Shown here piece after piece: positions 1 to 38,540 of a DNA stretch of 38,540 bases; within the stretch, counting starts at the first letter, position 1, and each line of letters starts with the position of its first letter. The translations under genes and the position numbers were made by a program. The stretch lies in IMG/VR virus record IMGVR_UViG_3300027506_000007, positions 1-38,540 of that record; one strand, given 5' to 3'. The notes under the pieces are model-generated. The model worked only from the letters and a program-made list of their open reading frames with translations. It ran no database searches and was not told the origin of the DNA. Origin of the DNA: a virus.

Positions 1-44
1 TCTTCGTCTATTTGTTTTGTAGTAAGGTTTTTGTAATTTTCCAT
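1..44 (-). CDS. Start of an unidentified gene, cut by window edge
   Basis: An ATG at 44-42 on the minus strand opens a frame that stays open for 14 codons to the window edge (MENYKNLTTKQIDE). It begins 2 nt after the TAG stop of the glycine-rich gene, which is typical spacing for this operon. A GGAA lies about 14 nt upstream, which is weak as a ribosome binding site. Too little is visible to assign a function. Confidence 0.45.
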   Translation of the reverse strand, partial: MENYKNLTTKQIDE

Positions 45-46
45 AG

Positions 47-1150
47 CTACTGAGTATTCCAAGAAATTGTTATTTGACCCCCGTTATCTACTTGCACGGG
101 GTAGGTGCCGGTAGTTGTAGGTACGCAATTAAATGTAGCGGGTGTGCCAGAATTTCCGGGGTTACCGGGACTACCGGGGTTTCCGCTTGTCGAAGAGCCT
201 CCCCCTCCACCGCCCGAAGTGACTTGCCCGGCCCAACCTCCCGCGTTGTTTCCTGCCATCCTTGCACCACCACCACCACCGCCACCGCCACCGGCAAAAC
301 CGGCAGAAGTGTTTCCTTGTGCCCCCGCTGTCGGATTTCGTGGGATATTGTACGTGTCAAAGCTGTTAGAATAGCCGTAAACGCCTATCCCTGCCGCACC
401 GCCGCCAGTAGAACCGCCGGGTATTGGTGGTGAAGAACAGCCTGATACGCCGGGACCGGGCATAGACCCACCAACATTATAATTACCGGGGCTACTACTC
501 CCCGCGCCACTGCCCCCAAACCCTCCAATTACGCAAACAGATTGAATGTTTATAGGCGGAGGATTATCCAACGACTGTGTTTGCCCCTTCATACCCGTAC
601 CGCCGGTATTAATTGGCGAAACATTACTACCACCGCCATTACCACCAAAAGGTGACGTAGCGGTGACACTTCCCGCGGGTCCTGCCCTCGCTATATTCGA
701 GCTGTTTCCAGCATTTCCAGCATTTCCGGAGGCACCGAGATTTCCCGCAGCACCGCCATTACCGCCATTACCGTTTGTAAAAGTTTGGCCTAAAGCTGAG
801 GTGGTGGCCCCCGCATTGCCGGGATTTCCAGACAAGCCGGGACCCCCCGGCGCTTGTCTACTAGCTCCTCCGGCTTTTACACTAACTCCGCCGCAATAAC
901 CCCAGTTTTGATTAGGGGCAATCGGGCAGTTATTGGTAAGCGTTCCCGCACTTCCCCCGGCCCCGCTAAATCCGCCAGTTCCCGCACCGCCCGGATTACC
1001 CGCATTGCCGGAGGACCCGTTACCGGATACCGTAACAATTTCTAAACCTTCGGGGACAACAAAAGTTCCGGGTGAATTAAAAGTTTCGCTGCCCGCGGGT
1101 ATGGGTATCCTTCCGCCAAATAAACCTACTTTACTAGTTCCTATAGGCAT
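47..1150 (-). CDS. Glycine-rich, collagen-like tail fibre or adhesin
   Basis: A 367-residue protein. Residues 20-45 resemble the short beta-strand entry of phage and bacterial glycine-rich domains (a T-F-x-V-P-x-G pattern). Residues 42-340 are very rich in Gly, Asn, Ser and Pro, with collagen-like Gly-X-Y runs at about 105-116, 139-150 and 323-337; the last reads GNPGSPGNPGNSGTP, with proline in the Y position of most triplets. A poly-Gly run sits at 287-295. The end (residues 350-364) has the strand-rich G-x-Y-P-V pattern seen at the close of such domains. The start has a good AGGAG. It is the last complete gene of the tail-end operon and overlaps the preceding oxygenase gene by 10 nt. A receptor-binding or surface-exposed fibre role is inferred from composition and position. 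The sequence is strongly repetitive, which also creates long open frames on the opposite strand. Confidence 0.75.
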   Translation of the reverse strand: MPIGTSKVGLFGGRIPIPAGSETFNSPGTFVVPEGLEIVTVSGNGSSGNAGNPGGAGTGGFSGAGGSAGTLTNNCPIAPNQNWGYCGGVSVKAGGASRQAPGGPGLSGNPGNAGATTSALGQTFTNGNGGNGGAAGNLGASGNAGNAGNSSNIARAGPAGSVTATSPFGGNGGGSNVSPINTGGTGMKGQTQSLDNPPPINIQSVCVIGGFGGSGAGSSSPGNYNVGGSMPGPGVSGCSSPPIPGGSTGGGAAGIGVYGYSNSFDTYNIPRNPTAGAQGNTSAGFAGGGGGGGGGARMAGNNAGGWAGQVTSGGGGGGSSTSGNPGSPGNPGNSGTPATFNCVPTTTGTYPVQVDNGGQITISWNTQ

Positions 1151-1716
1151 TGTTTTACTCCTAACGAAGTACGTTTATCAAATTTATATTCGGCATAAGG
1201 GCCGTTCTTGTCTACATAATGCAGCATAAATTGTACGTTTATTGTACTTTTAGGTAATTTTCTACGCCAGTGAGTCACTTCGCAACCCTTATAAATCACT
1301 GCATCCCCCGGCTCTAGCATACACTTTACGGGATCGTTACCTTCATATTGCATCCATATAGGCCATATACCGTTGGTGCATGCTACGTTAACCGTCACAC
1401 TTACTTCACAAGAAGGTCTGTCCGTATGAGGGGTAAGCTCTTCGCCCTCTTGATACACGCGGCTATATGAATATGTTGGTTCTAACTCTAGCCCTGTTTG
1501 TTCTTCCACTACAGTTAAACACTGCTTCAATAAAACTTCTATTAAAGGGTCGGCATAGTAACTAAAACGGCTAGCCTCTTCCGGTTTAAGTTCTGCTTTT
1601 GGTGTCCATTCACCCGCTTTTATTTTGTTCTCAAAATACTGAGATATTGTTTGTATCGTTTGAGCGTCGACCAAACCTTCTACTTTGCAGTAACGGGCGT
1701 CTTGAAAATTACTCAT
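1141..1716 (-). CDS. 2OG-Fe(II) oxygenase, tail-end copy 1
   Basis: A 191-residue protein with the iron-binding facial triad of the 2-oxoglutarate/Fe(II) dioxygenase superfamily: H97-x-D99 (in TPHTDRPSCEVSVT) and distal H149 (in GDAVIYKGCEVTHWRR), with Arg residues just after that could bind 2-oxoglutarate. The GDAVIYKG step before the distal His is typical of the double-stranded beta-helix fold. A longer in-frame ORF reaches 1758, but the ATG at 1716 is preferred: it has GGGGTGG upstream and overlaps the previous stop by only 8 nt (ATGAGTAA). Members of the superfamily hydroxylate protein side chains, nucleobases or small molecules. The substrate here is unknown; position next to the fibre genes suggests a virion or surface target. 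Confidence 0.8.
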   Translation of the reverse strand: MSNFQDARYCKVEGLVDAQTIQTISQYFENKIKAGEWTPKAELKPEEASRFSYYADPLIEVLLKQCLTVVEEQTGLELEPTYSYSRVYQEGEELTPHTDRPSCEVSVTVNVACTNGIWPIWMQYEGNDPVKCMLEPGDAVIYKGCEVTHWRRKLPKSTINVQFMLHYVDKNGPYAEYKFDKRTSLGVKQCL

Positions 1717-2305
1717 GGTAGAACCACCCCGTAACAATATACTTGGTGTTACTTCCATAAACGGGATTTCCCCTATGCGCGTGAGTAAAAGACGCAGGCC
1801 AAATAATCATTGTGTTCTCGACAGGATTTATTCGCCGTTCTTGGTACAGAAACTCTGTTTCGCCGTTAGCTTCTATTGGCAAAGTGTTTAAATAAAGCAT
1901 ATACACTAGGCCCCGATTAGCTTGTTCCCCGTTACCTTGCTCACCATGCCACACGTGGTAGCCGCCCCCGGTAGAAGTTTTTTGCATTTTCAGGTTATTG
2001 CAATTCATCCTTATATCTTTAGCTACGGAAAATGTGTCCGTATACTGCTCAAAACAGTTTTGAAGTCCTTGGAAAAATATATCTACGGGGTTATCACCGT
2101 TAAAGGGTTCAAAGTTAAAATTTTTACCGTTTAACCCTATTTGATAATCGTCCTTTTTATGTTTGTGGACGCCCTCTCCTTGCTGCCTATCATTTCCGGC
2201 ACCGAAACTTTGATTCCGGTCAAACTCCGCTATTAAGTGCGCACAGAAGCCCTCTGGGTACACGTCTGAAATAACGCCTATAAAATCTTTGGTTTCCATT
2301 TTCAT
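1709..2305 (-). CDS. 2OG-Fe(II) oxygenase, tail-end copy 2
   Basis: A 198-residue protein. H120-x-E122 (in YHVWHGEQG) followed by the strand VYMLYLN, the G-E-T-E-F loop at 148-152, and distal H175 or H177 with R178 (in ASFTHAHRGNP) match a 2OG-Fe(II) dioxygenase core. The carboxylate ligand is Glu rather than the usual Asp, so this belongs to an HxE variant of the superfamily. The ATG overlaps the previous stop (ATGA), implying translational coupling. Its sequence differs strongly from the three neighbouring oxygenases, so these look like four separately recruited families rather than recent duplications. Substrate unknown. Confidence 0.78.
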   Translation of the reverse strand: MKMETKDFIGVISDVYPEGFCAHLIAEFDRNQSFGAGNDRQQGEGVHKHKKDDYQIGLNGKNFNFEPFNGDNPVDIFFQGLQNCFEQYTDTFSVAKDIRMNCNNLKMQKTSTGGGYHVWHGEQGNGEQANRGLVYMLYLNTLPIEANGETEFLYQERRINPVENTMIIWPASFTHAHRGNPVYGSNTKYIVTGWFYHE

Positions 2306-2886
2306 TTAAATGCAGGTCCCGAAATCCATGTTACTAATGTTTGGCGCGTGCCTTTAACTACTGGAGTTACTTGATGCAAAGTCCACGCGGGAAATACAGT
2401 AATTAAACCTCTTTTTTTCTGCACTACGGTCGGTTTTCCACTCGTCAATATTTGCAGCTCCCCCCCTTCGTACCCATTCGGGTCTGAAAGTTGCAACACT
2501 ATAGACAGTTTTCTTGAAACCCCCGAAGCGCCAAAATCTTGGTGCCACGTATACGCCCCCTGCCTGTCTTCGTGGTAGTTAGTAAGCTGCAAAGGTTCCG
2601 CGAAGCCTGTTAGATCAAACCCAAAATAATCGGAGTTTAACTGTGCTGCAATATGTGCTAAACGCTCGAAAACCCACTCACATTCAGGACCTTTGTTTAA
2701 CCAGTTTAACTCTGAGCGCCTTACATGGTAGTTAAGGCCCCCCTTACTTCCTCCACCTACTTGCGCATCCTGTGTAGCTTCTTTTGCCTTTTGTTGCAGC
2801 CAATCAAGCTCTTGATCGGTAAATGCGTTTTCCCACCACGCAAACGGTTCTATCTTCCTAGAATACGGCGTCAGCAAATGCTGCAT
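2302..2886 (-). CDS. Prolyl-4-hydroxylase-like 2OG-Fe(II) oxygenase
   Basis: A 194-residue protein and the clearest oxygenase of the four. Core motifs are H115-x-D117 (YTWHQDFG), the LSDP-x-x-Y-x-GGEL loop (132-144) that is typical of prolyl-4-hydroxylase-type domains, distal H171 (FPAWTLHQVTPV) and R181 (KGTRQTLVTW), which should bind the 2-oxoglutarate carboxylate. This fits the P4Hc/PiuC-like branch. It is coupled to its neighbours by 4-nt and 1-nt overlaps. Family members hydroxylate proline in proteins; because the operon ends with a Gly-X-Pro protein, a fibre substrate is a reasonable but untested guess. Confidence 0.87.
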   Translation of the reverse strand: MQHLLTPYSRKIEPFAWWENAFTDQELDWLQQKAKEATQDAQVGGGSKGGLNYHVRRSELNWLNKGPECEWVFERLAHIAAQLNSDYFGFDLTGFAEPLQLTNYHEDRQGAYTWHQDFGASGVSRKLSIVLQLSDPNGYEGGELQILTSGKPTVVQKKRGLITVFPAWTLHQVTPVVKGTRQTLVTWISGPAFK

Positions 2887-3464
2887 TAAATAAACCTTTT
2901 TCTTTGCGACAAAATAAAGTGTATGAACTTTGTCGGATTATTAGATTGGTTCGGTGTAATCATGTGCGGCAACCACGAGTTAAACAGCATCATAGTGCCC
3001 GCTTGCACATTGTTAAAGTGTATCTGAGGCGTTGCCATTGTAACTTGATCGTTAGGCGCTGCCCACAAATCCGCCATGCGCTTTCCCGGTCTTGGGTCAT
3101 CAAATATAGGGTAAGACCCGCCTTCGGGCATTTCTAAAAAGTAGAACCCTGATATTTGGCTGTCTCCATGCACGTGCATAATATTACTACCAGTACATGC
3201 AAACTCTTGGCCCCACATTCCAGACACGTAAAACTCATACTCGTCTGTTAAATAACCCTGATCCTTTAGAATACTAACGCCCTTGTCTCGAAAGTAGGAC
3301 GCTAAGTACCCAAGGTCAGGGTCATTCGCCATGTGCGTAGTCTGTTTGACTACCGATGGCTCCATTTGTTCATAGTATTTCTGGGTATGTTTTAGCGTTT
3401 CTTCCACCCACTCTGACCGCTCTTCACGGTATATAGGCGTTGAGAAATACGCATACGATTCCAT
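2886..3464 (-). CDS. 2OG-Fe(II) oxygenase, H-x-H...SG-x-Y type
   Basis: A 192-residue protein. The stretch NIMHVHGDSQISGFYFLEMP (94-113) and the later AGTMMLFNSWLPHMITPN (155-172, distal H167) match a family of small putative 2OG-Fe(II) oxygenases marked by an H-x-H-x-x-S-x-x-S-G-x-Y signature and common in marine phages. H97 or H99 with D101 could supply the proximal ligands. It shares a 1-nt TAATG junction with both neighbours, so it is tightly coupled in the operon. Substrate unknown. Confidence 0.8.
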   Translation of the reverse strand: MESYAYFSTPIYREERSEWVEETLKHTQKYYEQMEPSVVKQTTHMANDPDLGYLASYFRDKGVSILKDQGYLTDEYEFYVSGMWGQEFACTGSNIMHVHGDSQISGFYFLEMPEGGSYPIFDDPRPGKRMADLWAAPNDQVTMATPQIHFNNVQAGTMMLFNSWLPHMITPNQSNNPTKFIHFILSQRKRFI

Positions 3465-3694
3465 TAACTATTTACAAAAGCTTCGAGCGTAGTCGCCATA
3501 GCAGTTATATCGGTAGCACCAATAACGCTTCCGGCCGCAGCCGTCTTATGGTTTTCCATAACGATATCTTTAGCCATACGCAACGTTTCTAACTTAGCGC
3601 GTTTGGAATCCGCCGCATTCTGGTTAGCCATTCGGTTATTGTCTATAGTTGTGTGGTAGTCAACTTGATTTTGTAACTCTTCTGGTAATGCCAT
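3464..3694 (-). CDS. Small protein of unknown function
   Basis: A 76-residue protein with a very strong ribosome binding site (AGGAGG, 8 nt spacing). The N-terminal half is rich in Asn, Gln and Lys and likely helical; the C-terminal half is Ala/Thr-rich (TAAAGSVIGATDITAMATTL). No family recognised. Its place between the fibre-like gene and the oxygenases suggests a virion or tail-assembly role. Confidence 0.7.
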   Translation of the reverse strand: MALPEELQNQVDYHTTIDNNRMANQNAADSKRAKLETLRMAKDIVMENHKTAAAGSVIGATDITAMATTLEAFVNS

Positions 3695-3721
3695 TTTAGT
3701 AGCCTCCTAGGCTGTATTAAA

Positions 3722-5002
3722 TTATGTGGTTAAATCTTTAGCCGGTATTGTAACATACCAAGTTGTACCGCCATCCGGCGAAAAGAAAAACCAAATGTCT
3801 ACTTCATTAGCGCCCGTGCTTCTACTGATAGACCCGCCCGGATACTTAAAGGTGCCACCCGACAAAACTACTGTCCTAGAGGCCGTGGCATCGTTAGTAA
3901 GAATTAGCGTGAAAGACGTAGCCCTATTAGAGATACCGTTAGGGGTAGCCAACGTAAAGGTGCAGTTACCCGTTAGGGTCGCAGTAAATACGTTACCGTC
4001 GTCGCAGTCGATAGTTTGCGACGTTCCCGTGTTGCCAATAACAGATACACGGTCCGAAAACACACCTGACATAAAGCTTGAGGTGACATTAAATTCGCCA
4101 GTGCCTTTGGGGGCTATATCTAAACTTATATTAGTGTCGGTACCTGTGGCGGATAAAGATGGGTGTCCCCCAGTGGCAGCGTTTGCCAACGTAATTTCGT
4201 TAACCGCAGAGCCTGTAGCCGTAAACTTAAGTATTTCGTTGGTGTTTACATCATTTATTCCCGTTGTTATTGCGGGAGTAGTAAGCGCGGGGCTTACGTT
4301 AAATACAACAAGTCCTGAACCTGTTTCGTCTGTTACCGCAGTAGCAAGGTTTGCACTAGAAGGCGTACCTAACCAATCTGCAATGCCTGCGCCGAAAGAA
4401 GTAATCCCCGTACCGCCGTTGGCAACAGGCAAGGTTCCGGTTACTTGGGTAGTCAGATCGACGTTGGCCAGTGTACCGCCAAGTGTTAGGTTGCCGGAGC
4501 TAGTGACTGTGCCTGTCAGGGTAATCCCGTTAACTGTGCCCGTACCGCCTACACTCGTTACTGTGCCGCCACTAGCGGCTGTGGGGTTAGCATTAAAGAC
4601 CCCCGCACCCGCTCCCGCACCATCCGTGACGATCATGACCTTAGCGCCGTTTGGAATGTCTACCGTAGCACCTGAGCCTTGCTTGATCGTAATAATCTGG
4701 CCGCCAGAAGTAAGGTTGTCAATAATCCACACTTTAGATATTGTGTTTGGGCCAAGCGTAACCACGCGAGTCGCTGTTAGCGATACCGCCGAAGTAAACG
4801 CGAGTAAAAACGAACGGGTGTCGTCTGCCGTGCCGTCAGGCATTGTAAAGGTTTCATCGGCGTCTGCGGCTAGCTGCTTAACACCCGCGCTAAAACCGTC
4901 GGTAATCAGCTCAAGGTTAGTATTGGTACTGGTTCCCCAAGTGCCACTTTCATCGCCCGTGGCGATTTCTTTAAGTCGTAAGTTGTTAACGTAGGTCGCC
5001 AT
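3722..5002 (-). CDS. Tail fibre-like structural protein
   Basis: A 426-residue protein. Its start (MATYVNNLRLKEIATGDESG) is the type of opening seen in tail-fibre-like proteins of marine phages. The rest is a Thr/Gly/Ala/Val-rich beta-prone protein with repeated G-T-V-T-G-x-x-x-x-x-G-T units (about 143-205) and a C-terminal half with N-x-T-F-T and T-L-T patterns expected of beta-solenoid or fibre shafts. It starts after a GGAGA site. The opposite strand carries a 422-residue open frame that is only a shadow of this codon usage. Function inferred from composition, length and position. Confidence 0.75.
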   Translation of the reverse strand: MATYVNNLRLKEIATGDESGTWGTSTNTNLELITDGFSAGVKQLAADADETFTMPDGTADDTRSFLLAFTSAVSLTATRVVTLGPNTISKVWIIDNLTSGGQIITIKQGSGATVDIPNGAKVMIVTDGAGAGAGVFNANPTAASGGTVTSVGGTGTVNGITLTGTVTSSGNLTLGGTLANVDLTTQVTGTLPVANGGTGITSFGAGIADWLGTPSSANLATAVTDETGSGLVVFNVSPALTTPAITTGINDVNTNEILKFTATGSAVNEITLANAATGGHPSLSATGTDTNISLDIAPKGTGEFNVTSSFMSGVFSDRVSVIGNTGTSQTIDCDDGNVFTATLTGNCTFTLATPNGISNRATSFTLILTNDATASRTVVLSGGTFKYPGGSISRSTGANEVDIWFFFSPDGGTTWYVTIPAKDLTT

Positions 5003-5018
5003 TAGGTTTCTCCAGTAC

Positions 5019-5231
5019 TTATACTAGTGTACTGCCACCGGCAGCGGGTATTGTAGTCGCGTAAATCGTTGTATTTTGTCGTAAGTTTAGTGGTTCGCCA
5101 CAATCTGAGCAAGTATCGGCCTTTAATTCAGCTTCATTTACATCATACCCACAATTACGGCATACCACTTCAATTTCATGCTTAGGGTCTATTGCATCGC
5201 CCAAAGTTTTTGCTTCGTTTACTGTTTTCAT
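5019..5231 (-). CDS. Small zinc-ribbon protein
   Basis: A 70-residue protein with two CxxC knuckles, C24-C27 and C41-C44, 14 residues apart, a classic single zinc ribbon. The C-terminal 20 residues are Thr/Ala/Gly-rich and resemble the ends of the neighbouring virion proteins. ATGA overlap with the preceding gene. Role unknown; it may be a minor tail or adaptor component. Confidence 0.75.
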   Translation of the reverse strand: MKTVNEAKTLGDAIDPKHEIEVVCRNCGYDVNEAELKADTCSDCGEPLNLRQNTTIYATTIPAAGGSTLV

Positions 5232-5935
5232 GCTGCTATTATCTCCGTCCAGTTAGGATTTCCGCTCGGAACTATTCTACTCCAAACAAGAACTGTTCCA
5301 ACTTCACCTGTGGCCTGTACTCCTGTGACGGATACTATACCTGCGCCATTTTCAGAAGTTTGGCCGAGTATTGCAGTGCCTGTAACACTGGTCACGTTAA
5401 CCGCTTGGATTAAGTCTACCGTAACACTTCCCAGTGCCGAGGTTGCTTGTAGGCCGGTTTCAGGAATTATAGCATCTGCTGTAACGCTTACCGTACCTAG
5501 TGCCGTAGTGCCTTGAACCCCAACGGGATTTACCCCCGCACCTTGTTGGACATTAGCAGCTCCTAGAGCGACAGTGCCTTCAACACCGGTAACAGCAACA
5601 TCCGCAGCAGCACTTGCCACAGAATTTCCGAGTGCCGTAGTGCCTTCAACCCCAGTGACCGAGAATACAGCGGTACCCGTAACTGTCGGGTTACCAACCT
5701 CACCCGTAGCGGCGTTGCCTAAAACTAGGCCGTTCTTATCGCCTTCTACAACAAAATTGCCCAGTGTAAAGCTAGCGGTAACCCCCGTAACGGCTACGCT
5801 TGTCGCAAAGCCTTCAATTACAGTTACGGACCCAACTTCACCAGTACCAACAGGCAGAGCATTACCTTCGCCCCACGAATCCGTACCCCAAGTGCTGTAT
5901 CCCCAACCGGCTAGTGGGACCGTAACGTCAGCCAT
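5228..5935 (-). CDS. Repeat-rich beta virion protein
   Basis: A 235-residue protein. After a Trp/Gly-rich start (W-G-Y-S-T-W-G-T-D-S-W-G, about 11-22), it is built from degenerate units of roughly 20-25 residues with the pattern V-x-G-V-x-G-T-x-x-L-G-x-V-x-V; VTGVEGT-type units recur about eight times. Such repeats are expected to make stacked beta strands. A lone copy of the same unit ends the protein encoded at 7055-7393. Probably a tail or appendage protein; the family has no defined biochemical role that I know of. Confidence 0.7.
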   Translation of the reverse strand: MADVTVPLAGWGYSTWGTDSWGEGNALPVGTGEVGSVTVIEGFATSVAVTGVTASFTLGNFVVEGDKNGLVLGNAATGEVGNPTVTGTAVFSVTGVEGTTALGNSVASAAADVAVTGVEGTVALGAANVQQGAGVNPVGVQGTTALGTVSVTADAIIPETGLQATSALGSVTVDLIQAVNVTSVTGTAILGQTSENGAGIVSVTGVQATGEVGTVLVWSRIVPSGNPNWTEIIAA

Positions 5936-5946
5936 TACAGCCTACC

Positions 5947-6381
5947 TTAAGCGATACGTATGATCGCGTTGCTCGCGTCAGCCGCAGGGAAGACAATAGT
6001 GAAGTCGCCTGCAGTTGAAGTCTTATCCGAACCGAAGTCCAGAACTGCAACAGCAGGGTTAGTGCCGCCGTTTGCCAAGTAGATAAGCGCACCACGAGCA
6101 GTAATAGTTGCCGTAGAGAACGTGAGATCGGCAAAGTCCAAGAACGCTGTTGTACCGCTCGAAGCTGGATTTGCTGAAATAGTCAGCGTGCCGCCGCCCG
6201 CACTGTAACCTGTTCCTGAAACTTCGTTAGTCGCAGAGTACGCAGTAGTAGTAGCGTCTAGCGTAGCTGACGACGTGTAAAGGGCCAGTTTAAAGACCTG
6301 TGCTGTGCCGCTGCTGAAGTCGAAAGTTCCGTCAAGAATGCCGACTTTGAATGATGTTGCCATAGCTTGTGAAATAGCCAT
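5947..6381 (-). CDS. Phage structural protein, jelly-roll-like
   Basis: A 144-residue, Thr/Ser/Ala/Gly-rich beta protein with a hydrophobic C-terminal strand (FTIVFPAADASNAIIRIA). It resembles small virion proteins common in marine and freshwater phages, where they lie near adaptor and tail genes. The ribosome binding site AGAGGAAAG is good; a second ATG at codon 7 is possible. Function assigned only at the level of structural protein. Confidence 0.65.
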   Translation of the reverse strand: MAISQAMATSFKVGILDGTFDFSSGTAQVFKLALYTSSATLDATTTAYSATNEVSGTGYSAGGGTLTISANPASSGTTAFLDFADLTFSTATITARGALIYLANGGTNPAVAVLDFGSDKTSTAGDFTIVFPAADASNAIIRIA

Positions 6382-6401
6382 TTTTCTTTCCTCTTAAAAA
6401 A

Positions 6402-7058
6402 TTACGGGCCGGGTGATTCCGATTTGATAGGCAACCTGATCATGCCGTCTCTAAACTCGTCACGACGACGGCGACCTTGCTGCTCAATGCCGAGACCTTG
6501 TATGGCCTGCTTATAGCTGTCTTCAAAATACTGCAGCATTTCAAGCGGGCCCTTCGTGTAACTATATGCCTGAATAAGGCACGCATACAAAAGCGCTTCT
6601 GGAGCATCGGTGCTAACCCAAGTAGTTGGGTTAGCGGACGATAGCTGTTGGGGCTTATATATGTATCCTAACTGAACTTCGTAGTTAGCGTCGGGTGTCG
6701 GCGCAATATAAAACGTGTTCTGGTTCCATACGGAGTAATACTTTGGAGTACCTGTCACTGTAGAATCAGGCCAGTACTCTTTCATGAAAGAGGTGTCCCT
6801 AAACTCCAAAAAGGTCTGGTCTCCGTTTAAGGTGGCCATAATGTAGCGATGAGTAAGTATATCGCTTGGTGTAACTAGAAAACGATTGCCTGAGGTCATG
6901 TTGGCAGTGGCTTCAATCTTAAAAACATCCAGATCGATGTCTCTAAGAATTCTGTTTTCCGCCATCAAAATAAACGTGTCTATGACCGCATTGGTAAAGA
7001 CATTGCTGTCTACCTCGGTATAGTTACGTATATTTGTCACTAACTCATCATAGGTCAT
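6402..7058 (-). CDS. Head-tail adaptor protein
   Basis: A 218-residue protein resembling the helical adaptor/gp11-like proteins of podophages that sit between portal and tail. The start MTYDELVTNIRNYTEV, the hydrophobic helix with AENRILRDIDLDVFKIE (33-49), a central beta insert and the C-terminal helices (EALLYACLIQAYSYTKGP, then QYFEDSYKQAIQGLG) follow that family's layout. The C-terminal RRRRDEFRDG is typical. It overlaps the preceding gene by 4 nt. The role as connector ring is known for the family; its application here is by resemblance. Confidence 0.7.
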   Translation of the reverse strand: MTYDELVTNIRNYTEVDSNVFTNAVIDTFILMAENRILRDIDLDVFKIEATANMTSGNRFLVTPSDILTHRYIMATLNGDQTFLEFRDTSFMKEYWPDSTVTGTPKYYSVWNQNTFYIAPTPDANYEVQLGYIYKPQQLSSANPTTWVSTDAPEALLYACLIQAYSYTKGPLEMLQYFEDSYKQAIQGLGIEQQGRRRRDEFRDGMIRLPIKSESPGP

Positions 7059-7393
7059 GTAGTCACCACCGTAACCGTTCCCAGTGTACCTACGCCTTCA
7101 ACTGCAATTGCAGGAGGGGCAGGCTGCATTGATCCCGGCACTGTCTCAAAAGGTGTATCTCCACCAGTGCTGTTAACAAACACACTCAGCGGCTCAGTTC
7201 TGTCAGGACGGGGGTCCTGTAAAGCTATTGCATCACCCCTGTACTTTAACGGGGTTAGCTGCGGCTCTTTTGGCTCATAGTCCTCAGGGCAGACCATAAA
7301 CCCTTTCCAGTTCTTTTTCAGAGTCTGGTAAGGGTAACGCTGCCCACAATAGTCACAAAGGGCGTAAGAATACTTACCCGTTGCATGAGCCAT
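7055..7393 (-). CDS. Zinc-knuckle virion-region protein
   Basis: A 112-residue protein. C13-x2-C16 (LCDYCGQRYP) and a later Cys at about 35 (GFMVCPEDYEPKEPQ) resemble a conserved phage protein found next to adaptor and neck genes. The tail of the protein (AIAVEGVGTLGTVTVVTT) is a single copy of the beta repeat that builds the 5228-5935 protein. Its TGA overlaps the adaptor's ATG. Function unknown; a minor neck or tail component is likely. Confidence 0.65.
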   Translation of the reverse strand: MAHATGKYSYALCDYCGQRYPYQTLKKNWKGFMVCPEDYEPKEPQLTPLKYRGDAIALQDPRPDRTEPLSVFVNSTGGDTPFETVPGSMQPAPPAIAVEGVGTLGTVTVVTT

Positions 7394-7394
7394 T

Positions 7395-8060
7395 TTAGTA
7401 CCCTACGTCGGGAAGAAAGTACGTGCTTGCCGTATCTCTGTCTTCCTGTGCCGCTCGATCAAAATCCTGCTCGTACATCTGTTGCAGCGCGCCCGTGCGG
7501 TCTGGGGCGTACTTTAAAGACAGCATATAAGCCAGTCCTGAGGCCAGACAAGGAAGGAATCTGAAATTAACGTCCGTAGTATTGGTGTAATCTCCGGCGT
7601 CTTCCATTCGACGTATACGGTAATAAACCAACGTATACGCCTTGTCTGCTGCAGGGTACAAATAAGCTTTAGGCGTATTTGTACGCTCAATGTATATCTG
7701 CGACGGTCTTGCCTGCGTAAGCTTGTCAGGGACGTTAAGGTACTCTTCCCGCCCTATGCGCTCGATGTTTATATCCTGCTGCTGTCCGTTATTTGTTTGA
7801 CGGATAACTGCTGTCAAAACATTCACCGTATCTGTTGGCAGAGATATTTCCGCGTCGCCTTGGACCAAAGCATAGGTAGCTTGCTCTATGGTCCACAGGT
7901 TTAGGCCTCGATTTGCCCAGTCCAAAAACAACAGATTTAACGACCGACGAGCCGAGTTAAGCTGATAGCCTGCAGTCATCTGCATGCCACAACGCTCGAA
8001 CGCCTCTTCTACGAGGTCGTCAATCGAAAGATTAAAATCTGTTGTCCCTGAAGTAGCCAT
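7395..8060 (-). CDS. Neck or tail connector protein
   Basis: A 221-residue protein. The N-terminal helix pair (LVEEAFERCGMQMTAGYQ, then LNSARRSLNLLFLDWANRGL, about residues 16-53) and the LYPAADKAYTLVYYRIRRMED strand region are typical of a protein family encoded between the small basic proteins and the adaptor in several podovirus-like marine phages. It is probably part of the tail or neck. The precise ring (adaptor, nozzle or stopper) cannot be decided from sequence alone. Confidence 0.6.
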   Translation of the reverse strand: MATSGTTDFNLSIDDLVEEAFERCGMQMTAGYQLNSARRSLNLLFLDWANRGLNLWTIEQATYALVQGDAEISLPTDTVNVLTAVIRQTNNGQQQDINIERIGREEYLNVPDKLTQARPSQIYIERTNTPKAYLYPAADKAYTLVYYRIRRMEDAGDYTNTTDVNFRFLPCLASGLAYMLSLKYAPDRTGALQQMYEQDFDRAAQEDRDTASTYFLPDVGY

Positions 8061-8243
8061 CTACTTGCCCCAACTTTTTCGCGCTGTTTTTTGCGCTGTT
8101 TTGGATAAATCACTATAGTGGTAAACATTTTTAGAAGACTTTGACATGGTTTTTCCTGTCATTATCTTCCCATCAGGATGCTTATGTGTGCCCCCTCGAT
8201 GTATTTTCCCATCTTTAAAGTAATGATTTACACCGGCAGCCAT
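8061..8243 (-). CDS. Tiny basic virion-region protein 1
   Basis: A 60-residue protein rich in Lys and His (HYFKDGKIHRGGTHKHPDGK, then a KTMSKSSKNVYHYSDLSKTAQKT stretch). TAATG overlap with the preceding gene. It belongs to a run of five tiny proteins (8061-9311) inside the head and neck gene cluster. Family unknown; strong positive charge suggests contact with DNA or an acidic partner. Confidence 0.65.
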   Translation of the reverse strand: MAAGVNHYFKDGKIHRGGTHKHPDGKIMTGKTMSKSSKNVYHYSDLSKTAQKTARKSWGK

Positions 8244-8518
8244 TATTTACACGCCGCTCCGCCTTTGCGGTATTTCTTCATCATTCCGCCGCCCATTTTC
8301 TTTTGAACTCCACGGCCCATAAGCACGTCAGCCTTAGAAACCTTTCCGTCCTTATTCAGATCAGGAAAGCTTTTCTTTTTGCTGTTTGCCATGCCGCCTT
8401 TGTTCATCATGACGGGATCACCTACCTTACGGCTAGGCTTAGATTCAACTTTATTTCTAGGACCCGTACCTACGCATCCTCCGCCTTTGGTTGCGGCACC
8501 CATTCCACGTCCGGCCAT
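8243..8518 (-). CDS. Tiny basic protein with EF-hand-like loop
   Basis: A 91-residue Gly/Lys/Met-rich protein. Residues 53-64 read DLNKDGKVSKAD, a D-x-N-x-D-G-x-x-x-x-x-D calcium-loop pattern as in dockerin or EF-hand loops. The longer GTG start at 8527 is rejected because the sequence AGGAGGTGATCC, a near-complete match to the anti-Shine-Dalgarno, lies directly before the ATG at 8518. Gly-Gly-hydrophobic/basic motifs (NKGGMANSKKK, YRKGGAACK) recur as in other virion-region proteins of this phage. Confidence 0.75.
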   Translation of the reverse strand: MAGRGMGAATKGGGCVGTGPRNKVESKPSRKVGDPVMMNKGGMANSKKKSFPDLNKDGKVSKADVLMGRGVQKKMGGGMMKKYRKGGAACK

Positions 8519-8530
8519 CTGGATCACCTC

Positions 8531-8782
8531 CTATCGGTATCGTTTAACTTTAGACGCAACCTTTTTCGGTTGCGATGAAAACTGTTTTCCTCGTGCAGTA
8601 TCTGCGCGTTTTTTGCGCGTAGTCGCTGCATATTCTTTATTGCTCATGGACTTAATCGCGCTCGAAGGGAGGTATCTTTCCCCCGTAGCTTTAGGTCCTT
8701 GGGTAGAAGGCTTGCCACTTTTAGTGCGCCATTCCTGTTTTGTCCAAGATTGAAGCGATGCCTGTGGTGGTTTAATTGCCAC
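8531..8782 (-). CDS. Tiny basic virion-region protein 3
   Basis: An 83-residue basic protein (WTKQEWRTKSGKPS, GERYLPSSAIKSMSNKEY, TTRKKRADTARGKQF). Proteins of this pattern are widespread in marine phages without known function. The start is GTG, overlapping the previous stop in TAGTG. The C-terminus PKKVASKVKRYR is strongly basic. Confidence 0.7.
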   Translation of the reverse strand: MAIKPPQASLQSWTKQEWRTKSGKPSTQGPKATGERYLPSSAIKSMSNKEYAATTRKKRADTARGKQFSSQPKKVASKVKRYR

Positions 8783-9033
8783 TAGTCTCTGTAGCCTCCG
8801 CCTTTGGCTTTATACTCTTTAGCTAACATTTGGGCCTTTCTAGCTGACCACTGGCCCGGATTACCTCCTTTGCCCCCTGCCTTAATCTTAGAAAAAAGAT
8901 TTTTCCGCATGGTGGGCTTGGTGTAATTTCCTGCCTCGTTAACCTTAGATTTAGTTGCCGAACCTCCGGCAGCCATTTTACGTACCGGCTTTTTAGCGGT
9001 AACCTTTTTGGCTGTCGGTTTTTTAGCTACCAT
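8782..9033 (-). CDS. Tiny histone-H1-like basic protein
   Basis: An 83-residue protein. The first 20 residues are an AKKP-type repeat (MVAKKPTAKKVTAKKPVRKM) like the tails of histone H1-like and phage DNA-condensing proteins. The rest (NEAGNYTKPTMRKNLFSKIK, then GGKGGNPGQWSARKAQMLAK) is a conserved-looking globular part found in other marine phages. A GGAG precedes the ATG by 9 nt. DNA binding is inferred from charge only. Confidence 0.72.
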   Translation of the reverse strand: MVAKKPTAKKVTAKKPVRKMAAGGSATKSKVNEAGNYTKPTMRKNLFSKIKAGGKGGNPGQWSARKAQMLAKEYKAKGGGYRD

Positions 9034-9311
9034 TTCTTACAGCTCCAGTATCGTGCTGAGAATTTATCTTTTGCTGTGTCGCAGTTGTGACGAGCCCTAA
9101 AGTTGGCTCTACGCTCTGGTATAGCTTTTTTGATCGTCATGTTCGGATCGCCAAAGCGCACCAGTTTTACGTCGTCACCCTTCTTGGCTAAAACAGCGAA
9201 CTTCTTGCTGCCTCCTGAGGTTCTTTTGGGCTTGTTATAGCCTGCGAAAGTCTCACCTCGATAGGATACACGCCCAGAAGGCGTGCGTTTAACCGCCTTA
9301 GTGGAAGCCAT
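9027..9311 (-). CDS. Tiny conserved basic protein with RHNC...YWSC motif
   Basis: A 94-residue protein. The second half contains V-x-F-G-D-P-N-M and a P-E-R-R-A-N-F-R-A-R-H-N-C segment ending YWSCKKW, a highly conserved pattern in a small protein family that occurs widely in phages of aquatic bacteria. C76 and C91 could pair or bind metal. The function of the family is not known to me. It overlaps the next basic-protein gene by 7 nt. Confidence 0.78.
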   Translation of the reverse strand: MASTKAVKRTPSGRVSYRGETFAGYNKPKRTSGGSKKFAVLAKKGDDVKLVRFGDPNMTIKKAIPERRANFRARHNCDTAKDKFSARYWSCKKW

Positions 9312-9631
9312 TAGGCCGCCGCTCCGCCTGCATATACCAAGGTCACACTGGTTATCTCAGTGTCGGCAGCGTCAATAAATGCACCTGCATTGAACAGAGC
9401 TCCACCGTCTGGGATATCTATCTCATACTGTCCGGCTGCTGCAGGGGTATGAATAGTAATCAAAGAGGTGGCCGTGTCCGCAGCACCGTTTCTAATTTCA
9501 AAAGAAGAAGCAGTGGCTGTACAAGTGTAATAAATGCCATACAGGCGAGTTCTTCCCGAAATCGCTGCTGCGCTAACGGCTGCTCCACCCACAGGTACTT
9601 TGGTTACTAGCTCAATGTTACTTGCGCTCAT
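9311..9631 (-). CDS. Small beta-rich virion protein
   Basis: A 106-residue Ala/Thr-rich protein with the strand pattern of a small beta sandwich (LYGIYYTCTATASSFEIRNG, then YEIDIPDGGALF). It resembles small phage head or tail decoration proteins. The ribosome binding site AGGAG is good. Assignment as structural is from composition and neighbours. Confidence 0.6.
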   Translation of the reverse strand: MSASNIELVTKVPVGGAAVSAAAISGRTRLYGIYYTCTATASSFEIRNGAADTATSLITIHTPAAAGQYEIDIPDGGALFNAGAFIDAADTEITSVTLVYAGGAAA

Positions 9632-9656
9632 AAGTTACTCCTATTGAGTGAGAAAC

Positions 9657-9875
9657 TTAGGCTGAGACAGCTAGAGTGCCTGCATTATTCCAGATAGCGC
9701 CAGTAACACCGGGGTCACTAGTAGGGATAATGATGACGTTAGCAGTGCCAGATAGGGTAGCGTTGCTAGAAGCGGTGATAGTGGTCGCAACGACTGCGCC
9801 GGTTACATCGCCTGTTACAGCGCCGACAAAACCATTGGTCGAGGTGACCGGACCTGAAAAAGTTGTTGAACTCAT
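9657..9875 (-). CDS. Small fibre-like protein
   Basis: A 72-residue protein (GPVTSTNGFVGAVTGDVTGA, then TLSGTANVIIIPTSDPG). The G-x-V-T-G-x-V-T-G unit is shared with the fibre-like protein at 3722-5002. Such short proteins often coat the head or extend a fibre. It has an AGGA ribosome binding site and is the first gene after the 10001-10033 terminator. Confidence 0.6.
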   Translation of the reverse strand: MSSTTFSGPVTSTNGFVGAVTGDVTGAVVATTITASSNATLSGTANVIIIPTSDPGVTGAIWNNAGTLAVSA

Positions 9876-10000
9876 TGGGAAATCCTCACATGCGAGTTAT
9901 GGGGCTTATCTGTCTGCATGTCGTCAGTCCGGAAACTGTCAGATAGGCCGGTTTGGTTCCGGATTTATAACAGTATATACCAGTTATTCCCCTGTTGCAC

Positions 10001-10033
10001 AAATAAAAAAGGCCCGTCTGTGGGGGACGGGCC
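10001..10033 (-). terminator. Rho-independent terminator after HNH gene
   Basis: On the minus strand an 8-bp GC-rich stem (GGCCCGTC with GACGGGCC, 10033-10026 and 10018-10011) is followed directly by TTTTTTATTT. The rest of the gap 9876-10111 holds no recognisable gene; it should contain a promoter or rely on readthrough for the downstream genes. Confidence 0.85.
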
Positions 10034-10111
10034 AAGTCTCTTCAAGGGAGATAAACACACAAAGAACAAAGCATTAACTGTTCACTGCGGAATTGCAGCA
10101 CCCTCAAGATA

Positions 10112-10624
10112 TCACTTAATGCGGGTCCCGTAAATGTTCTTTACCCACCATATGAACATATCTTCGCTAAGGGTGTGTTTCATAGTATTTATCCTAGCGG
10201 AGACTAGCTGTACGTTTTCCCGTACGTAAGGACCGTTGGGGTTTACTCGGTCTATCGAGGCGTTAAAGTCTTTTTGTTTCCTGTCACCGTAGGTGCCGTC
10301 TCTTTGGTGGGTCATCAAAACCCCAGACAACGCGCATTTGCCGTCCTGTATTTCCCACAGGTCAATAAGGTCTTCCGTGGTCAGTTCGTAATCAACACCC
10401 TGTTTAACGCGTCCGGATTTTAGCTGTGTATTTAGTACTCGTAGGTATGATTCGGGGGTGGCAGAGGTTTTTCTTGCTCTTTGCAGGGTAACGCATTGCT
10501 GACACACCCCCCGAATAAAGCCTTCTTTAAAGTGCTCGAATTGGGATATAAGCTTAGTTTTGTTACACGAGGTGCACACTCGGGAACCTTGCGACTCTTT
10601 CTTTACTTTAGTTTCTCTAGGCAT
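10112..10624 (-). CDS. HNH-type endonuclease, possibly mobile
   Basis: A 170-residue protein. An N-terminal zinc ribbon uses C17-C20 and C41-C44. The C-terminal part (85-150) has the phage HNH layout: a DLIDLWEIQDGKCALSGVLM entry, then SIDRVNPNGPYVRENVQLVS and RINTMKH. The first motif has IDR where many HNH enzymes have DH, which is seen in this phage subfamily; activity therefore cannot be assumed. It lies between the capsid gene and the next virion gene with a terminator on each side, which suits a free-standing homing-type endonuclease inserted in the head operon. Confidence 0.8.
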   Translation of the reverse strand: MPRETKVKKESQGSRVCTSCNKTKLISQFEHFKEGFIRGVCQQCVTLQRARKTSATPESYLRVLNTQLKSGRVKQGVDYELTTEDLIDLWEIQDGKCALSGVLMTHQRDGTYGDRKQKDFNASIDRVNPNGPYVRENVQLVSARINTMKHTLSEDMFIWWVKNIYGTRIK

Positions 10625-10643
10625 ATCTACTACTTTCCAAACG

Positions 10644-10668
10644 AAAAAAGGGCCCCTAAGGGCCCTTT
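10644..10668 (-). terminator. Rho-independent terminator after capsid gene
   Basis: The stem AAAGGGCCC with GGGCCCTTT (10668-10660 and 10655-10647) has a 4-nt loop and runs straight into a T6 tract on the minus strand. It follows the capsid stop codon by about 20 nt and would limit expression of the HNH gene relative to the capsid. Confidence 0.85.
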
Positions 10669-10687
10669 CTGACTTTCGTCTTATGGC

Positions 10688-11596
10688 TTACGGAGTACCC
10701 GGTGAGCCAAAGATACCACGTGGGTCGCTGAAGCCAAAGCTGTAGCGCTCACGTGCCTTGTAGCGGACATTGCCGGTGTCGAAGTCGCCTTCGAAGCCAG
10801 TCTTGATAGCTACACGGTTAAACATCTTCATACCGTTAGGCGCGTCAGTCATGATGAACCATGCGTCAGGGTCCGTGAGGTAATGATTTACCTTGTAGCC
10901 CTGTGGAACCATGCCCATGTTGCGAACGGCGTTGATGTCGTTATCCGCAGTGCCGACACGAAGAGTAGACTTCATGATGCGGTCTGCAGTGAACTGAAGC
11001 TCCTTAGGGATAATCAGCTTAGTACCTTGAACAGCAATCTTCAGGCCGCGCTCGTCAGTGAACGCTGCGATGTCGATAAGAGCTTGCTCAAGTGAAGCCT
11101 CGCTAAGGTCTGCCGCAACAGCCAACTCGTTTGCAAGATCAGGTCCGCCCAATGTTGGGTGGTCTGTTGCACAGAGAGGCTTGCCGTCACCGCCGATAGA
11201 GGTAGTGAAAGCGTTGTTGAGGATAGAAGCAGCTTTAATCTGCTTAGTTGTCGCCATTGAACGAGCAAGTGCCTTTGTGTAACGAGCCGATAGACGGTCG
11301 TACAGGTTGTCTTCTACTGCCTCTTCAGTCAGTGAGAAGGCCAAAGCCACTGTTTCGTGAGTGTAGCGAGCAGTGTAAACTTCTTGGGCTTGATCGAATG
11401 CAACACCCGAACCCTCAGCTTTAACTGGCGCTTCGCCAAACCCGGAAAGCATCACTTCTTCTTCGAAGGCACGGTCAGAAGACTCGGTTTCGTAGATTTC
11501 AGCATGCTCGTTGTCGTAAGAACTATACTCAAGGCCAAACAAAGCGTTTAGACCCGGCTCTAGCTCTTTTACTAGTTGTGAACGTGATATAGCCAT
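10688..11596 (-). CDS. Major capsid protein, Mu gpT-like
   Basis: A 302-residue protein. The N-terminal ELEPGLNALFGLEYSSYDNE, the central Y-T-A-R-Y-T-H-E-T-V-A-L-A-F-S-L-T-E-E (74-92) and the A-R-S-M-A-T-T-K-Q-I-K-A-A helix (about 110-125), with the later TLGGPDLAN and FNRVAIKTGFEGDFDTGNVR regions, fit the Mu-like major head subunit (gpT) family, an HK97-fold capsid protein. It has GGAG upstream and its own terminator downstream, as expected for the most highly expressed late gene. The order scaffold, two small head genes, capsid supports the call. Confidence 0.85.
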   Translation of the reverse strand: MAISRSQLVKELEPGLNALFGLEYSSYDNEHAEIYETESSDRAFEEEVMLSGFGEAPVKAEGSGVAFDQAQEVYTARYTHETVALAFSLTEEAVEDNLYDRLSARYTKALARSMATTKQIKAASILNNAFTTSIGGDGKPLCATDHPTLGGPDLANELAVAADLSEASLEQALIDIAAFTDERGLKIAVQGTKLIIPKELQFTADRIMKSTLRVGTADNDINAVRNMGMVPQGYKVNHYLTDPDAWFIMTDAPNGMKMFNRVAIKTGFEGDFDTGNVRYKARERYSFGFSDPRGIFGSPGTP

Positions 11597-11608
11597 GACC
11601 TAAGTCTC

Positions 11609-12184
11609 CTATTGACCTGCAACACCGGCAGAACCGTAAAGGTGCTCGTTAATTTTAACTACAACCACCGCGTTAGCACCGACTGCGTTGTTGGGCACGT
11701 CCCAAAGACCAATGATCTTAAGGTTAAGTGCTGCAGTAGTAGCAATGGTAGAAGTATCCAGTACGTTTGCTGAAACTCCAGTTGTAGTGCTGCCTGTTCC
11801 AACAACGATGTCAGCGTTCAAACCGTAGTTTGTAGCGGCTGAAGTGCCATCATTTTGGATAAGGAACATCTGGTTAGGATCGTCGAGAACTTCTGCGATA
11901 ATCTTACCCTGAGTGATGTTTACTGAACCGGGATAGTAGTTGCTCCAAGTGGGCTTGCCCGTAGTTGGATCAATGTAGTTACATCCGTTAAATACGCCTA
12001 CCGCCGCTGTGTGAGAGGCAGGGTTAAACTGGAGGATGTAACCGTCTTTCAACGTGACTAGGTCACCCTGAAAAATAGCACCCGCTTGGTTGTCCGCAAT
12101 TTCGTAACCGTACTGCTTCTGGCTACCAGTGCCAGAAAGGTTACCAAGCGGACGTAAGCCAAAGGCTTTGTCTACATTAGCCAT
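11609..12184 (-). CDS. Head decoration or stabilising protein
   Basis: A 191-residue protein beginning MANVDKAFGLRPLGNLSG, an opening typical of virion proteins encoded just before the capsid gene in marine phages. The remainder is beta-rich (YEIADNQAGAIFQGDLVTL, QGKIIAEVLDDPNQMFLIQN). Position between scaffold and capsid suggests a capsid decoration protein. AAGGA precedes the start. Confidence 0.65.
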   Translation of the reverse strand: MANVDKAFGLRPLGNLSGTGSQKQYGYEIADNQAGAIFQGDLVTLKDGYILQFNPASHTAAVGVFNGCNYIDPTTGKPTWSNYYPGSVNITQGKIIAEVLDDPNQMFLIQNDGTSAATNYGLNADIVVGTGSTTTGVSANVLDTSTIATTAALNLKIIGLWDVPNNAVGANAVVVVKINEHLYGSAGVAGQ

Positions 12185-12208
12185 GATAAATGTCCTTTAA
12201 AATTAAGG

Positions 12209-12694
12209 TTACTCGGAACCCGTTCGTGGGCCACCGAGGCTTACTTTGGACTGTCTTTCCGGCGCGTTGATCTTCATTGACGAGTGTGCATTCGTCTTCA
12301 ACATGTCGTTATCGACTGCCCTTATCTGATCATGGGTCCGTGAAGAATAATACGTTCGACGCTCTTCTGCTGTTTCATCTGGTATTCTGGCTAATAGCAA
12401 TCCGCCTACAGAGATAACCCCTGCGTGCTTGCCATCGTCCTGAACACCTGAATCAAAGTCAGGATATTCTTCCCCTCTAACCAGTTCATACCCCTCACGG
12501 AGTTTCCCTGCTACGTTAGTGCGGTCGTCTACCCCACCAGATTCAGCCCTGATCCAACGGTGCTTATAGCCCGGAGGCGCAGGAGGCGCGTCTAGTCGTG
12601 AAGGAGGAGCCCAAGCTTTACGGCGCGCAGTCTTGTCACGGGTATCCGCATCACGAGCACTGCGATTGAGTTTTGGCACGTTGTTATCGCTCAT
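12209..12694 (-). CDS. Conserved head-region protein
   Basis: A 161-residue hydrophilic protein with the stretch RKAWAPPSRLDAPPAPPGYK (25-44), an RWIRAE strand, and G-V-I-S-V-G-G-L-L-L-A-R-I-P (about 92-105). Proteins of this type recur between scaffold and capsid genes in marine podovirus-like phages. Function unknown; a role in head assembly is likely from position. It has a GGAG ribosome binding site. Confidence 0.65.
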   Translation of the reverse strand: MSDNNVPKLNRSARDADTRDKTARRKAWAPPSRLDAPPAPPGYKHRWIRAESGGVDDRTNVAGKLREGYELVRGEEYPDFDSGVQDDGKHAGVISVGGLLLARIPDETAEERRTYYSSRTHDQIRAVDNDMLKTNAHSSMKINAPERQSKVSLGGPRTGSE

Positions 12695-12699
12695 TTAAA

Positions 12700-13632
12700 T
12701 CACTCCTTAACGTATTTGGCATATTCTTCAAGTGGAACCCCGAGTTTTTTTGCTATCGCAACCTGACTGGGACTCAACCTAACAGAGCGGCGTGCTGAGT
12801 TATTTACTCCCGAAGATCGGGTTGCAGGAGCTACCGTTTGCACGGGTCGGTTAGTCCTGTTGTTTTGTTGCGTAGGCTCGATACCATATTCACTAGGAAA
12901 TATCTGGCTCATCCTACGGTCGATCTCACTATAATACTCGTCAGAGCTTGGGTCAAACCCTTCTTTTTGGATCAAATCCATGTGAATTCCCCTAACTGTG
13001 TGGGTCATCACCGTATTTGTACCAAACCAAGTATTCTTTTCGGCCCAGTCTTCCGCCTTTAAATCAGGCTCTGGCATTCTTGGGCGCAATATTTCAGGCT
13101 GTTCAGCGGGCTTTTTAGGCTCTTCCATTTGCTGACGACGTTGGTTTGTCGTCTCGTTTAAACGGTTTTGCTCCCAGACCATAGAGGTAAGACGCTGTTG
13201 AGCTTCCGTCTCGGTATCTATGTCGCCCTCTTCACGGGCTTTTCTAATAACCTGCTTTAACGCAACCACGTGACTGTCAACGCGGCCTTGAGCCTCTTGC
13301 AGCCTTTCCGTGTCCGTCTTTTGGTATCGCTGCTCGAGCTCTTCGTTTTGCTGTCTTACGTTACGGGCATACTCAAGCGCGGCCTCTTCACGACGCTGCG
13401 TCTCTCTTAAACGAGCAGTGAGCTTGTCTATTCGTTTTTTAACCTTACCCGAATAGTCGTCTAACTCTTCTTCTGCAGGGGCGGCCTGCTTAGCGGGGGG
13501 CTCCTCCTCAACAGCAGGGGGTTCTTCGATCGCTAACTTAGCATCGGAGCCGTCTTCGTTCATTTCAACGGTGGCTTCTTGCTCGTCGTCGCCGACATTA
13601 AAGTCTAGCTCTTCGTTCATTGGTTCACTCAT
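12700..13632 (-). CDS. Capsid scaffolding protein
   Basis: A 310-residue protein. The first 60 residues are very acidic with Pro/Ala-rich spacers; about 60-170 is a long charged coiled coil (KKRIDKLTARLRETQRREEA and on); then comes a Pro-rich linker and a basic C-terminus (about 260-300, NRTNRPVQ..., SARRSVRLSPSQVAIAKKLG). This acidic/coiled-coil/basic order is typical of phage scaffolds whose C-terminus grips the capsid protein. The upstream TTG at 13635 is rejected in favour of the ATG at 13632, which follows AAGGAGA. Confidence 0.8.
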   Translation of the reverse strand: MSEPMNEELDFNVGDDEQEATVEMNEDGSDAKLAIEEPPAVEEEPPAKQAAPAEEELDDYSGKVKKRIDKLTARLRETQRREEAALEYARNVRQQNEELEQRYQKTDTERLQEAQGRVDSHVVALKQVIRKAREEGDIDTETEAQQRLTSMVWEQNRLNETTNQRRQQMEEPKKPAEQPEILRPRMPEPDLKAEDWAEKNTWFGTNTVMTHTVRGIHMDLIQKEGFDPSSDEYYSEIDRRMSQIFPSEYGIEPTQQNNRTNRPVQTVAPATRSSGVNNSARRSVRLSPSQVAIAKKLGVPLEEYAKYVKE

Positions 13633-13643
13633 CAAACGTCTCC

Positions 13644-14117
13644 TTACATGTGTAGAATATCTTCAGGGTCATTTACTAGCCCCAAGATTTCATCATCGTT
13701 TAGTAAACGAATCTCGCCACCATCTATCTGAATCCGAGACCCTGCATATCGACCAAAGATTACCCAATCACCCGCCTTGCACCACGGACCGTGGGGAAAC
13801 TTAGACTCGTCAGCGTAGGATAGAGCTCCTACCTTCAACACGTAGCCGACGTTAGTCGCTAACTGCGTTCGTTGACGTGTCTCATCCGCAAGTACAATGC
13901 CTCCCTTCGTGGTTTTGGCGCCACGGTAAGGTAAGATAGCTAGTCGCCATCCTGTGGGTTGCGGAATAAGGTCTAGTACAGAATCAGAAAGGCCGTGTTC
14001 AGCGACTTTTCCTTCGGTCGTATACGCATCATTGAGGGTGGTCTTCTTCGGCCCTTCTTCTTTGGCCTCGGCTTTCCACTTTTCCTCTAGGGGCGTAAGC
14101 TTCTTTTCAGGTTCCAT
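13644..14117 (-). CDS. GroES-like co-chaperonin
   Basis: A 157-residue protein. Residues 50-150 form a Cpn10 fold: P-Q-P-T-G-W-R-L-A-I-L-P (52-63), a mobile-loop candidate with the hydrophobic tripeptide I74-V-L76 in KGGIVLADE that would dock on GroEL, and V-G-Y-V-L-K-V-G-A (90-98) plus AGDWVIFGRYAG (115-126). The 45-residue N-terminal extension is charged and absent from bacterial GroES. Phage co-chaperonins such as T4 Gp31 adapt host GroEL for capsid folding; its place beside scaffold and capsid genes fits this. No GroEL gene is visible. Confidence 0.85.
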   Translation of the reverse strand: MEPEKKLTPLEEKWKAEAKEEGPKKTTLNDAYTTEGKVAEHGLSDSVLDLIPQPTGWRLAILPYRGAKTTKGGIVLADETRQRTQLATNVGYVLKVGALSYADESKFPHGPWCKAGDWVIFGRYAGSRIQIDGGEIRLLNDDEILGLVNDPEDILHM

Positions 14118-14135
14118 ATAGGCTCCTTTGGTGGG

Positions 14136-14324
14136 TTAAAAATCTTCTGAATACTTATCCAGTTTGTCTCGGATAATCTGATCCACAAGTTTTATGCCTT
14201 CCAGACGGCCCATAAGGAAACGGTAGCGTTCCATGTCAGAGATAGAGCCATTAAGCACTATCGCCTCGGAGTCTTCCTGTAATTTCCTAACTTCTTTCAA
14301 TACGCTTTCAGCGAATTCAAGCAT
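14136..14324 (-). CDS. Small helical protein of unknown function
   Basis: A 62-residue protein, almost wholly helical (FAESVLKEVRKLQEDSEAIV, then RYRFLMGRLEGIKLVDQIIR). Similar short proteins occur near portal genes in marine phages. The ribosome binding site (GGAA) is modest. The 52-nt gap before it (14325-14376) holds no gene. Confidence 0.65.
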   Translation of the reverse strand: MLEFAESVLKEVRKLQEDSEAIVLNGSISDMERYRFLMGRLEGIKLVDQIIRDKLDKYSEDF

Positions 14325-14376
14325 GGTCGTTTTTCCATGAGAGCAGACAGTTTAGAGCCACCGTCTGGGGGCATAC

Positions 14377-14616
14377 TTAGTAAATCTTTACTGGTCGGTT
14401 ACCGTCACGTTTTTTAACGGTCCGTACTACTCCACCGGATTTCATCTTTTTCGATTTACCGGCAGTATTCAGTGCAATTGCTACAGCTTGTTTTTGAGCT
14501 GCAGATTTGCTCTTAGGTTTACTGGCGCCTATTTTACCCTTTTTTTCGTAAGTTCCAACTAGTTCACTGATATTTTTACCAATTGTTTTACTACTAGAGC
14601 CCGGTTTAAGTGGCAT
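14377..14616 (-). CDS. Small basic protein, MPLKPGSS family
   Basis: A 79-residue basic protein. [19 protein letters not shown] followed by [20 protein letters not shown] matches a widespread small phage/bacterial family (DUF6496-like, from memory). The end, [20 protein letters not shown], carries the Gly-Gly/basic motif shared with other proteins here. The start has GGAGG and overlaps the portal stop by 1 nt. Function unknown. Confidence 0.75.
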
Positions 14617-16970
14617 TACCTTCCTCCTTGTTTAGGAGCATTGATTCTTTCTCTAGCAACATTCGCCCTTTCTTGAGCTATCTTCTGCTGAGATTCTATT
14701 CGAGCTTGGTTGGCTTCAGCGTTCTGGACAATTCTAGCCTGATCAAGCTTAACGCCTTCCTGCTTGATCGCTATGTCCGCTTGGTCCTTAGCAGCACGCT
14801 GCTGCAGCTCTTGAGCTTTCAGCGCTACTACTGGATCTTCGCCTGTCCCCTCGCCAGAAAGCTGACTCTGGACGCCCTTCATTTCCATCATGCCTTCAGC
14901 GACCTTAATTGAAACCATCGCCTCACGCTGAAGTTCAGAAACCATGCTATCAGGGTCTGCGCCGTACTCTGCAAACAGCTCTGCTTCCGTCGCCTCTTCC
15001 GCCTTTAAGCGTATGTGGTCCAGAATATGCTTCTGCAGTTCAGCCGAACCCAAAGGATTGGCCTGCATAAGAGGCGACATACCCATCATCAGGTGGGCCG
15101 CAATATGTGCGTCGTGTTGTTGACCGGCGAAAGCCTTCAACGACTTGTTATCCGCCGCGTCAGCATTCTCGCTTGCAGGGTCCTTAGGCAACTGGTTAGT
15201 TTCCATCTTCAGGATGCCGTCAATGTCTCGGACGTTCATTGCCTGATAAACACGGTAATACGCCTCGTACATGTTGTGCATTTGCGGCGCACTTTGAGCT
15301 AACTGCAACTGAGCTTGCGCTAACGTAATACGCTGAGCCGCAGAGAAGACGTTAGGGTCAGCAATCGGTAGTATTGCAACCATATGGGTAAAATCTGATC
15401 TTTTTATACATCTAGAGGCTCCGGGGACGTCATATGGGTATTCATCGGGTAGAAATTGCCCAAATCCTGCCGCTAACATCTCGAATTCTTGCGTCTGAGC
15501 GTAGTAAAGGCGCTTGTGTATGGCAGAGGTCACCATCGAACCACGTTCCAACAGCGCAAGCGTAGTGCCTACAGCCGCCTGTTGGTTAGCGTCCCCAACC
15601 TGCATGTCTGCAGTGCTCGCAAGGCGCTTTCCGGCGTCCACTGTGAAGCCCAGAAGCGTAAACAGTGTCTGGCTTGGCTCTTTGTAGGGCAGGGGAAGCA
15701 GTGAACCGCTTAACTCGGAGCCACCGGCGTCAATATCCCGCCATTCGCCCGGCTGAATGGGGTTATCATCGTCAGCAATCCGTGCACCCTTCGCTTTGAA
15801 TCCCGCAGGAAGGTTGGATAGCGTGCCTGCGTCAAGAAGTTGACGCAAAGCGGCCGTTGCAGTCTTACTTAGGCCACCAATCAGGTGAACAAAGCCTAAA
15901 CCGTAAGCGCCGGGGCCTTCAATCAGCACATAATGCACAAAATATTCACGACGACACTTTAATTCGTCATCTTCTAACCAATTTCTGCGTATTCCGACCA
16001 CCTGACCGCTGTTTTCGTCAATAGTAACGACGTAAGGCAGCTTAATTCCGGTCTCGTTGTTCTTTTCGTCGACATCCTCAAAGCCCATAAGGTCTAAATT
16101 GACTTGGAACTCGAGCAAAAAGATTTCTTCTGGCTCGCCGCTTGCTGTCAAACCCGTAACTTTGTCGATTGCATACCTAATTTGGTTGCCGCTTACAGGG
16201 TTTTGCTCTGGATCGACCACTACATCAAGGTATTCACCGGCAACAACACGCTTCCTGAACTCATTTGAGTCCATTGCAATACGCTGTGTAATTCTTGGGC
16301 ACTGAGAGATGACACTCGACCCGTTGTAAGGAATATAGAGGTCGTCAGGAAGAACCAAACGACTAACCATACGACCCAGTTGTTCATCATAATAAACCTT
16401 TTTAAATGCAGAGCCGCCGTATCCGACGTAAAACAGTAACTGATCAAACTCCGGCGTGTATTCTTTCATCACCGACGTGATCTGGTAATTCATAAAGTCC
16501 TGCACGCGCGAAGCCTGTTGGACCTTGTCGATAGTCTCTTTGCCTAAAGTCTCAGTACGGACAGGGCCGCCTGCGGGCATGAGCTCTTTAAACGCTTGCG
16601 ACTGAAACTGGACAACGGCTTCTGTCAGCATGGGGTGTACAGCGCCTGCAGCGCCACGGAACGGCCGTGTACGGTCCTCTATCTTCAGGCCCAGTAGATC
16701 CATTCCTTTGGAATACATCTCTTCCCAGTCCTGCCTAGAGGCCTTGTCTGCGTCGAATAAAGCAAGTAGGTCAGATGAAATGGCGGCAAGCTCATCCTCA
16801 TCAACTACTTCTGCTAGGTTGCTATAGAACTCAACGTCGTCTTCTTCGTTAATTTCAACAACCGCGCTACCGTCATCCTCAAGGATGATTTCAATATCCG
16901 GCTCTTCTTCACCCATCAGTTCAATGATGTCAGTTACTGGGGCCAGATTAACGACTTTATCTACAGGCAT
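14616..16970 (-). CDS. Portal protein
   Basis: A 784-residue protein. The N-terminus is acidic (about 20-60); [20 protein letters not shown], then [20 protein letters not shown] (about 73-120), the helices around [20 protein letters not shown] (157-176), a central beta-rich clip/wing region, and the C-terminal Gln/Ala-rich coiled coil ([20 protein letters not shown] and on) are characteristic of large podophage portals. Twelve copies form the DNA channel and dock the terminase. It lies in the order terminase, polyvalent protein, portal, scaffold, capsid. Confidence 0.9.
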
Positions 16971-16979
16971 GACTTTGTC

Positions 16980-19900
16980 CTATTTGTATGTTCGGTTGTC
17001 ATTGTACACGCGCTCTACTGATCCGCCATGTTTGAAATAATCAGGCTCGCCTTTTTTACGCTTTTTAGGGTCTAGTGCGTGCTCCGGACTTTCTAGTGGC
17101 CTAGTCTTAACGTCTCTAGCAAGAACTAGAGGTCCAATCTGAATAACTTCTTTTGCTGAGTCTACGGGCTGTCCCGTGGCCTTGTCATAGAAGAACGAAT
17201 GGCGATAGGGGTTCATCCCTACCTGCGTCCAATTTGGATCTTTAATAAACTTTTCGGCCTGTTCTCTGGCGACTTCAGGATCAACATTACGCCACTTGCC
17301 ATTCATTCGAGCAAACGAGGCCTTAGGTTTTTTGCCTGTGGCAACCCCAAAAGCTGATTTAGCGTTACTATTGAATTTAACGTCATCAAGGACGGCTATT
17401 TTACCATAACCTAGTGAGCTTCCAGAAGTGCCCGCGCCTTCATGCACGGATACTACCCACGTGTTGTAGCTGTTGTAAGCAGGGATATCTAGTCTTGACC
17501 CTACCATAGTGCCATCGGCAATCTCTGTGTCTAAACCAATAATACCCTTAGCCACCTTGTTTGCGTCTAGCGCGGATGCAATGTCTTCAAACGAAGATAT
17601 TCGGGGGACTTCCGTGAGGGGGGTAATAGGGCGAAGGCGGTCTACTTCTTTCGAGTAGTCCGAGATAGATAGCTCCCCCCTGCCAAGCTTTTCTGCTGCC
17701 TCAGCAAGTTCGGGAGTTTGTTCTTGTCTAAAATCACCCTTATTAGCTTCACGCCAATCTTGGCGTTGCTGCTCAGTTACTATTTGATTCCCTTGCTCGA
17801 GTTTAGGCTCATCGCCTGCATTCCGGGCAGTGTCATTTTTAGGAGCTTGTCTCTGCGCGCCTTCAGGGCGGGGCTGAGCGCTGCCTTTGGTGGCGAGGTA
17901 GATGGATTCGCTGATTTTTCCTTGTTCATATGCGTCCTCTAATGCTTGGGTTATCTTGGGTAAAGACGTATTGTAATCCATTTTGCTAACATTATCCACA
18001 GTGGTAAGGAACTGTTTTCCTTCCGCGCCGTGGTTATTGACTACTTGAATAGCTACCCTCTCGTCGTTTTTGTATTTGTTCTCAATTTTCTTAATGCTTT
18101 CGCGGGCGTCTCTGTGTGCCCCCAAGAAAATATCAAGCGGAACTGTTCGACCAGAACCGAGTTCTTTTTCCATTTTGTTTGCTCGATTTAGCAACAAAGG
18201 AAAGGCTTTTTCCGGGGGGCGATCTACGTAGATGACAGTTACGGCTTTACCTGAATCCAAAGCCTGATCTATTTGGGCTGAGGACTTCTCAAAGTTAGCT
18301 AGAGTTCCGTCTACGACGAGGTCGTAGGAATCTATCATCTCGTCAGGGAGGCCTGCGGTCTTACCTGAGGCCGCTCCACCGCCAGTAAACACCCACGCAC
18401 CCTCCTGACCCATAGTGTCACGAAGCGCTCGTTGGTACATAAGTTGATTTAATGCCGTAGAGGTATCGTGGACATTTTGAGAAAGACCCCTATCATTACG
18501 GTAGTTCGGGCTTAGCTCTCTGACGAAGTCCGTATTAAGGACCTTTCCACCCTTAGAATCAGGAAGTTGTCGGTATTGGGCTATGGCAGCCTCGGGGTCG
18601 GCGCCCACCTGCTCATTAAAGCGCTGAGCCACAGGATCATTAACGACCCGTGGCAGTTTGGCTATCTTTTCTGCGTCATAGCTAAGAGCTTGGGCTTCTG
18701 GACCTTTTGCGGCAGGAGTAACTGCTCCTAGCGCCTCATCCTGTAATCTTACAGCGTCGTCGTAATCCGTAACTACAGGAACATCCTTAGCGCCGCCAAA
18801 GTATTCTGGATCATGGACAAAGAAGACTACATCTGGCTCGCCCTTACTGTACTTGGCAAATGCTTTCTTGTCCCAGTTAGGTGGCGCAAATTCATCATTC
18901 CAAGGAAGGCGCGCTACTGGGCGGAATCCTACGGCTTCGTAAATCTCAGGTAGGTACGTATCAAACGCATCTAACTTAGTGCCGCCTGCCTGTACTGCCG
19001 CTTGAAGCATTGCAAAACTTCCGCCCTTAGGCTCATTTGGCGACGCAAACACAGCGACTATGTCACCGTCCGGCTTAATGGCAAACCCACTGCCTGCTTC
19101 AGTTCGGAAGAGGTTGTAGCCAGAAAGGTCTTCTGCGCTCTTGATTTCTACCTGAGAACCTAACCTATGGTTTGCCATAGCGTTGGTCATTTCTACGTTA
19201 TAGGCAGGCGCATTAGCCGCTGCATCTAGTTGTCGAATAACCGGTAGGTTAAGGCCTGCGCTCTGGTATTGGGTCAGGGCACTACTGTCTGGGGAGAAGC
19301 TTAAAAGCCCATCTCCTCCATATCCCTCGACAGTTCCTCTCTGGTAAGGTCCGGATGTTTCTTGAGTACGTCGTCCATTATCGACTCCCTGAACCACGCC
19401 TGTTGCGGCTGCTCTTCGGCCCTGATCGGCTCTGAAGGCGCGGAGGAACTTTCGTCTTCGTTCAGAAAGGGTGTCCCCACCCGCGTAAGGCCTAACATCG
19501 CCTGATCTAAAGCTGCCGTCGGCGTTAGCGTTTTCGAATTGTCTTGCGGCATCGTCTAATTTCCTTCTATTGACTTCTGGTCTCTCGTACCAAGGACCAG
19601 AAACTGATTCTGTTACCTTAAATCCTTTAGGTACTATACCATTTTTTGGTGCTTTAACAAACATTTCAAATTCTTTTTGCCTTTCTGGGGTCATTCTTAC
19701 TACATTTCCCTCAGAAAGAGGATATTCGACTACTGGGCCGTTAATTGCTTGTCGATAAGTCATGCCAGAGGAGAAAGTGCCGGGCTTTCCTTCCGTAACA
19801 CCGAACCCAATAGGTGATCCGCTTCTAACTGACTGCAGAGTACTGTGCGATACGCCTTGATTTCCTTCAATCAACCACGTTTCCCAGTGCATACGACCAA

Positions 19901-22900
19901 GGCTGCCATCTTGTGGACGGCCTATCATCTCATAGGCTTTCTTGGCAGAGTCTTTAAGGCCATTTTCTAGCATCTCAGTGACCATCAAACCCCGTGGGCC
20001 ACCTAAAATGCTGCTTAGACCGCCTTTGTTGATGCCATCATAGATGTTTTTGCCTTCATATCGCCCGTCATCCCACAAATGTCTGGACTGAATACGGTCC
20101 ATGACCAACAAATCGTCTTTACCTGACACTAAACCGATAAACGAAACGACCTTGTTGTCAATGCCCGGCTTATTTGTCAAAGCAAAAAACTTCCGACGGA
20201 ATTGTGGGCCCGATACTTTAGGGTCCGCCAAGTCATTATGCAGCGTTCTTAGTGCTGACTGGCCGTTATCTGACTTTTCACTTAATGCCTTAAGCAGAGT
20301 TCCTGCCGCATTAGCGTTCATCGTTACCTGCTTAGCCGGAGAACCCTCAGGCAAGCTTTCTGAAACCATCTGCTTCCAAGAAGTAAGGTCCGCATCCGTA
20401 AATTCGCCATTAACCGACTTAGCAATGTAGGGCTCGGCCTTTGACACGAGGTCAAGGAATGCCGCTTCTTGCTGCACGGGCCCCGCACCACGGGACAAGA
20501 TGCCCCAAAGGAACATACGGCCGGTAAGATCTGGGGTAGCAATCTTGGAGTTGTATAAATTCTTTATCTCGTTAACGTACCTAAAGCCTTCGTCCACCGT
20601 CGCTTTTAGCTGTGGCGTAAGCTTGTCGAGTTTGGCCGCTAACGCTGAAGGAGTCTGGTTATAGCCAATAGCTTGAGAAGGTGGCGCAGGCAGATAGTCT
20701 CCGCCAAAGGCTTGTGCCTCTGCAGTTAACCAGTTATTTGCAGAAGCTAACGCATTAGGATTGGTTCGCACTACCGCGTCTATTTCCCCAAGAACCTTGT
20801 TTTTGTTCTGAGGAGTAAAGCTTTGAACAACCGGCATGATTGGTTTTTCGCCGGTGCCCTGCGTCAAAAGAATAGGCGGAAGAGAGTGGCCTTTTGCATC
20901 TGGAATTATTTCTGCAGGAGGCACTGGGACCGTTGCCGTGCCTGTAGGGGTAGGCGCCTCTAGTGCAGGAGTTTCAATCGCTGTGGTGGCCGTTAAGTTA
21001 TCTAACAGTTTACGAGAGTCAGTCTGAACAACATCGCCCGCAGGAAGGTCGTCCGCTACGGTAATGATACCCTTCCTGCTTACTTTAGGCGCCTTTGCTT
21101 TCATGAAAGGAAAGGCAGAAATCATTTCAACAGTAACAGCCGCTTCTAGCCTATCTGCTTCTTCAAAATCCCCTCGCGCACGTGCAGCGTTAGCTAGACC
21201 AGAGGCGTCCTCTGCCCTGTTAACTGCACGTACTTGCTGACTGACAGGGAAGTTGTCTAATGCAAATCCTGCAGGGTCTTCCTTGGCAGACTGTTTAACT
21301 GCCTTGCCCATACCATAAATGTCCGTCAACATTTTTGCCGAAGGACTGGGAGAGGTAACCACCTCTTTGCCGTAATCATAAAGGCCCCCCACAACATCCG
21401 GTATACCTGCAATGGCGTTACCAAAAATGCTTCGCTCGCCCTCTGGCGTAAAGGGAGTTCGAGTAGCCGTCGTTAAGAGCCTGTCAAGCATGGCTTGGCT
21501 TTCGGTCTGTACTTGATCCGTGGGCCGTGGTTCTTGGGCAGGGGCAGGCGCCTCTTCAGTATCCATCGCCATTAACTGAGCAGTGAGCTCGTCAGCCGTC
21601 ATCGAGTCCGCAGGACCATTGTCCGCGAACCCTTCAGACTTTTTTACAGGGCCGCCCTCCGCGAACACCGGAACAATTCTGGCGCCACCGGCAGTGCCGA
21701 GGTCTCTGGCAAGTAACTCGGTGTTGTAGCCTTGGGTTGTGAAGTTAGACTGGCGACTCTCTTCGTCGCCCTCGCCGAACTGGCCTATGGCCGGTGAGGT
21801 GTAAGACTGGCCACCCCCTTGGGCTTGAGCCAACGTAAACGGCGTTCGCGTGCCTGCGGCTATCTCAGCGCGGCCGTAGGTGTTGTAGTGGTTCAGAGCG
21901 AAACTCTCTGGCGTAGTGTTTGCAGGGATTTCTCCCGCTGCCTTAGCGCGAGCGTAGTCTATTCCGACATCCTCGTTTAACCGGAGGTAGTCAGCAATAG
22001 TTCCTGTAGGAGCTGCGCCAGAAACAGGGGCTGTTCGGTTTTGTGAATCCTGCTGACGCATTAACGCATAAAGCTGTGAGCGAGACAGACCGCCACCGTA
22101 GCTTCCGGTCCTATTCAAAAGGCTACTGTACTGGTCGTATCTTGCTTGGTCGCCGCCGGTCAATTGACGAAGGTCCTGTGACGAGCGGCCTTGGGTATAA
22201 CGATTAAGCGTATTGGTATTCATCAGAGACCGTGGTCGGCTCGTGACAGAAGGGGGAGTAAAGCTGAACCCTGATCCGGTGGCCGAGAGCAACTTAGCAG
22301 CAGGCGTGTAGTCAAAACCCGTTAGCTTCTGTGTGCCCATCACATCTTCGGTGACCTCGGTCCGTGGAGCGCTGTCCCTGAACTCACGGTCGAGTGCTTC
22401 CTCGCCCGGCGCATAAATGCCGGGGTCAAAGTCAATCGGCTGATAGACCGTAGGAGGCACGTACTCGGTTTGCGTTTGAGGGAAAACATCAATTACTTTC
22501 TTTTCCTCTTCCACAAAGTCCGGTGAGGTAAATAAAAGCTCGGGGCTAACACCTGCGGCTAACATGTCTTGGAACGTGACCCCACGCTCTGTCGCAATGC
22601 GCTGCACTTCTCGCTTTTCTGCTTCGTCAATTACGCCGTCCGCCGCCAAGCCTGCTACGTACTGCTTAGCGTTAGCTGCGATTTCTTCCTGTGTCATATT
22701 TGCGTAAGGGGAATACGCAGTAAACGAAGACTCAACAGAACTAGGAGTGATGTAGGTGGGGGTAAATCTTGGCTCGGGAGAAGTGAAGATCGCGTCGATA
22801 GTGCTCTGCTTTACTCCCGCGGCTAGTGCGTCATCTACGCTAACGCCTGATTCTAAAATGGCATTGTAAGCAGTCTCTACATCCCATGAAGAAGGGTCGT

Positions 22901-23030
22901 CGGCTATCTCACCAAGGATACGTTGCTCAGCGGCCAGAAGGTCGGCGGCAGTTTGGCCGTACTTGCCGTAGGTGGCTTCACCGCCCTCGGCCATTCTAAG
23001 GAGCATTTCTTTAGCGGAATAATTAGGCAT
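16980..23030 (-). CDS. Giant polyvalent protein with zeta-like kinase domain
   Basis: A 2016-residue multidomain protein. Visible parts: an N-terminal repeat pair (GVSVDDALAAGV near 62 and GVTFQDMLAAGV near 150); a D-Y-L-R-L-N-E-D-V...H-Y-N-T-Y-G-R motif (347-388); low-complexity linkers; a helical middle (800-1050); a GNAT-like segment ending L-P-E-I-Y-E-A-V-G-F (1360-1369); a P-loop domain with Walker A GGGAASGKT (1550-1558), D1574 and the Y-V-D-R-P strand (1601-1605), resembling zeta-toxin kinases; and a C-terminal domain (about 1856-1973, including W-T-Q-V-G-M-N-P-Y-R-H-S-F-F-Y-D) typical of phage polyvalent proteins. Family knowledge: such proteins are thought to be injected with the DNA to counter host defences. 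Located between terminase and portal, so probably a virion protein. The start ATG has only a weak AGGG upstream. Confidence 0.75.
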   Translation of the reverse strand: MPNYSAKEMLLRMAEGGEATYGKYGQTAADLLAAEQRILGEIADDPSSWDVETAYNAILESGVSVDDALAAGVKQSTIDAIFTSPEPRFTPTYITPSSVESSFTAYSPYANMTQEEIAANAKQYVAGLAADGVIDEAEKREVQRIATERGVTFQDMLAAGVSPELLFTSPDFVEEEKKVIDVFPQTQTEYVPPTVYQPIDFDPGIYAPGEEALDREFRDSAPRTEVTEDVMGTQKLTGFDYTPAAKLLSATGSGFSFTPPSVTSRPRSLMNTNTLNRYTQGRSSQDLRQLTGGDQARYDQYSSLLNRTGSYGGGLSRSQLYALMRQQDSQNRTAPVSGAAPTGTIADYLRLNEDVGIDYARAKAAGEIPANTTPESFALNHYNTYGRAEIAAGTRTPFTLAQAQGGGQSYTSPAIGQFGEGDEESRQSNFTTQGYNTELLARDLGTAGGARIVPVFAEGGPVKKSEGFADNGPADSMTADELTAQLMAMDTEEAPAPAQEPRPTDQVQTESQAMLDRLLTTATRTPFTPEGERSIFGNAIAGIPDVVGGLYDYGKEVVTSPSPSAKMLTDIYGMGKAVKQSAKEDPAGFALDNFPVSQQVRAVNRAEDASGLANAARARGDFEEADRLEAAVTVEMISAFPFMKAKAPKVSRKGIITVADDLPAGDVVQTDSRKLLDNLTATTAIETPALEAPTPTGTATVPVPPAEIIPDAKGHSLPPILLTQGTGEKPIMPVVQSFTPQNKNKVLGEIDAVVRTNPNALASANNWLTAEAQAFGGDYLPAPPSQAIGYNQTPSALAAKLDKLTPQLKATVDEGFRYVNEIKNLYNSKIATPDLTGRMFLWGILSRGAGPVQQEAAFLDLVSKAEPYIAKSVNGEFTDADLTSWKQMVSESLPEGSPAKQVTMNANAAGTLLKALSEKSDNGQSALRTLHNDLADPKVSGPQFRRKFFALTNKPGIDNKVVSFIGLVSGKDDLLVMDRIQSRHLWDDGRYEGKNIYDGINKGGLSSILGGPRGLMVTEMLENGLKDSAKKAYEMIGRPQDGSLGRMHWETWLIEGNQGVSHSTLQSVRSGSPIGFGVTEGKPGTFSSGMTYRQAINGPVVEYPLSEGNVVRMTPERQKEFEMFVKAPKNGIVPKGFKVTESVSGPWYERPEVNRRKLDDAARQFENANADGSFRSGDVRPYAGGDTLSERRRKFLRAFRADQGRRAAATGVVQGVDNGRRTQETSGPYQRGTVEGYGGDGLLSFSPDSSALTQYQSAGLNLPVIRQLDAAANAPAYNVEMTNAMANHRLGSQVEIKSAEDLSGYNLFRTEAGSGFAIKPDGDIVAVFASPNEPKGGSFAMLQAAVQAGGTKLDAFDTYLPEIYEAVGFRPVARLPWNDEFAPPNWDKKAFAKYSKGEPDVVFFVHDPEYFGGAKDVPVVTDYDDAVRLQDEALGAVTPAAKGPEAQALSYDAEKIAKLPRVVNDPVAQRFNEQVGADPEAAIAQYRQLPDSKGGKVLNTDFVRELSPNYRNDRGLSQNVHDTSTALNQLMYQRALRDTMGQEGAWVFTGGGAASGKTAGLPDEMIDSYDLVVDGTLANFEKSSAQIDQALDSGKAVTVIYVDRPPEKAFPLLLNRANKMEKELGSGRTVPLDIFLGAHRDARESIKKIENKYKNDERVAIQVVNNHGAEGKQFLTTVDNVSKMDYNTSLPKITQALEDAYEQGKISESIYLATKGSAQPRPEGAQRQAPKNDTARNAGDEPKLEQGNQIVTEQQRQDWREANKGDFRQEQTPELAEAAEKLGRGELSISDYSKEVDRLRPITPLTEVPRISSFEDIASALDANKVAKGIIGLDTEIADGTMVGSRLDIPAYNSYNTWVVSVHEGAGTSGSSLGYGKIAVLDDVKFNSNAKSAFGVATGKKPKASFARMNGKWRNVDPEVAREQAEKFIKDPNWTQVGMNPYRHSFFYDKATGQPVDSAKEVIQIGPLVLARDVKTRPLESPEHALDPKKRKKGEPDYFKHGGSVERVYNDNRTYK
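19301..19552 (-). CDS. Nested out-of-frame ORF inside the polyvalent gene
   Basis: An 83-codon ORF lies in another frame on the same strand, within residues about 1160-1243 of the polyvalent protein. It starts with ATG 8 nt after AAGGAA. Its product looks protein-like: an acidic Pro/Ser linker, then W-F-R-E-S-I-M-D-D-V-L-K-K-H-P-D-L-T-R-E-E-L and the end DMEEMGF, a pattern I associate with small proteins near portal genes of polyvalent-protein phages. The main frame in the same stretch is Arg/Gly-rich and irregular. It could be a true overlapping gene, a relic of a fused gene, or chance. Confidence 0.4.
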   Translation of the reverse strand: MPQDNSKTLTPTAALDQAMLGLTRVGTPFLNEDESSSAPSEPIRAEEQPQQAWFRESIMDDVLKKHPDLTREELSRDMEEMGF

Positions 23031-23074
23031 AGGTAAAGCCCTACAGATAAGGTTAGTTATTCCGCATTCTAGGC

Positions 23075-24556
23075 CTAATAGTACTCTGGGACAAGTCCTT
23101 CATTTTCCGAAGGTTCGTCGTCCTCGTCGCTGTACAAAGAGATAAAGTTACCTGCGCGGAAACGCATCAAAGCCTGAGTCGTACTGTCCACGATGTCGTC
23201 GTTATCCCCGTTAGGAAACGCGGCACACTGCTCCATCACTTCATCCGCCCAATCCGTCTCAGGCGCCCAGACCATGCCAGACTCGAAAATCGGTGCGACA
23301 GAGTTTGCACGGGAAATTTTATCTTGGCCCGCGCGCCGCCCGCCGGGGCTATACATCGTGACAGGAATACCCATCCTACGCAGTTCCTGTTGGAGCGTGA
23401 TCCCCGTCGCCTTGGCCTCGATTAAGACATTATCCGGCTGCCAGTAATCATACTGCTCCTTCGCCTTACGCTTTAGGTCAGGGAAGTCCCACCGGCCTTT
23501 ACGCATGTCAACAAGCAACAGATTAGGCCCCGAGTCCTCCGTTGGGAAGAAAACGGCCCACGTCGTGATAACAGAGAAATCCGCCGTCTCCTTCTTCGAG
23601 TACGCGGTATCGTAAGACTGGATTAGGTATTCCATCTGAGGCATGTAGTCTTTGTCCCAAATGCGCCACCACTCACGCTTCAGGATTGCACCTTCATCGG
23701 CCGTGGGCCGTTGTTGGTACATCGCGTTCCATTTCTGCACCGACATCGATGCACGGACCGCGCGGAGCTCGTCAAGTTCCCAGAAGCTAGGCCAAAGGGC
23801 TCTTTCGTTCTCCTCACCTTCATCAAAAACAGCAGGAAACTCGATAACCTCCCATTGGTCCGCATTCGAGTTAGATTGTGATTTCAGCAATCGGGCCGTT
23901 AGGTCCTTCGTTCCCCACCTTGTCATCACAATAACAATTGCACCGCCCGGCTGCAATCGAGTTCTAGGCCCAGAGGTGTACCAGTCCCAAGCGTTGTCCA
24001 GAGCTAAAACCGAGGCCGCGTCTTGCTCCGAGTGCGGGTCATCGATGATCAACATATCCGCACCACGGCCCGTCATCGCGCCGCCTACACCTACAGCAAA
24101 GTACTCCCCACCACTGTTCGTGTCCCACCTTCCGGCGGCTTTACTGTCAGCCTTCAAGGCAACCTCAGGGAATACTTCCTTGTATTTATCCAGATCCATC
24201 AAGTTACGCACCTTACGGCCAAAGCGTACAGCGAGCTCGCCGGTGTGTGTCGCTTGAATGATCTTGGTGCTTGGCTTACGGCCCATGATGTAGGCAGGCA
24301 GCAGATACGACGCGAATTCTGATTTGGTGTGTCGAGGCGGCATGTTCACGATCAAGCGCTTCAGGGTTCCTTTGGCTATTCGATCAAAGGCGTCGGCCAT
24401 AATCTTATGGTGGCTGCTTAGTATCGCCTCGGGCCAGACGTATTGAGAAAAACCGATAAACGTGTCCTTAGCCCGTTCTTGGCCCTCTAGCAGGGCTAGT
24501 CGGAGTTCTAGTTTTAATCGTTCGGCTTCGACATCTTGCTGCATACGAATTCCCAT
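23075..24556 (-). CDS. terL: Terminase large subunit
   Basis: A 493-residue packaging ATPase/nuclease. ATPase motifs: Walker A-like PPRHTKS (73-79), Walker B MLIIDDPH (168-175, D172 and D173), and MTRW (211-214) as the coupling motif. RNase H-like nuclease motifs: D316 (SYDTAYS), E380 (IEAKATG) and D453/D454/D457 (DNDDIVDS). Length and motif order are complete. It would cut concatemeric DNA and drive it into the prohead through the portal. Two in-frame ATGs (24556 and 24544) are possible; neither has a strong Shine-Dalgarno, and an imperfect dyad lies directly upstream. Confidence 0.93.
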   Translation of the reverse strand: MGIRMQQDVEAERLKLELRLALLEGQERAKDTFIGFSQYVWPEAILSSHHKIMADAFDRIAKGTLKRLIVNMPPRHTKSEFASYLLPAYIMGRKPSTKIIQATHTGELAVRFGRKVRNLMDLDKYKEVFPEVALKADSKAAGRWDTNSGGEYFAVGVGGAMTGRGADMLIIDDPHSEQDAASVLALDNAWDWYTSGPRTRLQPGGAIVIVMTRWGTKDLTARLLKSQSNSNADQWEVIEFPAVFDEGEENERALWPSFWELDELRAVRASMSVQKWNAMYQQRPTADEGAILKREWWRIWDKDYMPQMEYLIQSYDTAYSKKETADFSVITTWAVFFPTEDSGPNLLLVDMRKGRWDFPDLKRKAKEQYDYWQPDNVLIEAKATGITLQQELRRMGIPVTMYSPGGRRAGQDKISRANSVAPIFESGMVWAPETDWADEVMEQCAAFPNGDNDDIVDSTTQALMRFRAGNFISLYSDEDDEPSENEGLVPEYY

Positions 24557-24574
24557 TTAGTAAAATTTTGCTAA
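24557..24574. repeat. Imperfect dyad directly upstream of terL
   Basis: TTAGTAAAATTTTGCTAA is a near-palindrome (one mismatched pair in 18 nt) that abuts the first ATG of terL. It occupies the place where a ribosome binding site would be, so it may be an operator or a translation-control hairpin. Confidence 0.4.
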
Positions 24575-24625
24575 AAATTTATGGCCCTTTTGATTTTAAA
24601 AAACAAGGGGGTGGGTTGGCTAGGT

Positions 24626-24641
24626 GGTTCCACGTGAAACA
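24626..24641. promoter_or_regulatory. parS-like ParB-binding site
   Basis: GGTTCCACGTGAAACA matches the bacterial chromosomal centromere consensus TGTTYCACGTGAAACA at 15 of 16 positions, including the CACGTG core. It lies in the 529-bp gene-free gap 24557-25085, about 70 bp upstream of terL. On the minus strand it overlaps a possible -10 (TATGTT, 24643-24638) that follows TTGGCC with 16-nt spacing. No ParA or ParB gene is visible in the window, so any binder would be a host ParB or a gene outside the window. Confidence 0.6.
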
Positions 24642-24778
24642 TAGTCCATTTTTGTTTTGGGCCAAATTAATTGTGTAAAAACTGGCATACACCCCGCATC
24701 GTCGCGAGGGGGTGGGGGGCGGCCCCGCCAGATGCGAATCATTCTCATCTACCTCCAGAATCGGCCAAAAGGGACCCG

Positions 24779-24810
24779 CTATTTCCGGTAATATCAATTA
24801 CCGGAAATAG
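24779..24810. repeat. Perfect 14-bp inverted repeat
   Basis: CTATTTCCGGTAAT (24779-24792) and its exact complement ATTACCGGAAATAG (24797-24810) are separated by 4 nt. There is no T-tract on either side, so it is not a standard terminator. It may be an operator, a cruciform/origin element or an mRNA hairpin. Elsewhere the 24557-25085 gap holds the 10-bp palindrome CCAAATTTGG (24925-24934), two TCAATTT copies just after it, and no convincing gene. Confidence 0.75.
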
Positions 24811-25085
24811 TGAATCGTTTAAAATCAAGCACTTAGCTATTTCCATGCACCTCGGCCCCCGCCAAACACTACATCTTGTGGTTGCCCCGATTCGGGCACC
24901 TCGGGCCATGGTCCACGGGCCTTGCCAAATTTGGTCAATTTTCGATCAATTTGCATGCGTCACGGCCCCTCGAGGGAATTCCCTCTCACGCGGGGGCTCT
25001 GACCGCCCGCCTCTCCTTTCCCAGTTCCCGCTATTGGACGATATGCCGCATGTGGTAGGTAGATAAAGGTCTCGGTTAATCGCGC

Positions 25086-25529
25086 TCACAGCGGCTCTTT
25101 GGGCCATATACGGGCACCTATTGTTATCTGTCGACCTAATTCGGTCCAATCAACTGCATTCAGGGCCCACTGGGCCACCGGAGGTGTGTCTACGCCCCTC
25201 TCGTATAGCTCCTGCGCCTGCGTGCCATGGTACAGCAGCAGGCGTGTCTCAGAGGCCTTGGTCGTCCCCTTCGGATGCCACTGCACCAGAATGTAAGTCG
25301 GCATCCCCATCGACCCGTGCTTCAGGGCGAAGGCTATCTGGTGAGGGCTCAGGCGTACCTTCTTCCCGCTCTTCACCACCTTGAGCTCCAACATCGAGTA
25401 GATCGGCGGCGTCGCTATCAGGCAGTCCGGTATCCCGAGGTTCACCCGGTTCTCCAGAGGCACTACCAAAGCGCCGGGCAATTTCTTCCTTACGTTTCTG
25501 TATAGCGCTGACTCTGGACCGCTCGACAT
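25086..25529 (-). CDS. PD-(D/E)XK nuclease, VRR-NUC-like
   Basis: A 147-residue protein. E6 in the first helix, P34-D35 (NLGIPDCLIA), E48-x-K50 (MLELKVVKSG) and Q64 in a following helix form the PD-(D/E)XK nuclease pattern seen in VRR-NUC and Holliday-junction-resolvase-like enzymes. A GAGGAG 7 nt before the ATG supports this start. The first 281 nt overlap the C-terminal coding part of the small terminase gene in the +1 frame, and the catalytic residues are encoded in the overlap. Role inferred: processing of branched or concatemeric DNA before packaging. Confidence 0.75.
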   Translation of the reverse strand: MSSGPESALYRNVRKKLPGALVVPLENRVNLGIPDCLIATPPIYSMLELKVVKSGKKVRLSPHQIAFALKHGSMGMPTYILVQWHPKGTTKASETRLLLYHGTQAQELYERGVDTPPVAQWALNAVDWTELGRQITIGARIWPKEPL

Positions 25530-26181
25530 CGCGCATCTCCTCGATGATTGTCTTGGCCGGTGGCGTCTCCTCCACCTCTTCGGTTTCGATCTCTTCAGGC
25601 TCGATGTCGATCAGTGTCTGCGGTGGTGCACCATACAATGCTTTGATCTCTTCAAGCTTGCGCCTGACCTCGTCCTTACTCATCGAGTCGATGGTGCCAA
25701 CACGGATTTCCTTGCGGTCTACGTAGATCGTTCCAAGCGCTTGGCCGCGCCGGTATTCAGCGGAGACTGCCGCACCGAAGTTGCCTGCCTCGAGGGCTTG
25801 GTCACGGATACGCTGCAGGTCTCGCATATGCCTGTCGAAATTCGTGCCGTACTTCTCAGCGAGCTCGGCCCTGTACTCTTGGATAGCGGCGACGACGTGC
25901 GGTTTCTTTTTTGGGTTGGTCAGCTCCGAGCCTATCGCGCTTGCCGATTCCTTCGGATAGCCTGCGCGTATCGCTGCCTCGGTCAGAGTGATGTGGCCGT
26001 CGTTCGATATGAGTTCTTGAATGAACGTCCATTGTTGAGCGCTGACAATATGCTTTTGGTTCTTCAGCGGGGCGACCGGCTCATTCAGCCGGGCTTCGAG
26101 TTTCGCTCGAGTACTGGGCCTCAGCGGTGAGGCGTTCAAGATATCTCTGCGATGCTTACCTTCTTTGCTGCTCTTGCTCAT
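25249..26181 (-). CDS. terS: Terminase small subunit
   Basis: A 310-residue protein. Residues 47-110 (AQQWTFIQELISNDGHITLT, then AAIRAGYPKESASAIGSEL) form the helix-turn-helix DNA-recognition part of the Terminase_2/XtmA-like family; 112-185 (including YVDRKEIRVGTIDSMSKDEV) is the oligomerisation region. From about 218 the chain is acidic, low-complexity and shared with the overlapping nuclease gene in another frame, so the C-terminal 93 residues are unusual for the family. GGAGG precedes the ATG. It would recognise phage DNA and load TerL. Confidence 0.83.
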   Translation of the reverse strand: MSKSSKEGKHRRDILNASPLRPSTRAKLEARLNEPVAPLKNQKHIVSAQQWTFIQELISNDGHITLTEAAIRAGYPKESASAIGSELTNPKKKPHVVAAIQEYRAELAEKYGTNFDRHMRDLQRIRDQALEAGNFGAAVSAEYRRGQALGTIYVDRKEIRVGTIDSMSKDEVRRKLEEIKALYGAPPQTLIDIEPEEIETEEVEETPPAKTIIEEMRDVERSRVSAIQKRKEEIARRFGSASGEPGEPRDTGLPDSDAADLLDVGAQGGEEREEGTPEPSPDSLRPEARVDGDADLHSGAVASEGDDQGL

Positions 26182-26423
26182 GCAGTCCTCCTACAGGTCC
26201 AGACGGGGCCTTCCGATTGCGTGACAGTGAAGCGCCTGCCTGCGCCATTACGGGATTTGTAGAACGTCGACAAAGCGCTGTTGATACGCTTGGCGTCCTC
26301 TTTCGAATGGACCACAAAGTAATCGCCGAGGATCATCGCTTTGAATGGGTAACGAGTGCGGCCTTGGCTGCCGTTGCAGGAGTGCAGGGTGTGCTGCCGG
26401 GGAGTAATGCCTGTGAGTGTCAT
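26178..26423 (-). CDS. Small YPF-domain protein, possible DNA-binding regulator
   Basis: An 81-residue protein. The C-terminal 60 residues (RYPFKAMILGDYFVV, then AKRINSALSTFYKSRNGAGRRF and V-W-T-C-R) match a small phage domain: YPF, Gly-aspartate turn, basic helix, F-x-V strand and final W. A second copy is encoded at 31846-32058. The basic helix suggests nucleic-acid binding. It starts the packaging operon and overlaps terS by 4 nt, so it could be a late regulator. Function not established. Confidence 0.65.
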   Translation of the reverse strand: MTLTGITPRQHTLHSCNGSQGRTRYPFKAMILGDYFVVHSKEDAKRINSALSTFYKSRNGAGRRFTVTQSEGPVWTCRRTA

Positions 26424-26490
26424 CGTAACCTCGCCAGTGGAAAAAACGGTATTGTATCGACAGGCTGCTAATCTGTCTATTTTCAGGCGT

Positions 26491-26730
26491 TTCTATAGTA
26501 CCGTAATCTCACAAAAAATAAGTTTTTTTTCTAAAAAATGAGTCGCGCGCGCACCCCGTATAATTGGTAAAAAGGTTACACCGTTACACCTATAATATTT
26601 AGACGTAACCTTTGACGTATCCCTGTAGACCGCATAAACATTGATCGGTTACACCGGTTACGTCAAACGTACCGTATTTCATTAAAAATAAAATCAAACT
26701 CTTTTTTTCTCAAATTACGGTATTATAGAA
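26491..26730. promoter_or_regulatory. Inverted pair of promoter-like elements
   Basis: TTACGGTATTATAGAA on the plus strand (26715-26730) and TTACGGTACTATAGAA on the minus strand (26506-26491) differ at one base of 16 and point away from each other. Both are preceded by a T-rich tract, so similarity extends about 30 nt. TATTAT/TACTAT could be -10 boxes, or the TATAG core could belong to a phage-type promoter. The minus copy points at the YPF/terS/terL operon 67 bp away. The plus copy points into a stretch without plus-strand genes. The full gap 26424-27012 has no convincing gene. Confidence 0.5.
26574..26664. repeat. GTTAC iterons in control region
   Basis: Five related octamer/nonamer copies: GGTTACACC (26574-26582), CGTTACACC (26582-26590), GACGTAACC (26602-26610, inverted), GGTTACACC (26647-26655) and GGTTACGTC (26656-26664). 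The same GGTTACGTC occurs twice more in the gap at 29804-29822. The cluster sits between the divergent promoter-like elements and AT-rich tracts, as expected for an origin or a multi-site operator. Confidence 0.5.
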
Positions 26731-26926
26731 CCCGCTTGCATAGGCAGGTCCGTGGTCCATGGCCCATCCCTCTCAAAGCCCACACCACGTGGCCTCCAGA
26801 GCAATCCCACCCCCATTTCCCGTGGTCCACGCCACTCTTTCAATCTCACACGTTAAAGACCCCTCGTTCCTTTATCCACGGGGCCCACAGCGTAATAGAC
26901 AAAACAAGGTTACACATGGTCACGTC

Positions 26927-26970
26927 AAAAAATAAAAAACCCCCCAAAAAGAGCATTTTTGAGAGGTTTT
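26927..26970 (-). terminator. Strong terminator closing the early block
   Basis: On the minus strand a 15-bp hairpin (arms 26970-26956 and 26950-26936, two G-U pairs, loop TGCTC) is followed by TTATTTTTT. It lies about 40 nt after the stop of the 27013-27210 gene and separates the early genes from the packaging operon. Confidence 0.8.
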
Positions 26971-27012
26971 GGGTGTGTGCAGTAACGTGGTGCAACGACG
27001 TACGGGCGTAGT

Positions 27013-27210
27013 TTACAGCGTCTCCCCGCTGCTTAATTTCTTGATCAATGCCTCGAGCTTGATCTGCTCCATTTCGCGAGCGTGGCCTTGCTTGAAGTCC
27101 CTGTGGTCGTCTGTGAGGCGCCAGTAAGGGTTCTTGGCGAACCACTGGTTGATTTCATCGAGGCGCTGCTGCGCGTCCTGTAAGTCCTGTGTGGCGTCTT
27201 GCTCATGCAT
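27013..27210 (-). CDS. Small charged protein of unknown function
   Basis: A 65-residue helical protein (DLQDAQQRLDEINQWFAKNP, then EMEQIKLEALIKKLSSGE). The ATG at 27210 is preceded by ACACAGGAGA, a variant of the ATACAGGAG leader used by other early genes. It is the last gene before the early terminator. No family recognised. Confidence 0.65.
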   Translation of the reverse strand: MHEQDATQDLQDAQQRLDEINQWFAKNPYWRLTDDHRDFKQGHAREMEQIKLEALIKKLSSGETL

Positions 27211-27400
27211 GGTGTGTCTCCTGTGTAGGTTTCCAAATTACGTTAAGTGTTCTGACTACTGCTTTGCATCTCTCGCAGAGGGTGTTGCCCTTGGTGGCCC
27301 TGATCCAGAGGTTGCAGGACTCGCAGGGTCTGCCGTTTTGTATCTTTTCTTTCTTCACGTTCAGGCTCCGAGGTTGGGGTGGGTTAAACGGCGAGGGCAT
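27203..27400 (-). CDS. Small zinc-ribbon protein
   Basis: A 65-residue protein. C-x2-C in GRPCESCNLW and C-x2-C in NTLCERCKAV form a zinc ribbon. An upstream in-frame extension to 27580 is out-of-frame sequence of the preceding gene and is rejected. The ATG at 27400 overlaps the previous stop by 17 nt; a GTG at 27358 preceded by GGAG is an alternative start giving 51 residues. Possibly nucleic-acid binding; function unknown. Confidence 0.65.
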   Translation of the reverse strand: MPSPFNPPQPRSLNVKKEKIQNGRPCESCNLWIRATKGNTLCERCKAVVRTLNVIWKPTQETHHA

Positions 27401-27833
27401 CGCTGCCCCACTCGTCGCCAGTGCGGAAAACACGGTTGTCCTTGGTGACCCAAGCGGGTGCGAGCTCAGGCTTCTCGCACAGGCCGAGCTCCGTCTGAAC
27501 CTTGGACCGTGAGCCGGTAGGAATGAACTTCCTGCCTGCGAGCTCTTGGTCGTCCTCATGGACCAACCAGACGGCGCCATACTGGCCGTTGATTACCTTG
27601 GCCTTGAGGCGCTGCTCGCCCTTGTAGAGGCCGTTAAACTCGCTCACGCCACCGGCACGGCAAATCTCTGCCTTGAGCTTGTAGTTAGAGGCCATGACAC
27701 TAGACGCCCACTGAGAGAGGTAGCCGTCGGTGTCGCAGTTTTGGAATGAGTCGTACTCACGCTTGAGGCAATCGGCAGCCTGCTGCTCAAACTTCTCGGC
27801 GCGGGCTTCGGTGAAATCAGTAAAGTAAGTCAT
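27384..27833 (-). CDS. Conserved phage protein of unknown function
   Basis: A 149-residue protein. The segment REYDSFQNCDTDGYLSQWAS (about 25-44) followed by KLKAEICRAGG and G-L-Y-K-G-E-Q-R-L-K-A-K-V-I-N-G-Q-Y-G-A-V-W recalls a conserved early protein of several phages, with no known activity. It starts at the cassette ATACAGGAGAACGACATG with a cUUCGg hairpin directly upstream. Confidence 0.7.
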   Translation of the reverse strand: MTYFTDFTEARAEKFEQQAADCLKREYDSFQNCDTDGYLSQWASSVMASNYKLKAEICRAGGVSEFNGLYKGEQRLKAKVINGQYGAVWLVHEDDQELAGRKFIPTGSRSKVQTELGLCEKPELAPAWVTKDNRVFRTGDEWGSDALAV

Positions 27834-27839
27834 GTCGTT

Positions 27840-27864
27840 CTCCTGTATCGGCCCCGAAGGGCCG
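27840..27864 (-). promoter_or_regulatory. Hairpin plus ATACAGGAG leader
   Basis: On the minus strand CGGCCC-TTCG-GGGCCG (27864-27849) is a 6-bp stem closed by a C(UUCG)G tetraloop, immediately followed by ATACAGGAG (27848-27840) and the ATG at 27833. It is one of ten ATACAGGAG leaders in the early region. Confidence 0.75.
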
Positions 27865-27874
27865 TGGTCCGTGA

Positions 27875-28090
27875 TTAGGGGTTACGCGCTTCTTCGATCA
27901 GGCCCTCGGGGATAAAGCCGTCGCCCTGCAGGCGTGCTTCAGGGAAGCGTGCGGCGATGATCTTGATGCCCTCGAGGTACTTAGGGTAAGTCGAGAAGGA
28001 CTCGGTAAAGAAGGACTCTGGAGCGCCTGAGCCGTAGAAGGAGGCGTCGAATGCTTCTGGGTCGGTGATGATGGCTACTGTGTATGACAT
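27875..28090 (-). CDS. Small early protein of unknown function
   Basis: A 71-residue protein (MSYTVAIITDPEAFDASFYG...). A longer ORF to 28153 is rejected because ATACAGGAG lies 7 nt before the ATG at 28090. The stretch LEGIKIIAARFPEARLQGDG looks like a compact alpha/beta fold. No family recognised. Confidence 0.65.
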   Translation of the reverse strand: MSYTVAIITDPEAFDASFYGSGAPESFFTESFSTYPKYLEGIKIIAARFPEARLQGDGFIPEGLIEEARNP

Positions 28091-28110
28091 GGTCGTTCTC
28101 CTGTATGGGG

Positions 28111-28449
28111 TTAGGATAGTGCAGCTTGATGTATTGCTCGGAGCTTGTTGCATCTGCCCCAGAACATTTTGCCGCCTGCCGTTATTCTAGAATCGTCCTT
28201 CCAGTGATCCTCGAGGTAATCGATATGAGCGCGGTTGTCCAAATCGCCAATAAACAGATTGAGAACATCCACGTCAACCAGTGTTGACGGTTTTACTTTT
28301 TTGGCTAGGACAGCATTCAGAAAATCGATGTATCGCTGACGCAGATTGCTCTCCTCGGATATGTTATCCACACACTCGATGAACTGATCGACTTCGGCAT
28401 AAGCGTAGTCGTTGAGAGAAAACGTAATTCCGAATTTAACTTGAGCCAT
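28111..28449 (-). CDS. Early protein of unknown function
   Basis: A 112-residue acidic protein (FIECVDNISEESNLRQRYID, then VLNLFIGDLDNRAHIDYLED). ATACAGGAG 6 nt upstream of the ATG, and a GGCCCC-TACG-GGGGCC hairpin (28486-28471) before it, mark the start. No family recognised. Confidence 0.65.
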   Translation of the reverse strand: MAQVKFGITFSLNDYAYAEVDQFIECVDNISEESNLRQRYIDFLNAVLAKKVKPSTLVDVDVLNLFIGDLDNRAHIDYLEDHWKDDSRITAGGKMFWGRCNKLRAIHQAALS

Positions 28450-28455
28450 GTCATT

Positions 28456-28486
28456 CTCCTGTATGGGGTTGGCCCCCGTAGGGGCC
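28456..28486 (-). promoter_or_regulatory. UACG-loop hairpin plus ATACAGGAG leader
   Basis: GGCCCC-TACG-GGGGCC (28486-28471) on the minus strand has a UNCG-class tetraloop and is followed after 6 nt by ATACAGGAG (28464-28456). The same 16-nt hairpin recurs exactly at 32967-32982. Confidence 0.72.
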
Positions 28487-28494
28487 GGTTGGGT

Positions 28495-28770
28495 TTAGAG
28501 GTAAGTTATTTTGATTGACTTAACAGGGGCAGCGTTGTCTCCCGTTCGGCTTGGAACGCCGGGCTTGGCGTTGATTGTAATGTACGAAGCCAAACCGCCA
28601 CCTTGGGCGTTTCCATTTACCTCGATGTCGTAAATGTTAGCGTAGGCTTTTGCCGCACTAGCCTTGCGGACGATCACTTCAGAACCGTCATTCATGATTG
28701 CTACCATCTTGGCTTTACCATTTTTAAGCGTAGTAGCGTTGATTGCTGCGATGTTGTTGAAGTCTGTCAT
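28495..28770 (-). CDS. Small early protein of unknown function
   Basis: A 91-residue protein (MTDFNNIAAINATTLKNGKA...). The ORF extends upstream to 28845, but ATACAGGAGAAAGACATG fixes the start at 28770. It has alternating strands (KMVAIMNDGSEVIVRKASAA, then SIKITYL at the end). The gene has its own candidate promoter and leader hairpin. Function unknown. Confidence 0.67.
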   Translation of the reverse strand: MTDFNNIAAINATTLKNGKAKMVAIMNDGSEVIVRKASAAKAYANIYDIEVNGNAQGGGLASYITINAKPGVPSRTGDNAAPVKSIKITYL

Positions 28771-28776
28771 GTCTTT

Positions 28777-28858
28777 CTCCTGTATCCGGTCAGGGCCATT
28801 CCCTGACAACAACTGCAGTCTAATGCATGTCATCAGGGGCGTCAACTACTTTTTACTA
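28777..28858 (-). promoter_or_regulatory. Promoter, hairpin and ATACAGGAG leader
   Basis: Reading the minus strand: AAAAAGTAGTTG (28854-28843) leads into TTGACG (28845-28840), then 17 nt, then TAGACT (28822-28817), a plausible sigma-70 promoter. Next is a 7-bp hairpin GTCAGGG/CCCTGAC with loop AATGG (28807-28789), 3 nt, and ATACAGGAG (28785-28777). The AAAAAGTAGTTG block is repeated exactly at three other early-gene leaders. Confidence 0.65.
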
Positions 28859-28865
28859 TTTATCC

Positions 28866-29594
28866 CTACTCTAGGTCCTCGCCTAGATATTCAAGTCCTT
28901 GGTCCACGTTCCCATCTTCAAAGCCCTCGACCTTGACCACCTCAGCAAGCCACTTGGCATTCTTTTTCAGGGCGTTGACTGAGATCGATTTGTAGCTGCC
29001 GTAGCGGTAACGCCGGACGCAGCTAGTATTGTGCCGCCATTGTCGCTCAGAGGCTCCTGTGTTGGGATCGTGAGCCACTATGACCATGTAGACAGCACCG
29101 GCAGGCATGCGGTAGGCGATCAGGGCGCGGTCCTCGATAGTCGCTAGGACTTCGCCATCTCTCCAAGCTTGGTTCGCCCAGAACTCTACCCGGCGACCGA
29201 CTTCAGGCCGTGCCTGCTTGGCCTGCTTCTCTTGACGGTATTTCTCGATGGCGGCTTTGGCCTGAGCTTGGTACTCAGTGTAACCAGTGCCATCTTGCCA
29301 GTCAGACCAAACGGCGTAGAAGTGATCGGCACCGTCCCTGTAGTCAGGTCCGTGGAGAGCGCGCTGTTTCTCGCTGATCTCGATTCGGCCTTGCTGTCGG
29401 TACAGGGGCTTGCTCACGTCCTCACCGAAGGCGAACAGGTGATATTTTTTGCTGTTGTAGTTGCATTGGATCTTGACGATTTGGACATTCTCGCCAAGCT
29501 CAGCGAAGAGCTTCTGTGCTTTCTTCTGGTAAGACTTAGGAGTTGAGTTCTCTGCACCGTGACGGTACTCAGCGTTGGCGATGATGTTTAGCAT
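28866..29594 (-). CDS. Early protein of unknown function
   Basis: A 242-residue protein, the largest unassigned early product. It starts at the ATACAGGAGAAAGACATG cassette (29594); the longer frame to 29636 only translates the leader. Features: a basic N-terminal helix (SYQKKAQKLFAELGE), a strand segment VQIVKIQCNYNSKKYHLFAF, a charged central helix (about 130-150), and R-V-E-F-W-A-N-Q-A-W-R-D-G-E-V (about 160-174), which resembles a small beta-barrel. No family recognised. Confidence 0.68.
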   Translation of the reverse strand: MLNIIANAEYRHGAENSTPKSYQKKAQKLFAELGENVQIVKIQCNYNSKKYHLFAFGEDVSKPLYRQQGRIEISEKQRALHGPDYRDGADHFYAVWSDWQDGTGYTEYQAQAKAAIEKYRQEKQAKQARPEVGRRVEFWANQAWRDGEVLATIEDRALIAYRMPAGAVYMVIVAHDPNTGASERQWRHNTSCVRRYRYGSYKSISVNALKKNAKWLAEVVKVEGFEDGNVDQGLEYLGEDLE

Positions 29595-29600
29595 GTCTTT

Positions 29601-29631
29601 CTCCTGTATCCGGCCGGGGCCACCCCCCGAC
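29601..29631 (-). promoter_or_regulatory. Hairpin plus ATACAGGAG leader
   Basis: GUCGGGG-GGUGG-CCCCGGC on the minus strand (29631-29613, one G-U pair) is followed by 3 nt and ATACAGGAG (29609-29601). The stem differs from its relatives but the loop ends UGG as in the other three class I hairpins. Confidence 0.65.
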
Positions 29632-29733
29632 AACAACTACAGCTTAGTTGATCTAATCCTAGAAAACAATACTTTCGACCACTTTGTTTTACTTATTTAT
29701 ATTCTAATCAATTCAAGGACTTAGAGGCTAAGT

Positions 29734-29828
29734 ACAAAAACATCTGCACTTTTTTTCATCCCCGGACAAAAACATGTGCACTTTTCTGCGCTACTCCCGT
29801 CTGGTTACGTCTGGTTACGTCTGGTCCC
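29734..29828. repeat. Direct and tandem repeats in intergenic gap
   Basis: ACAAAAACATCTGCACTTTT (29734-29753) recurs with one change at 29766-29785. It is followed by three 10-nt tandem units CGTCTGGTTA, CGTCTGGTTA, CGTCTGGTCC (29799-29828), which contain two GGTTACGTC iterons. The gap 29637-29831 otherwise shows no gene. It may be a regulatory region or secondary origin. Confidence 0.6.
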
Positions 29829-29831
29829 GTC

Positions 29832-30266
29832 CTACTGCCGTCCGACATAAGGTCCGTGGTCCTCGGCGCCTGCACCCTCTCGATAGAACAGGTGATCGCC
29901 TATGACGGCCGTAGGACGCATTGTAAGGGCCCAGTCAGGGCGAACGTAGTAGGCATGATAATGCGTGGCGTAACCCGTAACGTCCTTCACAACGCCGCTG
30001 AGGACGCCTGAGGCGATCCACCGCGCTACGGTGTAGGCGCGCTCGTCTTGAGGTTTATCGGACTGGCCGTCGCAGTAGAACGAGAACGCGCAGCGGTTGC
30101 GGACCTCTCCGCCGTCGGTGACGACGCCGCACACGGTATCAGGGAAGCGTGAGTCGTAGACTCTCTCGAGGACGACCTGTGCGACGGCGACCTGCCCCTG
30201 CAGGTCTTGGTTGCGGGCTTCGTGGTAAATGGTCAGTGCTAGGCAGGCTAGGGCTGAGGTAAACAT
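29832..30266 (-). CDS. SleB-type cell wall hydrolase (endolysin)
   Basis: A 144-residue protein matching the Hydrolase_2/SleB family: LALTIYHEARNQDLQGQVAV (10-29) with the probable catalytic E16, R-C-A-F-S-F-Y-C-D-G (58-67) and G-Y-A-T-H-Y-H-A-Y-Y-V (98-108). The family cleaves peptidoglycan glycan strands, so this is the likely endolysin. The hydrophobic first 12 residues could act as a weak export signal. It lies among early genes rather than beside a recognisable holin, and overlaps the preceding 52-codon gene in TGATG. Confidence 0.85.
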   Translation of the reverse strand: MFTSALACLALTIYHEARNQDLQGQVAVAQVVLERVYDSRFPDTVCGVVTDGGEVRNRCAFSFYCDGQSDKPQDERAYTVARWIASGVLSGVVKDVTGYATHYHAYYVRPDWALTMRPTAVIGDHLFYREGAGAEDHGPYVGRQ

Positions 30267-30424
30267 CAGCGGTGCTCCATGGTGAGATTGATTTCGTCGA
30301 TGAGCTGCTCAGCAACTACCACCGCTTCACGTGCCAGTTGATCGGTAGAGCGCTTCGATCTGCCGAGCAGCGCGTGCATCATTACCGTTGAGATCAACGC
30401 TAGGATTGCTTTTTCGTCGTCCAT
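30266..30424 (-). CDS. Small 52-residue protein before endolysin
   Basis: The ATG at 30424 is preceded by CTGGAGAAAATAA. The product starts MDDEKAILALISTVMMHALL and ends with a helix LAREAVVVAEQLIDEI, closely resembling LARDAVEIAKLVKDEI in the protein at 30980-31174. The stop overlaps the endolysin ATG (TGATG), so the two are coupled. A holin cannot be excluded, but the hydrophobic part is short. It overlaps the C-terminal codons of the HTH gene. Confidence 0.6.
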   Translation of the reverse strand: MDDEKAILALISTVMMHALLGRSKRSTDQLAREAVVVAEQLIDEINLTMEHR

Positions 30425-30572
30425 TTATTTTCTCCAGATAACCCGGTCTATTAAACCAGTCGTTCAATGTGTGTGTTGACGGCCCGAGCTTGCGGCTGAT
30501 TAATTTTTTAGGAACGCCTTCATCACGAAGTCGGAAGGCCTCCTGTACTACTTCCCACGGCCACGCTTTCAT
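30327..30572 (-). CDS. Small helix-turn-helix protein
   Basis: An 81-residue protein. EVVQEAFRLRDEGVPKKLIS followed by RKLGPSTHTLNDWFNRPGY (about 7-45) is a helix-turn-helix like those of transposase/resolvase-type DNA readers and small phage regulators. The ATG at 30572 overlaps the nuclease stop (ATGA); the GTG at 30581 is less likely. The C-terminal 30 codons overlap the 52-residue gene in another frame. Probably a DNA-binding regulator; target unknown. Confidence 0.62.
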   Translation of the reverse strand: MKAWPWEVVQEAFRLRDEGVPKKLISRKLGPSTHTLNDWFNRPGYLEKINGRRKSNPSVDLNGNDARAARQIEALYRSTGT

Positions 30573-30976
30573 ATGAGCCACTTGTCCTTGAGTATCTGAA
30601 AGTTAGCTTGATGCTGCGCTTGGATTTCATTTTTGTTTTGCCCAGTGTAAGGCACTGCCAAATGCTCGGTGACTAGCGCAGCGTTTATCGAGGTGTCGTC
30701 GGTCAGGTAGATTGTTCCGAGGTACCGTCCGAACTTTCCTTTCTCTTTTGTCTGGAGGCGATAGGTTCCTCCGACGTGCAGTGCGTCCTCGACAAATTCC
30801 TTCGCCAAGAACCCGGCAGCTTTTTCTTCAGCATCGAGTGTGCGGCACTCTGGAGTATCAACACCGTACAAACGAATGCGCTCACCGCAACGCCAAGTAT
30901 CAAACCCAAGGTCAATATCAACATCGACAGTATCTCCATCGACAACACGGACAATTTTGCATTGGTAGTCATACAT
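30569..30976 (-). CDS. Staphylococcal-nuclease-like (thermonuclease) enzyme
   Basis: A 135-residue SNase-fold protein. VVDGDTVDVDIDLGFD (11-26), R35 and E43 in RIRLYGVDTPE (33-43) and R84 in KGKFGRYLG (79-87) match the catalytic Arg, Glu, Arg and calcium-binding Asp residues of the family. There is no signal peptide, so it should act in the cytoplasm, possibly degrading host DNA or RNA during infection. The complete active site suggests it is functional. Confidence 0.85.
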   Translation of the reverse strand: MYDYQCKIVRVVDGDTVDVDIDLGFDTWRCGERIRLYGVDTPECRTLDAEEKAAGFLAKEFVEDALHVGGTYRLQTKEKGKFGRYLGTIYLTDDTSINAALVTEHLAVPYTGQNKNEIQAQHQANFQILKDKWLI

Positions 30977-30979
30977 GAT

Positions 30980-31174
30980 TTATTCCCAACCTTCAGGTTT
31001 ATCTCCACCTAACACCCATGGGTCTGGAATAGATTTTTCTATCTCGTCTTTGACGAGCTTAGCTATTTCAACAGCATCACGAGCCAACTCATACTTGTTC
31101 GTGTGCTTGCCTAATTCTACAAGCGCCTGAGCGATCATAAACACCTGCTGTTCGTATTGCTGCCTGTGGCTCAT
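30980..31174 (-). CDS. Small helical protein
   Basis: A 64-residue protein with two helices; the second (YELARDAVEIAKLVKDEIEK) is similar to the end of the 52-residue protein at 30266-30424. AAAGGAGAAGACGC precedes the ATG, and it overlaps the preceding gene by 4 nt. Similar small proteins are common in phages; function unknown. Confidence 0.68.
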   Translation of the reverse strand: MSHRQQYEQQVFMIAQALVELGKHTNKYELARDAVEIAKLVKDEIEKSIPDPWVLGGDKPEGWE

Positions 31175-31428
31175 GCGTCTTCTCCTTTCTTGTGAGCAGG
31201 GCGATGCGCCCCGATGTCTCGGTTGGTTGGATCGGTTAACGAGTCTGGTCGCATGAGGCGATCAAACTTTCTCTTGGGAGCGTTAGGGTCAACCTCGCTA
31301 AATGCGCGTGGCGGACAAACGGTTATCACTCCGCCGCTGTCCTTGTATTCCTGTACCTGACGTTCTAATTCTGCACGTAAGAGAGCGCGTTCAGATAAAG
31401 TAAGAACATCCATTCGGGTCGTGGTCAT
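31171..31428 (-). CDS. Small early protein, possible regulator
   Basis: An 85-residue protein. LSERALLRAELERQVQEYKD then SGGVITVCPPRAF (about 10-43) resembles small phage proteins with a helix and a G-G-x-I-T-V-C-P-P turn. The C-terminus is basic. ATGA overlap with the preceding gene. A regulatory role is a guess from size and context only. Confidence 0.62.
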   Translation of the reverse strand: MTTTRMDVLTLSERALLRAELERQVQEYKDSGGVITVCPPRAFSEVDPNAPKRKFDRLMRPDSLTDPTNRDIGAHRPAHKKGEDA

Positions 31429-31619
31429 TCATCCTGCTCCTTCGGGCTGAGCTCTAGCACGGTGCTTTCTGGCGACAGGGTTGACCCGTGAGCCGTGGTC
31501 CCTGACACACGAATCGTGAGGGTGTCGACGTTGGCCTTCTTGCCGAAGATGCGGTCGAAGTTGTCGTCAAACTTTTCTTTGCTCACGCTCAATGGGCGTG
31601 GTCTGCTTCCCTTGCTCAT
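31425..31619 (-). CDS. Small phage protein, MSKGS-RPRP family
   Basis: A 64-residue protein. The opening MSKGSRPRPLSVSKEKFDDN and F-D-R-I-F-G-K-K are typical of a small conserved phage family of unknown function. TAATG and ATGA junctions couple it to both neighbours. Confidence 0.7.
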   Translation of the reverse strand: MSKGSRPRPLSVSKEKFDDNFDRIFGKKANVDTLTIRVSGTTAHGSTLSPESTVLELSPKEQDE

Positions 31620-31846
31620 TATTTTTCTCCGTGGCGTTTGGTTAAACCATTAACGGGGTCAGTGTTTCCTGCGCCCATGTTGTAAGAATCCACCCGAGCT
31701 TTATGCAGATAGTTGACAAGATTGTCGACTGTACCGCTAGGCTCTTCGATGGCCGTTTTTAAAAGTTTAATCACTTCCACTTTATCGACAACTTTCATCA
31801 ACTCGAGGTGACTGTCTACAATTTCCTGCACGTCAACGTCTAACAT
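31619..31846 (-). CDS. Small early protein of unknown function
   Basis: A 75-residue protein: a helical N-terminal half (VQEIVDSHLELMKVVDKVEV) and a segment T-V-D-N-L-V-N-Y-L-H-K-A-R-V-D. TAATG junctions on both sides. No family recognised. Confidence 0.62.
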   Translation of the reverse strand: MLDVDVQEIVDSHLELMKVVDKVEVIKLLKTAIEEPSGTVDNLVNYLHKARVDSYNMGAGNTDPVNGLTKRHGEK

Positions 31847-32058
31847 TACTCAGCCCTCCAGATTCGGAGGCCGTTGTCCTCACGTCGAGCGACATACTTT
31901 TGGTTGTGGCGCCGACCGGTTGACATAGCAGCGCGGTAAGCGCGCCCGTTTACTTCCTCGCCGTCGAAGTAGACTGACTCGCCTACTGACATCTCGAGGA
32001 AGGGGTACTTGCGAGCCCGTGAGGACTCGGGTAGTGGAACGCCTGTTTCAATTTTCAT
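31846..32058 (-). CDS. Small YPF-domain protein, paralogue of 26178 gene
   Basis: A 70-residue protein. KYPFLEMSVGESVYF, then a basic helix ending MSTGRRHNQKYVARR and G-L-R-I-W-R repeat the pattern of the protein at 26178-26423. A longer frame to 32184 is rejected: the ATG at 32058 has AAGGA 7 nt upstream, and the upstream part is another gene in a different frame. Nucleic-acid binding is plausible; function unproven. Confidence 0.66.
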   Translation of the reverse strand: MKIETGVPLPESSRARKYPFLEMSVGESVYFDGEEVNGRAYRAAMSTGRRHNQKYVARREDNGLRIWRAE

Positions 32059-32068
32059 ACGTGGGTCC

Positions 32069-32224
32069 TTAGTTGCATTGGATATCAGGGTTGTACGGGG
32101 GCCATGTTCCGTCGGCCACGAACTCACAGTAGCGATCCTGCTGCTGCTGTGCTTCTTCAAAATCGGATGTACCGGCGAGGCCAAGGGCCGCGACGAGCGC
32201 GGCCAGTGCTAGTAGGATTCTCAT
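32069..32224 (-). CDS. Small exported protein of 51 residues
   Basis: The ATG at 32224 follows GGAGG and overlaps the previous stop (TAATG). The product has a signal-peptide-like start, MRILLALAALVAALGLAG, then a Gln-rich linker and the segment RYCEFVADGTWPPYNPDIQC with two Cys. This Y-C-x-x-x...W-P-x-Y-N-P pattern is recurrent in small phage proteins. It may be a periplasmic or membrane-attached protein, perhaps a lysis or superinfection factor; this is inference. Confidence 0.7.
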   Translation of the reverse strand: MRILLALAALVAALGLAGTSDFEEAQQQQDRYCEFVADGTWPPYNPDIQCN

Positions 32225-32661
32225 TACGCTGCCTCCTGTGCGAGCTCGTAGCGATAAGCGAACTCAGAGAGGAGTTGATCTTTAATGCCGCGCACTAGGT
32301 GGTAGGCGTCAGACTGACGGTATTCTGGGTGCTCGCATGACTGATAGTCGAAGGAGTTGAGGACCTCTTTAATCTTAACGAGATCGTTGTAATCGTAGCG
32401 GGCCTTGGCTGCAAGTTTAACCTCGGCGAGGAACTCTTCGAGAGTGCCGCAGAGGAAGCCACCGGCAACGCCGTACTTAGGGTAGAGGGCCTCGAGAGAC
32501 TTGATGTTCTCCTTGGCAAGTATCGTGGCGATGTCTGCAGCAATCACGATGTCGATGTACTCTTTCTGATCGAGGTTAACGAAGTGACGTGGCGCGCCGG
32601 GCTTAAGAGCATACGCTGCAAGCAGGGCGAAATCTTTGGGATCACATAAATAGGCTGACAT
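32224..32661 (-). CDS. Conserved early phage protein of unknown function
   Basis: A 145-residue protein. The C-terminal LNSFDYQSCEHPEYRQSDAY and H-L-V-R-G-I-K-D-Q-L-L motif is characteristic of a conserved phage protein family without known activity. The rest is helical. It is driven by a good candidate promoter (TTGCGC, 16 nt, TAGTAT) and uses the ATACAGGAG leader. Confidence 0.7.
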   Translation of the reverse strand: MSAYLCDPKDFALLAAYALKPGAPRHFVNLDQKEYIDIVIAADIATILAKENIKSLEALYPKYGVAGGFLCGTLEEFLAEVKLAAKARYDYNDLVKIKEVLNSFDYQSCEHPEYRQSDAYHLVRGIKDQLLSEFAYRYELAQEAA

Positions 32662-32668
32662 TGTCTTT

Positions 32669-32742
32669 CTCCTGTATCGGTTAAATTAAACTACAAACGA
32701 ATACTAGCACACTGATCAGACAGCGCAACTACTTTTTCCTAC
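32669..32742 (-). promoter_or_regulatory. Promoter and ATACAGGAG leader
   Basis: On the minus strand AAAAAGTAGTTG (32737-32726) overlaps TTGCGC (32728-32723); 16 nt later is TAGTAT (32706-32701). ATACAGGAG is at 32677-32669. There is no clear hairpin here. The block overlaps the last codons of the preceding gene. Confidence 0.65.
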
Positions 32743-32949
32743 GGGGAAAGTGTACCCCATTTTCTCGATAAGCACGTCGCGAACGTGCCCGCGGTCGATG
32801 CTGTCAGCAGCGAAGTCGCTTAGGTTAATTCCGCTGAGGTAGTAACCGGTTGCGATGGCAACATCTAGGCGCGTAACGCCCATGTCATAGACGCCGCCGG
32901 GGCCGTAAAAAGTGCTAACGTAATCGATAAAGTCGATGAAATCTTGCAT
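32716..32949 (-). CDS. Small early protein of unknown function
   Basis: A 77-residue protein (MQDFIDFIDYVSTFYGPGGV...). The ATG at 32949 follows ATACAGGAG; the longer frame to 33036 reads through the leader. The last codons overlap the AAAAAGTAGTTG promoter block of the next gene, so the C-terminus may be a recent extension. No family recognised. Confidence 0.66.
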   Translation of the reverse strand: MQDFIDFIDYVSTFYGPGGVYDMGVTRLDVAIATGYYLSGINLSDFAADSIDRGHVRDVLIEKMGYTFPVGKSSCAV

Positions 32950-32955
32950 GGGATT

Positions 32956-32982
32956 CTCCTGTATGTGGCCCCCGTAGGGGCC
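32956..32982 (-). promoter_or_regulatory. UACG-loop hairpin plus ATACAGGAG leader
   Basis: The hairpin GGCCCC-TACG-GGGGCC (32982-32967) is identical to the one at 28486-28471 and is followed after 2 nt by ATACAGGAG (32964-32956). Confidence 0.72.
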
Positions 32983-32989
32983 GGTAAGT

Positions 32990-33250
32990 TTAAACGTAGT
33001 CCAGACACCACTCGTCTGGGTATTCTGAAAGTTCAATTCCTGCTTGGATCTGAGCGAGCTGATCCTCTTCGAGGACCGCCGGTGCTTTGCAGGGGCTAGG
33101 CTCAGCCTTGAATAGACCGCAGCCGTGCTGCTTGAAGAGAGCGGCAGCCTGCATGTAGCTCAGGCCTTCAGGGGCGCCGTAATCGGCAGGGTCATGCAGC
33201 ATGTCTTGGTCGTGAGGCTCGCCGCAATGTGGGCAGTAGATGTCAAACAT
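32990..33250 (-). CDS. Small zinc-knuckle protein
   Basis: An 86-residue protein. The start MFDIYCPHCGEPHDQDMLHD gives C6-x2-C9 and His residues; a second Cys pair may come from H-G-C-G-L (about 42-46). Family members with Y-C-P-H-C-G-E-P-H occur in other phages; function unknown. AAAGGAGAAAGATT precedes the ATG. Confidence 0.7.
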   Translation of the reverse strand: MFDIYCPHCGEPHDQDMLHDPADYGAPEGLSYMQAAALFKQHGCGLFKAEPSPCKAPAVLEEDQLAQIQAGIELSEYPDEWCLDYV

Positions 33251-33264
33251 AATCTTTCTCCTTT

Positions 33265-33552
33265 CTAGTTAGAGTAAATTCTGTGGGCCTTGATCGACCA
33301 CTTCTGAACTACCGGCTGACCGCTCTCGTCTTCGTCGACGACGATATAGGCCACGGTCTTTTTGACTAGCGCGTAGCGCCATCCTGAATCGTTTTGTTCA
33401 TCTACAGGAGCATCAGAGACCCAGACGCGGTGAGGGTATCCGGCGAAGGTGTCCTCGCCGTGGAGGTCGTACTCGAAAAAGTTACCGTACTGCTTCTCGA
33501 CAAACGATCCGCCTTCGCGGATGGGGTAAACTGCTGAAGGGGCAAATGCCAT
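33265..33552 (-). CDS. Small early protein of unknown function
   Basis: A 95-residue beta-rich protein (FFEYDLHGEDTFAGYPHRVW, then YALVKKTVAYIVVDEDESGQ, ending W-S-I-K-A-H-R). The ATG at 33552 follows ATACAGGAG by 8 nt; the longer frame to 33603 is leader. No family recognised. Confidence 0.67.
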   Translation of the reverse strand: MAFAPSAVYPIREGGSFVEKQYGNFFEYDLHGEDTFAGYPHRVWVSDAPVDEQNDSGWRYALVKKTVAYIVVDEDESGQPVVQKWSIKAHRIYSN

Positions 33553-33560
33553 GTGACTGT

Positions 33561-33635
33561 CTCCTGTATGATGTCGGCCAATCCGACAAAGAGATGGTCT
33601 CATAATGCGAGACCACCTGCAACTACTTTTTACTA
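33561..33635 (-). promoter_or_regulatory. Promoter-like block, hairpin and ATACAGGAG leader
   Basis: AAAAAGTAGTTG (33631-33620) lies directly after the TAG stop of the preceding gene and leads to TTGCAG. A GGTCTC...GAGACC inverted repeat (33596-33614) follows, then hairpin GTCGG-ATTGG-CCGAC (33587-33573), 3 nt, and ATACAGGAG (33569-33561). The -10 is unclear in this copy. Confidence 0.6.
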
Positions 33636-33956
33636 CTCAGTGAAACACAAGTCGAATGAGTAGTAAGGCTCGGTGTACCATCCGCCCTTGAAGTAATTAT
33701 GTAACTGCATTGAAGTGCCGATGGCCCACTCATAAGGTCCCGCTTCCCAACAGACCCGCCAATTTTTGCCGTAGCCACGGGCTTGGCTTTCCTCTGGGGT
33801 ATCGATGAAGATTTCGATATCCGGGTTTTGCCCGTACACCTCTTTCGCAAATTTGCACAGGGCTTTATGAAAGGCCTTGGCGGCACCTGCCTTGGTCTTG
33901 TACTTCTTAGGATCGAAGTTAATTTCCATGGAACCTACTTCAGTTTGAATTTTCAT
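33633..33956 (-). CDS. Early protein of unknown function
   Basis: A 107-residue protein (K-T-K-A-G-A-A-K-A-F-H-K-A helix, about 20-32, then IEIFIDTPEESQARGYGKNW and V-C-W-E-A-G-P-Y-E-W-A). ATACAGGAG overlaps the previous stop codon. Similar proteins are found in other phages; no activity known. Confidence 0.67.
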   Translation of the reverse strand: MKIQTEVGSMEINFDPKKYKTKAGAAKAFHKALCKFAKEVYGQNPDIEIFIDTPEESQARGYGKNWRVCWEAGPYEWAIGTSMQLHNYFKGGWYTEPYYSFDLCFTE

Positions 33957-33970
33957 GTCTTTCTCCTGTA

Positions 33971-34147
33971 TTAAAGAATCGCGGGGTTTTGAACGACAGG
34001 CTCGCCTGCTTTCTCGGCGAGGTAAACAGAGACCTCATATTGCTTTTTGGCCTTTAGCTCAGCGGCAGCCTTGCACTGCGCGGCATAGGAGGTTTCAGCG
34101 TAGACTTCAATCTGCTTACCCTTGTAAAGCGCTATGTAACCGTTCAT
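33971..34147 (-). CDS. Small phage protein, MNGYIALYKGK family
   Basis: A 58-residue protein (MNGYIALYKGKQIEVYAETS, then Y-A-A-Q-C-K-A-A-A). Proteins beginning this way recur in many phages without assigned function. The ATG at 34147 follows ATACAGGAG; the upstream in-frame extension is leader sequence. Confidence 0.73.
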   Translation of the reverse strand: MNGYIALYKGKQIEVYAETSYAAQCKAAAELKAKKQYEVSVYLAEKAGEPVVQNPAIL

Positions 34148-34153
34148 ATCTTT

Positions 34154-34230
34154 CTCCTGTATGGTGTCGGCCAACCCGACAACTGAATCGTCTCACGTTT
34201 TTAATACTACCGTCAACTACTTTTTTCTAC
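34154..34230 (-). promoter_or_regulatory. Promoter-like block, hairpin and ATACAGGAG leader
   Basis: AAAAAGTAGTTG (34225-34214) overlaps TTGACG (34216-34211). Hairpin GTCGG-GTTGG-CCGAC (34180-34166) follows, then 3 nt and ATACAGGAG (34162-34154). The -10 is not clear; TGAGAC lies about 17 nt after TTGACG. Confidence 0.6.
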
Positions 34231-34247
34231 CCAATAAAATCAACAAG

Positions 34248-34502
34248 TTAGTGGACCGTGGGCCCTTCTTCTATCTCATCGTCGTAGTGTTTTCTGTCCA
34301 CGTCGTAGTGCATTTCCATCATTACAAGGAAAGCTTCTTTCTTGATCCCTGATCCTTGGGCCGTGTCGCACAGCATATTAGTCAAGACGCACATGAGCTC
34401 ACTGGGGCCGATGCCGAGAGTGTCTTCCATCTCTTCGACCACGGCCCACATCTCGTCGTACATCTCCACCACTAATCTGCTGAACTCTTCAATAGTCTTC
34501 AA
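34248..34502 (-). CDS. Small acidic protein of unknown function
   Basis: An 84-residue acidic protein with LKTIEEFSRLVVEMYDEMWA at the start and two Cys (VLTNMLCDTA). The proposed start is TTG at 34502 after GGGAGAGG; the ATG at 34592 would overlap the zinc-ribbon gene by about 100 nt. Start uncertain, function unknown. Confidence 0.5.
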   Translation of the reverse strand: MKTIEEFSRLVVEMYDEMWAVVEEMEDTLGIGPSELMCVLTNMLCDTAQGSGIKKEAFLVMMEMHYDVDRKHYDDEIEEGPTVH

Positions 34503-34668
34503 CGATCCTCTCCCGTAAGATGGCGTCTTCCCAATGCCTGCAGTTAAAACAATACCAACCTCGTCGCACGGGCACCAATTCTTTCTGAGCATTCTCGTCG
34601 TGGCCTATTATCTGGCCCATCGTCTCGCCGCAGGGGCAGGGCTTCTTGCTTAAATCCTCAGTCGTCAT
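34489..34668 (-). CDS. Small zinc-ribbon protein of 59 residues
   Basis: The ATG at 34668 overlaps the end of the preceding gene by 11 nt. The product has P-C-P-C-G-E (C11, C13) and W-Y-C-F-N-C-R-H-W (C40, C43), so C-x-C plus C-x2-C could bind zinc. Zinc-ribbon proteins of this size are common in phage early regions; function unknown. Confidence 0.65.
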   Translation of the reverse strand: MTTEDLSKKPCPCGETMGQIIGHDENAQKELVPVRRGWYCFNCRHWEDAILRERIVEDY

Positions 34669-34852
34669 AGTTCATCGGCTCCGTCTTGTACGTGCCAACG
34701 ATGCCGTGCTTGGCCTCGATGAGCCTCGCGAAGTCCTTAGCGAACAGCGGTGCAGGCTTAACGTGCTTGGCCGCATCCATGTAGGCGAACATAATCTCGT
34801 CATGGTCCAGTGGCTTCTGGCCTAACAGCTTAGCCTTGAGTCGCTTAAACAT
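34658..34852 (-). CDS. Small early protein of unknown function
   Basis: A 64-residue protein (MFKRLKAKLLGQKPLDHDEI, then M-F-A-Y-M-D-A-A-K-H-V). The ATG at 34852 follows AAGGAGACGCGCA. A longer frame to 34942 overlaps another small gene and is rejected. No family recognised. Confidence 0.6.
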   Translation of the reverse strand: MFKRLKAKLLGQKPLDHDEIMFAYMDAAKHVKPAPLFAKDFARLIEAKHGIVGTYKTEPMNYDD

Positions 34853-34991
34853 TGCGCGTCTCCTTTTTTTCAATCTCCTGCTTAGCTCGGCCTGCAACTT
34901 CCTCTCGGCTGTACCCAAAAAAAGTGTGCTTTGTCGTGCCAACCGTGACCATGGATTTGTACCATTTAGGCCCTATTTTATAGACTACCAT
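34845..34991 (-). CDS. Small 48-residue protein
   Basis: The ATG at 34991 follows ACAGGAGAATGAA, a variant of the common leader. The product reads MVVYKIGPKWYKSMVTVGTT then F-F-G-Y-S-R-E-E-V-A-G-R-A-K-Q-E-I: a short beta sheet followed by a helix, which looks like a compact domain. Overlaps the next gene by 8 nt. Function unknown. Confidence 0.6.
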   Translation of the reverse strand: MVVYKIGPKWYKSMVTVGTTKHTFFGYSREEVAGRAKQEIEKKETRNV

Positions 34992-34992
34992 T

Positions 34993-35211
34993 TCATTCTC
35001 CTGTCTGATCGGTTTCGTCTTCAAGTCTAAATACCTCCGCCTCGTCTAGCATTGCCAGAACGTCGACCTTTCTTTTGCGCCCAGAGGGCCCTCTTACTGT
35101 GATGTTTACCGCAACAATATCGACTTGTTCCGGTAGCCCAAATTCAGCAGGTAGGATCTCGTAAACTACCTCAACCGGCAAGGTCAAGGAGCTGCTTACT
35201 GTATTTTTCAT
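34993..35211 (-). CDS. Small protein of unknown function
   Basis: A 72-residue beta-rich protein (TLPVEVVYEILPAEFGLPEQ, V-D-I-V-A-V-N-I-T-V, then a basic R-K-R-K). The ATG at 35211 follows CAGGAATACAAAA and overlaps the preceding gene by 41 nt. No family recognised. Confidence 0.58.
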   Translation of the reverse strand: MKNTVSSSLTLPVEVVYEILPAEFGLPEQVDIVAVNITVRGPSGRKRKVDVLAMLDEAEVFRLEDETDQTGE

Positions 35212-35485
35212 TTTTGTATTCCTGCTCGAGTGCATGGGCTTTGACGGGGTCACTGTCTCTCAACAGCTCAATGAAATGGCGCGTGATCAACGAGCCTGCG
35301 ATCTTGCTCAGGGGCGCCTCGTAGAACTCTCCTAACTCGCGCAGCATCGCGTAATGCTCTGCCCGCACGCATAGGTTAGCCCACGGAGTTTCTCGCTTAG
35401 ACGGCGAGGGAGGGGGCACGTAACCCTTTGGTCTTCTCTTTCGATTCTTGTGGACACGTCGTCGCACGTACACACCTGTTGGCAT
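35171..35485 (-). CDS. Ribbon-helix-helix-like DNA-binding protein
   Basis: A 104-residue protein. The first 30 residues are Arg/Lys/Pro-rich (GVYVRRRVHKNRKRRPKGYV), like an AT-hook or DNA-contact tail. Residues about 37-75 (N-L-C-V-R-A-E-H-Y-A-M-L-R-E-L-G-E-F, then KIAGSLITRHFIELL) fit a ribbon-helix-helix fold. AAAGGAGAAGACT precedes the ATG. Probably a regulator of the early block; target unknown. It follows the polymerase gene after a 55-nt gap. Confidence 0.62.
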   Translation of the reverse strand: MPTGVYVRRRVHKNRKRRPKGYVPPPSPSKRETPWANLCVRAEHYAMLRELGEFYEAPLSKIAGSLITRHFIELLRDSDPVKAHALEQEYKNEKYSKQLLDLAG

Positions 35486-35540
35486 AGTCTTCTCCTTTCT
35501 GGTTTGGTATATGAAGCTTACAGTATTCTAATATACGCTG

Positions 35541-37379
35541 CTACTTTGATTCGCCCCAATTGGGCCCAACCTCAACGTCTACCTTGCTTGGCACGGCGAG
35601 CTCTACCGCTTCGCGCATGATCTTAGCGGCCCCCTCAGCCTCTTCACGGCTTTTTACAGAGAGGGCTATCTCATCATGCACCTGCAGCATGATGTTGAAC
35701 CCTGCCTTGTGTAGGGCAAGCATGGCGCTCTTACACTGGTCCGCTGCGCTTCCTTGGATTAGTTTGTTGGTACCCTTGTAGGTCATGGCGCGTTTGATTC
35801 GCGTGCCGTACTTTGCAGCGGCCTCTTCGTAGGGCAGCGCTTTGTTGATTCCCCACGCCATTGGTTCCCACAAAGGAAAGCGACACTTGCGGCCGAGCAA
35901 TGTTCTGATCGATCCGCCGGAGGCAGGGTACTCAATGCGCTTCTGCACCGCGTGGATTGTTGACTTCAGGAACGGGACCTTGGCGTGGAACGTCTGAATC
36001 AACTCCTTCGCTTCGTCGTCGTGCATGTCGAGCTCTACCGCGAGCTTCTTAACGCCCATGCCGTAGATCAAACCGAGCCCGATAGTTTTGGCCTGCTTAC
36101 GATCAATGCCTGCAAGGTCGGCGACCATTTGGTGGAAGTCAGTGCCGGGGTCCTCTTGATAAGCCTCAGCCATCTTACCGGCGCCATCCAGTTTCAACAG
36201 GCTCGCATAGTGAACCAGTAGGCGGGGCTCCTGACTCGAGAAGTCGTTGGCCGCCCAGAGCTCGCCTTCCTCAGGCAAGAACAAACCTCGGACCATTGGA
36301 CCGATAACTGGGTGGCGTGCAGGCACTTGCTGCAGGTTCGGTTGGTTCATGGACAGTCGGCCGGTGACCGTGCCGCCGCCCTCACCGCGCAACTGGTTAA
36401 TGTGCGAATGGATTCGCCCGGTGGCCTCGCTTGCATCGAGGTACGGCTGCAGGAAAGTGTTGTGCGTCTTGTTTATCTCGCGCACCTCAACGATGGCCTT
36501 GGCAATCGGGTGCTCGCATCCCTCGAGGAAGGACTTAGTAAAACTTGGCGCGCCCTTGTCTGTCTTCGGGTAGCCAATGTTCAGCTTATCAAAGGCCTTG
36601 GCAATGCTTGCCGCTGCCCACATGTCGACAGGGACGCCCGCCTCCTTGCGGATAAAGGCAATCATCTTTTTCTCTTTCTTCTTGAGCTCTTCGGTGAGCT
36701 CTATTGCTTTTTCCCTATCAAAGCGAATGCCTTTATGCGTCATACCCACTAGCACAGGCAGTATCTCAGTTTCCAATTGGAAGATGGACTCGACCTCTTC
36801 TTGCCTTAGCAGGGTCTCGAGGTGATGCCAGAGCTTCAGCGTAAGTGCCGCATCCTGTTCGCCGTAGGCGCCAACAAAATGCGCCGGAAGTTTCCAGAGC
36901 TCTTTCTTTGGGTGCACGCCAAAATCTGCAGCCGCCTTCTTGAGCTGCTCCTCTGACTTAATCTCTTTGAGCATATCGAAACCCAGAGAGTTTAGTGCGT
37001 AGCTGTATCGGTTCTCGTCGACTAGGCCTGCAGCAATCATCGTGTCGATAATTGTTCCTTGAACCTCGAACCCTGACGCCAGTAGCCAACCCAAGTCGTA
37101 TGCTGCGTTATGCATCACCTTCGGGCAGGGCAGTTTTAGAATGTCCGTGATCCATGCCTCGACCATTCTTTTATCGAGGTTGCCGCCACCGCCATGTGCG
37201 ATAGGGTAGTAGCCGCACCACCCGTCTACTGCGACGGCGTAGCCGACGATAAACCCGTCGTTGCGTGGCCAACCGGGCCCGAACTTCTCCATGTTTGGAT
37301 CGCAGGTCTCGAGGTCGATGGCAATCTCTTTTGCTTCCGACAGGTCAGGAAAATGTTGTGGTGGGGTCCATTCGCTCAA
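35541..37379 (-). CDS. polA: DNA polymerase, family A, with 3'-5' exonuclease
   Basis: A 612-residue replicative polymerase. Exonuclease domain: D22 and E24 (AIDLET), N91/D95 (HNAAYDLGWL) and Y172/D176 (YGEQDAAL). Polymerase domain: T-G-R-L-S (339-343), motif A with D379 (ANDFSSQEPR), motif B R427...K431...Y439 (RKQAKTIGLGLIYG) and motif C H568-D569-E570 (QVHDEI). The residue equivalent to E. coli Phe762 is Leu435, and motif A reads SSQEPR rather than the usual SQIELR. The start is TTG, overlapping the helicase stop (TTGA), because the next ATG would remove the exonuclease motif. Confidence 0.93.
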   Translation of the reverse strand: MSEWTPPQHFPDLSEAKEIAIDLETCDPNMEKFGPGWPRNDGFIVGYAVAVDGWCGYYPIAHGGGGNLDKRMVEAWITDILKLPCPKVMHNAAYDLGWLLASGFEVQGTIIDTMIAAGLVDENRYSYALNSLGFDMLKEIKSEEQLKKAAADFGVHPKKELWKLPAHFVGAYGEQDAALTLKLWHHLETLLRQEEVESIFQLETEILPVLVGMTHKGIRFDREKAIELTEELKKKEKKMIAFIRKEAGVPVDMWAAASIAKAFDKLNIGYPKTDKGAPSFTKSFLEGCEHPIAKAIVEVREINKTHNTFLQPYLDASEATGRIHSHINQLRGEGGGTVTGRLSMNQPNLQQVPARHPVIGPMVRGLFLPEEGELWAANDFSSQEPRLLVHYASLLKLDGAGKMAEAYQEDPGTDFHQMVADLAGIDRKQAKTIGLGLIYGMGVKKLAVELDMHDDEAKELIQTFHAKVPFLKSTIHAVQKRIEYPASGGSIRTLLGRKCRFPLWEPMAWGINKALPYEEAAAKYGTRIKRAMTYKGTNKLIQGSAADQCKSAMLALHKAGFNIMLQVHDEIALSVKSREEAEGAAKIMREAVELAVPSKVDVEVGPNWGESK

Positions 37380-38540
37380 AATCTAAATCCTCTTTCTTCA
37401 TTCTTTGGAAGCACAATGTGCAGGGATTGCCTTGTGCGCGTGACGCCCACATAGAGCAGTCGATTAATGTCATCGGCGTTCTTCGCATAATCTTTTGCAA
37501 ACTTAGGGCTCAGGTCCGTGAGCAATAAAACATTGTCCGCCTCTCCGCCCTTAGCTCCGTGGATCGTGGACAGTTGTATCGCAGGCTTAACGCCTAGCTT
37601 CGCACCACGCCTCAGCACAGCGATTAGGTAGTCGCGTTTGTCTTCGCCTATCTTGGTCAGGGCTTCGTGCCAGATTGCATCGGTCAGTAACCCTTGGTTA
37701 GCTTTTAGCTCGGCCATGTCATACATAGCCTCGGGGTCCGCATGCCTTAGCGATTTAAACCCGCGCTTTATCGAGGAAGCAGGCAAGTTCTTATAGACTT
37801 GTCGCAGCACGTCGTAGCCAATCGACTGGCCCTTACGTAACCGTTCCCAACCAATGACAGAGGTCACCACCGAATCGGCAATGCTCCGTTGTCCATTACG
37901 CTCGAAGAGAAGGCCTTGGCTTTTGATCCAGTTGTGCAGCTCGTTAAGCATGTAGTTCGTGGACGCCATGATTAACCATTCGCCCTTGCTGATATCCACC
38001 TGCTCGAATTGGTTGTAGTAATTTATCTCGCCCTGCTCTTGTCGTGGCGCCCAGATTTTCTCCTGCCTGTTCTGGATTCGCTTCACGATAGAGTTTGCAA
38101 GGAAGTGGACCTTAGCCGGTACGCGATAGGACTGCTCAAGAATCTTTACCTCACCCTCACAGGACAGGAAGCTTTCTACGTCAGCACCGGACCACGTGTA
38201 TACCGCTTGGTCATCATCTCCTGCGACAAACGTGCGGTCCGCCTTCTCTGCCAATGCCATAACCAGTTTCCATTGCAGGCGTGATAGGTCTTGCGCCTCG
38301 TCGACAATTAGTACCTCGAGTGAGGGCAGGCGTTCGTCCTGCTCTATCAGTCTCTCGAGCAGGTCCGTAAAATCCATCAGCATGTGCGCCGCTTTAAACT
38401 TGCGGTAGGCGCGCTCGACAAACTCAAAATAGAACCATTCGATGTCCATGTTGCTGCGGTTGTAATGTGTCCGCAGGTCTATGCCTCGAATGCGTGCGAT
38501 GTTTATCTCGTTCAGAATTGCGTTGTCGGCGCGCACGATA
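37376..38540 (-). CDS. UvrD/PcrA-like DNA helicase, 5' end missing
   Basis: About 388 residues of a superfamily 1 helicase; the frame continues beyond the window, so the Walker A motif is not visible. Numbered from codon 1 at 38536: motif II LIVDEAQDLS (76-85), motif III FVAGDDDQAVYTWSGA (103-118), motif IV LEQSYRVP (133-140), motif V LSTIHGAKG (322-330) and motif VI RLLYVGVTRT (359-368). It should be a 3'-5' DNA helicase and is translationally coupled to polA, so probably serves phage DNA replication. Confidence 0.9.
   Translation of the reverse strand, partial: IVRADNAILNEINIARIRGIDLRTHYNRSNMDIEWFYFEFVERAYRKFKAAHMLMDFTDLLERLIEQDERLPSLEVLIVDEAQDLSRLQWKLVMALAEKADRTFVAGDDDQAVYTWSGADVESFLSCEGEVKILEQSYRVPAKVHFLANSIVKRIQNRQEKIWAPRQEQGEINYYNQFEQVDISKGEWLIMASTNYMLNELHNWIKSQGLLFERNGQRSIADSVVTSVIGWERLRKGQSIGYDVLRQVYKNLPASSIKRGFKSLRHADPEAMYDMAELKANQGLLTDAIWHEALTKIGEDKRDYLIAVLRRGAKLGVKPAIQLSTIHGAKGGEADNVLLLTDLSPKFAKDYAKNADDINRLLYVGVTRTRQSLHIVLPKNEERGFRF

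Follow-up and report, generated by a model that had tools for sequence, protein, structure and literature searches.

A conserved hairpin with an RNUGG loop at the predicted 5' ends of small-gene messages in a group of uncultured phages

Four minus-strand leaders in a 38.5-kb IMG/VR virus record of a tailed phage (the whole 38,540-nt stretch that was analyzed is called the window) carry a hairpin with the five-base loop RNTGG (RNUGG in the RNA), followed in each case by 3 nt and the Shine-Dalgarno box ATACAGGAG. Relatives carry the hairpin in the corresponding leaders, with strict conservation over saturated divergence, and these comparisons support it well as a functional, conserved leader element, as the first-pass annotation had proposed. 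We put at about one half the probability that it is a modular 5'-terminal stem-loop leader that protects mRNA in the manner of Escherichia coli ompA. The hairpin itself, its recurrence, its sequence conservation, the exchange of its two forms before the same gene, and its fixed place relative to the predicted promoter and the Shine-Dalgarno box were all computed from the collected sequences.

Hairpins and predicted promoters in the window

The first-pass annotation had placed four hairpins 3 nt before ATACAGGAG, and both their positions (Table 1) and this spacing were confirmed in the sequence. In 1000 dinucleotide-preserving shuffles of positions 27001-35600, scored for stems of at least 5 bp with the hairpin end 5-8 nt before AGGAG, hairpins with an NNTGG loop occurred 0.003 times on average and at most once, against 4 observed, and hairpins with any loop of 3-6 nt occurred 1.05 times on average, against 6 observed. 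The recurrence of the four hairpins is far beyond chance. Their loop had been described as five nucleotides ending in UGG, which holds in the window and can be narrowed to RNTGG, the first base being always A or G. Pairing is kept in all four stems, as had been claimed; however, the stems are less different than that account implied, the two 5-bp stems being identical and the four differing overall by two extra pairs, one A-U/G-C exchange and one U-G pair. The constant GUC start likewise holds in the window, and in the 5-bp class it coincides with the predicted start of transcription. No T-tract lies downstream of any of the four stems, in agreement with the earlier statement that they are not terminators, and an intrinsic terminator was rejected for want of a U-tract past the stem; the consensus scan did not list them either. 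Sites for ATACAGGAG at 33971, 32677 and 28106 in the window lack an RNTGG hairpin.

Table 1. Features of the hairpin-bearing leaders and of related leaders, in window coordinates
Feature	Position	Strand	Details
Predicted promoter	34187..34223	(-)	AAAGTAGTTG motif; -35 TTGACG 34216-34211, 18 nt, weak -10 GACGAT 34192-34187
5-bp hairpin	34166..34180	(-)	GTCGG-GTTGG-CCGAC; predicted +1 at 34180
Shine-Dalgarno box	34154..34162	(-)	ATACAGGAG
Gene after 34180 hairpin	33971..34147	(-)	58 aa; weak match to phrog_19202 (unknown function)
Predicted promoter	33594..33629	(-)	-35 TTGCAG 33622-33617, 17 nt, weak -10 GACCAT 33599-33594
5-bp hairpin	33573..33587	(-)	GTCGG-ATTGG-CCGAC; predicted +1 at 33587
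Shine-Dalgarno box	33561..33569	(-)	ATACAGGAG
Gene after 33587 hairpin	33265..33552	(-)	95 aa; phrog_23785 (unknown function)
Internal hairpin	32967..32982	(-)	GC-rich, UNCG tetraloop, directly before ATACAGGAG
Contrast leader	32669..32735	(-)	same promoter motif and ATACAGGAG, no hairpin
Predicted promoter	29641..29669	(-)	TTGTTT, 17 nt, TAAGCT; conserved in L059, L063, L066
7-bp hairpin	29613..29631	(-)	GTCGGGG-GGTGG-CCCCGGC, one U-G pair; predicted +1 at 29634
Shine-Dalgarno box	29601..29609	(-)	ATACAGGAG
Gene after 29631 hairpin	28866..29594	(-)	242 aa; no family
Predicted promoter	28817..28852	(-)	-35 TTGACG 28845-28840, 17 nt, -10 TAGACT 28822-28817
7-bp hairpin	28789..28807	(-)	GTCAGGG-AATGG-CCCTGAC; predicted +1 at 28810
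Shine-Dalgarno box	28777..28785	(-)	ATACAGGAG
Gene after 28807 hairpin	28495..28770	(-)	91 aa; no family
Internal hairpin	28471..28486	(-)	GC-rich, UNCG tetraloop, directly before ATACAGGAG
Internal hairpin	27849..27864	(-)	GC-rich, UNCG tetraloop, directly before ATACAGGAG

To place the hairpin relative to transcription, we gathered 62 candidate leaders by the promoter motif alone, without reference to hairpins. The 5' arm of the 5-bp form starts 6-7 nt past the -10 hexamer, where +1 is expected, and that of the 7-bp form starts 9 nt past the -10, at +4 of a transcript beginning GUUGUC. With start sites inferred from this comparison, the hairpin is predicted to begin at or within 3 nt of +1. 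The motif AAAGTAGTTG occurs exactly four times in the window, always before such leaders; a plain consensus promoter scan gave no excess over chance. A G at the predicted +1 is frequent in hairpin-less leaders too, and two relatives without the hairpin have unstructured leaders with mostly GTTGG at the predicted +1, then AGAAAGGAG. A perfect dyad, GGTCTC-N7-GAGACC, lies between the predicted -35 and -10 elements at 33614-33596 (-) and recurs with a variable spacer in nine related contigs; it looks like a repressor operator common to one promoter class.

Calling the downstream genes early is an assumption. An 85-aa protein encoded at 31171-31428 (-) has a sub-cutoff match to the SutA RNA polymerase-binding domain (PF20661, E 3e-6) and is possibly a phage RNA polymerase-binding protein, a hint of a Pseudomonas-like host. 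Between the terminase and portal genes, a 2016-aa protein (16980-23030, minus strand) contains a zeta-toxin-type domain (PF06414, residues ~1568-1666); at the corresponding place the nearest named relative, the metagenome-assembled lake phage DSL-LC04 (OR003939), whose terminase is 77% identical, has a protein annotated as PcfJ-like. Adjoining ORFs at 1141-3464 (-) resemble 2OG-Fe(II) oxygenase-type proteins by eye and by an oxygenase annotation in DSL-LC04.

Two forms of the element and their conservation

Leaders were collected through homologues of the downstream genes and of the DNA polymerase, together with pattern scans. The hairpin was found in 39 leader sequences, some near-identical, on ~22 related IMG/VR contigs; the sample consists of contigs, often fragments, of one phage group, and leaders that share a cassette do not count as independent. 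The genes that follow belong to more than 20 unrelated small-gene protein groups. Two forms were recognized, GTCGG-RTTGG-CCGAC with 5 bp and GTCRGGG-RNTGG-CCCYGAC with 7 bp, which have in common the outer GTC/GAC, the inner GG/CC and the loop RNTGG. All 25 leaders of the 5-bp form share an invariant stem and vary at one loop base (A or G). The 14 leaders of the 7-bp form are more variable (GTCAGGG/CCCTGAC, GTCGGGG/CCCCGAC and GTCGGGG/CCCCGGC); one of them has an A-C mismatch, and in three the outer stem is disturbed. RNTGG is the loop of 38 of the 39 leaders (the exception, AGGGG, is in L061), and the GG/CC closing pairs are kept in all 39 across both stem lengths; one decayed copy was seen, in L136. 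The forms interchange before two genes: an identical 65-aa protein follows the 7-bp form in L059 and the 5-bp form in L063, and a 91-aa protein follows the 7-bp form in the window and the 5-bp form in L066. Throughout the collected leaders, AGGAG lies 6-8 nt past the stem, so that the ribosome-binding site is outside the hairpin.

Because MAFFT left the two forms unaligned on structure, only the 7-bp form went into the covariance model; over 41 sources this model ranked the 5-bp form next (E 0.01-0.06), with lower scores for 5-bp copies that have AAGGAG-type boxes. A permissive pattern gave at least 119 matches in bacterial genomes, with pairing in 1 of the matches listed, which is consistent with chance, and a broader search of viral sequences yielded no new 7-bp stem among the matches listed. 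Among these listed matches, the element is seen only in this phage group.

Differences between the stems had been read as a covariation signature, which did not survive formal pair counting: one pair in the 7-bp form changes on both sides, one pair shows a U-G change, the covariation score was reached by 18 of 500 shuffles, and the 5-bp stems are invariant. With a single two-sided pair and one U-G change, covariation cannot carry the argument. The strong evidence is instead primary-sequence conservation, which is kept over saturated divergence. The element is unchanged between the window and the relative L151, whose aligned genes are 60% identical in amino acids and 39% identical at third codon positions. 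Mean identity among leaders is 97% for the 5-bp element and 51% for the 45 nt upstream of it. This last contrast also bears on neutral spread, in which a promoter-leader cassette recombining between phages would be uniform through exchange and not selection. Distinct leaders do have promoter, hairpin and Shine-Dalgarno motifs in common, and the same leader has been acquired by different genes; yet the upstream sequence of the 5-bp class has diverged and Shine-Dalgarno variants are tolerated next to an unchanged hairpin, and we regard such an origin as very improbable.

Protection of the 5' end and competing readings

With a hairpin predicted to begin no more than 3 nt from +1, the element is best explained, among the functions that the first-pass annotation had offered, as a 5'-end stabilizer. 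Under this reading, a host-type promoter (AAAGTAGTTGAC-like -35, ~17 nt, -10) would start transcription at G, and transcript bases 1-15 in the 5-bp form, or +4 to +22 in the 7-bp form, would fold into a stable hairpin, while the strong Shine-Dalgarno box 6-8 nt past the stem would leave the ribosome room. The buried 5' end would hinder removal of the 5' triphosphate by RppH and 5'-end-dependent entry of RNase E, from which we infer a longer life of the mRNA. Protection of mRNA by 5' secondary structure is established in E. coli (review PMC3997798). The placement seen in leaders gathered by promoter motif, the exchange of the two forms before the same gene, the unrelated hairpins that other leaders carry in or near this position and the tetraloop hairpins before internal ATACAGGAG boxes all favor this reading.

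Several observations count against protection. In a large parallel assay, protection by hairpins came only from the shortening of single-stranded RNA (PMC11541907). Hairpin-less promoters occur once in the window and many times in relatives, the 5-bp class has poor -10 boxes, and predicted Shine-Dalgarno accessibility, which reflects wider folding, is uneven between leaders. The three free 5' bases of the 7-bp form would make a weaker block, and the sequence, as compared here, is held much more strictly than stability would require. A loop fixed as RNUGG and a 5-bp stem without variation suggest that something probably reads the sequence in addition.

Other hairpins in the same phages bear on this point. 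Across these phages, GC-rich internal hairpins within operons (Table 1 gives those of the window) have the loops UUCG, UACG, CACG, GAGA and GAAA, and relatives switch to GAGA or GAAA; this exchange of hyperstable tetraloops is a mark of selection for stability. The RNUGG 5' hairpins never have a UNCG or GNRA loop, and because such tetraloops are never used there, the RNUGG loop would be kept for a further reason. In L004 and L006, some leaders have GCTGGGG-ACGG-TCCCAGC or a similar hairpin at or near the position of the RNUGG hairpin, and the 95-aa gene follows the RNUGG hairpin in L004 and the ACGG hairpin in L006. Two other relatives (L106 and L118, minus strand) have, before a 68-aa gene, a 7-bp hairpin with a triloop, GTCATCT-RAG-AGATGGC, running from the predicted +1 and ending ~15 nt before the ATACAGGAG box.

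Such a reader of the sequence could be the whole function, with the hairpin as an RNA operator that unites the small genes in a regulon: a protein of the phage or the host would recognize the RNUGG loop and G-C closing pairs and change the translation or decay of all hairpin-bearing messages together. The near-constant loop and wholly constant closing pairs across two stem lengths, the swapping of the forms before the same gene and the ranking of the 5-bp form by a model of the 7-bp form all agree with this, as do the T4/RB69 gp43 operators, which keep the hairpin top and loop with a different stem length (PMC3014915). However, no binder was found in the records searched, and in a few leaders a hairpin with another loop takes the place of RNUGG at or near the 5' end. 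A protein-binding operator is therefore a possible but tentative second choice, and its autoregulatory version, governed by one product, is unlikely because more than 20 unrelated genes lie downstream. A CsrA/RsmA target was rejected, since the loop has no GGA (UGG is followed by C) and no CsrA gene turned up in the seven records searched. Base pairing between the loop and CCAACC of internal leaders was inconsistent across loop variants, and a pseudoknot between loop UGG and a downstream CCA was also rejected, its connecting loop being too short and ATC leaders having no partner.

The element could also act as DNA, TGTCGG-N5-CCGACA being a palindromic repressor or activator site at the transcript start and the hairpin a by-product. 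The 5-bp element is indeed an invariant 15-17-bp dyad over the predicted +1, and some of the same promoters bear the second perfect dyad described above. Yet the asymmetric spacer is conserved like the arms, the GTC/GAC arms are 9 bp apart in one form and 13 bp in the other, so that one dimer could hardly read both, and no copy occurs away from ribosome-binding sites within this phage group; for these reasons we hold a DNA operator less likely than an RNA operator, and improbable overall. The distance to the Shine-Dalgarno box is also kept, and the stem tolerates one U-G pair and one A-C mismatch. An N4-type hairpin promoter, with a 3-nt loop upstream of the start and a virion RNA polymerase, was rejected, the loop here having 5 nt and lying downstream of sigma-70-like elements; a search with PF00940 came back empty, as did its control.

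If protection of the 5' end is right, these phages would equip the messages of their orphan small genes from a leader cassette, used again and again, that shields the 5' end and perhaps also marks all of these messages for one regulator. Studies of post-transcriptional control in uncultured dsDNA phages would then have a clear point of entry, and expression work would have a natural 5' leader of defined sequence to test. We found no paper on the element in a search of open-access literature.

Comparison with known systems

Rfam returned nothing at the gathering cut-off in the window or in nine relatives. The Mu-gpT-DE RNA (RF03012) has a consensus end ACAGGAG...ACAUG of similar Shine-Dalgarno flavor, but its score was 23.5 bits against a cut-off of 49, and it pairs the Shine-Dalgarno region, which the phage element does not. 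This identity was rejected, the match resting mainly on the shared Shine-Dalgarno box and weak matches also occurring in 8 of 14 control genomes. In DSL-LC04 one leader has a promoter, ACAGGAG and an imperfect hairpin at or near the predicted 5' end, GTCGGC-GCTTT-GCCGTC; its loop is GCUUU, however, and the RNUGG hairpin was not found there.

Like lambda boxB, the element has a short stem and a 5-nt loop near early promoters, and it recurs in several operons of one phage, as would suit a boxB- or put-like antitermination signal that acts on RNA polymerase as soon as it enters an early operon. However, its RNUGG loop is not a GNRA-like pentaloop, which led us to reject a lambda-type boxB, no boxA precedes it, and it would sit at the extreme 5' end of the message, no more than 3 nt from the predicted start. 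The operons are short, an N-like protein was not identified, and antitermination is the least probable of the readings weighed here. The T4/RB69 gene 43 operator is likewise a leader hairpin with a conserved loop, an identical top and a variable stem length; in T4 it extends into the ribosome-binding site of a single gene and is bound by the product of that gene, whereas the present element precedes many genes and does not govern a single binder's own gene. Closest to our preferred reading are the 5' stem-loops of E. coli ompA and papA, in which a hairpin at or a few bases from the 5' end is followed by a separate ribosome-binding site; unlike those, the phage element recurs with nearly the same sequence and loop ahead of more than 20 unrelated genes.
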